From NCBI RefSeq assembly GCF_030698125.1, contig NZ_JAUYNV010000029.1:1-57479 (forward strand): DNA of 57,479 bases, written 5' to 3'. Positions 1 through 57,479 of the stretch are shown here, piece after piece; the first letter of the stretch is position 1; each line of letters opens with the position of its first letter. The notes beneath the pieces are model-generated. The model did not search any database and was not told where the DNA came from. It saw nothing but the letters and a program-made list of their open reading frames with translations. This DNA comes from Methyloversatilis sp. (GTDB taxonomy: Bacteria > Pseudomonadota > Gammaproteobacteria > Burkholderiales > Rhodocyclaceae). Both the position numbers and the translations under genes were made by a program.

Positions 1-639
1 GTCGATGAAGGCATCTTCGATCACGCGCAACAAGGTCGGCTGGTTGCCCTTGACCGCCAGCAGATAGTCGCCACCCTGCGCGACGATGCGCTCGGCGATT
101 GCCTTCTGGCAGCCCATCGCGTCGATGCTGACCAGATACCCCCCAAGGTCCAGTGCCGCCAGCAATTCGGGGATCGCGGTGATTTCGTTGCTCTTGCCGG
201 AAACCTTCTCCTGACCGAGCACCAGCGACAGATCGGTATGAAAGGCACTGACCATGTGCACCGGCCCGTGTTCCGAGTCGGCCGAGCCGCGCAGGGTCTT
301 GCCATCGACGGCGATCTGACCACCCAGCGCGGTAACGATGCCGCCGACCCAGCGGCGAAAGGCCGCCTCGAACTGCCTCGGGTCGATCAACCGGAAGAGG
401 CGCAGAAAGGTGTCCTGCGAGGGCACGCCGTTTTGCAGCACGAGAAAGCGGCGCAGCCACGATTCCTTGACCGCGGCCCACTCTGCGATGTCCTCGACCG
501 TGTCGCAGTCGGACAGCACCGCACACACGGCGATCACCAGAATCTCCTGGAAGTCGTGCCGCGTACCGTTGCTGGGTCGGCGCGGGTCGGCCACCTGCTG
601 CAACGCGCTCATCAGATCGAGTCCATTCGCTGTGCCCAT
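1..639 (-). CDS. ISAs1-family transposase, C-terminus cut by window edge
   Basis: The minus-strand frame is open from the ATG at 639 to the window edge and gives the first 213 residues; family members are about 370-380 residues. The N-terminal associated domain (DPRRPSNGTRHDF, residues 19-30) and the first catalytic aspartate in AVDGKTLRGS (D112) are visible. LAVKGNQPTL near the edge is a family hallmark. An internal ATG at 612 is an alternative start. The enzyme would move the element by a DDE mechanism. It marks the left side of the accessory island. The other end of the element and its inverted repeats are outside the window, so I cannot say whether the copy is intact. Confidence 0.88.
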   Translation of the reverse strand, partial: MGTANGLDLMSALQQVADPRRPSNGTRHDFQEILVIAVCAVLSDCDTVEDIAEWAAVKESWLRRFLVLQNGVPSQDTFLRLFRLIDPRQFEAAFRRWVGGIVTALGGQIAVDGKTLRGSADSEHGPVHMVSAFHTDLSLVLGQEKVSGKSNEITAIPELLAALDLGGYLVSIDAMGCQKAIAERIVAQGGDYLLAVKGNQPTLLRVIEDAFID

Positions 640-976
640 TTCGTACGCCCAAAGGGCGAGAGTGGACGCGATTTTGGAAGGGTGCACAAGAGGTACGTGC
701 AAGTTCATGAATGTGAACGACAATTCAGGGCGGCGGTGTCAATTGGCATATCTCGGTCAGACGATGACATCCGAGTGCGACGGCCCTGGCTGGCTTCCCT
801 ACCCAAGGAGTGGCTGTTCTGCGCCGCTCCATGCTTATGACTCGCCCCAATGAGCGCTGACTTATCCGCCGATATGGTTGTAGGCCTTCTGCATCGCACC
901 TTACCTGCCCATCGATTGAGTTCACCGTACGTGGAAGGAAGGCAACTCAATCAGATAAGGAGAAAGAGAGAAAACG
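640..976. other. Non-coding stretch between transposase and island
   Basis: This stretch of 337 bases has no convincing gene; short frames on both strands lack recognisable motifs. It should hold the right end of the IS element and the promoter of the first island gene. I could not define a terminal inverted repeat because the left end is missing. The last 60 bases hold an inverted repeat (914-952) and a strong purine-rich ribosome binding site (AAGGAGAAAGAGAG, 957-970). Confidence 0.5.
914..952 (+). promoter_or_regulatory. Inverted repeat just upstream of the first island gene
   Basis: GATTGAGTT (914-922) and AACTCAATC (944-952) are perfect 9-base inverted arms separated by 21 bases. The right arm ends 4 bases before the AAGGAG ribosome binding site of the nuclease gene. 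It could be an operator or an mRNA hairpin controlling the island; the function is inferred from position only. Confidence 0.4.
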
Positions 977-1843
977 ATGGCGCGTAGAAGAAAGACCAGT
1001 TCGGCCGAGGATCTGATAGATCTCGTAGCCATGTTGCCTTGGTGGGCCGGCGTCGCGCTGGCTGCGGTTCTCTGGCTTATCTTGCATGGAATGGCGAGCC
1101 AGGAAGTGGTCGCAGTCATCAAGCCAGGTGAGATGGGAGCCATGGTCACGCAGACGATCTGGAAGACGTTGGCGACATTCGGACAATACGTCCTGCCTTT
1201 GATCTGCCTTGCGGGTGCCGGTATCTCGGCGTGGCGCCGGCAAGCGCGCCGCAGGCTCATCGCGGATGTCAGCCAGAGCAACGCAGCCGACGCACTCGAC
1301 GGCATGAGCTGGCGCGAGTTCGAGATGCGGGTGGGCGAGGCCTTCCGGTTACAAGGCTACGGCGTACTTGAAACGGGCGGCGGCGCCGATGGCGGTGTCG
1401 ATCGGGTGCTCTCCAATTGCACCGAGAAGTACCTTGTTCACTGCAAGCAGTGGAAGGCTTTTAAGGTCGGCGTGGATGTGGTGCGAGAACTCCATGGCGT
1501 CATGGCCGCCAAGGGCGCGGCCGGTGGCTTCGTAGTAACCTCCGGGCAGTTCACCGAAGATGCAGTTGGCTTCGCGAGCGGGCGCAATCTGAAACTCATT
1601 GACAGGCCGTTGCTGCATGGGTTGATTCGTCAGGCTCGGAATTCGATAGGGCCGGCGCCTGCACAACAGAGCGGACCATCGTTAGTGTCGGCGGCTCCGG
1701 CGGATACGCCATCAGTACCAGGCTGCCCGAGCTGTACCAAGCCCATGGTGAAGCGAACGGCGAAGCGCGGAGCCAACGCGGGCGAGGAGTTTTGGGGCTG
1801 TTCGGCTTATCCGGTTTGTCGTGACACTATGCAAACAGTATGA
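977..1843 (+). CDS. Membrane-anchored Mrr-like restriction endonuclease with C-terminal zinc ribbon
   Basis: This 288-residue protein has two N-terminal membrane segments (about 21-38 and 68-85) and an Mrr-type PD-(D/E)xK nuclease fold (about 108-225) with GADGGVDRV (D138, D142) and LVHCKQWK. A topoisomerase-type zinc ribbon follows at 250-285 (CPSC and two later cysteines). Mrr-like enzymes cut modified or foreign DNA; the ribbon probably helps bind DNA. The usual E/Q of the (E/Q)xK motif is H155 here, so activity is not certain. The start is set by the AAGGAG box 957-962. It is the first gene of the plus-strand island, and membrane anchoring suggests action on entering DNA (inference). Confidence 0.85.
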   Translation: MARRRKTSSAEDLIDLVAMLPWWAGVALAAVLWLILHGMASQEVVAVIKPGEMGAMVTQTIWKTLATFGQYVLPLICLAGAGISAWRRQARRRLIADVSQSNAADALDGMSWREFEMRVGEAFRLQGYGVLETGGGADGGVDRVLSNCTEKYLVHCKQWKAFKVGVDVVRELHGVMAAKGAAGGFVVTSGQFTEDAVGFASGRNLKLIDRPLLHGLIRQARNSIGPAPAQQSGPSLVSAAPADTPSVPGCPSCTKPMVKRTAKRGANAGEEFWGCSAYPVCRDTMQTV

Positions 1844-1911
1844 AAGTTTCCCAACGACCGCGCGATGGGTTGGCTATGCCCGCTATCTGCGTCTTGCTGC
1901 CGGAGTAACAC

Positions 1912-3498
1912 ATGGCGCTCCCCATCAACATAAACGACCTCCTCGGCGGCAAGCCCGTCGAATGGGAACGCCTCGAATTCAAGGCTGGATGGAACCCCGA
2001 GGCCGTTCTGCACAGCCTCTGCGCCTTCGCCAATGACATTCACAACCTGGGCGGCGGCTACATCCTGATCGGCTTTGCGGAAAGCAATGGGCGTCCAGTT
2101 CTGCCGCCAGTGGGTATCGATCCCGAGCAAATCGACGCCATCCAGAAGGAACTGTTGAACCTCGGCTTCAGTGCCATCGCGCCGTACTACCATCCCATCG
2201 CCGTTCCGGTCGAAATCGAGGGACGGCATGTTCTCGTGCTCTGGGCTTTGGGTGGGCCGACGCGCCCCTACAAGGCAAAAACCAGTCTGAGCAAGGGTAG
2301 CAGGGACTATGCCTATTACATCCGCAAGGGTTCCAGCACCATCCGCGCCAAGGGGGCGGATGAAACGGAACTCATGTCGCTGGCGGCTACCATTCCCCAT
2401 GACGACCGCGTCAACCAGCAGGCCAAGGTGGACAGTCTCTCCCGCGACCTGATGCAGGACTATCTGCAACAGGTGGACAGCGATCTGGCCAGGCAGGCGC
2501 CCAATCTTTCATTGATCGAACTCGGCCGTCAGATGGGAGTCATCGGCGGGCCGGACGAAGCGCCCTTCCCGCTCAATGTTGGCCTGATGATGTTCAATCC
2601 GGAGCCCTGGTGCTTCTTTCCGGCCATGCAGATTGACGTCGTCTGGTTTCCCAAGGAAGGGCCGGGCGGCAACAAATTTTCGGAAAAGATATTCAAAGGC
2701 CCGATACCCCGCATGACCCGCGACGCGCTCGATTACATCAAGCGCAACCTGATTACCGAAACCGTCATCAAGCATCACGGGCGAGCTGAGGCCACCCGGG
2801 TCGAAAACTTCCCTTACGACGCTATCGAAGAAGCCGTCGTCAATGCGGTCTATCACAGGGGCTACGACACGCGCGAGCCGATCGAGGTCCGGATCGAGCG
2901 CAACGAACTATTTGTCATCAGCTATCCGGGGCCGGATCGTTCAGTGCGGCTGGAGCAATTGCGCGCCGGTCGCGCCCGGCCACGACGTTATCGCAATCGC
3001 CGCATCGGCGAATTCCTGAAAGAACTGGAATTCACCGAAGGCCGCGCCACCGGCATCCCCAAGATCATGGAAGCCATGGAGAAGAATGGCTCGCCGCCGG
3101 CCGAGTTCGAGTTCGACGAAGATCACAGCTACTTCATGGTGCGGCTGCCGATCCACCCGGCGGCGCTGGAAGTGGCGGCCTCGGCCGCAGGGGAGGCCAC
3201 GGCGCTGGCCGGGCCAGAGTCGAGGCCAGAGTCGAGGCCAGAGTCGGAGGGCGAATGGCGCTCCCAGCCACAGTGGCGGGCAGAGTGGGGGCCAGAGTCG
3301 ATCCATCACAGAATCATGGCGGCTATCGCTCGCGCCCCCTTGAGCCGTTCGGAAGTTGCGCAGGCCCTGGGCCACAAATCTGTTTCAGGCGCAGCCAAGC
3401 AAGCCATCGCTGACCTCATGGAAGCGGGCCTGGTCGAATTTACCCTCCCGGAAAAACCCAATAGTCGCCTGCAAAAATATCGCAGCCGGAGACGCTGA
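1912..3498 (+). CDS. AlbA_2 (Schlafen-type) DNA-binding protein with RecG-like ATPase domain
   Basis: The 528-residue protein begins with an AlbA_2/Schlafen-type domain (about 15-140; LEFKAGWN, then GGGYILIGF). A GHKL-like ATP-binding domain of the kind annotated as RecG-related HATPase_c_4 follows (about 295-410; EEAVVNAVYHRGY, then GRATGIPKIMEAM). Residues about 435-465 are a low-complexity linker built on a repeated 12-base unit. The last 70 residues look like a winged helix (APLSRSEVAQALGH). Such proteins often sit in defence islands as putative regulators or effectors, but their biochemical role is mostly unknown. It lies 68 bases after the nuclease gene and 14 before the helicase gene. 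Confidence 0.82.
   Translation: MALPININDLLGGKPVEWERLEFKAGWNPEAVLHSLCAFANDIHNLGGGYILIGFAESNGRPVLPPVGIDPEQIDAIQKELLNLGFSAIAPYYHPIAVPVEIEGRHVLVLWALGGPTRPYKAKTSLSKGSRDYAYYIRKGSSTIRAKGADETELMSLAATIPHDDRVNQQAKVDSLSRDLMQDYLQQVDSDLARQAPNLSLIELGRQMGVIGGPDEAPFPLNVGLMMFNPEPWCFFPAMQIDVVWFPKEGPGGNKFSEKIFKGPIPRMTRDALDYIKRNLITETVIKHHGRAEATRVENFPYDAIEEAVVNAVYHRGYDTREPIEVRIERNELFVISYPGPDRSVRLEQLRAGRARPRRYRNRRIGEFLKELEFTEGRATGIPKIMEAMEKNGSPPAEFEFDEDHSYFMVRLPIHPAALEVAASAAGEATALAGPESRPESRPESEGEWRSQPQWRAEWGPESIHHRIMAAIARAPLSRSEVAQALGHKSVSGAAKQAIADLMEAGLVEFTLPEKPNSRLQKYRSRRR
3212..3301 (+). repeat. Short in-gene repeat of a 12-base unit
   Basis: GGCCAGAGTCGA occurs at 3212-3223 and 3224-3235. A copy with one change is at 3236-3247 and another perfect copy at 3290-3301. 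All lie in the linker of the AlbA_2 protein and encode the repeated residues PESR. The unit is a multiple of three, so copy-number change would lengthen or shorten the linker without breaking the frame. Confidence 0.75.
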
Positions 3499-3512
3499 GG
3501 AAATTGCTTGCC

Positions 3513-5615
3513 ATGACTACAAACCCCGCCCTCGCCTGGCTTCGTATCGCCCTCGACAATCCCACCGTCAACTTCCGCGATGGCCAGCGGGAAGCCATCG
3601 ATCAGTTGGTGAATCAGCGCGGGCGGGTACTGTGCGTGCAGCGCACCGGCTGGGGCAAGAGCATGGTCTATTTCGTGTCGGCCAAGCTGATGCGGGAGCA
3701 AGGCGCCGGGCCAACACTGATCATCTCGCCTCTGCTGGCACTGATGCGCAACCAGATTGAAGCGGCAAATCGGTTGAAGCTGCGCGCCGAGACCATCAAC
3801 TCGACCAACTCAGACGACTGGCACGCTGTGCGTCAACGCTTGTTGAACGATGAGATCGACTTGCTGCTGATTTCCCCGGAGCGTTTGGCCAACGATGATT
3901 TCGTGGCCCACACTCTGTTGCCCATCGCAGCACGCATCGGATTGCTGGTGATCGACGAGGCACACTGCATTTCGGATTGGGGGCACGACTTCCGCCCCGA
4001 CTATAGGCGTATTGGCCAGATCCTTCGTCTGCTGCCGCAGAACATCGCGGTGCTGGCAACCACAGCCACGGCGAATCGTCGTGTCGAGGCAGACGTAGGT
4101 GAGCAACTCGGCGGTGGGGTGCTGTTGCAGCGAGGGCCATTGATTCGCGAGAGCCTGGCATTGCAGGTGATGCGTTTGCGCAATCCCGCTGAGCGGCTGG
4201 CCTGGATGGCCGATTGGATTCCGGCGCTTCCCGGCAGTGGCATCGTTTACACACTGACCACGCGGGACGCCGACCGGGTTGCCCAGTCGCTGCGGGAGAA
4301 CGATATCGAGGCGCATGCCTACCATGCAGGCAAGACGGACGACGAGCGTCAGGCCCTGGAAGCTGCACTGTTGGGGAACAAGATCAAGTGCCTGGTAGCG
4401 ACCACAGCGCTGGGCATGGGTTACGACAAGCCTGATCTGGGTTTTGTCATCCACTATCAGACGCCGGGCTCGGTGGTGTTCTATTACCAGCAGGTCGGCC
4501 GGGCAGGGCGTGCCATCGATGAAGCCTTCGGGGTGTTGCTGTCCGGCGACGAGGAAGATGACATCAATGCTTACTTCCGCGATACGGCTTTCCCGCCGGA
4601 GTGGCAGATCGAGCGGATACTCACGGCCTTGGAGAACTGCGAAACCGATGGCATGACTGTGCGGGAGCTGGAGCGTGTCGCCAATCTGCGTCAGTCGCAG
4701 ATCGAAAAGGTATTGAAGCTGCTGGTGGTGGAGAATGCCGCCCCGGTAGTGAAGATCGAGTCCAAATGGAGTCGAACTGCCCAGCCCTTTCGGCTGAACC
4801 GGGAGCGTATCGAGCATTTGATCCGGCAGCGCGAGCAGGAGTGGGCCGAGATGCAGGCCTACATCGAGGGGCGGCAGTGCTTGATGCAGTTCCTCGCGGC
4901 AGCGCTGGATGACCCGCTGGCGCAACCCTGCGGCAAGTGCGCGGTCTGTCGAGGCGCTCCAGTGATTTCTCCTGTCATTTCCGATGTGCGGCTGATCAAG
5001 GCGCAGCGCTTCGTCCGGCAGAGCGAGGTGATGCTGGAACTGAAGAAGCAATGGGATATTTCCGCGCTGCCCGCTTATGCCGCACAGTTTGCCTGGACCA
5101 AGTCGACAATCCCGCTGAACCTCCGTGGTGAGCTGGGCCGTATTCTTTCCCGATGGGGCGAGCCGGTATGGGGCGAACTGGTTGCCAGGGGCAAGGCCGA
5201 GGGACACTTTGCGGATGATCTGGTCGCCGCCTCAGCAGAATTGATTCAAACACGCTGGCCCATGGAGTCGCCCCCTTCATGGGTGACCTGTATTCCATCG
5301 ACCCGCCACCCGGAGCTGGTGCCGAACTTTGCCATGCGCTTGGCAATTTCACTGGGCATTCCATTTCGCCCGGTGCTGATAAAGACCCGCCATACCGAGG
5401 AGCAGAAGGGCATGGAGAATCGCTACCACCAGTGTCACAACCTGGACGGGGCATTCACAGTTCAGGCTCCGGGGCCGGAATTTGCGGGACCTGCGTTGCT
5501 GGTGGACGATGTATTCGATTCCGGATGGACGCTGACCCTTGCGGTCGCTTTGCTCCGGCAGGCTGGAAGCGGACCGGTGTATCCCTACACGCTCGCGACA
5601 ACGACTGCGAAATAG
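3513..5615 (+). CDS. RecQ-family DNA helicase fused to a ComF-like phosphoribosyltransferase domain
   Basis: This 700-residue protein has the RecQ helicase core: Walker A-like RTGWGKS, IDEAHCISDWGHDFRP, ATTALGMGYDKP and QQVGRAGR. A RecQ zinc-binding cluster follows (CLMQF then CGKCAVC). The last 120 residues are a type I phosphoribosyltransferase domain of the ComF kind, with the PRPP loop LLVDDVFDSGWTLTLA and the upstream pattern NRYHQCHNLDGAF. ATG 3513 fits the GAGG box at 3497-3500; TTG 3504 is an alternative. The protein would unwind DNA 3'-5'; the PRTase role is unknown. The next gene encodes a DprA-like protein only 17 bases downstream, echoing the ComFA-ComFC-DprA trio of transformation (inference). 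Confidence 0.9.
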   Translation: MTTNPALAWLRIALDNPTVNFRDGQREAIDQLVNQRGRVLCVQRTGWGKSMVYFVSAKLMREQGAGPTLIISPLLALMRNQIEAANRLKLRAETINSTNSDDWHAVRQRLLNDEIDLLLISPERLANDDFVAHTLLPIAARIGLLVIDEAHCISDWGHDFRPDYRRIGQILRLLPQNIAVLATTATANRRVEADVGEQLGGGVLLQRGPLIRESLALQVMRLRNPAERLAWMADWIPALPGSGIVYTLTTRDADRVAQSLRENDIEAHAYHAGKTDDERQALEAALLGNKIKCLVATTALGMGYDKPDLGFVIHYQTPGSVVFYYQQVGRAGRAIDEAFGVLLSGDEEDDINAYFRDTAFPPEWQIERILTALENCETDGMTVRELERVANLRQSQIEKVLKLLVVENAAPVVKIESKWSRTAQPFRLNRERIEHLIRQREQEWAEMQAYIEGRQCLMQFLAAALDDPLAQPCGKCAVCRGAPVISPVISDVRLIKAQRFVRQSEVMLELKKQWDISALPAYAAQFAWTKSTIPLNLRGELGRILSRWGEPVWGELVARGKAEGHFADDLVAASAELIQTRWPMESPPSWVTCIPSTRHPELVPNFAMRLAISLGIPFRPVLIKTRHTEEQKGMENRYHQCHNLDGAFTVQAPGPEFAGPALLVDDVFDSGWTLTLAVALLRQAGSGPVYPYTLATTTAK

Positions 5616-5632
5616 AGATGGTGTGTCGAAAT

Positions 5633-6946
5633 ATGAGTGAAAGATCGACAGCCAGTCTGTCACCGGATACCGAGGCGATTTTGTTGCTGTGCGGTCGCTT
5701 TGGCAGTGAGCGTGGCGAGCCGAGCTTGGCGAACCCGGCCCCCCTGACGCAAAAAGAGTACGAGCGGCTGACGAAATGGTTGCTCGAGTGCAAGTTACGC
5801 CCCAGCGATTTGCTCGGCGGCGAATTGGCTGGCCGTCTGGGGGAACTGGTTCATGCCGGCCTGGAACCGACGCGCGTAGAGTCGCTGATTGCGCGTGGAA
5901 CCGCCTTGGCGCTAGCTTTGGAAAAATGGCAGCGCAGCGGCCTATGGGTGCTATCACGCAGCGATGCGGCATATCCTAAACGCTTGAAGAAGAAGCTTGG
6001 GCAGTCGGCGCCGCCGTTACTATATGGCGCCGGCGAGACATCATTGCTGGACGTGGGCGGCTTAGCGGTGGTCGGTTCCCGGAATGCCTCGGAAGCAGCG
6101 CTCGACTTCACACGCAATGTGGCCCGTGCTTGTGTGCGAGATGGCCTGGGCGTGATATCCGGCGGCGCCAAGGGTGTGGACGCTGCCGCACTGCAGGGCG
6201 CCGGGGAAGCCGGTGGGGTGGTGATCGGCGTATTGGCCGCCGATTTGCTGCGTGCCAGCGTGAATAGGCAGAACCGGATGGGCATTCAGTCCGGACAGCT
6301 TGTGTTGACCTCACCCTTTAATCCCGAGTCCGGCTTCAATGCTGGAAACGCGATGGCGCGCAATCGATATATTTATGCCCTGGCCGACTACGCTCTGGTG
6401 GTTGACTCCGCAGAGGGGGAGGGTGGAACTTGGGCCGGTGCCACTGAAGACTTGCGCCATGGCTGGACTCCGCTTTATGTGCGTACCCCCAGCGAGAGCC
6501 CGGGCAATGCGGCACTGATTGCAAGGGGAGCCGAAGGATTCACCTACGGGGTTTCCGAACGCGCATCGATACGCGAGTTTCTCGAGAAAACTTGTCAGTC
6601 CGACCCATCGCCATTGTTTCAACAGGTCGTTCTAGACAAGGGCGCCACGATGATTGAGCAACCAGCGCCCGCCCCAGTTGCAGTTGATGTGCTCGTCACG
6701 CCCGAGCCGGGGGCGGCGGCAGATGCAACGCCGTTCCCGGGATTCGATATGTTTCAGGATTTTCTTGCCAGACTGCCCTTGCTACTCGGCGAAGCGGCAA
6801 AAAGTGATGAAGAAATCCGGCTTGCACTGGGTTTGGAGAAAGGGCAGCTCAAGGTCTGGTTGGCCGCAGCCGTCGAGCAAGGATTCCTCGAAAAGCGGAA
6901 GAAACCGGTGAGCTATGCGTTACCTCGCCAAAAGGCGCTTTGCTAA
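5633..6946 (+). CDS. DprA-like DNA-processing protein
   Basis: The 437-residue protein has the DprA/LOG Rossmann fold in its middle: AVVGSRNAS, then SGGAKGVDAAALQGAG, and later ARNRYIYALADYALVV. The N-terminal 130 residues look like a helical SAM-like extension. The C-terminus (about 375-430; KSDEEIRLALGLEKGQ) resembles the DprA winged helix. DprA binds incoming single-stranded DNA and loads RecA in transformation; DprA-like and LOG proteins also occur in defence islands as nucleotide-binding or sensing parts. ATG 5633 is chosen; in-frame ATG 5618 is possible. It follows the RecQ-ComF gene by 17 bases, so the two are probably one functional unit. Confidence 0.87.
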   Translation: MSERSTASLSPDTEAILLLCGRFGSERGEPSLANPAPLTQKEYERLTKWLLECKLRPSDLLGGELAGRLGELVHAGLEPTRVESLIARGTALALALEKWQRSGLWVLSRSDAAYPKRLKKKLGQSAPPLLYGAGETSLLDVGGLAVVGSRNASEAALDFTRNVARACVRDGLGVISGGAKGVDAAALQGAGEAGGVVIGVLAADLLRASVNRQNRMGIQSGQLVLTSPFNPESGFNAGNAMARNRYIYALADYALVVDSAEGEGGTWAGATEDLRHGWTPLYVRTPSESPGNAALIARGAEGFTYGVSERASIREFLEKTCQSDPSPLFQQVVLDKGATMIEQPAPAPVAVDVLVTPEPGAAADATPFPGFDMFQDFLARLPLLLGEAAKSDEEIRLALGLEKGQLKVWLAAAVEQGFLEKRKKPVSYALPRQKALC

Positions 6947-6967
6947 GCCTACGTTGAGTCTTAGGCC

Positions 6968-8125
6968 ATGAGCGAGTACCAGTACTACGAATTCGCCGCC
7001 ATCGACCGGCCGCTCACCCGAGCCGAGATGGCCGAACTTCGCGCCGTTTCCACGCGCGCTGAGATTACTCCGGCGGGATTCGTCAACCACTACGAGTGGG
7101 GCAGCCTGAAAGCCGAACCGGCCGACTGGATGCGGCGTTACTTCGATGCCTTCATCTATTCGGCCAACTGGTGCAATTGCCGGCTGGCCTTGCGGGTGCC
7201 GCTGGCCACATTCCGCAAAGCCGAACTGAAGCCTTTCGAGACCAGATATGCGCTGACCATCGAGGCCAGCGATGAGTACTGGATTTTCGACTGGGCGCTT
7301 GATGAAAGCGAAGACTACGATCGCTTCGTCGAGGACGACGGCAGCGGCTGGATGCGACGCCTGGCGCCGCTGCGCGATGAATTGCTGCGCGGCGATTTAC
7401 GGCCGCTCTACCTGGGCTGGCTGGCCGGGGCCAGCGGCGGCGAGCTGCGCGAGGATGCGCAGGAACCCGAGGTGCCGCCCGGATTGTCGGAGTTGTCCCC
7501 GCAGCAGCAGGCGCTGGTCGAATTCCTGGAAATCGATCCCGACATGCTGGCGGCCGCCATGGCCGGAAGTCCTCCAGTTTCGCCGGCGGGCGTCGCCGAG
7601 GCAGATCGCATCGATGCCTGGCTGGAGGAATGGCGGCGCGACGAGATGGTGGCCGTACTCAAGCTAATCGCACAGGGCAGAGCGCAGGAAGCGGAACGCC
7701 GCGTCAGGTCCAGCCATGCCGCCTGGCTGAAATCGCAACGCCCGGCCCTCGCCCCCGCCACGGTGAGACGCAGCGTAGCCGAACTGCGCGAGCTCGCAAA
7801 ATCCGCTGCCACAGTGCGGCTGGAGCGTGAAGCGAAGGAGCGCGCAAAGCAGGAAGCCGAACGCCGCCAGCAGCGTGAAACCTACCTGCGACAGCTGATG
7901 GCCGAAGTGGACAAACACTGGGACGCCATCGACGTGCAGGCGAAGCGCGGTTCCGCATCGGGCTACGAGCAAGCGGTGCGGGCCCTCGTCGATCTGGCCG
8001 AAGGTTACGCGCTCACCTCCAGCCGCAACGAGTTCGAGCGGGCATTGCGGCGCTTCGTCGTGCGCCATGCGACACGCGGCGCTTTGTTGCGGCGGTTGAC
8101 CGAGGCGGGTCTATGGTCGGGATGA
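6968..8125 (+). CDS. Unknown 385-residue protein coupled to the primase-helicase
   Basis: I do not recognise a characterised family. The N-terminal 110 residues look like a compact conserved domain (EYQYYEFAAIDRPLTRAEM; WMRRYFDAFIYSANW; LALRVPLATF). Residues about 210-330 are charged and helical, with a likely coiled coil (REAKERAKQEAERRQQRET). The C-terminus is helical and basic. There are no membrane segments or obvious catalytic motifs. Its stop overlaps the start of the primase-helicase gene (ATGA at 8122-8125), which points to coupled translation and joint action. I recall similar hypothetical proteins beginning with the same EYQYYEF signature elsewhere, but not a function. Confidence 0.75.
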   Translation: MSEYQYYEFAAIDRPLTRAEMAELRAVSTRAEITPAGFVNHYEWGSLKAEPADWMRRYFDAFIYSANWCNCRLALRVPLATFRKAELKPFETRYALTIEASDEYWIFDWALDESEDYDRFVEDDGSGWMRRLAPLRDELLRGDLRPLYLGWLAGASGGELREDAQEPEVPPGLSELSPQQQALVEFLEIDPDMLAAAMAGSPPVSPAGVAEADRIDAWLEEWRRDEMVAVLKLIAQGRAQEAERRVRSSHAAWLKSQRPALAPATVRRSVAELRELAKSAATVRLEREAKERAKQEAERRQQRETYLRQLMAEVDKHWDAIDVQAKRGSASGYEQAVRALVDLAEGYALTSSRNEFERALRRFVVRHATRGALLRRLTEAGLWSG

Positions 8126-10542
8126 CAATGAGCATGGACGACGAACTCGCCCGGCTACGTGCCGAGAACACCCGGCTGATCGCTTTGCTGGACGCCCACA
8201 GTATCGCCTGGCGTCTGCCTGAACCCGAAAGCGTGCCGGCTGCGTCGGCATTGCTGACCACCGACGAAAAGGTCGCTCTCTTTCGCCGGCTGTTTCGGGG
8301 CCGTACCGATGTCTATCCGGCCCGCTGGGAAAGCAAAGCCGGCAAGGGCGGGTATTCGCCAGTCTGTGCCAACGAGTGGCGCACCGGTGTTTGCGAGAAA
8401 CCCCGCATCAAGTGCGCAGACTGCGGCAACCGGCTGCTGGTGCCCCTGAGCGATCAGACGATCTACGATCACCTCGCCGGCCGCCACACTGTCGGCGTAT
8501 ATCCGCTGCTGGCGGATGACAGCTGCCATTTCCTCGCGGTGGATTTCGATGACGCCGATTGGCGCAGCGATGCGCAGGCCTTTGCCCAATCCTGTCGCGA
8601 ACTGGATGTGCCCATCGCGCTGGAAATCTCTCGCTCGGGTAACGGCGCCCATGCATGGATATTCTTCTCGTCGAAGGTCGTGGCGCGGGATGCGCGGCGG
8701 CTCGGTACTGCGATCATTAGCCACACTTGCGCACGCACCCGGCAACTGAAGCTCACGTCCTACGACCGGCTGTTCCCGAACCAGGACACCATGCCTAAGG
8801 GCGGTTTCGGTAACTTGATCGCCCTGCCGCTGCAGAAGGTTCCGCGGGAGAACGGCGGCAGCGTGTTCGTGGACGATGCTCTGCGGCTGTATCCCGACCA
8901 ATGGGCTTTCCTGGCGTCGGTGCAGCCCATGGCGCCGCACGATATCGAGCCGACGATCCTGCGCGCCACCGGCGGCTCGCATCCGCTGGATGTCACGTTC
9001 ATCACCGAAGAGGATCAGCAAGAGCCGTGGAAGCATACGTCACCGGCCAAGTTGCGGCTCCCGGGCCCGATGCCGGCCTCGCTGACGGCGACCTTGGCCA
9101 ATCTCCTCTACTTCGACAAGGCGCAGCTTCCGCAAGCGCTGGCGAACCGTCTGATCCGCTTGGCAGCCTTCCAGAACCCAGAGTTCTACAGGGCGCAGGC
9201 GATGCGTCTGCCAGTCTGGGACGAGCCGCGGGTGATCGGCTGTGCCGAGAACTACCCGAACCACATCGCCCTGCCGCGGGGCTGCCTTGATGCCGCCCAG
9301 GAGTTGCTACGCGAAAACAGTGTTCGTTGTGAGTTGCGAGACGAGCGCTTTGGCGGCAAGCCGCTGGACGTAAGCTTTGTCGGAACGCTGCGGTCAGATC
9401 AGGAGGCTGCAGTCGCTGCGATGCTTCGCCACGATGTCGGCATCCTGTGTGCGCCAACCGCCTTCGGCAAGACCGTGACGGCCGCAGCGCTGATCGCCCG
9501 GCGTGGTGTGAACACCCTGGTGCTGGTGCATCGCACCGAATTGCTCAAGCAGTGGCAGGAGCGGCTGCAGGCATTTCTAGGAGTCGGAAAGAACGTGATC
9601 GGCACCATCGGCGGCGGCAAAGCCAAGCCCACCGGCAAGATCGATATCGCGGTGATGCAGTCGCTCTCAAGGCAGGGCGAGACCAATGAAATCGTCGAGA
9701 ACTACGGGCAGGTCATCGTCGACGAGTGCCACCACCTCTCGGCATTCTCCTTCGAGGCCATCCTGAAGCGTGCCCGGGCCAAGTATGTGCTCGGGCTCAC
9801 CGCCACGCCGATCCGACGCGACGGGCGGCAGCCGATCATCTTCATGCAGTGCGGGCCGATCCGACACACCGCGGCGAAGCCGACTGGCGCGCCGCAAACC
9901 TTGGAGGTGATTCCCCGTTACCTGGCAGGGCGCATTGACCTCGCCGCCGACGCCGCCATCCAGGATGTATTCAGGCATGTCGCCAACGACGCCGGCCGTA
10001 CGGCGGCCATAACGAACGAAATCGTGGGTGCCTTCGGGCAGGGGCACAAGGTGCTGGTGCTGACCGAGCGCACCGAACACCTTGACGCCATCGGTACGGT
10101 ATTGGCGGGCCGCGTCCCGACGCTATTCACGCTGCACGGCCGCATGTCGAAGAAGCAGCGTGCCGCCTTGATCAGCGAACTGGACGCCCTGCCCACTGAT
10201 GCGCCTCGGGTGCTCTTGTCTACCGGCAAGCTGGTCGGCGAAGGCTTCGACCACCCACCGCTCGACACCCTGGTGCTAGCCATGCCGATCTCGTGGAAGG
10301 GCACGCTGCAGCAGTACGCCGGCCGCCTGCATCGGGAGCATGCGAACAAGACCCATGTGCGCATCATCGACTTTGTCGATGCTGGCCACCCGGCCCTGCT
10401 GCGGATGTGGGGCAAGCGACAGCGGGGCTATCAGGCGATGGGCTACCGAATTCCCTCTGCCCCGGCCAGTTACAATCTGGACTTCAGGTTGGTCGCAGCG
10501 AACGAGCCGGATGTTGTCGTGACAGAATTGGGCGTGAAATGA
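8122..10542 (+). CDS. TOTE-type archaeo-eukaryotic primase fused to a superfamily 2 helicase
   Basis: This 806-residue protein starts with a short coiled coil (LARLRAENTRLIALL). A zinc-binding element (cysteines about 82, 91, 98, 101) comes next, then an archaeo-eukaryotic primase-like domain with the catalytic VDFDD (about 140-144) and SGNGAHAWIFF, as in the family named TOTE conflict-system primase. From about residue 420 it is an SF2 helicase: CAPTAFGKT (Walker A), VDECHHLS (DECH box), LTATPIRRDG and QQYAGRLHRE. It could prime or copy DNA while translocating. Family knowledge places it in phage or plasmid conflict systems. ATG 8122 overlaps the previous stop; ATG 8113 in the same frame is possible. 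Confidence 0.86.
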   Translation: MTMSMDDELARLRAENTRLIALLDAHSIAWRLPEPESVPAASALLTTDEKVALFRRLFRGRTDVYPARWESKAGKGGYSPVCANEWRTGVCEKPRIKCADCGNRLLVPLSDQTIYDHLAGRHTVGVYPLLADDSCHFLAVDFDDADWRSDAQAFAQSCRELDVPIALEISRSGNGAHAWIFFSSKVVARDARRLGTAIISHTCARTRQLKLTSYDRLFPNQDTMPKGGFGNLIALPLQKVPRENGGSVFVDDALRLYPDQWAFLASVQPMAPHDIEPTILRATGGSHPLDVTFITEEDQQEPWKHTSPAKLRLPGPMPASLTATLANLLYFDKAQLPQALANRLIRLAAFQNPEFYRAQAMRLPVWDEPRVIGCAENYPNHIALPRGCLDAAQELLRENSVRCELRDERFGGKPLDVSFVGTLRSDQEAAVAAMLRHDVGILCAPTAFGKTVTAAALIARRGVNTLVLVHRTELLKQWQERLQAFLGVGKNVIGTIGGGKAKPTGKIDIAVMQSLSRQGETNEIVENYGQVIVDECHHLSAFSFEAILKRARAKYVLGLTATPIRRDGRQPIIFMQCGPIRHTAAKPTGAPQTLEVIPRYLAGRIDLAADAAIQDVFRHVANDAGRTAAITNEIVGAFGQGHKVLVLTERTEHLDAIGTVLAGRVPTLFTLHGRMSKKQRAALISELDALPTDAPRVLLSTGKLVGEGFDHPPLDTLVLAMPISWKGTLQQYAGRLHREHANKTHVRIIDFVDAGHPALLRMWGKRQRGYQAMGYRIPSAPASYNLDFRLVAANEPDVVVTELGVK

Positions 10543-10955
10543 AGACAAAAAGCCAATCTTCAATATCCGTACGGGCTGCCGTCTGTTTTTCAAAGAATGG
10601 CGCCGGGAACATGCCGTGTCTCTGTGCGTCAATGAACAACTGCCCTGACGCTGCGTTCGACTCAAGTGGTCGCAGACCGTCCATTTGGAGCCCGCACTTT
10701 GCGGGTAGCCAGACGGGTAGCTGGCGACAGACAAAAGAAATTGTTGAGCCGTATATTATTGATGTTGCAGAACAAAGCTGCACGCACCCTATCTATTCGA
10801 CATCGTGCTGCTGTGGCGCGCCAGACGAGTCCGGCCCTGCCATCGCCCCATGCGTGACAGACGGTCACGGATTCCGCAGTGCAATGGCTGACGGCGGGGC
10901 GTGTTTTGTGGTTTGATCGGGTTCGTGCTCGAACGACTGACAGAACCTGGTTGCC
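10543..10955. other. Gene-poor right edge of the accessory island
   Basis: This stretch of 413 bases has no convincing gene. One plus frame starting at 10539 overlaps the helicase stop and runs to 10916, but the product has no domain, is irregular in composition and has stray cysteine clusters. The first 250 bases are visibly richer in A/T than the core genome to the right. It is likely the boundary between island and core genome; no tRNA or attachment repeat could be recognised. Confidence 0.45.
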
Positions 10956-11342
10956 ATGGGACTCAAGGACCGCATCCGCGCCATCAAGCTCGAATTGATG
11001 GCGCTCGCAATTGCAGCGCAGGACACACGCACGCCGCGACGCGCAAAAATTCTCTTGCTGTTCCTGCTCGCCTACGCGGCCAGCCCGATCGATCTGATCC
11101 CCGATTTCATCCCGGTGCTCGGCCTGCTCGACGAGGTCATCCTGCTGCCGATCGGCGTCTGGATAGTGGTCGGCATGATTCCGCCGGACGTGATGGAGGC
11201 GGCGCGGGCGCGGGCGCGCGAGGGCAAGCTGCCGGCCAACTGGATTGCCGGCGTGATCGTGCTGCTGCTGTGGGCGGCCAGCATCGCGGCCATCGTGTGG
11301 TGGTGGATGAACTATCGGGACGCCGGTCAAGCCGGTAGCTGA
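10956..11342 (+). CDS. DUF1232 (YkvA-like) small membrane protein
   Basis: The 128-residue protein carries the DUF1232 signature SPIDLIPDFIPVLGLLDE at residues 45-62, two central hydrophobic stretches, and a C-terminal membrane helix (about 98-117; WIAGVIVLLLWAASIAA). The family is widespread in bacterial inner membranes and its function is not established. It is the first clearly core-genome gene after the island and stands alone, with 190 bases to the next gene. Confidence 0.88.
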   Translation: MGLKDRIRAIKLELMALAIAAQDTRTPRRAKILLLFLLAYAASPIDLIPDFIPVLGLLDEVILLPIGVWIVVGMIPPDVMEAARARAREGKLPANWIAGVIVLLLWAASIAAIVWWWMNYRDAGQAGS

Positions 11343-11532
11343 GCGGCAGCCGATCGGCGCTGCCCTTCTTCTGTTGCCGCTGTGGCCCACCGACGGGCGA
11401 CGGCCTTACTCCGCGGGTGTCAATCTTTTACAATCCGGCGTCGCCATGTCCGCAGGTCGAACGCGGGTGGGTGATGCGCGTACCGGGAACGCGCTGCAAA
11501 CCACCCACACCTGACCGAAAGGCCTTGCGAAG

Positions 11533-12405
11533 ATGGGACTCAGACTCAAGTTCAACCTGGTGCTGATCGGCGTGTTCGCGATCGGTCTGGCGGCCTGCGC
11601 CGCGTTGTCGCACCAGCTGCTGCACGACAACGCGCGCGCCGAGGTCGAGCGCAATGCGCGGCTGATGATGGAAACCGCGCTCGCCATTCGCGCCTATACG
11701 GTCAGCCAGATCAAGCCGCACCTCGATCCGCTGCTGTCGGAACAGTTCCTGCCGCAGACCGTGCCGGCCTATGCCGCGACCGAAACGATCAACGAGCTGC
11801 GCAAGAACCACCCGGAGTACGCCTACAAGGAGGCGACGCTGAACCCGACCAATCCGCGCGACCGCGCGTCGGACTGGGAAACGGACATCGTCACCAGCTT
11901 CCGCAACGCCGAGGATACGAAGGAGCTGACCGGCGTGCGCGAAACGCCGACCGGTCGCCACATGTACATCGCGCGGCCGATCCGCATCACCAATCCGGCC
12001 TGTCTGGCCTGCCACAACACGGCCGCCACGGCGCCGCCGACGATGGTGAAGGTGTATGGCGAGGCGAACGGCTTCGGCTGGAAGCTGAATGAAATCATCG
12101 GTGCGCAGGTGGTGTCGGTGCCGATGACGCTGCCGGTGACCAATGCCGACCGTGCCTTCAACACCTTCATGCTGTCGCTGCTCGGCGTGTTCGTGTTCGT
12201 CATGGTGGCGCTCAACCTGATGCTCGAATGGCTGATCATCCGCCCGGTGGCGCGGCTGTCGGCTGCGGCCGACCAGATCAGTACCGGCGACTTTTCGGTG
12301 CCCGAGTTCCGTGATTCCGGCAAGGACGAAGTGTCGGTGCTCGGCGCATCCTTCAACCGCATGCGGCGCAGCCTTGAAACGGCGATGCGCATGATAGACA
12401 GCTGA
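11533..12405 (+). CDS. Tll0287-like c-type haem sensor with HAMP domain
   Basis: This 290-residue protein has an N-terminal membrane helix (about 8-27), a periplasmic DUF3365/Tll0287-like domain holding one haem c site CLACH (about residues 157-161), a second membrane helix (about 215-240), and a HAMP domain (IIRPVARLSAAADQI to the end). There is no kinase, methyl-accepting or GGDEF output in the same chain. Family knowledge suggests redox or gas sensing by the haem. The kinase gene follows by 2 bases and begins with GTG, so the HAMP output probably signals to that kinase in trans (inference). Confidence 0.85.
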   Translation: MGLRLKFNLVLIGVFAIGLAACAALSHQLLHDNARAEVERNARLMMETALAIRAYTVSQIKPHLDPLLSEQFLPQTVPAYAATETINELRKNHPEYAYKEATLNPTNPRDRASDWETDIVTSFRNAEDTKELTGVRETPTGRHMYIARPIRITNPACLACHNTAATAPPTMVKVYGEANGFGWKLNEIIGAQVVSVPMTLPVTNADRAFNTFMLSLLGVFVFVMVALNLMLEWLIIRPVARLSAAADQISTGDFSVPEFRDSGKDEVSVLGASFNRMRRSLETAMRMIDS

Positions 12406-12407
12406 CC

Positions 12408-14546
12408 GTGACGACCGGTCCGCAACCGCCGTCGGATACCGGGGACGACGAGCCGTTCACCGCAGACAGCGTGAACGCCGAAGTGCTGGCGGGCAGCGGC
12501 TTCCTGCCGACCGCCAACGCCAGCCCCGGCGCGCTGCCGGCCGGCTGGGCGCTGAACGAGTACCGCATCGAATCGCTGCTCGGCGGCGGCGGCTTCGGCC
12601 TGACCTATCTGGCGCACGACACGCTGCTCGACTGCAAGGTCGCCATCAAGGAGTTCCTGCCGACCGACATCGCGATCCGCGGCGACGGCCAGCGCGTGAT
12701 GCCGCGCAGCGGTCCGGCGGTCGAAATGTTCGAACAGGGCCTGCGCCGCTTTCTCGACGAATCGCGCGCGCTGGCCAACTTCCGTCACCCGCACATCGTG
12801 CGCGTCAGCCGCTTCTTCGAGGCGAATGGCAGCGCCTACATGGTGATGGACTATGAGCGGGGCCGGCCGCTGAACCAGTGGGTGCGCGAGCGCGGCGCGC
12901 GCATCGACCGCGCCACATTGCTGGCCATCGTGCGGCCGCTGCTCGAAGGCCTGCAGGTGATCCACGATGGTGGCTTCCTGCATCGAGACATCAAGCCGCC
13001 CAATATCTGCATCCGCGACGACGGCGCACCGGTGCTGCTCGATTTCGGCGCCGCCCGCCGCTATCACGACACCGAACATACGCTGACCGCCATCGTCACG
13101 CCCGGCTTTGCGCCGTTCGAGCAGTACCACTCGCATGGCAATCAGGGGCCGTGGACCGACATCTATTCGCTGTCGGCGGTCATGTACTGGCTGGTCACCG
13201 GCCAGCGGCCGGTCGAATCGGCCGCGCGCATCCAGAACGACCCGCTGATTCCCGCGTCGCGGCTGGCCGACGCGTCCGTGTTCGGCGCCTCGCTGCTGCG
13301 CGCCATCGACTGGGGGCTGGAGCCGCACGATTCGAAGCGACCGCGCAGCATCGCGGACTTCCGCCGGGTATTCACCGCGGCGCCGGCCACGGCGCGCGGC
13401 CCGCTGGCGGCCGGCGCGGCATCGGCACCGGCACCGGTCGCCGCGCCGGTACGCGCGATCGGCGCGTCGGAAGAACGGCGCACCATCGTGTGCAGCGTGC
13501 TGTATGCGCAGATCGGCGACAGCCAGCGGCTGGACACCGCGCAGCGGCTGGCCTGCAAGTCGGAGCTCGACGACGCGCTGGCGCGTGCCGCGCGCTCGGT
13601 CGATGCCGACAGCCGGCTCATCCTCGACACGCCGGACGGCACCGCGCTGTGTCTGCTCGGCCAGCCGGAAGACGCCTGCGTCGTCGCCCAGCATCTGCGC
13701 AAGCTCGACTTCGCCGATGACAGCGGCCAGAACGGCCAGGGTTTGAAGCAGGGCATCAATCTGGGCCCGGTGCGCGTGTCGCGTTCCGGCAGCGGTGCGC
13801 TCGACCTGCATGGCGACGGGCTGGATGCCGCGCGTGCGCTGGCCGGACTGGCGCATGCCGGCCAGGTTCTGGTGTCGCGCGCCTATTACGAAACCGTATC
13901 GGCGCTGGGCAGTGGTGCGCCGGACGGCCTGCACATCACCGGCCAGCGGGTCGAAATCGCGTCGCGCAGCCAGGAGGTGTTCGAACTCGACAGCCGCAGC
14001 GGCATCACGCGGCGCAGTGAGGTCGCACAACCGGTGCTGGCGCCCGACGCGCTGACGCCGCTGCTCGAAGCGCTGCTGGCGCGCCACATCGGGCCGATGG
14101 CGCGCGTGCTGGTGACACGTATCGCGCCTCAGGCAACGTCGGCGCCGCACCTGATCGAACAACTCGCCGCGCACATTCCGAACGATGCGCAGCGCGCCGG
14201 TTTCCTGATCGAGGCCAAGCGCCACGTCGTGCAGACCGGCGCGACCACGTCGCGCTCATCGCAGTCGATGTCCGGTGCCGCGGCTTCGGGCGCGATATCG
14301 ACGTCGCGCAGCAGCCTGCCGCCGACCGGCACATCTAGCCGCTACGTGTCGTCCGCGCCCCGGCCGCTCGACGACGCGGTGATTGCCGACATCGAGCGCC
14401 GTCTGGCGCGGCTGATCGGTCCGGTGGCGCGCATTCTGGTCGGTCGCGCGCTCAAGCGCACCGGCACCGAGCAGGGACTGCTGGAAGAGCTGGCGCGCGA
14501 CATTCCCGACCCGGTGCAGCGCGCGGCTTTCGTCGCGGGCAAATAG
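12408..14546 (+). CDS. Serine/threonine kinase with degenerate nucleotide-cyclase domain and duplicated C-terminal modules
   Basis: This 712-residue cytoplasmic protein starts with GTG. The kinase (about 50-325) is complete: GGGGFGLTYLA loop, VAIKEF lysine, HRDIKPPN loop and LLDFGAAR. A class III nucleotide-cyclase-like domain follows (about 355-525; KQGINLGPV, GDGLDAARAL). Its first metal-binding aspartate is replaced in LYAQIGDSQRL, so it is probably a non-catalytic sensor. Two copies of a helical module close the protein (about 545-600 and 660-710; IGPMARVLVTR and IGPVARILVGR). It sits between the haem sensor and a zinc-ribbon protein, with 2-base gaps on each side. Confidence 0.88.
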   Translation: MTTGPQPPSDTGDDEPFTADSVNAEVLAGSGFLPTANASPGALPAGWALNEYRIESLLGGGGFGLTYLAHDTLLDCKVAIKEFLPTDIAIRGDGQRVMPRSGPAVEMFEQGLRRFLDESRALANFRHPHIVRVSRFFEANGSAYMVMDYERGRPLNQWVRERGARIDRATLLAIVRPLLEGLQVIHDGGFLHRDIKPPNICIRDDGAPVLLDFGAARRYHDTEHTLTAIVTPGFAPFEQYHSHGNQGPWTDIYSLSAVMYWLVTGQRPVESAARIQNDPLIPASRLADASVFGASLLRAIDWGLEPHDSKRPRSIADFRRVFTAAPATARGPLAAGAASAPAPVAAPVRAIGASEERRTIVCSVLYAQIGDSQRLDTAQRLACKSELDDALARAARSVDADSRLILDTPDGTALCLLGQPEDACVVAQHLRKLDFADDSGQNGQGLKQGINLGPVRVSRSGSGALDLHGDGLDAARALAGLAHAGQVLVSRAYYETVSALGSGAPDGLHITGQRVEIASRSQEVFELDSRSGITRRSEVAQPVLAPDALTPLLEALLARHIGPMARVLVTRIAPQATSAPHLIEQLAAHIPNDAQRAGFLIEAKRHVVQTGATTSRSSQSMSGAAASGAISTSRSSLPPTGTSSRYVSSAPRPLDDAVIADIERRLARLIGPVARILVGRALKRTGTEQGLLEELARDIPDPVQRAAFVAGK

Positions 14547-14548
14547 CG

Positions 14549-14935
14549 GTGGCAAAACTTTCACGCTGTCCGCACTGCGGACAAGACACGATTGCGCGTC
14601 TGGTCAAGCTGATGGCGCGCGCCAAAGCCCCGGCGATCTGCCCGGCCTGCGGCGGACGCTCATGCACCGGCATCACGCCGCTGTCGCTGCTGTCGTTCTT
14701 CGTACTGATTCTGGTATGCGGCACGCTGTTGCGCGCCGCGGGCCGCCTGGGCAACCGGTGGACGCTGCTGGGCGTGCTGGCGCTGTTCATTGGCGGCTTC
14801 CTGTACATCAGCTTCCACACCGGGCTGGTGAAGCTGGAGCGCTATCCGATGCAGCGCAATATCGCCATCGGGGTCGTGGCGCTGCTGGCGATCGGCTTTT
14901 CGTGGTGGTGGTTCAGCCGCGGCACCGCAAGCTGA
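14549..14935 (+). CDS. Small zinc-ribbon membrane protein
   Basis: The 128-residue protein has an N-terminal zinc ribbon (CPHCG at 8-12, CPACGG at 31-36) and three hydrophobic helices (about 45-62, 70-88 and 104-122). It begins with GTG two bases after the kinase stop. It is the third gene of the signalling operon and could be a membrane substrate or docking partner of the kinase (inference). The sequence matches no family whose function I know. Confidence 0.75.
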   Translation: MAKLSRCPHCGQDTIARLVKLMARAKAPAICPACGGRSCTGITPLSLLSFFVLILVCGTLLRAAGRLGNRWTLLGVLALFIGGFLYISFHTGLVKLERYPMQRNIAIGVVALLAIGFSWWWFSRGTAS

Positions 14936-14957
14936 TGACCGGTCGCGCGCGGCCGCA

Positions 14958-16292
14958 CTACTCGAGCAAGGCATTCACCACGGCGATTTCCTCTTCGCCG
15001 AGCTGGCCGGCGGCGGCTTTCAGCCTGAGCTGCGCGAGCATCGTGTCGTACTGCGCCTTCGCCATGTCGCGCCGCGTGGCGAACAGCTGCTGCTGCGCAT
15101 TGAGCACATCGATATTGATGCGCACGCCGACTTCATAGCCCAGTTTGTTCGAGTCCAGTGCGGACTGCGACGACACCTGCGCGGCGCGCAGGGCTGCTGA
15201 CTGCGCGATGCCGTTGGCCACGCCCAGATAGGCCTGACGCGCCTGCAGCGCGGCATTGCGCCGCGCCAGATCGACCTCGGCGCGCGCCCGGTCGAGCAGA
15301 TAGGCCGCTTCGCGCACGCGCGATTCCTGCCCGAAGCCCTGGAAGATCGGCACCGACACCTGCACGCCGACGGTGGCCGATTCAGTCTGGTTCGATATCG
15401 GGTTGCCCGCGAAGGTGACCACGTTCTTGTTCTGGCCGTAGGTCGCCACCAGATCGACGCTCGGATAGTGGCCGGCACGCTGGCGCTCGATTTCGCGCGC
15501 CGCGATTTCCTGATTTGCCAGCTGGGTCAGCACCGCCAGACCGTCGGTCTGCGCGCGCTCCACCCAGTCGTCCATGCGCGCCGGCTCCGGCATCGCGAAT
15601 GCGACGTCGCGCCGCATGCGGCGCAGCTCGGCCGGTGCGCCGCCGGTGATCAGCGACAGCGCGTGGCGCTTCACTTCGATGTCGCTCGCCGCCGCGATGC
15701 CCTGTGCGTTCGCCAGATCGAAGCGCGACTGCGCTTCATGCACATCGGTGATGGTGACGGTGCCCACTTCGAAGCTCTTGCGCGCGAGCGCGAGCTGTTG
15801 CGATGCGGCGTCCTTCTGGGCCTCGATTGACGCCAGCACGTCGTGCGCGTACAGCAGATCGAAGTAGGCCTGGGCGGCGCGCAGCAGCACGTCCTGCCGC
15901 GCCTGCGCCAGCTGCGCCTCGGCGGCGGCGACCTGCAGCTTGCCCTGTTCGAACTGCACCCAGTTGGCCCAGCGGAACAGCGGCTGCGTCAGCTGGAAGT
16001 TGAAGTTGTGCGAGTTGTGCTGCGAGGCGGCATTGACCGGCTGCTTCACGGTCACGTCATTCCATTGCGTGGTGCCGCTGACGGTCAGGCTGGGCAGCAG
16101 GCCGGCGCGCGCCTGCGGCAGCTTTTCCGACGTCGCCAGGCTTTGCGCGCGCGCCGACTGGTACTGCGCATCGTTGGCCAGTGCCGCCCGTGCGACCGCA
16201 ACCAGGTCGTCAGCGGCGAGCACCGCCGCATTCGCCGCGAAACCGGCCGACAACACGGCGCACAGCGACAAACGCCGCAGCAGGGTCGTCAT
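14958..16292 (-). CDS. tolC: TolC-family outer membrane efflux protein
   Basis: The 444-residue precursor has a signal peptide (about 1-26, ending AVLAA) and two repeated OEP domains typical of TolC: long coiled-coil helices rich in Q/A/R, LTQPLF (strand) with FEVGTVTITDV in the first half, and VPIFQGF with YEVGVRINIDVLNAQ in the second. It forms the outer-membrane channel for tripartite export. ATG 16292 is chosen because a signal peptide starts there and the rhodanese gene ends 4 bases upstream; the frame is open further up only by chance. It closes the tetR-adaptor-RND-PIMT-rhodanese-tolC operon. Confidence 0.93.
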   Translation of the reverse strand: MTTLLRRLSLCAVLSAGFAANAAVLAADDLVAVARAALANDAQYQSARAQSLATSEKLPQARAGLLPSLTVSGTTQWNDVTVKQPVNAASQHNSHNFNFQLTQPLFRWANWVQFEQGKLQVAAAEAQLAQARQDVLLRAAQAYFDLLYAHDVLASIEAQKDAASQQLALARKSFEVGTVTITDVHEAQSRFDLANAQGIAAASDIEVKRHALSLITGGAPAELRRMRRDVAFAMPEPARMDDWVERAQTDGLAVLTQLANQEIAAREIERQRAGHYPSVDLVATYGQNKNVVTFAGNPISNQTESATVGVQVSVPIFQGFGQESRVREAAYLLDRARAEVDLARRNAALQARQAYLGVANGIAQSAALRAAQVSSQSALDSNKLGYEVGVRINIDVLNAQQQLFATRRDMAKAQYDTMLAQLRLKAAAGQLGEEEIAVVNALLE

Positions 16293-16296
16293 TGCC

Positions 16297-16620
16297 TCAG
16301 TACCGCGCCATCGACGGATCGACCTGCAGCGCCCAGGCGTCGACGCCGCCGGCCAGGTTGTACACCTCGCCGAAACCATTGCGTTCGAGAAAGATCGCCA
16401 CCTGCATCGAGCGTCCGCCGTGGTGGCAGATGCACACCAGCGGCCGCGCCGGATCGAGTGCGTCCAGGCGCGACGGAATGGTGCCCATGGGAATGTGCTG
16501 GCTGCCTTCGACCCGGCAGATCGCCCACTCGTGCGCTTCGCGCACATCGAGCAACTGCGGCTTTTCGCCCTGCGGTTCGGCCAGCCACGCAGCGAGCTCG
16601 GCCACCGTCATCTGCTTCAT
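16297..16620 (-). CDS. Rhodanese-like single-domain protein
   Basis: The 107-residue protein is a single rhodanese domain: DVREAHEW, then the active-site loop CHHGGRS with its cysteine, and YNLAGGVDAW near the end. It would carry a persulfide on the active-site cysteine and hand sulfur to an unknown acceptor. It begins 10 bases after the PIMT stop and ends 4 bases before tolC, so it is co-transcribed with both. An upstream in-frame start (16662) would lie inside the PIMT gene and is less likely. Confidence 0.9.
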   Translation of the reverse strand: MKQMTVAELAAWLAEPQGEKPQLLDVREAHEWAICRVEGSQHIPMGTIPSRLDALDPARPLVCICHHGGRSMQVAIFLERNGFGEVYNLAGGVDAWALQVDPSMARY

Positions 16621-16630
16621 CGACGGTGTC

Positions 16631-17284
16631 TCAGAACACGAAACGCTGGGCGCCGCGTGCATTGCGCAGCGTCGGCAACAGCGTTTCGAAGAGGATTTCC
16701 TGCGTCTGGCTGCCGTCGGCGTTCAGCGTCACCAGCGTCGCGTTCATCAGCGGCGCTTCGCCGATGAAGGCAATCAGCCGGCCGCCCGGGCGCAGTTGCG
16801 CGACCAGTTCCTGCGGCAGCACCGGCAGGCCGCCGGACACCAGGATCACGTCGTACGGCGCATGCACCGGCCAGCCCTGCGCCGCATCGCCGACTTCGAC
16901 GCGCACGTTCAGCGCACCGGAGGCGATCAGGTTTTCGCGCGCGCGCTCGGCCAGCGCAGGTTCGATTTCGACCGTCGTCACCTGGCTGGCGCGTGCGCCG
17001 AGCAGTGCGGCCATGTAGCCGGAGCCGGTGCCGATCTCGAGCGCCGTGTCGGTGCTGCGCACATGCAGTTCCTGCAGCACGCGGGCTTCGATCTTCGGCT
17101 CCAGCATTTCTGCGCCGTGGCCGAGCGGAATCGGCGTATCGACGAAGGCCAGGTCGCGCAACGCGGCCGGCACGAAGTTTTCACGTCTGACGACGAACAG
17201 CAGGTCAAGAATGTCCTGATCCAGCACGTCCCACGGCCGGATCTGCTGTTCCACCATATTGAAGCGAGCCTGCTCGATATCCAT
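16631..17284 (-). CDS. pcm: Protein-L-isoaspartate O-methyltransferase family protein
   Basis: The 217-residue protein has the PIMT fold: the N-terminal NMVEQQIRPWDV, the SAM-binding ALEIGTGSGYMAALLG, and the late LRPGGRLIAFIGE. The enzyme repairs isoaspartyl residues using S-adenosylmethionine; this short proteobacterial branch next to tolC may have another substrate. ATG 17284 is chosen because GAGGGG (17294-17299) sits 9 bases upstream; ATG 17293 and 17305 are in frame. It lies 48 bases after the RND gene in the same direction. Confidence 0.88.
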   Translation of the reverse strand: MDIEQARFNMVEQQIRPWDVLDQDILDLLFVVRRENFVPAALRDLAFVDTPIPLGHGAEMLEPKIEARVLQELHVRSTDTALEIGTGSGYMAALLGARASQVTTVEIEPALAERARENLIASGALNVRVEVGDAAQGWPVHAPYDVILVSGGLPVLPQELVAQLRPGGRLIAFIGEAPLMNATLVTLNADGSQTQEILFETLLPTLRNARGAQRFVF

Positions 17285-17332
17285 TGTTTCCATCCCCTCG
17301 GTCAAGCCGTGATTGTAGCCTGCGGCGCCGCG

Positions 17333-20300
17333 TCAGCGACCCGGCTGCAGCAGCACGCTGCGCCGCATGCACGCGATATACAGCGCCGGCATCACGAACA
17401 GCGTGAGCACCGTTGCCACGCCCAGTCCCCACACGATGGCACCGGCCACAGGGCCCCACAGCATCGAATAGCCACCGATGCCGGCAGCCAGCGAAAACAG
17501 ACCGCCGATCGTCGTGCTGGTCGTGATGATGATGGGCACGACGCGCCGGCGCGCTGCGTAGATCGCCGCGTGCATCACGCTCATGCCGGCCTTCAGCCGC
17601 TCGTTGGCGGCGTCGATCAGCACGATGGCCGAATTGACGACGATGCCGGTCAGCGCGATCACGCCGTACAAGGTGTACAGCGACAGCGGCGACCCGCTGA
17701 CCAGCAGGCCGACCGCCACGCCGGTGAACGCCAGCGGCACGGTGGCCAGAATCATCATCGGCTGCCAGTAGCTGCGGAACTGCGCGGCGAGGATCAGATA
17801 GATCAGACCGAGGCCGAGCAGGAACAGCACCTTCATCGCGTCCAGGCTTTCCTGCACGTCTTCCAGTTCGCCGGAAAAGTCGAGATCGGTGCGCGGGAAG
17901 CTCGTGCGCCGGGCTTCCCAGGCGGTGCGCACCGACTCGGCGACACCGATCGAATTGAGCTTTTCGGTATCGAGGTTGGCTTCCAGCGTGATGGTGCGGC
18001 GCAGGTTGTAATGCTTGATGACGCCGGGACCGCGCGTCGATTCGCTGCCGACCAGCGCGCGCAGCGTGGTGGCGCCACCATCGGGCAGTGCGATCGGTGC
18101 GTCGAGCACGCGCATCACGTCGTCGTCGGTCACGCCGGCGGCCGCCACGCGCACCTCCAGCTTGGCGCCCTGGTCCCGCGTGATGGCGACGATTTCACCC
18201 TCGACCTGCAGGCGCACCGCGCGCGCCACCTGCGATGCGCTGAGCCCTGCGTTGCGCAGCGCGTCGCGATCGAGTCTGAGCGCCAGTTGAGGGCGGCCGG
18301 GCGTGTCGTCGTCGGTGATGTCGCGCGTGCCATCCATCGATTCGAGGATGCGCCGCACCTCGGCGGTCGCCGCGCGCAACTCGGTCAGGTCGTCGCCGCG
18401 CACGCGGATCTTGACCGGCTTCTGCACCGGCGGCCCGCCCGACAGCTGGGTGAAGCTGATCATGCCGGGGCCGGGCAGGGCGGTGACGGCGGCGCGCATG
18501 CCTTCCACCATGTCGCCCACCTCGCGCCCGTCGTCGGCGCGCGGCAGCAGCGCGACCACCACCTGACCGTAGGAATCGCCGAACAGGGCTTCGGCATCGG
18601 TGAACTTGGCGCCGGCGATCGACGCGATGCGGCGCGCCTCGCCATCCTGCATCTGGCGGCGGACTTCGGATTCGAGCTGTTCGACCCGCGCCAATGTGGC
18701 GCTGATCGGGCTGCCGGCCGGCATGTCGATATTGACGTAGAAAATGCGCATCGGGTCGAAGGCGAAGAACTGCACCCGGATCAGGCCGGTCGCCGCGGCG
18801 CCGATGGCGCCGGCGATCAGCGACGCAACGATCAGACACAGCACGATCCAGTGGCGCACCGCCCAGGCCAGCGCCTGCGCGTAGCGGTGGCGCAGCACGC
18901 GGGTGAAGGCGATGCGCAAGCGTTGTTCGCGGCCTGGCGCCCGTGGCACCGGGCCGAGCGACAGCACGTGCGCCGGCAGCATCCAGAACGCCTCGACCAG
19001 ACTGATCGCAAGCGCCAGGGTCACGACGAAAGGAATGACGAACATGAAGTCGCCGACGATGCCGGGCAGCAGCATCAGCGGCAAAAAGGCAGCCATCGTC
19101 GTGGCGACCGAGGCGACGACCGGCGTCCACACCTCGCGCACGCCATCGGCGACCGCCTCGATCGGCGAGGCGCCCCGCTGCAGCCGGTAGTAGATCGCTT
19201 CGACCACCACCACGGCGTCGTCCACCAGCATGCCGAGCGCGATGACCACGCCCAGCAGAACGGAAATGTTCAACGTGTCGCCGGTGGCCGACAGCACGGC
19301 GAAGGTGCCGGCGAGCGAGAACGGCACACCGAGGCCGACCAGCAGCGCGATGCGCGTACCGAGAAAGACCCAGCACAGGCCGATGACGCACATCAGGCCG
19401 AACAGCGCATTCCATTCCATGATGGAAATGGCTTCGCGCGTCGGCACGGTCTGGTCGTCCATCAGTTCGAGCTTCAGGCCCTGCTGCATCAGCACTTCGT
19501 TCTTGCGTTCGACGTAGTCGGTGATGCGCTCGACCATGGCGAGCGTGTTCACGCCGGCCTTCTTGCTGACCGAAAACAGCACGCTGGCCTGTCCGCCGGA
19601 CGACACCATCTGGCTCGGCCGGGCGCGCGCGCGCGCCACGCGGGCCACCTCGTCGAGCTTCACCATGGCGCCGCCACGGGCCGACGCCGCAACGCCGACG
19701 TCGGCCAGCCAGGCGGGATCGGCGTCCTGGCCGACCACGCGCACCAGCCACTCCTGTTCGCCTGCGCGCTGCCGGCCGGCGAACACGTCGCGGAACCAGC
19801 CGGCCACGCCATCGGCGATGTCGGTCGGCAGCAGCCCGCGCGCCTGCGCCGCCTGTGGTGAATATTCGATGCGCAGTTCCGGGTCGTGCAGGCCGAGCGC
19901 GAACACGCGGTCGACGCCGCGCATGCGTTCCAGATCGGTGCGCAGTTCGCGTCCGATGGCGCGCAGCACCTCGTCGTCCGCCTGGCCGGTCAGCAGCACC
20001 TGCGCGGTCGGGAAGCCGTTCGAGCTGGTCACCTCGATGATCTGCGGCTCCTTCGCCTCGACCGGCAGTTCGGCCCGCGCCTTGTTCTGTATTTCGCGCC
20101 GCAGGTCGTTGATGCGCTTGTCGAACACCGCCGGTTCGATGTCGTCGAAACGCACCAGGATGCCGGCCAGCCCGTCGCGTGCGGCCGACGATATGAATCG
20201 GATGTCGGACACGTTCTTGATCGCGTCTTCCAGCGGCTCCAGCACCCGCTTTTCGACGTCTTCGGGCGAGGCGCCGGGCAGTGCGGCGGCGATCTGCACC

Positions 20301-20431
20301 CAGTTGAAATTGATTTCCGGGTCCTGTTCGCGCGGCAGCCCGAGGTAGCTGATCAGCCCGAGCAGCAGCACCACGATGAAGGTGATGTTGGCCAGCGGAT
20401 GGTTGCTGATGAAACGCGCGTAGGCGCTCAT
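17333..20431 (-). CDS. RND efflux transporter permease
   Basis: The 1032-residue protein is a full-length AcrB/MexB-type RND pump. It has an N-terminal membrane helix (HPLANITFIVVLLLGL), two large periplasmic loops, and the proton-relay aspartates in LGMLVDDAVVVVEA of helix 4. GVAVGLLVSGSPLSLYTLYG and LTGIVVNSAIVLID mark the C-terminal half. It would export small hydrophobic compounds using the proton gradient, with the adjacent adaptor and TolC. Its start overlaps the adaptor stop by 4 bases (ATGA 20428-20431). The substrate cannot be read from the sequence. Confidence 0.94.
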   Translation of the reverse strand: MSAYARFISNHPLANITFIVVLLLGLISYLGLPREQDPEINFNWVQIAAALPGASPEDVEKRVLEPLEDAIKNVSDIRFISSAARDGLAGILVRFDDIEPAVFDKRINDLRREIQNKARAELPVEAKEPQIIEVTSSNGFPTAQVLLTGQADDEVLRAIGRELRTDLERMRGVDRVFALGLHDPELRIEYSPQAAQARGLLPTDIADGVAGWFRDVFAGRQRAGEQEWLVRVVGQDADPAWLADVGVAASARGGAMVKLDEVARVARARARPSQMVSSGGQASVLFSVSKKAGVNTLAMVERITDYVERKNEVLMQQGLKLELMDDQTVPTREAISIMEWNALFGLMCVIGLCWVFLGTRIALLVGLGVPFSLAGTFAVLSATGDTLNISVLLGVVIALGMLVDDAVVVVEAIYYRLQRGASPIEAVADGVREVWTPVVASVATTMAAFLPLMLLPGIVGDFMFVIPFVVTLALAISLVEAFWMLPAHVLSLGPVPRAPGREQRLRIAFTRVLRHRYAQALAWAVRHWIVLCLIVASLIAGAIGAAATGLIRVQFFAFDPMRIFYVNIDMPAGSPISATLARVEQLESEVRRQMQDGEARRIASIAGAKFTDAEALFGDSYGQVVVALLPRADDGREVGDMVEGMRAAVTALPGPGMISFTQLSGGPPVQKPVKIRVRGDDLTELRAATAEVRRILESMDGTRDITDDDTPGRPQLALRLDRDALRNAGLSASQVARAVRLQVEGEIVAITRDQGAKLEVRVAAAGVTDDDVMRVLDAPIALPDGGATTLRALVGSESTRGPGVIKHYNLRRTITLEANLDTEKLNSIGVAESVRTAWEARRTSFPRTDLDFSGELEDVQESLDAMKVLFLLGLGLIYLILAAQFRSYWQPMMILATVPLAFTGVAVGLLVSGSPLSLYTLYGVIALTGIVVNSAIVLIDAANERLKAGMSVMHAAIYAARRRVVPIIITTSTTIGGLFSLAAGIGGYSMLWGPVAGAIVWGLGVATVLTLFVMPALYIACMRRSVLLQPGR

Positions 20432-21495
20432 GGCATTTTCTGTCCGTCGCGCAGGCTGTTGCGGCCGTCGGTCGCAATGCGTGCATCCAGCGGCAGGTCA
20501 CTGGCTGCAGGGCGCCCTTCCTGCGCACCCGGCAGCTCGACGAAGCGGGCGACGCCGTCGCGCAGCACGAATACGCCGAGCAGGCTGCCGCTGCCGTCGC
20601 GCCGGATCACCAGTCCGGCCGGTACATGCGGTGCCGGGTCGGACCAGGCGAGCCGGCCTTCGGCACCGGCCGGTGCGCGTGTGCCGGTGAAGGCGGCGCG
20701 CACTTCGTGCGTGCGGCTGGCGTCGTCGATGGCTGGCGACACGCGGGCGATGCGCACCGCGATGCGTCCGGCCGGCGACACGAACTCGACCGACTTCGCG
20801 GCGCGCAGCGACACCAGGTCGCGCGGCGCCACGCGGGCGCTCACCTCGACCCGCGTCGCATCTTCGAGCGTCATCAGCACCATGCCGGCGCCGGCCAGCG
20901 AACCGGCCGACGCGTCGCGCGTGCGCACGATGGCGTCGTAGGGCGCGCGCAGCACGCACTTGTCCAGATTGCGCTGTGCCAGATCGACCGCGTTGGCGGC
21001 CACCGACACGTCGGCACGCACCACCTCGACATCGGTTTCGCGCTGGGTCAGCGCCTCGGGCGACACGAAGTTCTGGGCCTGCAGCGCGCGCGTGCGGCGC
21101 AGTTGCGCGTCGGCCTGCGCCAGACGCGCCTCGGCCGCCTTGCGCTGCGCCTGCGCGCGCTCCAGCGCGAGCTGGTAGTCACGCGGGTCGAGCCGCACCA
21201 GCACCTGCCCCTTGTTCACGCGCTCGCCCGGGTCGGCGTGCGTCGACGCCACGCGGGCACTCACTTCGGCCGCGAGCTGGGTTCGGTTCAGCGCCACCGC
21301 CTGCGCCGGCGCGTCGCGTCCGGGGTAGGTGGCAACCTCGGCAAAGGGCTTGAAGACGACGGTGGGCACGGTCGAGGGCTTGGCAACGCCAGAGGGCGCG
21401 GCCGTGGTCTGCGCGTGGCCGGCGCAGGCGGCAAACCCCAGGCAGAACGCGGCGACGCGCGCAGCGCGTGCGGCCTGCCGGTGAAAGTCAGTCAT
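20428..21495 (-). CDS. RND efflux periplasmic adaptor subunit
   Basis: The 355-residue membrane-fusion protein has a signal sequence ending near AGHAQ, a lipoyl half-motif around ASTHADPGERVNKGQVLV, and a helical hairpin with QAQRKAAEARLAQADAQL. The second half-motif is CVLRAPYDAIVRTRDA, followed by the beta-barrel domain. It bridges the RND pump and TolC. ATG 21495 lies inside the end of tetR (8-base overlap), consistent with coupling; the frame is open further upstream but not coding. Confidence 0.92.
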   Translation of the reverse strand: MTDFHRQAARAARVAAFCLGFAACAGHAQTTAAPSGVAKPSTVPTVVFKPFAEVATYPGRDAPAQAVALNRTQLAAEVSARVASTHADPGERVNKGQVLVRLDPRDYQLALERAQAQRKAAEARLAQADAQLRRTRALQAQNFVSPEALTQRETDVEVVRADVSVAANAVDLAQRNLDKCVLRAPYDAIVRTRDASAGSLAGAGMVLMTLEDATRVEVSARVAPRDLVSLRAAKSVEFVSPAGRIAVRIARVSPAIDDASRTHEVRAAFTGTRAPAGAEGRLAWSDPAPHVPAGLVIRRDGSGSLLGVFVLRDGVARFVELPGAQEGRPAASDLPLDARIATDGRNSLRDGQKMP

Positions 21496-22198
21496 GTTCG
21501 AGCGCCCGGATGACGAATTCGATGGCAGCGGCGATGTCGGTCGATTCCGCCTGCGCGGCCGCCGACGGGTCATCCTCGGGCGCAGCGTGATCGACACAGC
21601 CGAAGGAATGTTTCATCAGCACGCGCAACAGCAGCGGTGCCATGACGGCCTGTACCGTGCAGGGGTCGCCGGCCACGCAAAACTCGCCGCGCGCATGGCC
21701 GTAATCGATGGCGCGCCCGATCAGCGCGCAGCCGCGCGCCATCACTTCGCGGTGATACAGCTCGGCGATGTCCGGGAAGTTGCGCGCCTCGGCCACCATC
21801 AGCTTGGGCAGGCCACCGAGCCGCGTGGCGCCGATCAGTCGCCACCAGCCCCACAGCAACTCGCGCATCAGATCGGCGCCGCTGCCGCGATGGCTGTCTA
21901 CCAGCGCTTCGCCGCCCGCCAGTGCCGGCACCAGCCCCTGGCGCACGACCGCAGCGAACAGTGCGGCCTTGGAATCAAAATACAGATACAGCGTGCCCTT
22001 GGACACGCCGGCCGCGAGCGCCACGTCTTCAAGGCGGGTCGCTGCGTAGCCCTTCTCGACGAACAGGTCGAGCGCGCAGGCGGCAAGCGTCGCCGGGTCG
22101 ACCAGTGCCGGCCGGCCGCGCCGGACCAGCGGGTGCGCGTCGGTAGCGAGCAATTCAGCGGATCGAGGAACGGGAAGCAGGGGCGAGTGCTCAGACAT
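21488..22198 (-). CDS. TetR/AcrR-family transcriptional repressor of the efflux operon
   Basis: The 236-residue protein has a TetR helix-turn-helix (about 35-80; FVEKGYAATRLEDVALAAG, then SKGTLYLYFDSKAALF) after an unusually long N-terminal tail of about 30 residues. The rest is the variable ligand-binding domain. It is the first gene of the efflux operon. A perfect 14-base palindrome lies 20 bases upstream of its start, so it likely represses itself together with the pump genes until an inducer binds. Confidence 0.92.
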   Translation of the reverse strand: MSEHSPLLPVPRSAELLATDAHPLVRRGRPALVDPATLAACALDLFVEKGYAATRLEDVALAAGVSKGTLYLYFDSKAALFAAVVRQGLVPALAGGEALVDSHRGSGADLMRELLWGWWRLIGATRLGGLPKLMVAEARNFPDIAELYHREVMARGCALIGRAIDYGHARGEFCVAGDPCTVQAVMAPLLLRVLMKHSFGCVDHAAPEDDPSAAAQAESTDIAAAIEFVIRALEHD

Positions 22199-22218
22199 GG
22201 GGTGACGCGCTTTTAATG

Positions 22219-22232
22219 ACTGAATGTTCAGT
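22219..22232. promoter_or_regulatory. Probable TetR operator
   Basis: ACTGAATGTTCAGT is a palindrome (6-base arms, TG centre) inside an AT-rich, wider near-palindrome from about 22213 to 22238. It is just upstream of tetR and about 140 bases upstream of gcvT, which is transcribed the other way. The size and sequence type match operators of TetR/AcrR regulators that control RND pumps. Confidence 0.7.
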
Positions 22233-22373
22233 TAATAACCGGGTCGCGTCAATATGAGACGGCATGCGTTGCGTGCCGGCCGAGCGTGGCATCATCGCGC
22301 CCTCGCTGGCCTACCCGGCCGGCAGACCCGCGGACCGGTCACCTTCCGGCCCGCCACCGAGGAGATTCTGACG

Positions 22374-23498
22374 ATGGCAATCCCGGATCAGGCCGCACTG
22401 CAGCGCACGCCTTTCCACGACCTTCACCTCGCCGCCGGCGCGAAGATGGTGCCGTTCGCCGGCTGGTCGATGCCGATCCAGTACGCGCCGGGCATCATCC
22501 AGGAACACCTGCACACGCGCAGCCAGGCCGGCTTGTTCGACGTGTCGCACATGGGCCAGATCGACGTCACCGGCAGCGGTGCCTGCGCCTGGCTGGAATC
22601 GCTGACCACCGCCGATCTGGCCGCATTGCCGCCCGGCCGGCAGACCTATTCGCTGCTGCCCAACACGGCCGGCGGCCTCATCGATGACCTGATGATCCAG
22701 CGGCTGGGCGACGGCTTTCACGTGGTGTGCAACGCTTCGCGCTGTGCCGACGTGCTGGCCTGGCTCGCCGCGCACCCGCCTGGCGCCGATTGCAGTTACG
22801 TGCTGCGCGAAGACCTTGCGCTGCTCGCGCTGCAGGGTCCGCTGGCCGAAAGCGTGCTGCAGCCGCTGGCCGACGTGGCCGGCATGCGCTTTCTGGATGT
22901 GCGAACCGCATCGGCCAGCGGCCTGCCGTTGCGCATCAGCCGCAGCGGCTATACCGGCGAAGACGGCTTCGAAATTTCGCTGCCCGCTGCGTCGGCCGCC
23001 TCGTTTGCGCAGCGCTTGCTCGACCACGAAAACGTGCGCTGGACCGGGCTGGGCGCGCGCGACACGCTGCGCCTCGAAGCCGGCATGTGCCTGTACGGCA
23101 ATGACATCGACGACACGACGACGCCGGTATCGGCCTCCATCGGCTGGGCGGTCGGCGCCGCGCGCCGCGCTGGTGGCGCGCGCGCGGGCGGCTTTCCCGG
23201 TGCGGCGGTCGTCCTCGGCGAATTCCGGGAACCGCCGGCGCGCGTGCGCGTCGGACTGTTGCCGGACGGGCGTGCGCCGCAGCGCGCCGGCACGAAGCTG
23301 CTCGGCGCCGACGGGCGCGAAGTCGGCGTCATCACCAGCGGCAACCACAGCCCGACGCTGGGCCGGCCGGTTGCCATGGGCTATCTCGACCGGGCGGTGA
23401 AACTGTCCGGTGAAGCCCTGCACATCGATTCGCGCGGACAGTCCGTGTCCGTTTCCCTTACTTCCATGCCCTTCGTACCCACCCGCTACCAACGCTGA
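22374..23498 (+). CDS. gcvT: Glycine cleavage system aminomethyltransferase (T protein)
   Basis: The 374-residue protein is full-length Gcv[21 protein letters not shown] at the start, [13 protein letters not shown], the folate-site region [27 protein letters not shown], and [16 protein letters not shown]. It transfers the methylene group from the lipoyl arm of GcvH to tetrahydrofolate, releasing ammonia. GAGGAG (22360-22365) lies 8 bases before the ATG. gcvP follows after 115 bases, with no gcvH between them. I saw no glycine riboswitch upstream. Confidence 0.96.
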
Positions 23499-23613
23499 AC
23501 GGCCACACTGCCCCGAATTTCCCACTCGACTCCGGTCAACGCCCTGCACGGGGGCGACGACCGGTACCTTCACACAGGGACTGCCCGAAGCGGCCCGGAA
23601 AGGACTGTTGAAC

Positions 23614-26529
<2,916 letters not shown>

Positions 26530-26542
26530 GCGGTGAGCATTT

Positions 26543-26566
26543 GCGGGAGCGGCGGGCCGCTCCCGC
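26543..26566. terminator. GC-rich hairpin after gcvP
   Basis: GCGGGAGCGG and CCGCTCCCGC are perfect 10-base arms around a 4-base loop, 14 bases after the gcvP stop. No T-run follows, so it is a terminator-like hairpin rather than a classical intrinsic terminator. Confidence 0.55.
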
Positions 26567-26642
26567 GTGATCCGATCCGGTTCGCGCACGAACGATTGTA
26601 AATTTCAGTGACGTGACAGCGCTGTAACACGTCTGAAACCTC

Positions 26643-26699
26643 CTCCTGTTGTCGTGTCAGGTTCATGCGGCCGGACTGCCGGCCTGCTGACAACAGGAG
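26643..26699 (+). promoter_or_regulatory. 5' leader hairpin covering a Shine-Dalgarno sequence
   Basis: CTCCTGTTGTC (26643-26653) pairs perfectly with GACAACAGGAG (26689-26699). The right arm contains the AGGAG ribosome binding site, 8 bases before the ATG at 26708. Inside lies a second stem GGCCGG/CCGGCC (26669-26684). In RNA this would close the ribosome binding site and could control translation of the PEP-CTERM protein. The pairing is seen directly; regulation is inferred. Confidence 0.55.
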
Positions 26700-26707
26700 A
26701 ATCAATA

Positions 26708-28282
26708 ATGGTCAGAAAGATTGCCGCCGCCGCGATTGCGGCACTGTTCGTACCGGTCGTGCAGGCGGCCGGCTGGGAAAAGTTGTGGACGTTTGAGCAC
26801 GGCGCCGCAACCAGCGTCGCGGGCCAGACGTCGGAAATCCTTGCCTTCGACAGCCTGAACAATGAACTGTGGGTGGGCGGGCTCAAGGGTGTGGACATCC
26901 TGAATGCCGCCACCGGCAGCTTCGTGCAGCACATCGACACCACCGCCTTCGGCGAACTGAACAGCGTCGCCATCCGCAATGGTGTGGCCGCCTTCGCCAT
27001 CGCCGCCCCGATCAAGACCGACGCCGGCTCGGTGCTGACCTATGACACCACCAGCCGCAGCTTCCAGCAGAGCTATCTGGTGGGCGCGCTGCCCGACATG
27101 GTCACCTTCACCGCCGACGGCCGCATCATGACCGCCAACGAAGGCGAGCCGCTGGCCCGCCCGGGTTTCGAAACCATCGAGCAACGCGGCTCGATCAGCA
27201 TCATCGACACCACGAAGGATTCGGTCACCACGCTGGGCTTTGCCGGCTACGACGGCACGACCGGCCTCGGCCGCATCGTGACGCCGGGCGCGAAGCCGTC
27301 GATCGACTGGGAGCCGGAGTACATCGCGCTGTCGAAGGATGGTCAGTTCGCCATGGTGACGCTGCAGGAAGCCAATGCGGTCGCCAAGATCGACCTCATG
27401 TCGCAGCAGATCGTGTCGGTCACCTCGCTCGGCCTGAAGGATCACAGCCTGCCCGGCAATGAACTCGATACCTCGGACCGCGACGGCCCGGGCAACAGCC
27501 AGCTGGCCGGCAACTACCGCAACGCGCCGGTGTTCGGCATGTACATGCCGGACGCGATCGCCTCGTATGCGTCGGGCGGCAAGACCTACTACATCACTGC
27601 CAACGAAGGCGATTCGCGCAATCTGCAGGATTTCGTCCCCGGCGAATTCAACGAGGAAGTGCGTGTGGGTTCGAGCAGCTACAAGCTTGACCCGACGGTA
27701 TTCCCGGATGCGGCCGCCCTGAAGGCGAACAGCAATTTTGGCCGCCTCGTCGTGTCCACCTCGAGTGGCGATATCGATGGCGACGGCGACTACGACGAGA
27801 TCCACGTGTTCGGCGGCCGCTCGTTCTCCATCCTCGACGAGAACGGCAACCAGGTGTTCGACAGCGGCAACCAGCTCGAAGCACTGCTGTATGCCAACCC
27901 GGCCCTGCGCGCGCTGATCGACGACGGCCGCAGCGACAACAAGGGCGTCGAGCCCGAAGGTGTCACGGTGCTAGAACTGGGTGACCGCACGCTGGCCTTC
28001 ATCGGCTTCGAACGCACGTTCGACAGCGTGATCGCGATCTATGACGTGACCAACCCGACGGCGGCTACTTTCGTCGACTTCATCGTCGATGCGGAATCGA
28101 ACGCCGTTGAAGGCCTGACTGCGTACGAATTCGGAGGCCGCTATTTCCTGGCCACGGCCAACGAAGGTACCGGCACGACGTCGCTGTTCTCGATCACACC
28201 GGTGCCGGAACCCGAAACCTACGCCATGCTGCTGGCGGGGCTGGGCCTGATCGGCCTCGCCGCGCGCCGTCGTCGTGGCTGA
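26708..28282 (+). CDS. Choice-of-anchor I family protein with PEP-CTERM sorting signal
   Basis: The 524-residue precursor has a signal peptide (about 1-19, ending VVQAA) and a beta-propeller-like choice-of-anchor I domain (for example GNSQLAGNYRNAPVFGMY, then YYITANEGDSRN and DNKGVEPEGVTVLELGDR). The C-terminal exosortase signal is PEPETYAMLLAGLGLIG followed by a membrane helix and RRRRG. It should be exported, cleaved by an exosortase and released or surface-attached, often with exopolysaccharide. The ATG at 26708 is set by AGGAG at 26695-26699. No exosortase gene is in this window. Confidence 0.92.
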   Translation: MVRKIAAAAIAALFVPVVQAAGWEKLWTFEHGAATSVAGQTSEILAFDSLNNELWVGGLKGVDILNAATGSFVQHIDTTAFGELNSVAIRNGVAAFAIAAPIKTDAGSVLTYDTTSRSFQQSYLVGALPDMVTFTADGRIMTANEGEPLARPGFETIEQRGSISIIDTTKDSVTTLGFAGYDGTTGLGRIVTPGAKPSIDWEPEYIALSKDGQFAMVTLQEANAVAKIDLMSQQIVSVTSLGLKDHSLPGNELDTSDRDGPGNSQLAGNYRNAPVFGMYMPDAIASYASGGKTYYITANEGDSRNLQDFVPGEFNEEVRVGSSSYKLDPTVFPDAAALKANSNFGRLVVSTSSGDIDGDGDYDEIHVFGGRSFSILDENGNQVFDSGNQLEALLYANPALRALIDDGRSDNKGVEPEGVTVLELGDRTLAFIGFERTFDSVIAIYDVTNPTAATFVDFIVDAESNAVEGLTAYEFGGRYFLATANEGTGTTSLFSITPVPEPETYAMLLAGLGLIGLAARRRRG

Positions 28283-28305
28283 AACACGGATGTAACACCT
28301 CGGCA

Positions 28306-28333
28306 CCCGGGCTTGAGCAAGGTCAAGCCCGGG
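28306..28333. terminator. Hairpin after the PEP-CTERM gene
   Basis: CCCGGGCTTGA and TCAAGCCCGGG form a perfect 11-base stem with a 6-base loop, 24 bases after the stop at 28282. No T-run follows. It probably marks the 3' end of the transcript. Confidence 0.6.
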
Positions 28334-28393
28334 CGGCAGACGGACGGTTAAGGTGGCGCAGCCCATCTGCCGCCACCCGTCCCCTGCTTTGCC

Positions 28394-29635
28394 ATGACAG
28401 AAACGCCGACTGCAACCCTCCCGCCGCCCGTAGCCGTTCCGGCTGCGCCGCAATCTTACGTATCCCCTGTCGACCGACTGCGCAACTGCGGTCTTGCGCC
28501 GCTGAAACTCGCCGGTCGCACCCTGCTGCCCATCGTGCAGGGCGGCATGGGCGTGGGCGTATCGGCGCACCGGCTGGCCGGCCATGTCGCCGCACTGGGT
28601 GCCGTCGGCACGCTTTCGTCCGTTGACCTGCGCCGGCTGCACCCGGATCTGATGGAACGCACGCGCGGCCTGTCGGGCGAGCGCGCGAAGACCGACATCA
28701 ACGCCAGCAACCTCGAAGCGCTGGCGCGCGAAATCCGTGCGGCGCGACAGATCGCCGGCACGCGCGGCCTGCTGGCGGTGAACGTGATGCGTGCAGTGAG
28801 CGACTATGCGGCGCATGTGCGCTGCGCGCTCGAATGCGGCATCGACGCCGTGGTGGTGGGTGCCGGCCTGCCGCTCGACCTGCCCGACCTCGCGCGCGAA
28901 CACCCCTCGGCGGCACTGATCCCCATCCTGTCGGATGCGCGCGGCGTGCAGCTGGTGGTACGCAAGTGGGAACGCAAGCAGCGCGTGCCGGACGCCATCG
29001 TGCTCGAACACCCGGGCTGGGCCGGCGGTCATCTCGGTGCGGCCAAGGTGGCCGACGTGTCGAACGAGCGCTTCGATTTCGAACGCGTGCTGCCGGAAAC
29101 CCTGGCCTGGCTGCGCAGCGCCGGGCTGGAAGGGCGCGTGCCGCTGATCGTGGCCGGCGGCCTGCGCACGCATGACGACATCCGGCGCATGCAGTCGCTG
29201 GGCGCCGCGGCGGTGCAGTTCGGCACCGCCTTCGCGGTGACCGAAGAATGCGACGCCTCGGACGCCTTCAAACATGTTCTGGCCGACGCCGGCGACGACG
29301 ATCTGGTCGAATTCACCAGCGTGGCCGGCCTGCCGGCGCGCGCCGTGCGCACGCCCTGGCTGCAGAAATATCTGGCGGTGCTGGAGCGCACGCAGGCCGT
29401 GGTGCATGAGCGCTCGCGCTGTGCCAAACACTTCGACTGCCTGGCGCAGTGCGGTCTGCGCGACGGCCTGGTCGGCTGGGGCCAGTTCTGCATCGACCAT
29501 CAACTGGCCGCCGCCCTGCGCGGTGACCTGAAAACCGGCCTGTTCTTCCGCGGCCGCGGCGCGCTGCCTTTCGGCCAGCGCATCGTCAGCGTGCGCACGC
29601 TGATCGACTATCTGCTTACGCCTTTGGCCGCGTGA
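28394..29635 (+). CDS. Nitronate monooxygenase-like flavoprotein
   Basis: The 413-residue protein has the TIM-barrel FMN fold of nitronate monooxygenases and FabK: PIVQGGMGVGVSAHRLAG at the start, EHPGWAGGHLG in the middle, AGGLRTHDDIRRM and AAVQFGTAF for FMN phosphate binding. It is longer than typical members, with a cysteine-containing C-terminal extension (CAKHFDCLAQCGLRDG). It would oxidise nitronates or reduce an enoyl substrate using FMN. Its 3' end overlaps the convergent YedE-like gene by 20 bases. Confidence 0.85.
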   Translation: MTETPTATLPPPVAVPAAPQSYVSPVDRLRNCGLAPLKLAGRTLLPIVQGGMGVGVSAHRLAGHVAALGAVGTLSSVDLRRLHPDLMERTRGLSGERAKTDINASNLEALAREIRAARQIAGTRGLLAVNVMRAVSDYAAHVRCALECGIDAVVVGAGLPLDLPDLAREHPSAALIPILSDARGVQLVVRKWERKQRVPDAIVLEHPGWAGGHLGAAKVADVSNERFDFERVLPETLAWLRSAGLEGRVPLIVAGGLRTHDDIRRMQSLGAAAVQFGTAFAVTEECDASDAFKHVLADAGDDDLVEFTSVAGLPARAVRTPWLQKYLAVLERTQAVVHERSRCAKHFDCLAQCGLRDGLVGWGQFCIDHQLAAALRGDLKTGLFFRGRGALPFGQRIVSVRTLIDYLLTPLAA

Positions 29636-30044
29636 GCAGGGCGTGGGCCGCCATGCCGACCCCCATTGCAACGACGAACACGATGGCCGGCTGAGACGCC
29701 ATGCCGAGCGACACCAGCGCCGGCCCCGGGCAGTACCCGGCCAGCCCCCAGCCGACACCGAAGGTCAGACTGCCGAGCACCAGCGGTGCGTCGATCTGGC
29801 GTGCAGTCGGCAGCTGCAGCCGGTCGCCTGACCAGGCCACGGTGCGCGACTTCGCCCATGTGAAGGCAGGGAAGGCCACCGCGATGGCACCGCCCATGAC
29901 CAGCGCGAGTGACGGGTCCCATGGGCCGGCCAGGTCGAGGAAGGCGATCACCTTGGCCGGATTGGCCATGCCGGACAGCAGCAGGCCGATACCCAGCACG
30001 AGTCCGGCGAACAAAGCGACGAACGGGGCGACGAAGGTTTTCAT
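29616..30044 (-). CDS. YeeE/YedE-family (DUF6691) sulfur-transport membrane protein
   Basis: The 142-residue protein has about four membrane helices and the conserved cysteine motif GYCPGPALVSLG. The family, including PmpA/PmpB and the larger TsuA, moves sulfur compounds such as thiosulfate or persulfide. ATG 30044 is chosen because the partner gene ends one base upstream. It forms an operon with the second YeeE/YedE gene and a BigR-like regulator. Confidence 0.88.
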   Translation of the reverse strand: MKTFVAPFVALFAGLVLGIGLLLSGMANPAKVIAFLDLAGPWDPSLALVMGGAIAVAFPAFTWAKSRTVAWSGDRLQLPTARQIDAPLVLGSLTFGVGWGLAGYCPGPALVSLGMASQPAIVFVVAMGVGMAAHALLTRPKA

Positions 30045-30045
30045 G

Positions 30046-30480
30046 TCAGGCTCCGGCCAGGTGACGGACGATATAGACGGTGACGAAACCGGCGCCCATG
30101 AAGGCCAGCGTGGCCACCAGCGAACGCGGCGACAGGCGCGCCAGGCCGCACACGCCATGACCGCTGGTGCAGCCTGCGCCGTAGCGGGTGCCGACGCCGA
30201 CCAGCAGGCCGGCGATGACCAGCGTCGCGGTGCCGGCGTCGGACTGCACGGCGGGCAGGGCGGCGAACAGCCCCCACACCAGCGGCGCCGCGAGCAGACC
30301 GACGACGAAGGCGATGCGCCAGCCTGTGTCACCCGAAGCCGGTCTGAACAGTCCGCCGACAATGCCGCTGATGCCGGCGATGCGGCCGCTGCCCAGAATC
30401 AGCAGCGCGGCCGCGAGCCCGATCAGCGCGCCGCCGGCCAGCGAGGTCCAGGGGGTGAAGGCGTCCCAGGCAATGTTCAT
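30046..30480 (-). CDS. YeeE/YedE-family membrane protein, partner subunit
   Basis: The 144-residue protein has four hydrophobic helices and the two-cysteine motif GAGCTSGHGVCGLARLS. It is the other half of the split PmpA/PmpB-type transporter. Its ATG overlaps the stop of the regulator gene by 4 bases (30477-30480), and the second half follows after one base. The three genes form a tight sulfur-responsive operon. Confidence 0.9.
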   Translation of the reverse strand: MNIAWDAFTPWTSLAGGALIGLAAALLILGSGRIAGISGIVGGLFRPASGDTGWRIAFVVGLLAAPLVWGLFAALPAVQSDAGTATLVIAGLLVGVGTRYGAGCTSGHGVCGLARLSPRSLVATLAFMGAGFVTVYIVRHLAGA

Positions 30481-30815
30481 GTTCGATCTCCATGTGGGTC
30501 TGCGCAGAAACGCGCGTGCAGGGTGTGCATCAGCGCCAGTGCGTCGTCGCTGGCAATGCGGTAATGGATGTGCTTGCCGTCGCGCCGCGTGCTGACCAGT
30601 CCTTCGCGCCGCAACACGCCGAGCTGCTGCGACAGCGTCGGTTGCGCAATGCCGAGCCGTGTTTCGAGCTCGCCCACCGAGTGTTCGCCCTGCGCCAGCT
30701 GGCACAGCAGGATCAGCCGGTCATCATGCGCCAGCACGCGCAGCAGCGCGCAGGCACGGCCGGCAGCAGCGCGCAGCGTGTCGAGATCGATGGTCGTATC
30801 GGATGGTCTGTCCAT
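30477..30815 (-). CDS. ArsR-family regulator of the BigR/SqrR persulfide-sensing type
   Basis: The 112-residue winged-helix protein has HSVGELETRLGIAQPTLSQQ as recognition region and two well placed cysteines, C38 (ILLCQLAQGEHS) and C104 (ARFCADP). These match the redox pair of BigR and SqrR, which form a di- or tetrasulfide bond and leave DNA when reactive sulfur rises. Arsenic- or zinc-type metal motifs are not evident. It lies first in an operon with two YeeE/YedE transport genes, which fits sulfide or persulfide handling. Confidence 0.88.
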   Translation of the reverse strand: MDRPSDTTIDLDTLRAAAGRACALLRVLAHDDRLILLCQLAQGEHSVGELETRLGIAQPTLSQQLGVLRREGLVSTRRDGKHIHYRIASDDALALMHTLHARFCADPHGDRT

Positions 30816-30818
30816 TCA

Positions 30819-30850
30819 TACAATATATCAGTTAATAAAATATATAGAAG
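30819..30850. promoter_or_regulatory. AT-rich promoter/operator of the BigR-like operon
   Basis: Directly upstream of the regulator start is a strikingly AT-rich stretch with ATATAT at 30823-30828 and ATATAT at 30840-30845 as inverted arms 11 bases apart. It contrasts with the GC-rich surroundings and is where the regulator would be expected to bind. Confidence 0.45.
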
Positions 30851-30942
30851 TAGATTAAGGGAATGCACGAAGGTCGCGCAAGCGGCCGTTCAGCGCGATG
30901 ATGCGCATTGCGGCCTCCTCACGAACCGATGAACCGACTCCA

Positions 30943-32418
30943 ATGACATCCGATCTCCCTGTTTCGCCCAATACCGCGCACAGCAGCGACCCGCATCTGA
31001 ACCTGATCACCACGCCAGTGCGCAGCCTGATCCGGCGCGCGCCGATCACCGTGTCGCCCGCGACCACCATCCGCGATGCGGCCACGCAGATGAGTGCGCA
31101 GCGCGTGTCGTCGGTGCTGGTGGTCGAGGCGGGCCGTCTGATCGGCATGGTGACCGATCGCGACCTGCGCAACCGCGTCGTCGCGCAGGGGCTGGACAGC
31201 GCGCGGCCGGTGCTCGACATCGCCACACTCGATCCGCTGACGATGGATGTGCGCAAGCCGGCGTTCGACGCCCTGCTGCTGATGGCGCGCCACAACATCC
31301 ACCACGTGCCGGTGATGGACGGCGACAGCGTGGTCGGCATGATCACGGCGACCGACGTCAGCGCGCAGCAGAACCTGTCGGCGGTGCATCTGGCGGGCGA
31401 CATCTACAAGCAGATCAGTGTCGAAGGGCTGGCTGCGGCCGCCCTGCAGGTGCGCGCACTGCAGCAGAGTCTCGCCGGCGCCGGCGCCACGGCCTACAGC
31501 ACCGGCCACATCATCACCGCCATCACCGATGCGCTCACCTCCCGCCTGCTGCAGCTGGCCGAGGCGCAATTCGGCCCGCCACCGGTCGGCTACGTGTGGG
31601 TGGCCGCCGGTTCGCAGGCACGCAACGAACAGACGGCGAAGTCCGACCAGGACAACTGTCTGGTCATCGACGACGCCTACGATCCAGGCGCGCACGGCGA
31701 CTATTTCCGCGCGCTGGCCACCTTCGTGTGCGACGGCCTCGACGCCTGTGGCTACATCCACTGCCCGGGCGAAATGATGGCCATGACCGACCCGTGGCGG
31801 CAGCCGAAGGCGCGCTGGGCGCAGTACTTCCGCAAGTGGACGGCGGAGCCGGAACCCAAGGCGCTGATGCTCACCTGCGTGTTCTTCGACCTGCGCGCCA
31901 TTCACGGGCAGACGGCGCTGCTCGACGCGCTGCGCGAGGACGTGCTGGCGCGCACGCGTGGCAACCGCATCTTCCTCGCCTACATGGTGGGCAATGCGCT
32001 GAAGCACCAGCCGCCGCTCGGCCTGTTCAACCGCATGTCGACGCTGCGCTCGGGCGAACACCGGGGCACGCTGGATCTGAAGCACAGCGGCATCGTGCCC
32101 ATCGTCGATCTGGCGCGTGTCTATGCGCTGGCCGGCGGCCACGCCGCGGTGAATACGCATGACCGGCTGGCGGTCGCCGCGGCCAGCGGCGAAATCAGCG
32201 AACAGAGCGCGCACGACCTGCGCGACGCGCTCGAATACATCGCCACGCTGCGCATCCAGCACCAGGCGCGCCAGATGGCCGGCGGTTCCGGCGCCGACAA
32301 CTTCCTGAAGCCGGACGAGCTTTCGAACTTCGAGCGTGGCCAGCTGAAGAACGCGTTCAGCGTCGTGCAGACGCTGCAGAGCGTGCTCGGCCAGCGCTAT
32401 CAGGCCGGGCGGTTCTGA
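30943..32418 (+). CDS. CBS-domain and DUF294 putative nucleotidyltransferase
   Basis: The 491-residue protein has a CBS pair (about 25-145; APITVSPATTIRDAATQM and LIGMVTDRDLRNRVV), then a GlnD-like nucleotidyltransferase domain with GSQARNEQTAKSDQDN and its two aspartates, and the DUF294 C-terminal helical domain. Many homologues carry an N-terminal cyclic-nucleotide domain; it is absent here. The protein probably senses adenine nucleotides and modifies an unknown protein. The in-frame ATG at 30898 is an alternative start; neither has a strong ribosome binding site. It is divergent from the BigR-like operon. Confidence 0.85.
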   Translation: MTSDLPVSPNTAHSSDPHLNLITTPVRSLIRRAPITVSPATTIRDAATQMSAQRVSSVLVVEAGRLIGMVTDRDLRNRVVAQGLDSARPVLDIATLDPLTMDVRKPAFDALLLMARHNIHHVPVMDGDSVVGMITATDVSAQQNLSAVHLAGDIYKQISVEGLAAAALQVRALQQSLAGAGATAYSTGHIITAITDALTSRLLQLAEAQFGPPPVGYVWVAAGSQARNEQTAKSDQDNCLVIDDAYDPGAHGDYFRALATFVCDGLDACGYIHCPGEMMAMTDPWRQPKARWAQYFRKWTAEPEPKALMLTCVFFDLRAIHGQTALLDALREDVLARTRGNRIFLAYMVGNALKHQPPLGLFNRMSTLRSGEHRGTLDLKHSGIVPIVDLARVYALAGGHAAVNTHDRLAVAAASGEISEQSAHDLRDALEYIATLRIQHQARQMAGGSGADNFLKPDELSNFERGQLKNAFSVVQTLQSVLGQRYQAGRF

Positions 32419-32505
32419 ACTTCGGCGTCACCTCCGGCAAACGACTTATTGCCGCCGTGGCACGCCGGACCGAGCATCCAGCCAATCTTTCAAGCTGGAG
32501 TTGCC

Positions 32506-33282
32506 ATGAGAACCGTTCGTCAGTTGTACCGGTATCCGGTCAAGGGCCTGTCGGCCGAACCGCTCGGCGAGATCGCGCTGCGTACCGGCGAGGGCGTGCC
32601 GCTCGACCGCCAGTGGGCGCTCACCAACGGCGGCTGGACCTTCGACGCCGGCAGCTACACGCCGCGCCCGAAGACCGATTTCATCGCCCTGATGGATCAC
32701 GCTGCGCTGGCTTCGCTGGCCACCCGCTACGACGACGCCGGCAACTGCCTGCACGTCAGCGCAGCCGACGGACGCCATCTGCGCATCGACGTTGGCGACC
32801 CAGCCGCCTGCAGCGGACTGGCGCGCTTCATCGCACAGCACATCAACGCGCGGCTGGAAGGCCCGCCGGCCTTCGTCAGCGGCGAGGGCTTCCGCTTCAC
32901 CGACGTCAGCGTGCTGTCGCACGGCATGATGAATGCGGTGTCGCTGATCAATCTGGCCACGGTGCGCGAAGTCGGTGCAGCGCTCGGCGCAGACATTGAT
33001 CCGATGCGCTTTCGCGCCAATATCTATATGGATGGCGGCGAGCCGTGGGAGGAATCCGGCTGGCTCGATCGCGAGGTGCACGTGGGTGAAGTGCGCGCGC
33101 GGGTCGTCATGCGCACGCCGCGCTGCAGTGCGACCAACGTGAATCCGGTCACCGCCGAACGTGACATGACACTGCCGGCGACGATGATGGAGCGCTACGG
33201 TCACCGCGAACTGGGCGTCTATCTGCAGGTGCTCGACGGTGGAACGATCGCGCCGGGCGCCGTCGTGACGCCGCTGTCGTAA
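32506..33282 (+). CDS. MOSC domain protein with N-terminal beta-barrel domain
   Basis: The 258-residue protein has a MOSC_N barrel (LYRYPVKGLSAEPLG at the start) and a MOSC domain with RTPRCSATNVNP holding the conserved cysteine. MOSC proteins handle molybdenum cofactor and sulfur transfer, as in YcbX/YiiM and mARC. ATG 32506 is chosen because GGAG (32497-32500) lies 5 bases upstream. A strong hairpin (33336-33360) follows the stop. Confidence 0.9.
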   Translation: MRTVRQLYRYPVKGLSAEPLGEIALRTGEGVPLDRQWALTNGGWTFDAGSYTPRPKTDFIALMDHAALASLATRYDDAGNCLHVSAADGRHLRIDVGDPAACSGLARFIAQHINARLEGPPAFVSGEGFRFTDVSVLSHGMMNAVSLINLATVREVGAALGADIDPMRFRANIYMDGGEPWEESGWLDREVHVGEVRARVVMRTPRCSATNVNPVTAERDMTLPATMMERYGHRELGVYLQVLDGGTIAPGAVVTPLS

Positions 33283-33335
33283 CATCTTCGGACAGTGGAT
33301 CCGGAACGCCAGCCGGTCTTTACCGGGCCGCTGTA

Positions 33336-33360
33336 ACGCGGGCGCACGGTGCGCCCGCGT
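33336..33360. terminator. Strong hairpin between MOSC and TerB genes
   Basis: ACGCGGGCGCAC and GTGCGCCCGCGT are perfect 12-base arms around a single base; TTT (33360-33362) runs out of the right arm. It is probably the terminator of the MOSC gene, although it is only 20 bases before the TerB start. Confidence 0.6.
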
Positions 33361-33379
33361 TTCGCCGACGAAAGACACG

Positions 33380-33844
33380 ATGCTCCGTACCCTGAAAGAC
33401 CTGTTCGACAGCTTTGCCGCGCCGGCGCCGCTTGACGCCGCCGCCACCGAACACCAGCTGCAGCTGGCCACCGCCGTGCTGCTGGTCGAGGTGATGCGCG
33501 CCGATCCGGATATCGGCGACGCCGAGCGCGCCGCGGCCATGACCGCGCTGCGCGGCAAGTTCGCACTGACCGACGACGAAATCGAGCGCCTGCTCGAACT
33601 GGCGACCTCCGCGGCGCGCGAGGCCTATGACTATCAGCGCTTTACGGCGCTGATCAACCGGGCCTTCGACGCCGAGCGCAAGGCGCACATCATCGAGCTG
33701 ATGTGGCAGGTCGCCTACGCCGACGGCCATCTGCACGCGCATGAATCGCATGTGATGCGCAAGGTGGCCGATCTGCTCTACATCCCGCACGCCGACTACA
33801 TCACCGCCAAGCTGCGCGCGCGCGACGCGGCCGCTCCTGCCTGA
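33380..33844 (+). CDS. TerB-domain protein
   Basis: The 154-residue protein is a single all-helical TerB-like domain: LLVEVMRADPDIGDAE with its acidic pair, and VAYADGHLHAHESHVMRKVA, which repeats the motif. TerB-like domains occur in tellurite resistance and in many membrane-associated proteins; the function of stand-alone copies is unclear. It lies just upstream of the pqi operon, 72 bases before the first pqiA. Confidence 0.88.
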   Translation: MLRTLKDLFDSFAAPAPLDAAATEHQLQLATAVLLVEVMRADPDIGDAERAAAMTALRGKFALTDDEIERLLELATSAAREAYDYQRFTALINRAFDAERKAHIIELMWQVAYADGHLHAHESHVMRKVADLLYIPHADYITAKLRARDAAAPA

Positions 33845-33916
33845 TCGCCACGCCACGGTCATTGCACCGGGCTGCGCTGCACCGCAGAATTGCGGTTCTT
33901 CCCGACGCCCTCGGTC

Positions 33917-34576
33917 ATGCCCGCACCCGCTGCGCACCTGAAACTGCCTGCCGACCTGGTCGCCTGCCACGAGTGCGACCTGCTGCAGACCGAGCCGGCA
34001 CTGCTGCCCGGGCAGACCGCGCGCTGCGTGCGCTGCGACGCCTTTCTCGCACGCAACCCGCCGGACAGCCTCGACCGCACGCTGGCGCTCACGCTGACTG
34101 CGCTGGTGCTGTACGTGATTGCCAACGTCAATCCGCTGGTCGGCCTCGACATGCAGGGCCGTGTGGTCGCGGTGACGCTGTTCGAAGCAGTGCAGGTGCT
34201 GTGGCGCGACGGCATGATGCCGGTTGCCGCCCTCGTGTTCGGCACCGCCATCCTGTTTCCGCTGCTCGAACTGATGATGATCCTGCTCGTGCTGGTGCCG
34301 CTGCGGCTGGGCCGCGTGACACCGCGCATGGCCCCGTTCTTCCGGCTCGTGCGTTCGCTCAAGCCCTGGGGCATGGTCGAAGTGTTCCTGCTCGGCATGC
34401 TGGTGTCGCTGGTCAAGCTGTCGCATCTGGCGACGGTCATCCTCGGCACTGCGTTCTGGGCCACGGCTGCACTCATTCTCGCGCTCACCTTCGCCGGCCG
34501 GGCCTTCGACACGCGTTTGCTGTGGCAGACCCCGCTGCCCGACGAAGCGGAAGACGCCCGGGTGACGAGCCGGTGA
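33917..34576 (+). CDS. pqiA: Paraquat-inducible protein A family, first half-size subunit
   Basis: The 219-residue protein starts with a cysteine-rich ribbon (CHECDLLQ and CVRCDAF) followed by four membrane helices (ALTLTALVLYVIANVNPL is the first). It is half of the E. coli PqiA, which has two such units in one chain. PqiA/YebS partner with MCE proteins in lipid movement between membranes. A TTG at 33890 is an alternative start. The stop overlaps the GTG start of the second unit. Confidence 0.88.
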   Translation: MPAPAAHLKLPADLVACHECDLLQTEPALLPGQTARCVRCDAFLARNPPDSLDRTLALTLTALVLYVIANVNPLVGLDMQGRVVAVTLFEAVQVLWRDGMMPVAALVFGTAILFPLLELMMILLVLVPLRLGRVTPRMAPFFRLVRSLKPWGMVEVFLLGMLVSLVKLSHLATVILGTAFWATAALILALTFAGRAFDTRLLWQTPLPDEAEDARVTSR

Positions 34577-35232
34577 GCCGGCGCGCGCTGACCGCCCGCG
34601 AGGCCGGGCTGCTGAGCTGCCATGTGTGCGGTCAGCTGGCGCGCCCGCCCGTGGATGGCGCGCACAACCTGCGCTGTCCGCGCTGCCGCGCGCCGATGCA
34701 CCTGCGCAAGCCGGCCAGCGTGTCGACCACCTGGGCGCTGCTGATCGCATCGATCGTCATGTTCCTGCCGGCCAACCTGCTGCCGGTCATGACCACCACC
34801 TCGCTGCTCGGCAGCCAGCAGGACACGATCATGAGCGGCGTCGTCTTCCTGTGGCAGTCGGGTTCATGGCCGCTGGCGGCGGTGGTGTTCTTCGCCAGCG
34901 TGATGGTGCCGCTGCTGAAGATCATCGCGCTGGTGTATCTGACGCTGTCGGTGCAGCGCCGCTCGACGCAGAACCTGCTGCAGCGCACCCGGCTGTACCG
35001 GCTGGTCGAATTCGTCGGCCGCTGGTCGATGCTCGACATCTACGTGATCACGATGCTGGTCGCGCTGGTGAGCTTCCGCGGACTGGCGACGATAGAAGCC
35101 GGCCCGGGTGCCATCGCCTTCGGCGCCGTCGTGGTGCTCACGATGTTCGCCGCCATGAGCTTCGATCCGCGGCTGATCTGGGACCCGCTGGCCGGCAGGT
35201 CTGCCGACCCCCACACTGCACATCATGACTGA
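34573..35232 (+). CDS. pqiA: Paraquat-inducible protein A family, second half-size subunit
   Basis: The 219-residue protein repeats the design of its neighbour: a zinc ribbon (CHVCGQLA and CPRCRAPM) and four helices (STTWALLIASIVMFLPANLL). It begins with GTG at 34573, overlapping the previous stop, and its own stop overlaps the start of the MCE gene. The two halves probably assemble into a PqiA-like complex. Confidence 0.88.
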   Translation: MSRRALTAREAGLLSCHVCGQLARPPVDGAHNLRCPRCRAPMHLRKPASVSTTWALLIASIVMFLPANLLPVMTTTSLLGSQQDTIMSGVVFLWQSGSWPLAAVVFFASVMVPLLKIIALVYLTLSVQRRSTQNLLQRTRLYRLVEFVGRWSMLDIYVITMLVALVSFRGLATIEAGPGAIAFGAVVVLTMFAAMSFDPRLIWDPLAGRSADPHTAHHD

Positions 35233-36723
35233 ACCCGAACTGCCGACCGCCACGGTCGACGCACCGCGCCGCTTCCGCATCCCGCTGGTCTGGATCATTC
35301 CGCTGGTGGCGCTGCTGATCGGCGTGTTCCTCGCGGCGCGCACGTCATCGCAACGGCCCAGCTGGTGCGCGAAGCGAACCGGCTGCTGGTGGCCGACACG
35401 CGCTTCTGGGTGGTCAGCGCGCGCGTGTCCGGCAGTGCGGTGACCGGTCTGGGCACCTTGCTGTCGGGCGCCCATGTCGGCATGGACGTCGGCCAGTCGA
35501 CCGAACCCGGTCGCGCGTTCATCGCACTGGAACAGGCGCCGGTCATCACGCTGGACGTGCCCGGCCGTGCCTTTGCGCTGCATGCCGACACGCTGGGTTC
35601 GATCGATGTCGGCACGCCTATCTACTTCCGGCGCATCCCGGCCGGTCAGGTCACGGGCTTCAAGCTCGACGACACCGGTCAGCACCTCGACATCCAGGTG
35701 TTCATCAAGTCGCCATACGACCGCTACGTGACCACCGACAGCCGCTTCTGGAACGCCAGCGGCATCGACGTGAAGCTCGGCGCAGAGGGGTTGCAGATCA
35801 ACACCGAATCGGCCACCGCTATCCTGGCCGGCGGGCTGGCGTTCGAAACGCCGGACGGCGGCGATGCAGAGCCGGCGCCTGCCGGGCTCGATTTCAAGCT
35901 GTTCGGCACGCGCGCCGAAGCGCTCAAACAACCCGGATCGGATGCCCAGATCGTGCAGTTGCGCTTCACTGAAAGCGTGCGCGGTCTGTCGGTCGGCGCC
36001 CCGGTCGATTTCCGCGGCACGCAGATCGGTGAAGTGATTGCGCTCGAACCCGATGTCGATCTCGACACCGTCGACGTCGGCCTGCTGGTCGATATCGCGG
36101 TGTTTCCCGGCCGCATGCGTCCACGCGCGGGCGGCAAGCCGGAAGACGATTTCGACGAAGCCGCCTTCCGCACCTTCGTCGACCGGCTGGTGGCGCGCGG
36201 CATGCGCGCGCAGTTGCGCAACGGCAATCTGGTGACCGGCCAGCTTTATGTGGCGATGGATTTCTTTCCGCCGGCCGGCAAGCAGAAGGTCGACTGGGCC
36301 GCCCGACCGCCGCAGCTGCCGACCCAGCGCGGCAGCCTGGACGAACTGCAGGCCACGCTGTCGCGCATCGCCGGCAAGTTCGACCGCCTGCCGCTGGACG
36401 ACATCGCGCAGGAGACCCGTGCCGCGATCGCCGGGCTGGCGCGCGCGGTCGAGCGCACCGATCAGCTGATGCAGCGGCTCGACGGCCTTGCGTCGAACGA
36501 AGTGAGCGCCGCCGTGACCGAAACGCAGCGCACGATGGCCGAGGCGCGCGCGGCGATCGCCGATACGCGCCATCTGCTGTCGAGCGACGCGCCGCTGCAG
36601 CAGGACCTGCGCGACAGCCTGCAGGAACTGTCGCGCGCCGCCCAGTCGCTGCGTCACCTGACCGACACGCTGGAACGCCACCCCGGAGCGCTGCTGCGCG
36701 GCAAGCCGGAGGAGAAGCCGTGA
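35225..36723 (+). pseudogene. pqiB: MCE-family protein PqiB, broken by internal deletion and frameshift
   Basis: The N-terminal piece (35225 to about 35340) has the PqiB start and membrane helix (PLVWIIPLVALLIGVFLAA). Beyond this point its frame makes nonsense and stops at 35443. The true continuation is in another frame: HVIATAQLVREANRLL, then ADTRFWVVSARVSG, and the rest of PqiB with two further MCE domains to 36723. Compared with homologues, roughly 45 residues, most of the first MCE domain, are missing at the junction, and the frame is shifted. A GTG at 35365 could start a truncated product without membrane anchor. The lesion is a real mutation or an assembly error; flanking pqi genes look intact. 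Confidence 0.85.
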
Positions 36724-37304
36724 TCCATCTTCGCTCCCTGTGCTGGATCGCCGCCGCGCTGGCGCTGGCTGGCTGCGGCAGTTCGCCGCCGGTGCGCTAC
36801 TACACGCTGGGCGCCGTGGCCGCGCTGGCGTCGGTGCAAGCCGACGCGCCGAGCATCGTCGTCGGCCCCATCGGCCTGCCCGAAGCGATTGACCGGCTGC
36901 AGATCGTGCGACGGGTCGATGGCACGCGCAGCGAACCCGCCGACGGCCACCGCTGGGCCGGCTCGCTGAAGGCGGAAATGGGCCGCCGGCTGGCCGCCGC
37001 GCTGGCCAGCGAACGCGGTCTTGCGCGCGTCGTCGCCGTACCGCAGTCAAGCATCGCCCGACCCGACTACACGCTGCCGATCGACGTGCTGCGCTTCGAT
37101 GCCGAAGGTTTCGAGCGCGTGACGCTGGACGCCGTATGGACCCTGCGCCGCGACGGCCGCGACATCGCGAGCCGCCGCTTCACCGCCAGCGAAACGATCG
37201 GTGCCGCCACCTACGAAGCCCTCGCCGCCACCCACGGCCGCCTCATCGACGCGCTCGCCCGCGACGTCGCACAGTCCGTCCCCGCGGCCACGCCGGCACG
37301 TTGA
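36720..37304 (+). CDS. pqiC: PqiC-family lipoprotein (ABC-type transport auxiliary)
   Basis: The 194-residue protein has a lipoprotein signal with lipobox LALAGCG (cysteine 20) and the PqiC signature SSPPVRYYTLG, followed by VVGPIGLPEAIDRLQIV. It is outer-membrane anchored and works with PqiA and PqiB in lipid transport. It starts with GTG overlapping the pqiB stop by 4 bases. With pqiB broken, it may lack its partner. Confidence 0.9.
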   Translation: MIHLRSLCWIAAALALAGCGSSPPVRYYTLGAVAALASVQADAPSIVVGPIGLPEAIDRLQIVRRVDGTRSEPADGHRWAGSLKAEMGRRLAAALASERGLARVVAVPQSSIARPDYTLPIDVLRFDAEGFERVTLDAVWTLRRDGRDIASRRFTASETIGAATYEALAATHGRLIDALARDVAQSVPAATPAR

Positions 37305-37935
37305 TCGAGCGGATTCCTGCGCGGGCCTGTTCGTTGGGCATCGCTGCGCTCACCCCAACCTACGCTCTCGACCCGGCACGTCGTAGGTTGGGGTGAGCGC
37401 AGCGATGCCCAACAAGCCCCGCGACAAGCCGACTCCGTAGGTCGGGGTGAGCGCAGCGATGCCCAACAGGCCCCGCGACAAGCCGACTCCGTAGGTCGGG
37501 GTGAGCGCAGCGATGCCCAACAAGCCCCGCGACAAGCCACCCGTAGGTTGGGGTGAGCGCAGCGATGCCCAACAGGCCCCGCGACAAGCCGACTCCGTAG
37601 GTTGGGGTGAGCGCAGCGATGCCCAACAAGCCCCGCGACAAGCGGCCCCGGTAGGTTGGGGTGAGCGCAGCGATGCCCAACAGGCCCCGCGACAAGCCGA
37701 CCCCGTAGGTCGGGGTGAGCGCAGCGATGCCCAACAGGCCCCGCGACAAGCCGACCCCGTAGGTTGGGGTGAGCGCAGCGATGCCCAACAGGCCCCGCGA
37801 CAAGCCGACCGCAGCCTGCGTGAGCGCCGCGATGCCCGCCGCCCCCCCCCCGCTCTGCCCGCGCGCCGCCCATTCCCGCGCCGTCGGGCTTCGGTTACCC
37901 TGCGCCGGCGCCGTCTGTTGCGGCGCCCATCGACC
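37305..37935. other. Intergenic stretch filled by repeat array 1
   Basis: This stretch of 631 bases between pqiC and the radical SAM gene is almost fully occupied by the 31-base repeat array (37333-37840). After it come a run of 10 C (37842-37851) and about 80 GC-rich bases that must hold the radical SAM promoter. Open frames here on both strands come from the repeats and are not genes. Confidence 0.8.
37333..37840. repeat. Repeat array 1: inverted head copy plus eight direct copies
   Basis: The unit starts GTAGGTTGGGGTGAGCGCAG and ends CGATGCCCAAC (31 bases). An inverted copy is at 37333-37363. Direct copies begin at 37383, 37437, 37491, 37543, 37597, 37651, 37705 and 37759. A decayed copy lies near 37811-37840. 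The period is 54 bases (once 52), and the 21-23 bases between units are nearly the same (AGGCCCCGCGACAAGCCGAC). The ends GTTGGG and CCCAAC pair, so each unit can form a small hairpin. Confidence 0.93.
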
Positions 37936-39855
37936 ATGACTGCCACGCATTCCCCCGACTTCACCCGCCCGCGCGTGCTGTCCGTCATTCCGCCGATGAC
38001 GCAGCTCAACACGCCCTATCCGTCGACCGCCTATCTGACGGGTTTTCTGCGCGCGCAGGGCATCGATGCGGTACAGGAGGACCTGGCGCTTGCGCTGGTG
38101 CTCGATCTGCTGTCGGCCGACGGCCTGCGCGCCGTACGCGACGCCGTCGCCGACCTGCCGGAACATGAGCGACCGCCCAGCCTGACGAGTTTTGCCGTGC
38201 AGTTCGATCGCTACGCCGCGACGATGGCCGCCACCCTCGGTTTCCTGCAGGGGCGCGACCCCACGCTGGCGCATCGCATCGCGTCGCGCGGCTTCCTGCC
38301 CGAGGGGCCGCGTTTCGAATCGCTCGACATCTATATCGACGAAGACGGCGGCGACCCGCTCGGCTGGGCATTCGGTGCGCTCGGCGTGCAGGACCGCGCC
38401 CGCCACTTCGCCACGCTCTACCTGAACGATGTCGCCGACGCGATCCGGCTGGCGGTCGACCACCGGTTCGAATTCGTGCGCTACGCCGAATCGCTGGCAC
38501 AGAGCCAGCCCACCTTCGATCCGCTTGCGCAGGCGCTGGCCGCGCCGCCAACCCTGATCGACGGTGCGCTGCAGCGGCTCGCACTCGCCGCGATCGAGCG
38601 CCACGCACCGCGCATCGTGCTGCTGTCGGTGCCTTTCCCGGGCGCGGTGTATGCCGCCTTCCGCATCGCGCAGGCGATCAAGGCGCATGACGCGTCCATC
38701 GTCACCGTGCTGGGCGGCGGCTACGTGAATACCGAACTGCGCGAGCTGTCCGAGCCGCGCGTGTTCGACTTTTTCGACTACGTGACGCTGGACGCCGGCG
38801 AGCGTCCGCTGCTCGCGCTGCTCGACCATCTGGCCGGCCGGCGTTCCGCGCAGCGGCTGGTGCGCACCTTCGTGCGCAACGATGCCTGCGCGGTGCAGTA
38901 CGTCAATTTCGTCGAACCCGACATCGCCTTCGACGATGTCGGTACGCCGACCTGGGACGGCCTGCCGCTCGACCGCTACCTGTCGCTGCTGGACATGCTC
39001 AATCCGATGCACCGGCTGTGGTCGGACGGACGCTGGAACAAGCTCACCGTGGCGCACGGCTGCTACTGGAAGAAGTGCAGCTTCTGCGACGTGAGCCTCG
39101 ATTACATTTCGCGCTACGACGCCGCCAGTGCGACCACGCTGGTCGACCGCGTGCAGGCCATCGTCGCCGAAACCGGCCAGACCGGCTTCCATCTGGTCGA
39201 TGAAGCCGCACCGCCGAAATCGCTGCGTGCCTTCGCCGCCGAACTGAAGCGGCGCGACGTCAGCATTTCATGGTGGGGCAATATCCGCTTCGAGAAGTCT
39301 TTCACGCCCGAGCTCTGCCTGGAGCTGGCCGACAGCGGCTGCATCGCGATTTCCGGCGGGCTGGAAGTGGCCAGCGACCGGCTGCTGAAGCTGATGAAGA
39401 AGGGCGTGTCGGTCGATCAGGTGGCGCGCGTCACCAAGGGCTTCGCCGATGCCGGCATCCTGGTGCATGCCTATCTGATGTACGGCTTTCCGACCCAGAC
39501 CGTGCAGGACACGGTGGATGCGCTCGAGTACGTGCGCCAGCTGTTCGCCGCCGGCTGCATCCAGTCCGGCTTCTTCCACCGCTTCGTGTGCACCGTGCAT
39601 TCGCCGGTCGGTCTCAATCCGGAGGAATACGGCGTCACGCTGCTGCCATTGCCGCCGGTGACCTTTGCGAAGAACGACGTCGGCTTCGTCGACCCGGTCG
39701 GTACAGACCACGACGCGCTGGGCATCGCACTCAACAAGGCGCTTTACAACTACATGCACGGCATCGGGCTGGACGAGGACGTGCGCAGCTGGTTCCCCGA
39801 CCGTACGCCCAAGGCGCGTGTGCCGCGACACTTCATCGAGCGGGCGCTCGGCTAG
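37936..39855 (+). CDS. B12-binding domain radical SAM protein
   Basis: The 639-residue protein begins with a cobalamin-binding-like domain (RVLSVIPPMTQLNTPYPSTA; IVTVLGGGYVNTELREL) and a radical SAM domain with the cluster motif HGCYWKKCSFCD at about residue 375. The cysteine spacing is CX4CX2C rather than the common CX3CX2C. Later motifs include ISGGLEVASDRLLKLMKKG and AYLMYGFPTQTVQDT. The substrate is unknown; relatives modify lipids or peptides. The ATG at 37936 is chosen because domain similarity starts there; the frame is open upstream through the repeat array. Confidence 0.87.
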   Translation: MTATHSPDFTRPRVLSVIPPMTQLNTPYPSTAYLTGFLRAQGIDAVQEDLALALVLDLLSADGLRAVRDAVADLPEHERPPSLTSFAVQFDRYAATMAATLGFLQGRDPTLAHRIASRGFLPEGPRFESLDIYIDEDGGDPLGWAFGALGVQDRARHFATLYLNDVADAIRLAVDHRFEFVRYAESLAQSQPTFDPLAQALAAPPTLIDGALQRLALAAIERHAPRIVLLSVPFPGAVYAAFRIAQAIKAHDASIVTVLGGGYVNTELRELSEPRVFDFFDYVTLDAGERPLLALLDHLAGRRSAQRLVRTFVRNDACAVQYVNFVEPDIAFDDVGTPTWDGLPLDRYLSLLDMLNPMHRLWSDGRWNKLTVAHGCYWKKCSFCDVSLDYISRYDAASATTLVDRVQAIVAETGQTGFHLVDEAAPPKSLRAFAAELKRRDVSISWWGNIRFEKSFTPELCLELADSGCIAISGGLEVASDRLLKLMKKGVSVDQVARVTKGFADAGILVHAYLMYGFPTQTVQDTVDALEYVRQLFAAGCIQSGFFHRFVCTVHSPVGLNPEEYGVTLLPLPPVTFAKNDVGFVDPVGTDHDALGIALNKALYNYMHGIGLDEDVRSWFPDRTPKARVPRHFIERALG

Positions 39856-39927
39856 CGTCATGCCGGCCAACTCGTGGAATGACGTGCATCACACCGATGG
39901 CGCGTCCCGCGCTACGCTTGAGGAATC

Positions 39928-40398
39928 ATGAAACGCCCGGTTCTGCTCATCGCCTCCCACGCCGCCATGCTCGGCATCGGCTTCGCGCTGGGCATCTACG
40001 CCCTGCCCATCCTCACGGCACCCCCGTCACCGACCGCGGCCGAAGCCGCGTCTGCCGCGGGAGGTGCGATGTTCACCGGCCAGTTCCGGCGCGACCTGAA
40101 GGACAGCGATCTGCTGCACTGGGGCGAAGGTACGGTGTCGATCGGGCGCGAGCGCATTGCGTTGACCGGCCGGCTGGCACCCGGGCCGGACTACAAGCTT
40201 TACCTGTCGCCGGAATTCGTCGAGACGGAAGCCGATTTCGCGCGCCTGAAATCGGCCATGGTGCGCGTCGGCGACGTGCGCACCTTCGACAATTTCGTCG
40301 TCGAGGTGCCGCCGTCGATCGATGTCGCGCGCTACACGACGGTCATCGTGTGGTGCGAAACCTTCGGCCAGTTCATCACTGCGGCCCGCTATCGATAG
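39928..40398 (+). CDS. DM13 domain protein with N-terminal membrane anchor
   Basis: The 156-residue protein has an N-terminal signal or anchor helix (about 5-28; LLIASHAAMLGIGFALGIYA) and a DM13 domain from about 55 to the end. The domain includes GTVSIGRERIALTGRLAPG, DYKLYLSP and the closing VIVWCETFGQFITAARY with its conserved cysteine. DM13 is proposed to act in redox or electron transfer outside the cytoplasm. It lies 72 bases after the radical SAM gene. Confidence 0.82.
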   Translation: MKRPVLLIASHAAMLGIGFALGIYALPILTAPPSPTAAEAASAAGGAMFTGQFRRDLKDSDLLHWGEGTVSIGRERIALTGRLAPGPDYKLYLSPEFVETEADFARLKSAMVRVGDVRTFDNFVVEVPPSIDVARYTTVIVWCETFGQFITAARYR

Positions 40399-40930
40399 AC
40401 GGCTGTGCGACAGCGGGGTCGCCGACGACCGTCCCCGACAGGATCAGGCCGGGAGGGACCATGCTCGGCGGTGCGCTGCTCCAGCATCGGGTTAGCCGGC
40501 ACTTCTTCGCGGGTGCGCCCGGCACCGGTGCGCGCGGACTGCGCATGCGGCCCGTTGCATCCGGCTTGATGCAGATCGTTCACGCGTCGAGCCATTCGCT
40601 TGCCGGTACCGGCCGGCCTTTGAGCCAGCCCGGCAGCGCACCACATCCGCGGTCAGGCTCCGCCATCCGCGATTCGCCATTCGCCGCAGGGCGCTGTACG
40701 ACCTCTCCCGCATGCCAGCGGACGCCGGGCGTCCGACGGATCGGTGCGCTGACACACAGACGGCGTCCTTCATGGCTGCAAGGATCGCATGCAACGTTGG
40801 CGTTCTTCGCCTCGATCGTCCGGAGTCTTCGGATGGCCGGGGTGGCACGTGCAGGTCGGTGCGCGACGCATGGCAGGGCGGCCGGCGCGCGCCCTCCATC
40901 TTCGATCGGCAGCCGGAGTGAAGCATCGAC
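40399..40930. other. Non-coding stretch upstream of the oxidoreductase gene
   Basis: This stretch of 532 bases has no convincing gene: frames on both strands have irregular composition and no domain. It contains a small GC-rich palindrome GCCGGTACCGGC near 40603-40614. The last 20 bases hold a GGAGTGAAG ribosome binding site for the next gene. It may hold a long promoter region or decayed sequence. Confidence 0.4.
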
Positions 40931-42001
40931 ATGACAGCCATCCGCAAGGGGCAGGCGCCTGCAGCCTTGACGCGCGAACAGTTCCACGACCGTTTCGAAG
41001 TACGTTTCTACGACCCGGCGTTCGCCGGTGAGCGCGCAGCCATCGCACGCCTCGAGGAGATCGCCTGGCAGGCACTGCGAGATGGGCGCAAGGCACCCGT
41101 CACGACGCCTGCAGGCAGTGACTTTGCCGATCCGGCCTACGAACTGTCCGTGCAATGGCTCGATACACGCCAGCGCTTGCAGGACGCACAGGTGCGCTGG
41201 CAGGACAGCGCCACCCGGTCGCGCGTACTGCTGGTCTGCGGCAGCGCACGCAACGACGGCACCTGTCCGGGAGAGGTGTCGAAAACCTGGCGACTGACCG
41301 GCATCGCGCAGCAGGTGCTCAACGCGGCCGGTGTCGACACCGATGTGCTCGACCTGAGTCTGGTCACGTCGGAGTACGGACGCAACATCTACCCCTGCAA
41401 GGGCTGCGTGTCGAGCGCGATGCCTTTGTGTCACTGGCCCTGCACGTGTTACCCGAACCATGCGCTGGCCCAGGCCGACGACTGGATGGCCGATATCTAT
41501 GAGAAATGGGTCGCGGCGCACGGTGTGATTCTGCTGGCTCCGACCTATTGGTATCAGGCGCCGAGCCCGCTGAAACTGATGATGGACCGCATGGTGTGCG
41601 CGGACGGCGGCAATGCGGACCCGACCACGACGCATGGCAAGCATCTGGACGAAGCCAGGCAACTCGAGCAGTCAGGTTGGGCGTATCCCAAACACCTGGC
41701 GGGGCGTGCGTTCGGCGTGGTGGTCCATGGTGACGTCGCGGGCGTCGAAGTCCATCGTCGCAATCTGACCGACTGGCTCGAATGGATGGGCCTCATCGAC
41801 GCCGGCTCGACAGCAAAGCTCGACCGCTACATCGGTTACTACGGGTTGTACTGCGAAAGCCACGCTGCGCTCGACGAGGATCTGGCGGTGCAGGAAGAAG
41901 TGCGCAACGTTGCAAGGTCGGTCGCGGCCGCTGTAACGGAACTGCGCGCCGGACGCCTGAGTCAGCCCGACAAATCCCTGCACGCGCCGCGTCCGAAGTG
42001 A
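40931..42001 (+). CDS. Flavodoxin-like NADPH-dependent FMN reductase family protein
   Basis: The 356-residue protein has an unrelated helical N-terminal 95 residues and then a flavodoxin-fold FMN reductase domain: VLLVCGSARNDGTCPGE for FMN phosphate, YPCKGCVSSAMPLCHW with four cysteines, and LLAPTYWYQAPSPLKLMMDR. It would reduce quinones, flavin or azo-type substrates with NAD(P)H. The gene is followed 48 bases later by an OsmC-type gene, suggesting an oxidative-stress pair. A shadow of the GGAGTGAAG box supports ATG 40931. Confidence 0.85.
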   Translation: MTAIRKGQAPAALTREQFHDRFEVRFYDPAFAGERAAIARLEEIAWQALRDGRKAPVTTPAGSDFADPAYELSVQWLDTRQRLQDAQVRWQDSATRSRVLLVCGSARNDGTCPGEVSKTWRLTGIAQQVLNAAGVDTDVLDLSLVTSEYGRNIYPCKGCVSSAMPLCHWPCTCYPNHALAQADDWMADIYEKWVAAHGVILLAPTYWYQAPSPLKLMMDRMVCADGGNADPTTTHGKHLDEARQLEQSGWAYPKHLAGRAFGVVVHGDVAGVEVHRRNLTDWLEWMGLIDAGSTAKLDRYIGYYGLYCESHAALDEDLAVQEEVRNVARSVAAAVTELRAGRLSQPDKSLHAPRPK

Positions 42002-42049
42002 CAAGGCCGCAGCGATCACCCCGATCACCCCCCACCGAAAGGAATCACC

Positions 42050-42493
42050 ATGGACGAAAAGACTGCGCACATTCACTGGGAAGGCCGGGGCAAGCAGGGC
42101 AAGGGCCAGGTCAGCACGCAAACAGGCGCGCTCAAGGCGTATCCATACGGATTCGCGAGCCGCTTCGAGGACGACCGCCAGGGTACGAATCCGGAAGAGC
42201 TGCTCGGCGCCGCGCACGCAGCCTGCTTCACGATGGCCTTCTCGTTTGCCTGCGACAAGGCCGGCTTCGCTACCACCCTGCTCGACACCCGTGCAAGCGT
42301 GCGCCTGAGCGTCGACGGAGAGGGTTTCGTGATCGACCGCATCGCCCTGACGCTGGAAGCTTCCGTGCCCGGCCTCGACGAGGCCCGGTTCCAGGAGATC
42401 GCACAGGCGGCAAAACGGGACTGCCCGTTGTCGAAGGCACTCGGCAGCGTGCCCGAAATCACCTTGCTGGCCAGCTTGCGGGCAAGCGGCTGA
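42050..42493 (+). CDS. OsmC-family peroxiredoxin
   Basis: The 147-residue protein is a full OsmC domain with both catalytic cysteines in AAHAACFTMAFSFACDKAG and AKRDCPLSKALG. OsmC/Ohr enzymes reduce organic hydroperoxides with thiols. The sequence is closer to the OsmC branch than Ohr (TGALKAYPYGFASRFE). AAAGGA lies about 7 bases upstream of the ATG. It is convergent with the atoE gene; a long inverted repeat lies between them. Confidence 0.92.
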   Translation: MDEKTAHIHWEGRGKQGKGQVSTQTGALKAYPYGFASRFEDDRQGTNPEELLGAAHAACFTMAFSFACDKAGFATTLLDTRASVRLSVDGEGFVIDRIALTLEASVPGLDEARFQEIAQAAKRDCPLSKALGSVPEITLLASLRASG

Positions 42494-42502
42494 ACGCTGC
42501 TC

Positions 42503-42549
42503 GATCGGCGAAGGGCGCAGACTTCGTCGTCGCGCCACCTTCGCCGATC
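42503..42549. terminator. Bidirectional hairpin between osmC-like and atoE-like genes
   Basis: GATCGGCGAAGG (42503-42514) and CCTTCGCCGATC (42538-42549) are perfect 12-base inverted arms with 23 bases between them, which also start and end in GCGC. It lies between convergent genes. There is no long T-run. Confidence 0.55.
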
Positions 42550-42605
42550 ACTGTCGCTTCGGCATGCGGAAGTCATCGCGTGAAGCGGATCCTCCGGCCG
42601 CTTGG

Positions 42606-43925
42606 TCACGGCATGAATGTCAGCCCGAGGCCGATCACCACGCCCGACATGAACAGCGTGATGAGGCAGTAGCCCATGATGTCCTTCGCGCGCAGTCCGG
42701 CGATGGCCAGCGCGGGCAGGGCCCAGAAGGGCTGTATCAGGTTGGTCCATGCGTCGCCCCAGGCCACCGCCATCGCCACGCGAGGCAGATCTGCGCCCAT
42801 GCTGGCGGCAGCCTCGACCATGATCGGTCCCTGCACCGCCCACTGCCCCCCGCCGGACGGCACGAAGATATTCACCAGTCCGGCACCGAGAAAGGCAAAC
42901 AGCGGCAGTGTGGCATCGGTCGACACGGCAACAAACACATTCGAGATGCTGACCGCGAGCCCGGAGCCGACGATCATGCCCATCAGGCCGGCATAGAAAG
43001 GAAACTGCACGATGATGCCGCCGGCGCCGCGCGCTGCGTCGCCGATCGCCGCCAAAAATCGACTCGGCCTCCCGTGCAGCATGATGCCGAGGAACAGGAA
43101 CATGAAATTGACGATGTTCAGGTTCAGGGTACCGGCGCTGACCAGGAAGTAGTAGCCGGAGAACACCAGACCCATGATGCCGACCGACTGCGCCAGAAGG
43201 ATGCTGTTGTCAAGCCGCGCAGCCGGCGTACCGGTGGTGGTGTCGGGCACGAATTCGACCTCGACCAGCAGCGCCGGATCGACCGTCACCGTGTCTTCGG
43301 GTCGCGGCATCATCAGCCGGTTCAGTATCGGCACGCAGATGAACAGCGCCAGCACGATGACCAGGTTGAAGGTCGAGAAGATCGTGTCGCCGGTGGCGAT
43401 GACACCGGTGCGGGCGGCGAGGAAGTGGTCGGCGGTGGCGAGCGTCAGCGGCACCGAGCCCGACAGGCCGCCATGCCAGATGACGAAGCCGCTGTAGGCG
43501 CTGGCGATCAGCAGACGGTAGTCGACGCCCGTCACGCCACGCGCCAGCTGGCGCGCGAACATCGCGCCGATGACCAGGCCGAAACCCCAGTTGAGCCAGC
43601 TTGCCACCAGCGACACCACGCTCACCAGCAGGATGGCCTGCCCCGGCGTATGCGCCAGTTTTGCGATGGCTTCGAGAATGCGGCGGAAGAACAGCGTCGT
43701 CGCCAGTACCCAGCCGGTCACGAGTATCAGCACCATCTGCATCGAAAACTGCAGCAGGTTCCAGAAGCCCTTGCCCCAGTGCTCGAGCATCGCCACCGGC
43801 GACTGGCCCTCGACGCCTATGCCGGCTGCGAATACCAGCAGCGTCAGCAGCAGCACCAGCACGAACGGATCGGGCAGCCATCTTTCGACCAGCCGGACGG
43901 ACAGCGACGTGACACGTTGCAGCAT
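42606..43925 (-). CDS. atoE: AtoE-type short-chain fatty acid transporter
   Basis: The 439-residue membrane protein has about 11 helices and the AtoE signature blocks: ERWLPDPFVLVLLLTLLVF, SWLNWGFGLVIGAMFA, and PSGGGQWAVQGPIMVEAA. AtoE carries short-chain fatty acids such as acetoacetate or butyrate. No thiolase or CoA-transferase genes lie next to it. It is divergent from the FRP-like gene, with 118 bases between starts. Confidence 0.93.
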   Translation of the reverse strand: MLQRVTSLSVRLVERWLPDPFVLVLLLTLLVFAAGIGVEGQSPVAMLEHWGKGFWNLLQFSMQMVLILVTGWVLATTLFFRRILEAIAKLAHTPGQAILLVSVVSLVASWLNWGFGLVIGAMFARQLARGVTGVDYRLLIASAYSGFVIWHGGLSGSVPLTLATADHFLAARTGVIATGDTIFSTFNLVIVLALFICVPILNRLMMPRPEDTVTVDPALLVEVEFVPDTTTGTPAARLDNSILLAQSVGIMGLVFSGYYFLVSAGTLNLNIVNFMFLFLGIMLHGRPSRFLAAIGDAARGAGGIIVQFPFYAGLMGMIVGSGLAVSISNVFVAVSTDATLPLFAFLGAGLVNIFVPSGGGQWAVQGPIMVEAAASMGADLPRVAMAVAWGDAWTNLIQPFWALPALAIAGLRAKDIMGYCLITLFMSGVVIGLGLTFMP

Positions 43926-44043
43926 GGGAGTCTCCTGTTTATATTTTTGAACGGCGTGCGCGGACGTGCCGCGCAGCGTGAGGATAGCCCAGCCGTCACC
44001 CGCGTGACGTCGGGGCCAACGCTACCGGAGAGGAGCACGATGC

Positions 44044-44295
44044 ATGGACCGCATCACCTGGTCGAACACCGGGAAGAAAATCGCGCGACAGGCTTTCGAC
44101 ACTGCGCTGTCGCGCGAAGAGGCATCGCTGCTGGCGGATTTCAAGGCGCGCGCCGCGGCCGCTGCGACGCAGGATGACATGTGGGCGGTCTACCGGTTTC
44201 TGGCCGAGCGGGACGGCGTCATGGGCAGGAAGTACGGATTCCGTTACCCGGAACTGATTTCCCTGTTTGTGCTGCTGCGCGCGCTGGCGGCATGA
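44044..44295 (+). CDS. Homologue of cyanobacterial fluorescence recovery protein (FRP)
   Basis: The 83-residue protein follows the FRP pattern along its full length: W6, then IARQAFDTALSREEASLL, then DDMWAVYRFLAERDG, then GRKYGFRYPELISLFVLLRA. In cyanobacterial FRP the matching segments are ARQAFD, DLW.LHDFLSER and KYDYRYSVLI.VFA. FRP binds the orange carotenoid protein and speeds its return to the inactive state. No carotenoid protein gene is visible here, so the role must differ or the partner is elsewhere. ATG 44044 has GGAGAGGAG just upstream. Confidence 0.75.
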   Translation: MDRITWSNTGKKIARQAFDTALSREEASLLADFKARAAAAATQDDMWAVYRFLAERDGVMGRKYGFRYPELISLFVLLRALAA

Positions 44296-44347
44296 TTTCG
44301 AGCGCGACGACCGATCGCCGCGCCACGCGGGGATCAGGTGCGCGCCA

Positions 44348-45286
44348 TCAGGCCTTTGCAGTGTCGAGCCACACCTCGAGGCCCTGCGCGTTGAGTTCGA
44401 TGTCCAGCCCCCACACGGCCATCGCCTCGTCACGCGTGAGCGGGCTGCCGTGGGCGCGCAGTTCGTCCATCAGATATGCGGTCAACGCGGCCAGCAGTGC
44501 CTGCTTGCGGCCGTCACCGGCACTGGCGGCCGCCCGGGCGATCGCCACGTGGGCGTCGATGCGCGACAGCAGCGCGCGGCCCAGCGTCGGTACGCCGGTC
44601 ACCTTGCCGTAGTGGGTCAGGAACATCGCGTCCGGCTGCCGCGACAACAGACGTTCGACCGACGTGCGCATCGCGACCGGATCGAACTGCACCGGCGATG
44701 TGGTCGGGAAGATGAAGGCGCGGTCATCGACCGTGCATTCCGGATAGGCCAGGCCGAAGGTGTCGCCGGTGAACCAGCTTCGCGAGCGCGCGTCCCAGAT
44801 GCAGTGGTGATGTTTCGCGTGGCCCGGCGTGTCGATGAATTCGAGTGTGCGGCCGTTGAAGTCGAGCACGTAACCGTCATGCGTTTCGATCACGCGCGCC
44901 GCGTCGACCGGCAGGATGTCGCCATACATGTCGTCCATCGCCTGCGTGCCGTAGACCTCGGTGGCGCCGGCAATCAGTTTCGACGGATCGATCATGTGGC
45001 GTGCGCCGCGCGGATGCACCACCAGTTGCGCATCCGGAAAAGCGCGCATCGCGGCACCGGCGCCGCTGGCGTGGTCCAGATGCACGTGGGTCAGGATGAC
45101 ATAGCGCAGCTGTTCGGCGGCGATGCCCTTGTGCGCCAGCGCGGCCATCACATTGGGCAGCGAATGGCCGGTGCCGCAGTCGACCAGCGCTGCCTGGTCA
45201 CCGGCGCGCAGCAGGTGGATGGACGCCATGCCGTGCCGGATCAGCGCTGCGTCGATGGCGGATATGTCGTGCTCGTAATCGATCAT
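44348..45286 (-). CDS. MBL-fold metallo-hydrolase
   Basis: The 312-residue protein has the metallo-beta-lactamase fold: VDCGTGHSLPNVM, the metal motif THVHLDH at about residue 66, DTPGHAKHHH and the later FTGDTFGL. It would hydrolyse a thioester, lactone or related substrate with two metal ions. Its start overlaps the thioesterase stop by 4 bases (45283-45286), so the two are translated together, which suggests a linked acyl-CoA role. Confidence 0.9.
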   Translation of the reverse strand: MIDYEHDISAIDAALIRHGMASIHLLRAGDQAALVDCGTGHSLPNVMAALAHKGIAAEQLRYVILTHVHLDHASGAGAAMRAFPDAQLVVHPRGARHMIDPSKLIAGATEVYGTQAMDDMYGDILPVDAARVIETHDGYVLDFNGRTLEFIDTPGHAKHHHCIWDARSRSWFTGDTFGLAYPECTVDDRAFIFPTTSPVQFDPVAMRTSVERLLSRQPDAMFLTHYGKVTGVPTLGRALLSRIDAHVAIARAAASAGDGRKQALLAALTAYLMDELRAHGSPLTRDEAMAVWGLDIELNAQGLEVWLDTAKA

Positions 45287-45795
45287 TCGTTCACCTCGCC
45301 GGCTTTCGCCTGTTCGGCCTGCATCAGTTCATGGAAGCGCTGGTCGAATTCCAGCCGCATCTGCCGGCGCACCTTGGCGGCGGTCTGGCGCCGTCGCTGG
45401 TCCGGCGTGGCCGGCTCGAGCTGCGGCACGCGGCACGGGCGGCGCGCCTCATCCATCGCCACCATGGTCAGGTAGCAGGTGTTGGTGTGACGCGTCGTGT
45501 GTTCGCGGATGTTCTCCGTCATCACCTTGACGCCGACTTCCATCGACGTCGTACCGGTGAAGTTGACCGACGCGAGGAAGGTGACCAGTTCGCCGACGTG
45601 GATCGGGCTGCGGAAGATGACCTGATCGACCGACAGCGTCACCACATAGCTCTGTGCAAAACGCGCGGCACAGGCGTAGGCCACCTGATCGAGCAGCTTG
45701 AGCAGCGATCCACCGTGCACATTGCCGGAGAAGTTCGCCATGTCGGGTGTCATCAGCACCGTCATGGTCAGTTCGTGTTTCGGAAGTTCGGTCAT
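45283..45795 (-). CDS. Hotdog-fold acyl-CoA thioesterase
   Basis: The 170-residue protein has one hotdog domain of the acyl-CoA hydrolase type: FSGNVHGGSLLKLLDQVAYA with the central helix and catalytic aspartate, then SPIHVGELVTFLASVNFTG. A charged, helical tail of about 45 residues (QRRRQTAAKVRRQMRLEFDQ) follows. It releases CoA from acyl-CoA. It is upstream of and coupled to the MBL-fold gene. Confidence 0.92.
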   Translation of the reverse strand: MTELPKHELTMTVLMTPDMANFSGNVHGGSLLKLLDQVAYACAARFAQSYVVTLSVDQVIFRSPIHVGELVTFLASVNFTGTTSMEVGVKVMTENIREHTTRHTNTCYLTMVAMDEARRPCRVPQLEPATPDQRRRQTAAKVRRQMRLEFDQRFHELMQAEQAKAGEVNE

Positions 45796-45870
45796 CGGAG
45801 GAGGGCGCTGGCTGCGCGGCCAGCGTGTCTTGAGGTTGAAGGAATCACCGCCGGGCGGGGCGGCTGCGGA

Positions 45871-46236
45871 TCAGCGGTCCTGTTCGATGCGCCAGCCGGG
45901 CTGACGGTAGTCGCGCACATTGCCGTATGGCGCGGTGGGATACACGCTGGTGCCGTAGGCATCTTCCTCGATGCGCACACCGGGTCGCGAATAGTCGCGG
46001 ATCTGCGTGCCACGCAGTGTCGGATAGATATTGGTCGTGCGGCTGCGCGCATTCGGCCGGATCAGGTCGCGCGGATGCTGGCCTATCATGCCGCCCGGTC
46101 CGGCACCGCCGATACCGGCGCCCGATCCGTACGGGTCGCCGCCGATCGGCGTGACGGGTACGTGGCCCATGCCGCCAGCCAGCGCGGCGGACGACGCGAG
46201 CAGCACCGACACGGCGCACAAGGTGGTCAGTTTCAT
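45871..46236 (-). CDS. Small secreted protein with two YPT...RDY...WRIE repeats
   Basis: The 121-residue protein has a signal peptide (about 1-21; LLASSAALAGG) and a glycine/proline-rich first half. It then has two similar repeats: NIYPTLRGTQIRDYSRPG followed by VRIEED, and SVYPTAPYGNVRDYRQPG followed by WRIEQD. I do not recognise a family. The repeats and composition suggest a periplasmic or envelope protein. It stands 75 bases downstream of the thioesterase start in the same orientation but is probably transcribed alone. Confidence 0.78.
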   Translation of the reverse strand: MKLTTLCAVSVLLASSAALAGGMGHVPVTPIGGDPYGSGAGIGGAGPGGMIGQHPRDLIRPNARSRTTNIYPTLRGTQIRDYSRPGVRIEEDAYGTSVYPTAPYGNVRDYRQPGWRIEQDR

Positions 46237-46426
46237 GAAGGTCTCCCGGAGGGGCGCGGCGCGACAGACCCGCTGCAGCGTCGCCGAACACTTCTGAAGT
46301 CTAGTGGAACATGCGCCGCGCGCCCGTTACAAGCGCGTGCATCGTGTGAGGTCCTGCCGGCGCAGCGCGTCGGTTGTGGACGGCACGCGACAGCCGGCGC
46401 ACGACATCGCGCGCGGATGTGGAATC

Positions 46427-47203
46427 ATGCAGCTTATGAACAGCTCAGGCCACAACCCCTTCGAGCCGGCGCCGCAGCCGGTCGTCGTACCGGACGTCAC
46501 GGCGCCTCAGTCGCACGGCCTGCCGGCCGGCCGCGGTCTGGAATGGCTGCGCCAGGGCTGGCAGTGTTTCCTGGCCGCGCCCGGCTTGTGGATCGTCATC
46601 ACCGTCATCTGGACGGTGGTGCTGGTGGCGCTCAATGTGGTGCCGCTGTTCGGCACCATCGCAGCGACCTTGCTGGCGATGGTGACGCTGGGCGGCATCA
46701 TGCACGGTTGCCGCGCGTTGTCGCGCGGCGAACCGCTCGAGCTGGCGCATCTGTGGGCCGGCTTCGGAGAACGGGTCAATCCGCTGCTCGCGCTGGGTGG
46801 CTGGTATCTGGGCGCGATGCTCGCGGTGACACTGTTCGTGCTGTTGATGTCGGCCATCGTCGCCGGTCTGGCCGGGCTCGCTGCATTCGCCGCGCTGCTG
46901 GTCGTGTCGGCCGCAACCTCGCTGCTGCTGGTGATTGCCGTGATGCTGATGGCGCCGGTGCTGATGGCCGTGTGGTTCGCGCCCGCGCTGGTGATGTTCC
47001 ACCGCATGACTGCCATCGAGTCGATGCGCGTCAGCTTCTACGCCTGCCTGCGCAACGCGCCGGCCTTTCTGGTGTTCGCGCTGATCTACATCGTGCTCGT
47101 CGTGCTGGCGTCGATCCCCGCCATGCTGGGCTGGCTGGTACTGCTGCCGGTCACCTTCGGCGCGATCTACGCGAGCTATCGCGACGTGTTCCGGCAGGAC
47201 TGA
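46427..47203 (+). CDS. BPSS1780-family membrane protein
   Basis: The 258-residue protein has a short proline-rich N-terminus, then WLRQGWQCFLAAPGLWIVI, and about six membrane helices with ALSRGEPLELAHLWAGF between the second and third. The family is common in betaproteobacteria and its function is unknown. The start is chosen at ATG 46427; ATG 46436 in frame is equally possible. It is followed by repeat array 2 and the convergent photolyase gene. Confidence 0.85.
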   Translation: MQLMNSSGHNPFEPAPQPVVVPDVTAPQSHGLPAGRGLEWLRQGWQCFLAAPGLWIVITVIWTVVLVALNVVPLFGTIAATLLAMVTLGGIMHGCRALSRGEPLELAHLWAGFGERVNPLLALGGWYLGAMLAVTLFVLLMSAIVAGLAGLAAFAALLVVSAATSLLLVIAVMLMAPVLMAVWFAPALVMFHRMTAIESMRVSFYACLRNAPAFLVFALIYIVLVVLASIPAMLGWLVLLPVTFGAIYASYRDVFRQD

Positions 47204-47844
47204 GGCGTCGTTTCCGGCTTTCGATTGGACAGCGGGCTGGCAGTCGGCGACGAGCCCGCGAGAGGTTTCGGTATCGGGAGGGGGTGTTGGGCATCGCTGC
47301 GCTCACCCCAACCTACGGAGTGTGGCAAGTAGGTTGGGGTGAGCGCAGCGATGCCCAACAAGCCCCCGCGCAAGTCGCCCGTAGGTTGGGGTGAGCGCAG
47401 CGATGCCCAACAGGCACCCGCGCAAGTCTCCCGTAGGTTGGGGTGAGCGCAGCGATGCCCAACAAGCCCCCGCGCAAGTCGCCCGTAGGTTGGGGTGAGC
47501 GCAGCGATGCCCAACAGGCACCCGCGCAAGTCGCCCGTAGGTTGGGGTGAGCGCAGCGATGCCCAACAAGCACCCGCAAAAAGTCGCCCGTAGGTTGGGG
47601 TGAGCGCAGCGATGCCCAACAGGCACCCGCAACAAGTCACCCGCAGGTTGGGGTGAGCGCAGCGATGCCCAACAAGCCCCCGCGCAAGTCGCCCGTAGGT
47701 TGGGGTGAGCGCAGCGATGCCCAACAAGCACCCGCGACCAGCCGACCCGTAGTTCGCGGTGAGCGCCGCGCCGCCCAACAAGCCCCCGCGACCAGCGGAC
47801 CCCGTAGGTTGGGGTGAGCGCAGCGATGCCCAACGCCGCCGCCG
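47204..47844. other. Intergenic stretch filled by repeat array 2
   Basis: This stretch of 641 bases between two convergent genes is nearly all repeat array (47286-47834), with about 80 ordinary bases before it. Open frames on both strands follow the repeats and are not genes. Confidence 0.8.
47286..47834. repeat. Repeat array 2: inverted head copy plus ten direct copies
   Basis: The same 31-base unit as in array 1 occurs inverted at 47286-47316 and then direct from 47329, 47381, 47433, 47485, 47537, 47590, 47643 (first T changed to C), 47695, 47749 (decayed) and 47803. The period is 52-54 bases. The inter-unit sequence is AAGCCCCCGCGCAAGTCGCC or AGGCACCCGCGCAAGTCGCC, different from array 1 but similar in length. 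The inverted head and first direct copy form a 31-base palindrome with a 12-base gap. Confidence 0.93.
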
Positions 47845-49305
47845 CTACGCCACGCCCCCCTTCACCGCCTTGAACCGTTCCAGCGTCGCCTCGCGCGCCG
47901 CCGCGTGATCCACCACCGGCGCCGGATAATCGCGGCCGATCACGCAGCCGGCCATCTGCTGTTCCAGCGGCGTCGCCAGCCAGGGCGCGTGGATGCGCTT
48001 GCGGTCGAATTTCGCGAGTTCCGGGCAGTAGCGGCGGATGAACTGGCCGTCGGCGTCGAATTTTTCCGACTGCGTGACCGGGTTGAAGATGCGGAACCAG
48101 GGCTGGGCGTCGCAGCCGGTCGATGCCGCCCACTGCCAGCCGCCGTTGTTGGCCGCCAGATCGAAGTCGTTCAGCGTGCGCGCGAACCAGTGCTCGCCGC
48201 GCCGCCAGGAAATGCCCAGATCCTTGGTCAGGAAGGACGCGCTGACCATGCGCAGCCGGTTGTGCATGTAGCCGGTCTGCGCCAGCTGGCGCTGCGCCGC
48301 ATCGACCAGCGGATATCCGGTGCGGCCTTCGCACCACGCGGCGAAGCGCACCTCGTCGTCCACCCAGCGCACGGCGTCGAACTCGGGCCGGAAGCTGCCG
48401 TTGAGCACGTGCGGGTTGTGCCACAGGATCTGGAAGTAGAAATCGCGCCAGATCAGTTCGTTCAGCCAGCCTTCGGCACCCGCGCCACCGCGCGCATGCG
48501 CTTCGCGTGCCAGTCTGCGCACCGATATCGTGCCGAAGCGCAGATGCACCGACAGGTAACTCGGCCCCTTTGCTGCCGGAAAGTCGCGCGTCTGCTTGTA
48601 GCGGTCGATCCGGTCGAGAAATTCGTCGAACAGCGTTTCGGCGCCGGACGCCCCGGTGGGCAGTTTCAGCGTTGCCAGATTGGTCGGCTCGAACCCCATG
48701 TCCGCCAGCGACGGAATGTCTGCGGGCGGCCGTGCCGCAAGTGCGGCCGCGTAACGGCGCACCGGATAGGCCTGAAGCTGATAGGGCGTGAGCTTCTTCA
48801 GCCAGGCGTTCCTGTACGGGGTGAATACCGAGAACGGCTTGTGCGCCAGCGTCAGCACTTCGTCGCACTCGAAAATGACCTGATCCTTGTACTGTTCGAA
48901 ACCGATGCCGTGCCGCGCCAGTTCGACGCTGACCTCGGCGTCGCGCAGCTGTGCCGCCGGTTCGTAGTCGCGGTTGCAGACCACGGTGTCCACGCCCAGC
49001 TCGCGCGCCAGCGCGGGCACGAGATCGCGCGCGCGGCCGTGGCGCACAATGAGGCCGGCACCGAGGTCGCGCAGGGCCGCGTCCAGCTCCACGATGGCGG
49101 CGTGGATGAACTCGACCCGCCGGTCGGCGTGCCAGCCTTCGCGCAGCAGTTCGTCCAGTATTTCGGTGTCGAACACGAATGCGCACCATATCGGGCCGCC
49201 TTCGCGCAGCGCGTGGTACAGCGCGGCGTGGTCATCCACCCGCAGGTCGCGACGGAACCACACCAGCCGGGACGAACTCTTTGCCACTTCCACTTCCACC
49301 TCCAT
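47845..49305 (-). CDS. phr: Deoxyribodipyrimidine photolyase
   Basis: The 486-residue protein is a class I CPD photolyase/cryptochrome: RLVWFRRDLRVDDHAAL at the start, the FAD-binding helical domain with LIWRDFYFQILW, GYMHNRLRMVSASFLTKDL, and NNGGWQWAASTG, which contains the electron-transfer tryptophan region. It repairs UV-induced pyrimidine dimers with light. ATG 49305 is chosen because homology starts there (MEVEVEVAK is a short extra lead). It is divergent from yqgE and ends at repeat array 2. Confidence 0.95.
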   Translation of the reverse strand: MEVEVEVAKSSSRLVWFRRDLRVDDHAALYHALREGGPIWCAFVFDTEILDELLREGWHADRRVEFIHAAIVELDAALRDLGAGLIVRHGRARDLVPALARELGVDTVVCNRDYEPAAQLRDAEVSVELARHGIGFEQYKDQVIFECDEVLTLAHKPFSVFTPYRNAWLKKLTPYQLQAYPVRRYAAALAARPPADIPSLADMGFEPTNLATLKLPTGASGAETLFDEFLDRIDRYKQTRDFPAAKGPSYLSVHLRFGTISVRRLAREAHARGGAGAEGWLNELIWRDFYFQILWHNPHVLNGSFRPEFDAVRWVDDEVRFAAWCEGRTGYPLVDAAQRQLAQTGYMHNRLRMVSASFLTKDLGISWRRGEHWFARTLNDFDLAANNGGWQWAASTGCDAQPWFRIFNPVTQSEKFDADGQFIRRYCPELAKFDRKRIHAPWLATPLEQQMAGCVIGRDYPAPVVDHAAAREATLERFKAVKGGVA

Positions 49306-49380
49306 GATCCGATCGCGTTTTCGAGTCGCGAAGGTCGCACAGGTTCTGCGACAAACGCACAACACGGATAAAATCCCGCC

Positions 49381-49959
49381 ATGCACGCGCACGCACTGAC
49401 TTCCACGGTCAATCTCACCGGCCATTTCCTGATCGCCATGCCCGCCATGGCCGACAAGAATTTCGCCCGCACGCTCACGCTGGTGTGCGAACACAACGAT
49501 CAGGGCGCGCTCGGCGTCATCGTCAACCGGCCGATCGACATGTCGCTCGAAGACCTGTTCGAGCGCATCGAACTCACGCTCGAATCGCCGCGCTTCCAGG
49601 GCCAGCCGGTCTACTTCGGCGGCCCGGTGCAGACCGACCGCGGCTTCGTGCTGCACCGCCCGGTCGGCGAATGGCAATCCACCATCGATGTCGGCAACGG
49701 CCTCGGCCTGACCTCGTCGCGCGATGTGCTGCAGGCGCTGGGCAGCGAAATCGAGCCGAACGACGTGCTGGTCACGCTCGGTTATGCCGGCTGGCAGGCG
49801 GGCCAGATCGAATGGGAAATGGCGCAGAACGCGTGGCTCACCGTGCCTGCCGACAGCGGCATCATTTTCGACCTGCCGCCGGAAGAACGCCTGGTCGCCG
49901 CAATGCAGCTGCTCGGCGTCGATTTCGCGTCGCTGTCCGACGTGGCCGGGCATGCCTGA
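49381..49959 (+). CDS. yqgE: YqgE/AlgH family protein
   Basis: The 192-residue protein is a full Yqg[21 protein letters not shown], then [26 protein letters not shown] and [14 protein letters not shown]. The family is conserved in proteobacteria and AlgH affects alginate regulation; the biochemical role is unclear. It starts the yqgE-ruvX-pyrR-pyrB-dihydroorotase operon and its stop overlaps ruvX by 8 bases. Confidence 0.95.
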
Positions 49960-50398
49960 ACCGGGTGGTCTTCCTGCGCGCGGTACCGTGCTGGCGTTCG
50001 ACTTCGGCGAAAAACGCATCGGCGTTGCCGTGGGCGAATGCGAACTGCGCAGCGCCAGTCCGCTGCTCACCTTCGATGCCGAAACCAACGACGCCCGCTG
50101 GTCGGCCGTCGGTCGACTGCTCGACGAATGGAAGCCGGTCACGCTGGTGGTCGGTCTGCCACTGTCGCCCGATGGCGTGCCGCACGACATGACGGCGCGC
50201 GCCGAACGCTTTGCGCGCCAGCTCGAAGGGCGCTACCGCCTGCCGGTCGTGCTGCAGGACGAGCGCTACACCTCGGCCGAAGCGGACAGCCAGCTGCGCG
50301 ACGAAGGCGGCGTGCGCGACTGGCGCAGCCGCAAGCAGAAACTGGACGCACACGCGGCCCAGCTCATCCTCAAGGACTATTTCGATGTCACTGCCTGA
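49952..50398 (+). CDS. ruvX: Holliday junction resolvase-like protein RuvX (YqgF)
   Basis: The 148-residue protein has the RNase H-like fold of Yqg[26 protein letters not shown], and [13 protein letters not shown]. It acts on 16S rRNA 5' maturation and possibly recombination. Its start overlaps yqgE and its stop overlaps pyrR by 14 bases, so the operon is tightly coupled. Confidence 0.94.
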
Positions 50399-50876
50399 CG
50401 CAGAACACCTGCTGGTCGTGCTGGCCGACCAGATTCGCCCGCGGGTCGGCGCCGACACGGCGCTGGTCGGCCTGCACACCGGCGGCGTGTGGCTGGCGCA
50501 ACGACTGCACGCCCTGCTCGGTCTGATGCAGCCGGCTGGCTCGCTCGACGTGAGCTTCTACCGCGACGACTACGCCAAGCGCGGCCTGGCGCGCGACACG
50601 CGTTCGTCGTCGCTGCCCTTCGAGGTGGAAGGGCGGCACCTGATACTGGTCGACGACGTGCTGCACACCGGCCGCACGGTGCGCGCCGCGCTGAACGAAC
50701 TGTTCGACTACGGCCGTCCGCTGCGGGTCGAACTGGCCGTGCTGGTCGATCGCGGCGGGCGCGAACTGCCGGTCGCGCCGACCTACTGCGCGGCGACGCT
50801 CGACTTGCCGCCCGGGCAGCGCGTGAAACTGGCGCAGGACGGCGACACCCTCTCGCTGCGGCTGACCGGGAGCTGA
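50385..50876 (+). CDS. pyrR: PyrR-type phosphoribosyltransferase
   Basis: The 163-residue protein is a type I phosphoribosyltransferase with the PRPP loop [18 protein letters not shown] and [15 protein letters not shown], which matches PyrR. In Gram-positive bacteria PyrR attenuates pyr mRNA; in proteobacteria its regulatory role is less certain and it may act as uracil phosphoribosyltransferase. It precedes pyrB with a 2-base gap. No attenuator hairpin was recognised. Confidence 0.93.
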
Positions 50877-50878
50877 CC

Positions 50879-51847
50879 ATGGCGCGCAACCCGCAACTGA
50901 ACCGGCACGGTGAACTGCAGCACCTGCTGACCACCGAAGGCCTGCCGCGCGACGTCATCACGCGCATCCTCGACACCGCCGAGCCGTTCACGGTGGTGGC
51001 CGAACGCGAGGTGAAGAAGCTGCCGCTGCTGCGCGGCAAAAGCGTGTTCAACCTGTTCTTCGAAAACAGCACGCGCACCCGCACCACCTTCGAAATCGCC
51101 GCCAAGCGCCTGTCGGCCGACGTGATCAACCTGAACATTTCGACCAGTTCGACCAACAAGGGCGAAACGCTGCTCGACACGGTGGACAACCTCGCCGCGA
51201 TGCAGGCCGACATGTTCGTCGTGCGCCACGCCTCCAGCGGCGCGCCCTACCTGATCGCCCAGCACCTCGAAGCGACCGGCCGCGACCACATCCACGTCAT
51301 CAACGCCGGCGACGGGCGGCACGCGCACCCGACGCAGGGCCTGCTCGACATGTACACCATCCGCCACTACAAGCGCGACTTCACGCAGCTGTCGGTGGCC
51401 GTCGTCGGCGACATCCTGCATTCGCGCGTGGCGCGCAGCCAGATCCACGCACTGACCACGCTGGGCGTGCCCGACCTGCGCGCCATCGCGCCGAAAACGC
51501 TGCTGCCGGCCGACATCGACCGGCTGGGCTGTCGCGTCTTCCACGACATGGCAGAAGGTCTGCGCGGCGTCGATGTCGTGATGATGCTGCGGCTGCAGAA
51601 CGAACGCATGCAGGGCTCGCTGCTGCCCAGCCCGCAGGAATATTTCAAGTTCTTCGGCCTGACGCAGGAAAAGCTGGCGCTGGCCAAGCCGGACGCCATC
51701 GTGCTGCACCCGGGGCCGATGAACCGCGGCGTCGAAATCGACTCGGCGGTGGCCGACGGTCGGCAGGCCGTCATCCTGCCGCAGGTCACTTTCGGCATCG
51801 CCGTGCGGATGGCTGTCATGGCGATGCTGGGGTCTGTTGAAGCGTGA
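50879..51847 (+). CDS. pyrB: Aspartate carbamoyltransferase catalytic subunit
   Basis: The 322-residue protein has the carbamoyl-phosphate motif [19 protein letters not shown], the loop [12 protein letters not shown], and [11 protein letters not shown] near the end. It makes carbamoyl aspartate, the first committed step of pyrimidine synthesis. No pyrI subunit gene is present; the downstream inactive dihydroorotase is the usual partner of this class of pyrB. ATG 50879 is chosen 2 bases after the pyrR stop. Confidence 0.96.
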
Positions 51848-51893
51848 TGGCACCCCTCGACTCATTTCGACAGACCTCCGCCGGAGTCAACGC

Positions 51894-53192
51894 ATGAAGA
51901 TCCACATCAAGGGCGGTCACCTGATCGACCCGGCGCAGGACATCGATGCGCCGACCGACCTGTACATCGCCGCCGGCAAGGTGGTCGCGCTGGGCGACGC
52001 ACCGGACGGCTTTCACGCCAACCGCGTCCTCGACGCCACCGGACGCATCGTCGCGCCGGGCCTGATCGACCTGTGCGCGCGGCTGCGCGAGCCGGGGCTG
52101 GAGTACCGTGCCACGCTGGAATCCGAAATGGCCGCCGCGGTCGCCGGCGGCATCACCAGTCTGGCCTGCCCGCCGGACACCGACCCGGTGCTGGATGAGC
52201 CGGGGCTGGTGGAAATGCTGAAGCACCGCGCACGCATGCTCAACCTCGCGCATGTGTATCCGCACGGCGCGCTGACCATGGGCCTGAAAGGTCAGCGGCT
52301 CACCGAAATGGGCGAACTGTTCGACGCCGGCTGCATTGCGTTCAGCCAGGCCAATGTGCCGGTGGCCGACACGCAGGTGCTGTTCCGCGCCATGCAGTAC
52401 GCCGCCACGTTCGGCTACACCGTATGGCTGCAGCCGACCGATCTGCACCTGTCGTCCGATGGCGTGGCGCACGAAGGCGAAGTGGCCGCGCGGCTCGGTC
52501 TGACCGGCATACCGATACTCGCCGAAACGCTGGCCATCGGCCAGATGCTGCAACTGGCCCGCGCCACCGGCTGTCGCCTGCATCTGGCGCGCATTTCCAG
52601 CCGGGCCGGGCTGATGCTGATCGATCAGGCACGGCTCGACGGGCTGAAGGTGAGCTGCGACGTCGCCATCCACTCGCTGCACCTGTGCGATGTCGACATC
52701 GGCTACTTCGACCCGCAGTGCCGCACCATTCCGCCGCTGCGCGCGCAGTTCGACCGCGAGGCACTGCGCGCCGCGCTGGCCGACGGCCGCATCGACGCGC
52801 TGTGTTCCGATCACACGCCGGTGGATGACGACGCCAAGCAGGTGCCGTTCGCCGAAGCCGAACCGGGCACCACCGGGCTGGAACTGCTGCTGCCGCTGAC
52901 GCTGTCATGGGCGCGCGAAATGCATCTGCCGCTGCCGCTGGCGCTCGCCCGCATCACGTCGGACGCGGCACGCGTGCTCGGACTGGACGCCGGTCACCTG
53001 CGCATCGGCAGTGCCGCCGACGTGTGCATCTTCGACCCCGACGCACCCGTCATGATCAGTCGCGCGACCTTGCGCAGTCAGGGCCGCAACACGCCGTTCA
53101 TCGGTCGGGAGCTGCTGGGCAAGGTGTGCGCGACGCTGGTGTCGGGTCAGGTGGTGTACGAGACGCCCGCGAACGACAAGACCGCCCGGTAG
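51894..53192 (+). CDS. pyrX: Dihydroorotase-like protein lacking metal ligands (PyrC'/PyrX)
   Basis: The 432-residue protein has the amidohydrolase fold of class I dihydroorotase: VAPGLIDLCARLREPG, GITSLACPPDTDPV, SDHTPVDDD and GSAADVCIFDPDA. The HxH metal motif expected before LREPG is C61-A62-R63. The HAED motif is QPTD, and one further histidine is lost (LHLARIS). It should therefore be inactive and act as a structural partner of PyrB, as in the Pseudomonas pyrBC' pair; an active pyrC must exist elsewhere. It follows pyrB by 46 bases. Confidence 0.92.
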   Translation: MKIHIKGGHLIDPAQDIDAPTDLYIAAGKVVALGDAPDGFHANRVLDATGRIVAPGLIDLCARLREPGLEYRATLESEMAAAVAGGITSLACPPDTDPVLDEPGLVEMLKHRARMLNLAHVYPHGALTMGLKGQRLTEMGELFDAGCIAFSQANVPVADTQVLFRAMQYAATFGYTVWLQPTDLHLSSDGVAHEGEVAARLGLTGIPILAETLAIGQMLQLARATGCRLHLARISSRAGLMLIDQARLDGLKVSCDVAIHSLHLCDVDIGYFDPQCRTIPPLRAQFDREALRAALADGRIDALCSDHTPVDDDAKQVPFAEAEPGTTGLELLLPLTLSWAREMHLPLPLALARITSDAARVLGLDAGHLRIGSAADVCIFDPDAPVMISRATLRSQGRNTPFIGRELLGKVCATLVSGQVVYETPANDKTAR

Positions 53193-53234
53193 AGGCGGCC
53201 AGGCGCCGCCCGAAGTGCATGATCGAAGCTTGTT

Positions 53235-53359
53235 GTTGGGCATCGCTGCGCGCACCCCAACCAACGGGGCAGCAAGTTGGCAGCGTTGAGCGCAGCGATG
53301 TCAGCCGGGCAGCCTCGACACGTCAACCGTAGGTTGGGGTGAGCGCAGCGATGCCCAAC
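53235..53359. repeat. Repeat array 3: inverted head copy plus decayed and intact direct copy
   Basis: An inverted 31-base unit with three changes is at 53235-53265, a decayed direct copy at about 53275-53301 (TTGAGCGCAGCGATG), and a perfect direct copy at 53329-53359. The array lies between the stops of the convergent dihydroorotase-like and yggT genes. Confidence 0.85.
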
Positions 53360-53378
53360 GCAGCCCGCTGTGCCCGCG

Positions 53379-53945
53379 TCACATGACCAGTGCGAAGATC
53401 TGCCGCGACGCCGCATCGATCAGGTAGAGCACGATCTGCAGCAGCAGGATGAGTACCAGCGGTGACAGGTCGACGTTGGCGATCGGTGGCATGACGCGCT
53501 GGATCGGCTGCAGGAAGGGCCGCGTCACGGCACCCAGGATGCCGCCCAGCGGATTGCCGGGCGACACCCAGCTCAGCACCGCCGAAATGAGCAGCGCGAT
53601 GATCAGGAACCACACCGACAGGCGCGCCACTTCGAACAGCCCGCGCAGGAAGATCAGCGGAATCAGGTTGTCTGCACCGAGGCCGCCTTGCAGCGTGGCC
53701 GCCAGCAGCAGCAGCGCGACCTGCAGCAGCCAGGCCACGACGAAGGTCGCCATGTCGAGGCCGAACACAGCGGGAATCACCTTGCGCGCCGGCAGCACCG
53801 CCCAGTCGGTGGTCTGGATGACGAACTGGCCCAGCTGGTTGCGGAAGCTGACACGCGCCCACTGCATGTAGAAACGGGCGAGCAGCAATGTGGTGACGAA
53901 GCCGGCGACGGCATTCAGGACGAGCAGGATCAGGTCGGTCAGCAT
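53379..53945 (-). CDS. YggT-family membrane protein
   Basis: The 188-residue protein has two YggT repeats of two helices each: LLARFYMQWARVSFRNQLG and later ISAVLSWVSPGNPLGG with QPIQRVMPP. The family is linked to osmotic stress and cell division or shape in different bacteria. It lies 54 bases after proC in the same direction, the usual proC-yggT arrangement. Confidence 0.92.
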   Translation of the reverse strand: MLTDLILLVLNAVAGFVTTLLLARFYMQWARVSFRNQLGQFVIQTTDWAVLPARKVIPAVFGLDMATFVVAWLLQVALLLLAATLQGGLGADNLIPLIFLRGLFEVARLSVWFLIIALLISAVLSWVSPGNPLGGILGAVTRPFLQPIQRVMPPIANVDLSPLVLILLLQIVLYLIDAASRQIFALVM

Positions 53946-53999
53946 GGATTCGTGGTGAGGTGATTCAGCAAGGAAAGAGGATCGGGCCGCGGTCGGCGC

Positions 54000-54812
54000 C
54001 TATTGCGCACCCAGCTGGTCACCCAGCTCGGCGCCGCGTGCCGCCGCCGCGGCGAGTGCGCGCACGATCGAGTCTGCCACACCGTCGGCGGCCATCGACT
54101 TCAGCGCCGCTTCGGTCGTGCCGCCCTTGGACGTGACGCGTTCGCGCAGGGTGCCGGGCGATTCCGGGCTTTGCGCCGCCAGCGCGGCGGCGCCGGTGAA
54201 GGTGGCGACCGCGAGCCGGTGCGCCTGATCAGCGCTCAGGCCGAGCGCCTCGCCGCCGCGCACCATGGCTTCGATGAAGTGGAATACATAGGCCGGACCG
54301 CTGCCCGACAGGGCGGTCACGGCGTCGATCAGCCGTTCTTCCGCCACCCACACCGTGGTGCCGACGGCGGCCAGCACTTGTTCCGCCTGCGCGCGCTCGC
54401 TGTCGCTGACCGCGGCGTCGGCGTAAAGGCCGGTCACGCCCTGACCGATCAGTGCCGGCGTGTTCGGCATGGCGCGCACGATGCGCGTGTAGCCGCCGAG
54501 CCAGCGCGACAGGTCGGCCGCGCGCAGGCCTGCCGCGATGCTCAGTACGGTCTGGTGGTCGAGCCCTGGCGCGAGTGCGGCGCACACCTCGCGCATCTGC
54601 TGCGGCTTGACCGCCAGCACGATCAGGTCGCAGCGCAGCGCAGCCGCGTCCGGCGCTTCAACCGCCCGTACGCCGAAGTCGCGTGCCAGCCGGGCGCGCG
54701 CCTCGGCGTGCGGCTCGACCACGCTGATGCCCGCCGCGTCGCCACCGCGCCTGATCCAGCCGCCAATCAGCGCACTGGCCATGTTGCCGCCGCCGATGAA
54801 AGTAATCTGCAT
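54000..54812 (-). CDS. proC: Pyrroline-5-carboxylate reductase
   Basis: The 270-residue protein has the N-terminal Rossmann motif FIGGGNMASALIGGW, LAVKPQQMREV, VRAMPNTPALIGQGVTG, and the dimer/active-site SGSGPAYVFHFIEAM with TSKGGTTEAAL. It reduces pyrroline-5-carboxylate to proline with NADPH. ATG 54812 is the usual N-terminus; the upstream open frame is not coding. yggT follows. Confidence 0.96.
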   Translation of the reverse strand: MQITFIGGGNMASALIGGWIRRGGDAAGISVVEPHAEARARLARDFGVRAVEAPDAAALRCDLIVLAVKPQQMREVCAALAPGLDHQTVLSIAAGLRAADLSRWLGGYTRIVRAMPNTPALIGQGVTGLYADAAVSDSERAQAEQVLAAVGTTVWVAEERLIDAVTALSGSGPAYVFHFIEAMVRGGEALGLSADQAHRLAVATFTGAAALAAQSPESPGTLRERVTSKGGTTEAALKSMAADGVADSIVRALAAAAARGAELGDQLGAQ

Positions 54813-55011
54813 TGCCCGTCCCGTGAGTGAAGGCGGCCCGCCGGGCCACCTTGCCCCGTGCCGCCGCGCGCTATGGTAACCGGCGGCGGCAAAGCGGCGA
54901 AACGTCCTCGCGGCGCGTGCGTTCGCGGAAGGTTCGCACCGGGCCGTAGCGCCAATCATGAAGTGCCCCGCACGTTGCCGGGTGTAATTTGATTGCTGCT
55001 ACGATTGGGCA

Positions 55012-55497
55012 ATGCCACAGAAAACCGATGCCCTTCCCGAAGCGATGGATCTCACGCCGGTAACGGCTCAGCTGTGCTTCACGCTGTACTCGTCATCGCT
55101 GACGATGACCAAGGCCTTCAAGCCGCTGCTCAACGGGATCGGCCTGACCTACCCGCAATACCTCGTGTTGCTGGCACTCGGCGACGCCGGCCGGGCGCTC
55201 ACCGTGTCGGCACTGGGCGAACAGCTGTTCCTCGACTCCGGTACCTTGACGCCGCTGCTCAAGCGCATGGAAACCGCAGGGCTGATCACCCGCCGCCGGT
55301 CGACGGCCGACGAACGTCTGGTCGAACTGAGCCTCACCGAAGCTGGGCACGACACGTGCCGGCGCGCCCGGGCGATTCCGGTGACGCTCGGTCCGGCCAC
55401 CGGCTGTTCGGCGCGCGAACTGTCCGAACTGGTAGCTGCATTGCAGGGCGTGCGCTCTGCGCTGACGCGCCACCTCGATGCCGTGGCCGGAAACTGA
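55012..55497 (+). CDS. ohrR: MarR-family regulator of OhrR type
   Basis: The 161-residue protein has the OhrR pattern LCFTLYSSSLTMTKAFKPLL with the peroxide-sensing C22, the winged helix TVSALGEQLFLDSGTLTPLL, and RRSTADERLVELSLTEAG. OhrR represses ohr until an organic hydroperoxide oxidises the cysteine. No ohr gene is adjacent; the OsmC gene at 42050 is 13 kb away. The start ATG 55012 is close to an AT-rich promoter region. An excellent hairpin follows. Confidence 0.9.
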   Translation: MPQKTDALPEAMDLTPVTAQLCFTLYSSSLTMTKAFKPLLNGIGLTYPQYLVLLALGDAGRALTVSALGEQLFLDSGTLTPLLKRMETAGLITRRRSTADERLVELSLTEAGHDTCRRARAIPVTLGPATGCSARELSELVAALQGVRSALTRHLDAVAGN

Positions 55498-55519
55498 ACG
55501 CGGCAGGGGCCCATGAATG

Positions 55520-55545
55520 AAAGGGGCCGCATTCTCGGCCCCTTT
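55520..55545. terminator. Bidirectional terminator hairpin
   Basis: AAAGGGGCCG (55520-55529) and CGGCCCCTTT (55536-55545) form a perfect 10-base stem with a 6-base loop. It ends in T residues on both strands. It lies between the convergent ohrR and PEP-CTERM genes. Confidence 0.85.
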
Positions 55546-55561
55546 CAATGCAGCGGCTGAT

Positions 55562-56539
55562 TCAGTCGCGCCGGACGCGCCGCGCCGCGAAACCGGTCAG
55601 CGCCAGTCCCGCCAGCAGCATTGCGTACGACGAAGGCTCGGGCACTGCGAGCACCGCCACACCGCGCATCTGCGACGGGCTGAACGGCAGGTTGGGATCG
55701 AAATCCTGCTGCGCCCGGACGACTTCCACGACACCGCTGCCGTCCAGCGCCATGCTGACGATACGTCCGGCACCCAGCGTGGTGTTGCCGGCGGGCGTTG
55801 TGAACAGCGCCTGCAGCGCCGAAACGTAAATCGTGTCGTCGGTGACGTCGATGCCATTGAGGAAGCCCAGCCCGCTGGCCAGCGTGGTGAGGTCGCTGCC
55901 GTCGAGGTTGCTGCGCTTCACGAAGCCATCGGTCGTCGTCAGGTAGATGTGGCTGGCGGTGACTTCGAAGTCATACGAGGTCAGGCCGGTCAGCAGCGTC
56001 TGCACGTTCGAGCCGTCCAGGTTCGAGCGCATCAGGCGGTTCGACGTGCCGACCTGACTCCAGAACACGCTGTCGGCCGTCACGTCGATCGCAAACGGTG
56101 ACGTCAGCCCGCTCTTGAACACATCGGCGGGCGGGAATTGCAGCGACGGGTCGAGCGTCAGGATGTCGCCCGAGTTCTGCCGCGTGACATACAGCAGTCC
56201 GCCCTGCACATCGATGTCGTAGGCGCCGGAAACGTTGTACGACTTCAGATCCGAACCGTCGGGCAGCGCGGACACGACGCGGTTCAGTTGCTGGTCGGGC
56301 CACCAGATGCGTCCGCCGACGAACTCGACGCCATTCGGCCCCTTGACGCGAGTCGGGTCGGTCACCAGCGCGCTGGACGTGCCGCCGGGTACGGATGCCG
56401 TATTGATCGAACCGACAGTGGCGAACGTCGGCGTGAACCGCTGGAAGGTTTCTGACCACACCAGCTGGTCAGCCGCCATGGCGGTAAAGCTGCTACAGGA
56501 CAGCGCAAGCGCGAGGAACTGACGACCCCGTTTTTTCAT
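55562..56539 (-). CDS. Beta-propeller PEP-CTERM protein
   Basis: The 325-residue precursor has a signal peptide (about 1-22, ending AMAA) and repeated blades of the six-bladed propeller type (DSVFWSQVGTSNRLMRSNLD, then ASHIYLTTTDGFVKRSNLDG). It ends with the exosortase signal VPEPSSYAMLLAGLALTGFA and RRVRRD. It is a second exported, exosortase-processed surface protein. A sigma-54-like sequence lies about 56 bases upstream. Confidence 0.9.
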   Translation of the reverse strand: MKKRGRQFLALALSCSSFTAMAADQLVWSETFQRFTPTFATVGSINTASVPGGTSSALVTDPTRVKGPNGVEFVGGRIWWPDQQLNRVVSALPDGSDLKSYNVSGAYDIDVQGGLLYVTRQNSGDILTLDPSLQFPPADVFKSGLTSPFAIDVTADSVFWSQVGTSNRLMRSNLDGSNVQTLLTGLTSYDFEVTASHIYLTTTDGFVKRSNLDGSDLTTLASGLGFLNGIDVTDDTIYVSALQALFTTPAGNTTLGAGRIVSMALDGSGVVEVVRAQQDFDPNLPFSPSQMRGVAVLAVPEPSSYAMLLAGLALTGFAARRVRRD

Positions 56540-56594
56540 TTTTGGTGATCTCCGGATCTGAACGGCGATGAACGTTTTCGCCCGGAGAGGCCGG

Positions 56595-56611
56595 TAGCAA
56601 GCGGCATTCCT
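56595..56611 (-). promoter_or_regulatory. Sigma-54-like promoter of the PEP-CTERM gene
   Basis: On the minus strand AGGAATGCCGCTTGCTA has GG and GC elements 10 bases apart with a good TTGCT -12 box; the -24 box is weak. PEP-CTERM genes are often under the PrsK/PrsR sigma-54 system, which makes the match plausible. Confidence 0.3.
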
Positions 56612-56843
56612 TCGTACAGCAAGGGTTGGGCCGCGAGGACCCGAGCGGCCATGGCGACCCGGTGTGCGAGCACTTCGATCAATGTGGCGGCGCAGAAATT
56701 CCCTTTTTCAATAACGGGTTATCGAGTCGATGGATGTGCGAGGAATGCCGAGGAAGTATGACGTTTGATGGCGGTCTCCGGGCGGCGTCGGCGGTGTTCG
56801 CCATGTGCCGGAGCGTCGGACTGTCATGACGAAGGTTCGGTGT

Positions 56844-56906
56844 AAAAAAATCCGACGCGTCGGCAGCACACCGCGCCCACAAAACCGTCGAGGTTTTCGT
56901 GGGCGC
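56844..56906 (-). terminator. thiC terminator structures
   Basis: Downstream of the thiC stop (minus strand) GCGCCCAC-AAAACC and GGTTTT-C-GTGGGCGC form a long stem with one bulged base and a 5-base loop (56873-56906). Next comes the palindrome CCGACGCGTCGG (56852-56863) followed by seven T on the minus strand (56844-56850), a good intrinsic terminator. Confidence 0.75.
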
Positions 56907-56920
56907 CCTCCGCGGCGGCC

Positions 56921-57479
<559 letters not shown>

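Follow-up and report, generated by a model that had tools for sequence, protein, structure and literature searches.

PsyrTA, also known as RqlHI, is a described toxin–antitoxin family, and PADLOC includes it among known or candidate defence systems (PDLC03928 and PDLC03927). In a 2022 survey, which PMC10121019 and PMC10855318 cite, PsyrTA was reportedly assayed against phages. In E. coli RqlHI, a genotoxic PRTase domain is bound and restrained by a DprA-like partner, according to the available part of the RqlHI paper (PMC4670107). Deletion of the PRTase domain or the substitution D663A abolishes most of the toxicity of RqlH, and RqlI no longer co-precipitates with RqlH once this domain is removed. 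The same part describes SOS induction and a raised mutation rate, states that transformation was not detected in the isolates of the study, and mentions many bacteria, Gram-positives above all, with rqlH and without rqlI. E. coli K-12 MG1655 has neither gene, according to this paper. RqlH of M. smegmatis is a 3'-5' translocase, as given by a paper title cited in the accessible text of PMC5512222. For PsyrTA of E. coli NILS69, the excerpted text of PMC12409345 reports no detectable phage protection in an expression assay and a growth defect of its strain. ShosT, from the ShosTA system, is reported to combine phosphoribosyltransferase and pyrophosphatase activities and to perturb purine pools (excerpt of the review PMC12593503). 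PMC12457610 makes no mention of DprA, RecQ or PRTase. Not only is the system itself already known; its resemblance to the competence proteins ComFA, ComFC and DprA was also put in print in 2015 and 2017 (PMC4670107, PMC5512222, in the portions available).

Organization and family assignment of the gene pair

The window, by which we mean the whole stretch of 57,479 nucleotides analysed, contains a predicted toxin gene of the PsyrT/RqlH type directly upstream of a predicted antitoxin gene of the PsyrA/RqlI type, both on the + strand. The first, psyrT (3513–5615), is a single open frame of 700 codons with an ATG start and encodes a RecQ-family SF2 helicase with a C-terminal PRTase domain. The second, psyrA (5633–6946), encodes a DprA-like protein. 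The TAG of psyrT occupies positions 5613–5615 and the ATG of psyrA starts at 5633, leaving the 17 bases given in the preliminary description. The PADLOC model for PsyrT scores 958.9 bits and covers residues 4–699 of 700, and that for PsyrA scores 437.5 bits over profile positions 3–396 of 398. Identity with the pair of E. coli EC958 is 55% for PsyrT (RqlH-type) and 36% for PsyrA (RqlI homologue). The EC958 homologue has K49, D148 and DIVD663 in the published RqlH/RqlI numbering, and the equivalents in the window are K49, D148 and D666.

The locus thus shares with PsyrTA/RqlHI a RecQ–PRTase fusion followed by a DprA-like gene on the same strand, equivalent catalytic residues and near-full-length profile matches. 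On this sequence evidence, we assign the pair as a typical copy of the already described PsyrTA (RqlHI) toxin–antitoxin family and candidate defence system. It differs from other members in the gap of 17 bases, whereas the toxin gene extends past the point of PsyrA residue 1 in 45 of 62 loci, as judged from extrapolated starts. In addition, the linker of its PsyrA is poorly conserved, and its local neighbours are not common to other loci.

ShosTA combines a PRTase with a DprA fold in the same way, the folds of our pair resemble 8zva and, weakly, 8zvb, and ShosA models score 80 and 32.8 bits on PsyrA. In contrast to ShosTA, the PRTase here is fused to a RecQ helicase, and PsyrA reaches 437.5 bits with its own model versus 80 with ShosA. 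An identity with ShosTA was rejected on these two grounds. ShosT is not known to carry a helicase. A RecQ-type helicase region is also shared with DpdF, the helicase of the Dpd DNA modification system, and many PADLOC DpdF models match PsyrT, two of them across the PRTase region. However, the best of these scores 298.6 bits, against 958.9 for the PsyrT model, and the NCBIfam DpdF model, at 168.1 bits, stays below its cut-off of 550.

The helicase and PRTase domains of PsyrT

Pfam DEAD and Helicase_C domains are found in PsyrT, together with a RecQ zinc domain that falls just short of its cut-off (24.1 of 25 bits). The RecQ-family model TIGR00614 scores 244.8 bits, above the cut-off of 219.8. 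The helicase residues include the Walker A lysine K49 (TGWGK49S), the DEAH aspartate D148 (D148EAHC) and the zinc cysteines C456, C473, C476 and C479, all at least 95% conserved across the 63 rows of an alignment that includes the window. The numbering of K49 and D148 is common to PsyrT of the window, the EC958 protein and the RqlH mutants in the available part of PMC4670107.

The PRTase domain spans residues 501–700 (5013–5612, + strand) and contains the PRPP loop LLVDDVFDSGWT (D665/D666/D669/S670/T673). Because the Pfam Pribosyltran score on residues 606–685 is below the cut-off (18.3 of 26.3 bits), the assignment required a test of the fold. An AlphaFold2 model of residues 501–700, built with 57 relatives in the alignment, has a pLDDT of 93.4. 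Its 21 Foldseek matches with E <= 0.001 are all of PRTase fold and comprise PurF-type amidotransferases, APRT and H. pylori ComF (7p0h). Structural overlap is modest by TM-score: 7p0h, with 0.54, is the top among the 50 matches listed, and the other 49 are below 0.5. A ShosTA entry appears at rank 42 (E 3.8e-3), after PurF, APRT and ComF. The model thus supports a ComF-like PRTase fold for the C-terminal domain of PsyrT.

Residues D665, D666, D669, S670, W672 and T673 of the loop are the same in all 58 aligned sequences, which represent the window and 57 of 60 usable related loci (the near-duplicates L009, L049 and L071 were omitted). D666 aligns with D663 of RqlH, the aspartate required for toxicity, and is invariant in all 58 rows. 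The RecQ helicase with a C-terminal ComF-like PRTase and an intact PRPP loop, proposed in the preliminary description, is thus borne out by the Pfam domains, the predicted fold and the conserved loop.

PsyrA and the competence genes of the same genome

PsyrA scores 119 bits with the Pfam family DNA_processg_A. Its structural model (pLDDT 86.1) consists of a helical N-terminal domain, a DprA-like Rossmann (SLOG) domain, a low-confidence linker (residues 327–368) and a C-terminal domain that, judged by the order of helices and strands, looks winged-helix-like. Foldseek matches the model to DprA (3uqz and 3maj) and to ShosA (8zva), in line with the DprA-like assignment made earlier. The PsyrA alignment comprises the window and 51 of 55 usable loci, with the near-duplicates L009, L040, L051 and L071 omitted, and all 52 rows match the PsyrA model. 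G264, G265, T266, G269 and E272 are invariant in the 52 rows; by analogy with LOG proteins, these residues may line a pocket. Conservation of the linker is poor in the same alignment.

PsyrA is not the housekeeping dprA, since another dprA, on contig C13, scores 264.9 bits. A separate comF candidate of this genome lies on contig C57 (96.9 bits), and a Competence-family protein (PF03772) scores 183.4 bits. The PRTase domain of PsyrT aligns with the comF candidate at 37.5% over 56 residues (blastp, E 3e-5). The TIGR models miss their cut-offs on both proteins of the pair, with 19.6 of 233.55 bits for comF on PsyrT and 89.3 of 191.15 bits for dprA on PsyrA, although the comF cut-off is strict and is also missed by the genome's own candidate and by 12 of 14 control genomes. 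The pair shares helicase, PRTase and DprA functions with ComFA/ComFC/DprA, and a PRTase fold similar to HpComF; it differs in that its helicase is of the RecQ family and fused to the PRTase, and in that the genome keeps its own comF candidate and dprA.

Distribution of the pair

PsyrT is found upstream of PsyrA in 62 of 65 PsyrA loci. L068 is the only one of the 65 with upstream room but without PsyrT. It may be an interrupted copy, because an opposite-strand ORF (5484–6491 of that locus), transposase-like by eye, lies just upstream of its partial psyrA. L065 and L072 are cut by a contig start, and PsyrT is fragmented in L070. A reverse search with the PRTase domain gave ten strong places; PsyrA adjoins in all eight with readable downstream DNA, and the remaining two end at contig ends.

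The genomes sampled for pairing and distribution belong to one class, in which the pair is patchy (9 of 274 genomes). The helicase–PRTase fusion was found in 0 of 40 relatives and is absent from 12 of 12 congeners searched. Closely similar copies are in MAGs named Rhodocyclaceae and Sulfurisoma, with 91–92% identity for PsyrT and 85% for PsyrA. Among 50,697 phage records, 5 match PsyrA, with coverage of its length never above 80%; among 72,556 plasmid records there are 7 matches, two of which exceed 80%. In the one E. coli plasmid examined, a type I restriction operon encloses the pair, and the EC958 copy has metabolic neighbours. The pair is accessory and not core. With close copies in those MAGs and the fusion absent from the congeners, the window copy is a clear case of accessory gain.

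Genomic island and neighbouring genes

The pair lies on a strain-specific island (1–10800), of which the right boundary is defined, from blastn of window positions 1–15000 and tblastn of the island proteins. Both searches show a segment of about 10.8 kb, with the pair in it, to be absent at the homologous site of five of five genomes of the same genus. Four of the congener regions match the window from 10,796–10,850 onward; the remaining region, which is more distant, does so from 10,959. The G+C content of the six island genes is 0.60–0.65, versus 0.675 for positions 11,500–57,479.

All neighbours described here are on the + strand. An Mrr-type nuclease with a zinc ribbon (977–1843, Pfam) has no tblastn match among the 65 related loci. 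A Schlafen protein with AlbA_2 and HATPase_c_4 domains (1912–3498), whose gene stops 14 bases 5' of psyrT, likewise has none at E <= 1e-6. In L009, both Pfam domains occur together in a protein encoded about 2.6 kb 5' of psyrT. An orphan protein of 385 residues (6968–8125) is encoded 21 bases 3' of psyrA; it has no family match among Pfam, PADLOC and NCBIfam profiles and no match among the 65 loci, and is present in 5 of the 274 class genomes, its own counted. The orphan gene overlaps by 13 bases with that of an AEP-TOTE primase with a helicase (8113–10542), for which the 65 PsyrA loci yield one weak match, in the helicase region, in L061.

The Schlafen, orphan and TOTE proteins were rejected as parts of the system, the 65 related loci being unmatched except for that helicase-region match, although the L009 protein runs counter to this for the Schlafen neighbour. 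A role of the orphan as TOTE partner is also unsupported, with no TOTE match in the regions around two of its four homologues (L108 and L109). The genome of L108 has a TOTE primase about 350 kb from its orphan homologue. From these comparisons, the Schlafen/AlbA ATPase, the orphan, the TOTE primase-helicase and the Mrr nuclease appear not to be conserved partners, unlike the recurring pair.

Proposed mechanism and alternative explanations

Overall, a PsyrTA (RqlHI) toxin–antitoxin operon is the best explanation of this helicase–PRTase and DprA-like pair, with a probability of roughly 0.68. This analysis establishes that the pair belongs to the family, has its gene order, retains the catalytic residues and lies on a strain-specific island. 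By analogy with studied relatives, PsyrT would be the toxin, its PRTase domain using PRPP in a reaction that leads to DNA damage, with ShosT as the model. The RecQ part may guide or regulate this activity on DNA (compare the RqlH translocase of M. smegmatis). PsyrA would bind the PRTase domain and restrain the toxin; the DprA fold of PsyrA may allow binding of single-stranded DNA as well. The balance between the two proteins would be upset by infection or DNA damage, and the unbalanced cell would stop growing or die before the phage spreads. Toxicity, neutralisation and defence are predicted for the window proteins from their relatives, and the purine mechanism for PsyrT would be borrowed from ShosT, a Foldseek match that ranks below PurF, APRT and ComF. 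Also against this explanation stand the lack of detectable protection by PsyrTA of E. coli NILS69, the many bacteria with rqlH but no rqlI, and the 36% identity of the RqlI homologue.

A DNA-repair or modification pair, in which the PRTase would modify a nucleotide in DNA and PsyrA would resolve the change, with toxicity only when the pair is unbalanced, is unlikely. The helicase–PRTase fusion and the DprA-like fold of PsyrA are consistent with it, as are the SOS induction and the raised mutation rate, and such a model is drawn in the RqlHI paper; however, the available part of that paper demonstrates no DNA modification for RqlHI (PMC4670107). The accessory nature of the pair also argues against it, as does the E. 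coli plasmid copy inside a restriction operon, although metabolic genes flank the EC958 copy.

Nucleotide signalling, with a PRPP-derived molecule made by the PRTase and bound by the SLOG/DprA pocket of PsyrA, is quite improbable. The invariant PRPP loop and PsyrA residues would suit it, but pockets of the DprA family may be conserved for other reasons, and no neighbour in the window recurs with the pair except for the one weak helicase-region match. Moreover, RqlH and RqlI bind each other, as stated in the part of PMC4670107 at hand, so no diffusible signal is needed. A minimal sensor–signal–receiver circuit instead of a simple toxin–antitoxin, in which a helicase meeting foreign or damaged DNA switches on the PRTase and the PsyrA pocket reads the resulting PRPP-derived nucleotide, would likewise be a long shot.

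That RecQ, the ComF-like PRTase and DprA act on incoming single-stranded DNA in place of ComFA, ComFC and DprA is hardly credible: the resemblance to H. pylori ComF, to the genome's comF candidate and to DprA, with its published parallels, speaks for it, but this genome carries a separate dprA and comF candidate as well as a Competence-family protein, the TIGR cut-offs are missed (though that for comF is strict), the pair has a patchy distribution and an island location, and the RqlH PRTase is genotoxic, with no transformation detected in its authors' isolates (PMC4670107, available part).

The preliminary description was therefore right about the helicase, PRTase and DprA-fold trio, the ComF-like fold and an accessory pair distinct from the housekeeping dprA. 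Its interpretation as a transformation trio rebuilt with RecQ is not supported: the pair falls in a toxin–antitoxin family, is unlike the genome's comF candidate and dprA, and has a published relative with a genotoxic PRTase restrained by its partner (PMC4670107, in the text available).

Significance

The recognition of a seemingly new helicase–PRTase–DprA trio as a known toxin–antitoxin family makes it unnecessary to follow up a transformation module any further. The toxin–antitoxin copy in the window is as good as any member of PsyrTA/RqlHI for asking what the helicase-linked PRTase produces and how it is released.

Domain architecture of PsyrT and PsyrA

The psyrT gene (3513–5615, + strand) is one uninterrupted frame of 700 codons. 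It is followed after a gap of 17 bases by psyrA (5633–6946, + strand), encoding a 437-residue protein of the DprA family (119 bits, Pfam). The preliminary description had both outer gene ends, 3513 and 6946, exactly right, and its DprA-like assignment of the downstream protein is borne out by the match and by the predicted structure. The PsyrA model has a pLDDT of 86.1, with low confidence confined to residues 1–6 and 327–368, and resembles DprA of S. pneumoniae, DprA of R. palustris and ShosA of E. coli (Foldseek).

Residues 20–342 of PsyrT constitute a RecQ-family helicase (TIGR00614, 244.8 bits against a cut-off of 219.8). The RecQ zinc domain (residues 437–480) matches slightly under the Pfam cut-off, and the Pfam PRTase domain (residues 606–685) also lies under its cut-off. 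Because this PRTase profile match is weak, we tested the fold of the C-terminal domain with an AlphaFold2 model of residues 501–700, built with 57 relatives. The model has a pLDDT of 93.4, and every one of the 21 Foldseek hits at E ≤ 0.001 has the PRTase fold (PurF-type amidotransferases, APRT and H. pylori ComF), confirming the ComF-like C-terminal fold proposed earlier. The TM-scores are modest: the top value is 0.54, for 7p0h (ComF), and the remaining 49 of the best 50 rows are below 0.5. An entry from the ShosTA system, 8zvb, ranks 42nd with an E-value of 3.8e-3.

The PRPP loop, described as intact from the sequence, is indeed so: Asp665, Asp666, Asp669, Ser670, Trp672 and Thr673 are invariant in all 58 aligned rows, while position 668 is Val, Ile, Phe or Thr and position 671 is Gly, Ala, Arg or Val. 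The PRTase region of PsyrT is also hit by two PADLOC models for DpdF, PDLC02866 and PDLC02869, which may therefore include RqlH-type sequences.

Assignment to the PsyrTA/RqlHI family

The pair is almost certainly a member of the PsyrTA/RqlHI family. The PADLOC PsyrT model covers residues 4–699 of the window protein with 958.9 bits, and the PsyrA model covers residues 9–430 of its partner with 437.5 bits. Each of the 52 aligned PsyrA rows is recognised by the PsyrA model and also by the ShosA models.

As a bridge to experimentally tested proteins, we retrieved the pair of E. coli EC958. Its helicase–PRTase carries the Walker lysine at position 49, the DEAH aspartate at 148 and a DIVD motif from 663, the positions altered in the published RqlH mutants K49A, D148A, DIVD663EVME and D663A, as reported in PMC4670107. 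Window PsyrT is 55% identical to the EC958 homologue over 707 columns; Lys49 and Asp148 keep the same numbering, and Asp666 aligns with Asp663. The PsyrA proteins share 36% identity. The EC958-type variant is common in E. coli, being found at ≥ 80% query coverage in 1621 of 5426 complete genomes.

Conservation of the pair

A peptide-pattern scan seeded by the window's own PsyrA yielded 65 psyrA loci, 62 of which have psyrT upstream on the same strand. The extrapolated distance between the genes is −24 to +83 bases in 61 of these; in the remaining one (L070), psyrT is fragmented. Two of the three unpaired loci start at a contig edge. The third (L068, 5484–7251, from Thiohalocapsa halophila) has, as judged by eye, a transposase-like ORF immediately upstream of a partial psyrA.

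Since that scan was seeded by PsyrA, we added an independent search with the PRTase domain alone against 274 genomes of the class, 60 of which match at E ≤ 0.001. Strong matches (≥ 47 bits) occur at ten places in nine genomes, the window's genome included, and psyrA adjoins at all eight places with readable downstream DNA; two copies in one genome (G200) end at contig ends. The other 51 genomes score ≤ 31 bits, many in frames of 230–330 codons, the size expected of ComF. In PMC4670107, rqlH without rqlI is reported from many bacteria, especially Gram-positives; our sample covers one class.

The closest relatives of the pair are in metagenome-assembled genomes named Rhodocyclaceae and Sulfurisoma (PsyrT 91–92%, PsyrA 85% identity). 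Among 40 relatives of the host (12 from the genus, 12 from the family and 16 from the order), the best PsyrT match (220.8 bits) spans residues 6–489, and none of the matches listed reaches the PRTase domain.

Genomic surroundings and origin of the island

The genes of the island are, in order, an Mrr nuclease (977–1843), a Schlafen/AlbA_2 ATPase (1912–3498), psyrT, psyrA, a 385-residue orphan (6968–8125) and an AEP–TOTE primase–helicase fusion (8113–10542), the final five separated by −13 to +21 bases. The four neighbours do not recur by tblastn at the 65 psyrA loci (flanks of up to 8 kb, many shorter), apart from a single weak hit at L061 to the TOTE protein's helicase region. The conserved unit is thus the psyrT–psyrA pair.

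Other hosts place the pair in varied settings: between gntU and yhgN in EC958, beside an RNA ligase with an AAA ATPase close by (L008), and beside RmuC, with a separate Schlafen/AlbA_2 and HATPase_c_4 protein ~2.6 kb upstream of psyrT (L009). On an E. coli plasmid (L118, 1–8602) it is embedded in a type I restriction operon, with the specificity subunit on one side and the restriction subunit on the other; an E. coli chromosome (L122, 1194–12527) shows the same setting, and there the helicase gene contains an insertion element.

The orphan has no family match in Pfam, PADLOC or NCBIfam. Relatives occur in five of the 274 class genomes, its own included, with 31–47% identity in the others; one (G065) has internal stops, and another (L109) adjoins an AAA_21 ATPase. 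The TOTE Pfam domain exceeds its cut-off in 26 of the 274, and two of 12 congeners have weak matches to the TOTE protein, in the helicase part only.

The gene at 11533 is present in all 13 genomes of the genus (80–100% identity). Among five congener regions, similarity to the window starts at 10,796–10,850 in four and at 10,959 in the fifth; blastn and tblastn found no counterpart of any of the six left-hand genes in the ~11 kb beyond. The G+C content of these genes is 0.60–0.65, against 0.675 for 11,500–57,479. These observations make a gain of the island in this genome more likely than its loss from all the others. The island is seen only rightward from the start of the contig, where a transposase frame (1–738, − strand; DDE_Tnp_1_assoc, DDE_Tnp_1), seemingly of the ISAs1 kind, runs off the end.

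Proposed function

The preliminary description also likened the pair to the transformation trio, a parallel with competence that PMC4670107 (in its discussion) and PMC5512222 had already drawn. Elsewhere in the genome lie its own dprA, a comF candidate and a Competence-family protein, and similarity between the PsyrT PRTase domain and that ComF candidate extends over just 56 residues (E 3e-5). Since the pair is also accessory, it is unlikely to serve ordinary transformation. A PRPP-derived signal, made by the PRTase and bound by the DprA/SLOG fold of PsyrA, is retained as a low-probability alternative.

Published relatives point to a toxin–antitoxin system. In E. coli, according to PMC4670107, RqlH without RqlI triggers the SOS response, makes cells filament and causes mutations. 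Both the SOS response and the growth inhibition require the PRTase domain and Asp663; the domain alone is non-toxic, and its removal abolishes co-precipitation of RqlI. In the related ShosTA system, as summarized in a review (PMC12593503), ShosT combines PRTase and pyrophosphatase activities and perturbs purine metabolism, its partner ShosA is a DNA-binding protein, and Gp0.7 of phage T7 is the trigger. The residues needed by the RqlHI and ShosTA models are present in the window pair. A ShosA-like gene also adjoins a PRTase gene, beside an integrase, in Gordonia phage Bosnia (L120, 2381–4038); PADLOC recognises its DprA-like protein but, at an E-value threshold of 1e-5, not the PRTase.

Evidence on a defence role is divided. 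When PsyrTA of E. coli NILS69 was tested in an expression assay, protection could not be detected, and its strain had a growth defect (PMC12409345). In contrast, PsyrTA is classed as abortive in a P. aeruginosa panel (PMC10855318), where 81.8% of its 11 carriers belong to the resistant group, which is no more than a correlation.

By analogy with these systems, we favour, with a probability of about two in three, a mechanism in which PsyrT would act as a PRTase toxin steered by its own helicase and PsyrA as a DprA-fold antitoxin restraining it. Infection or DNA stress would then release PsyrT, the chemistry and the trigger being those we infer from the published relatives.
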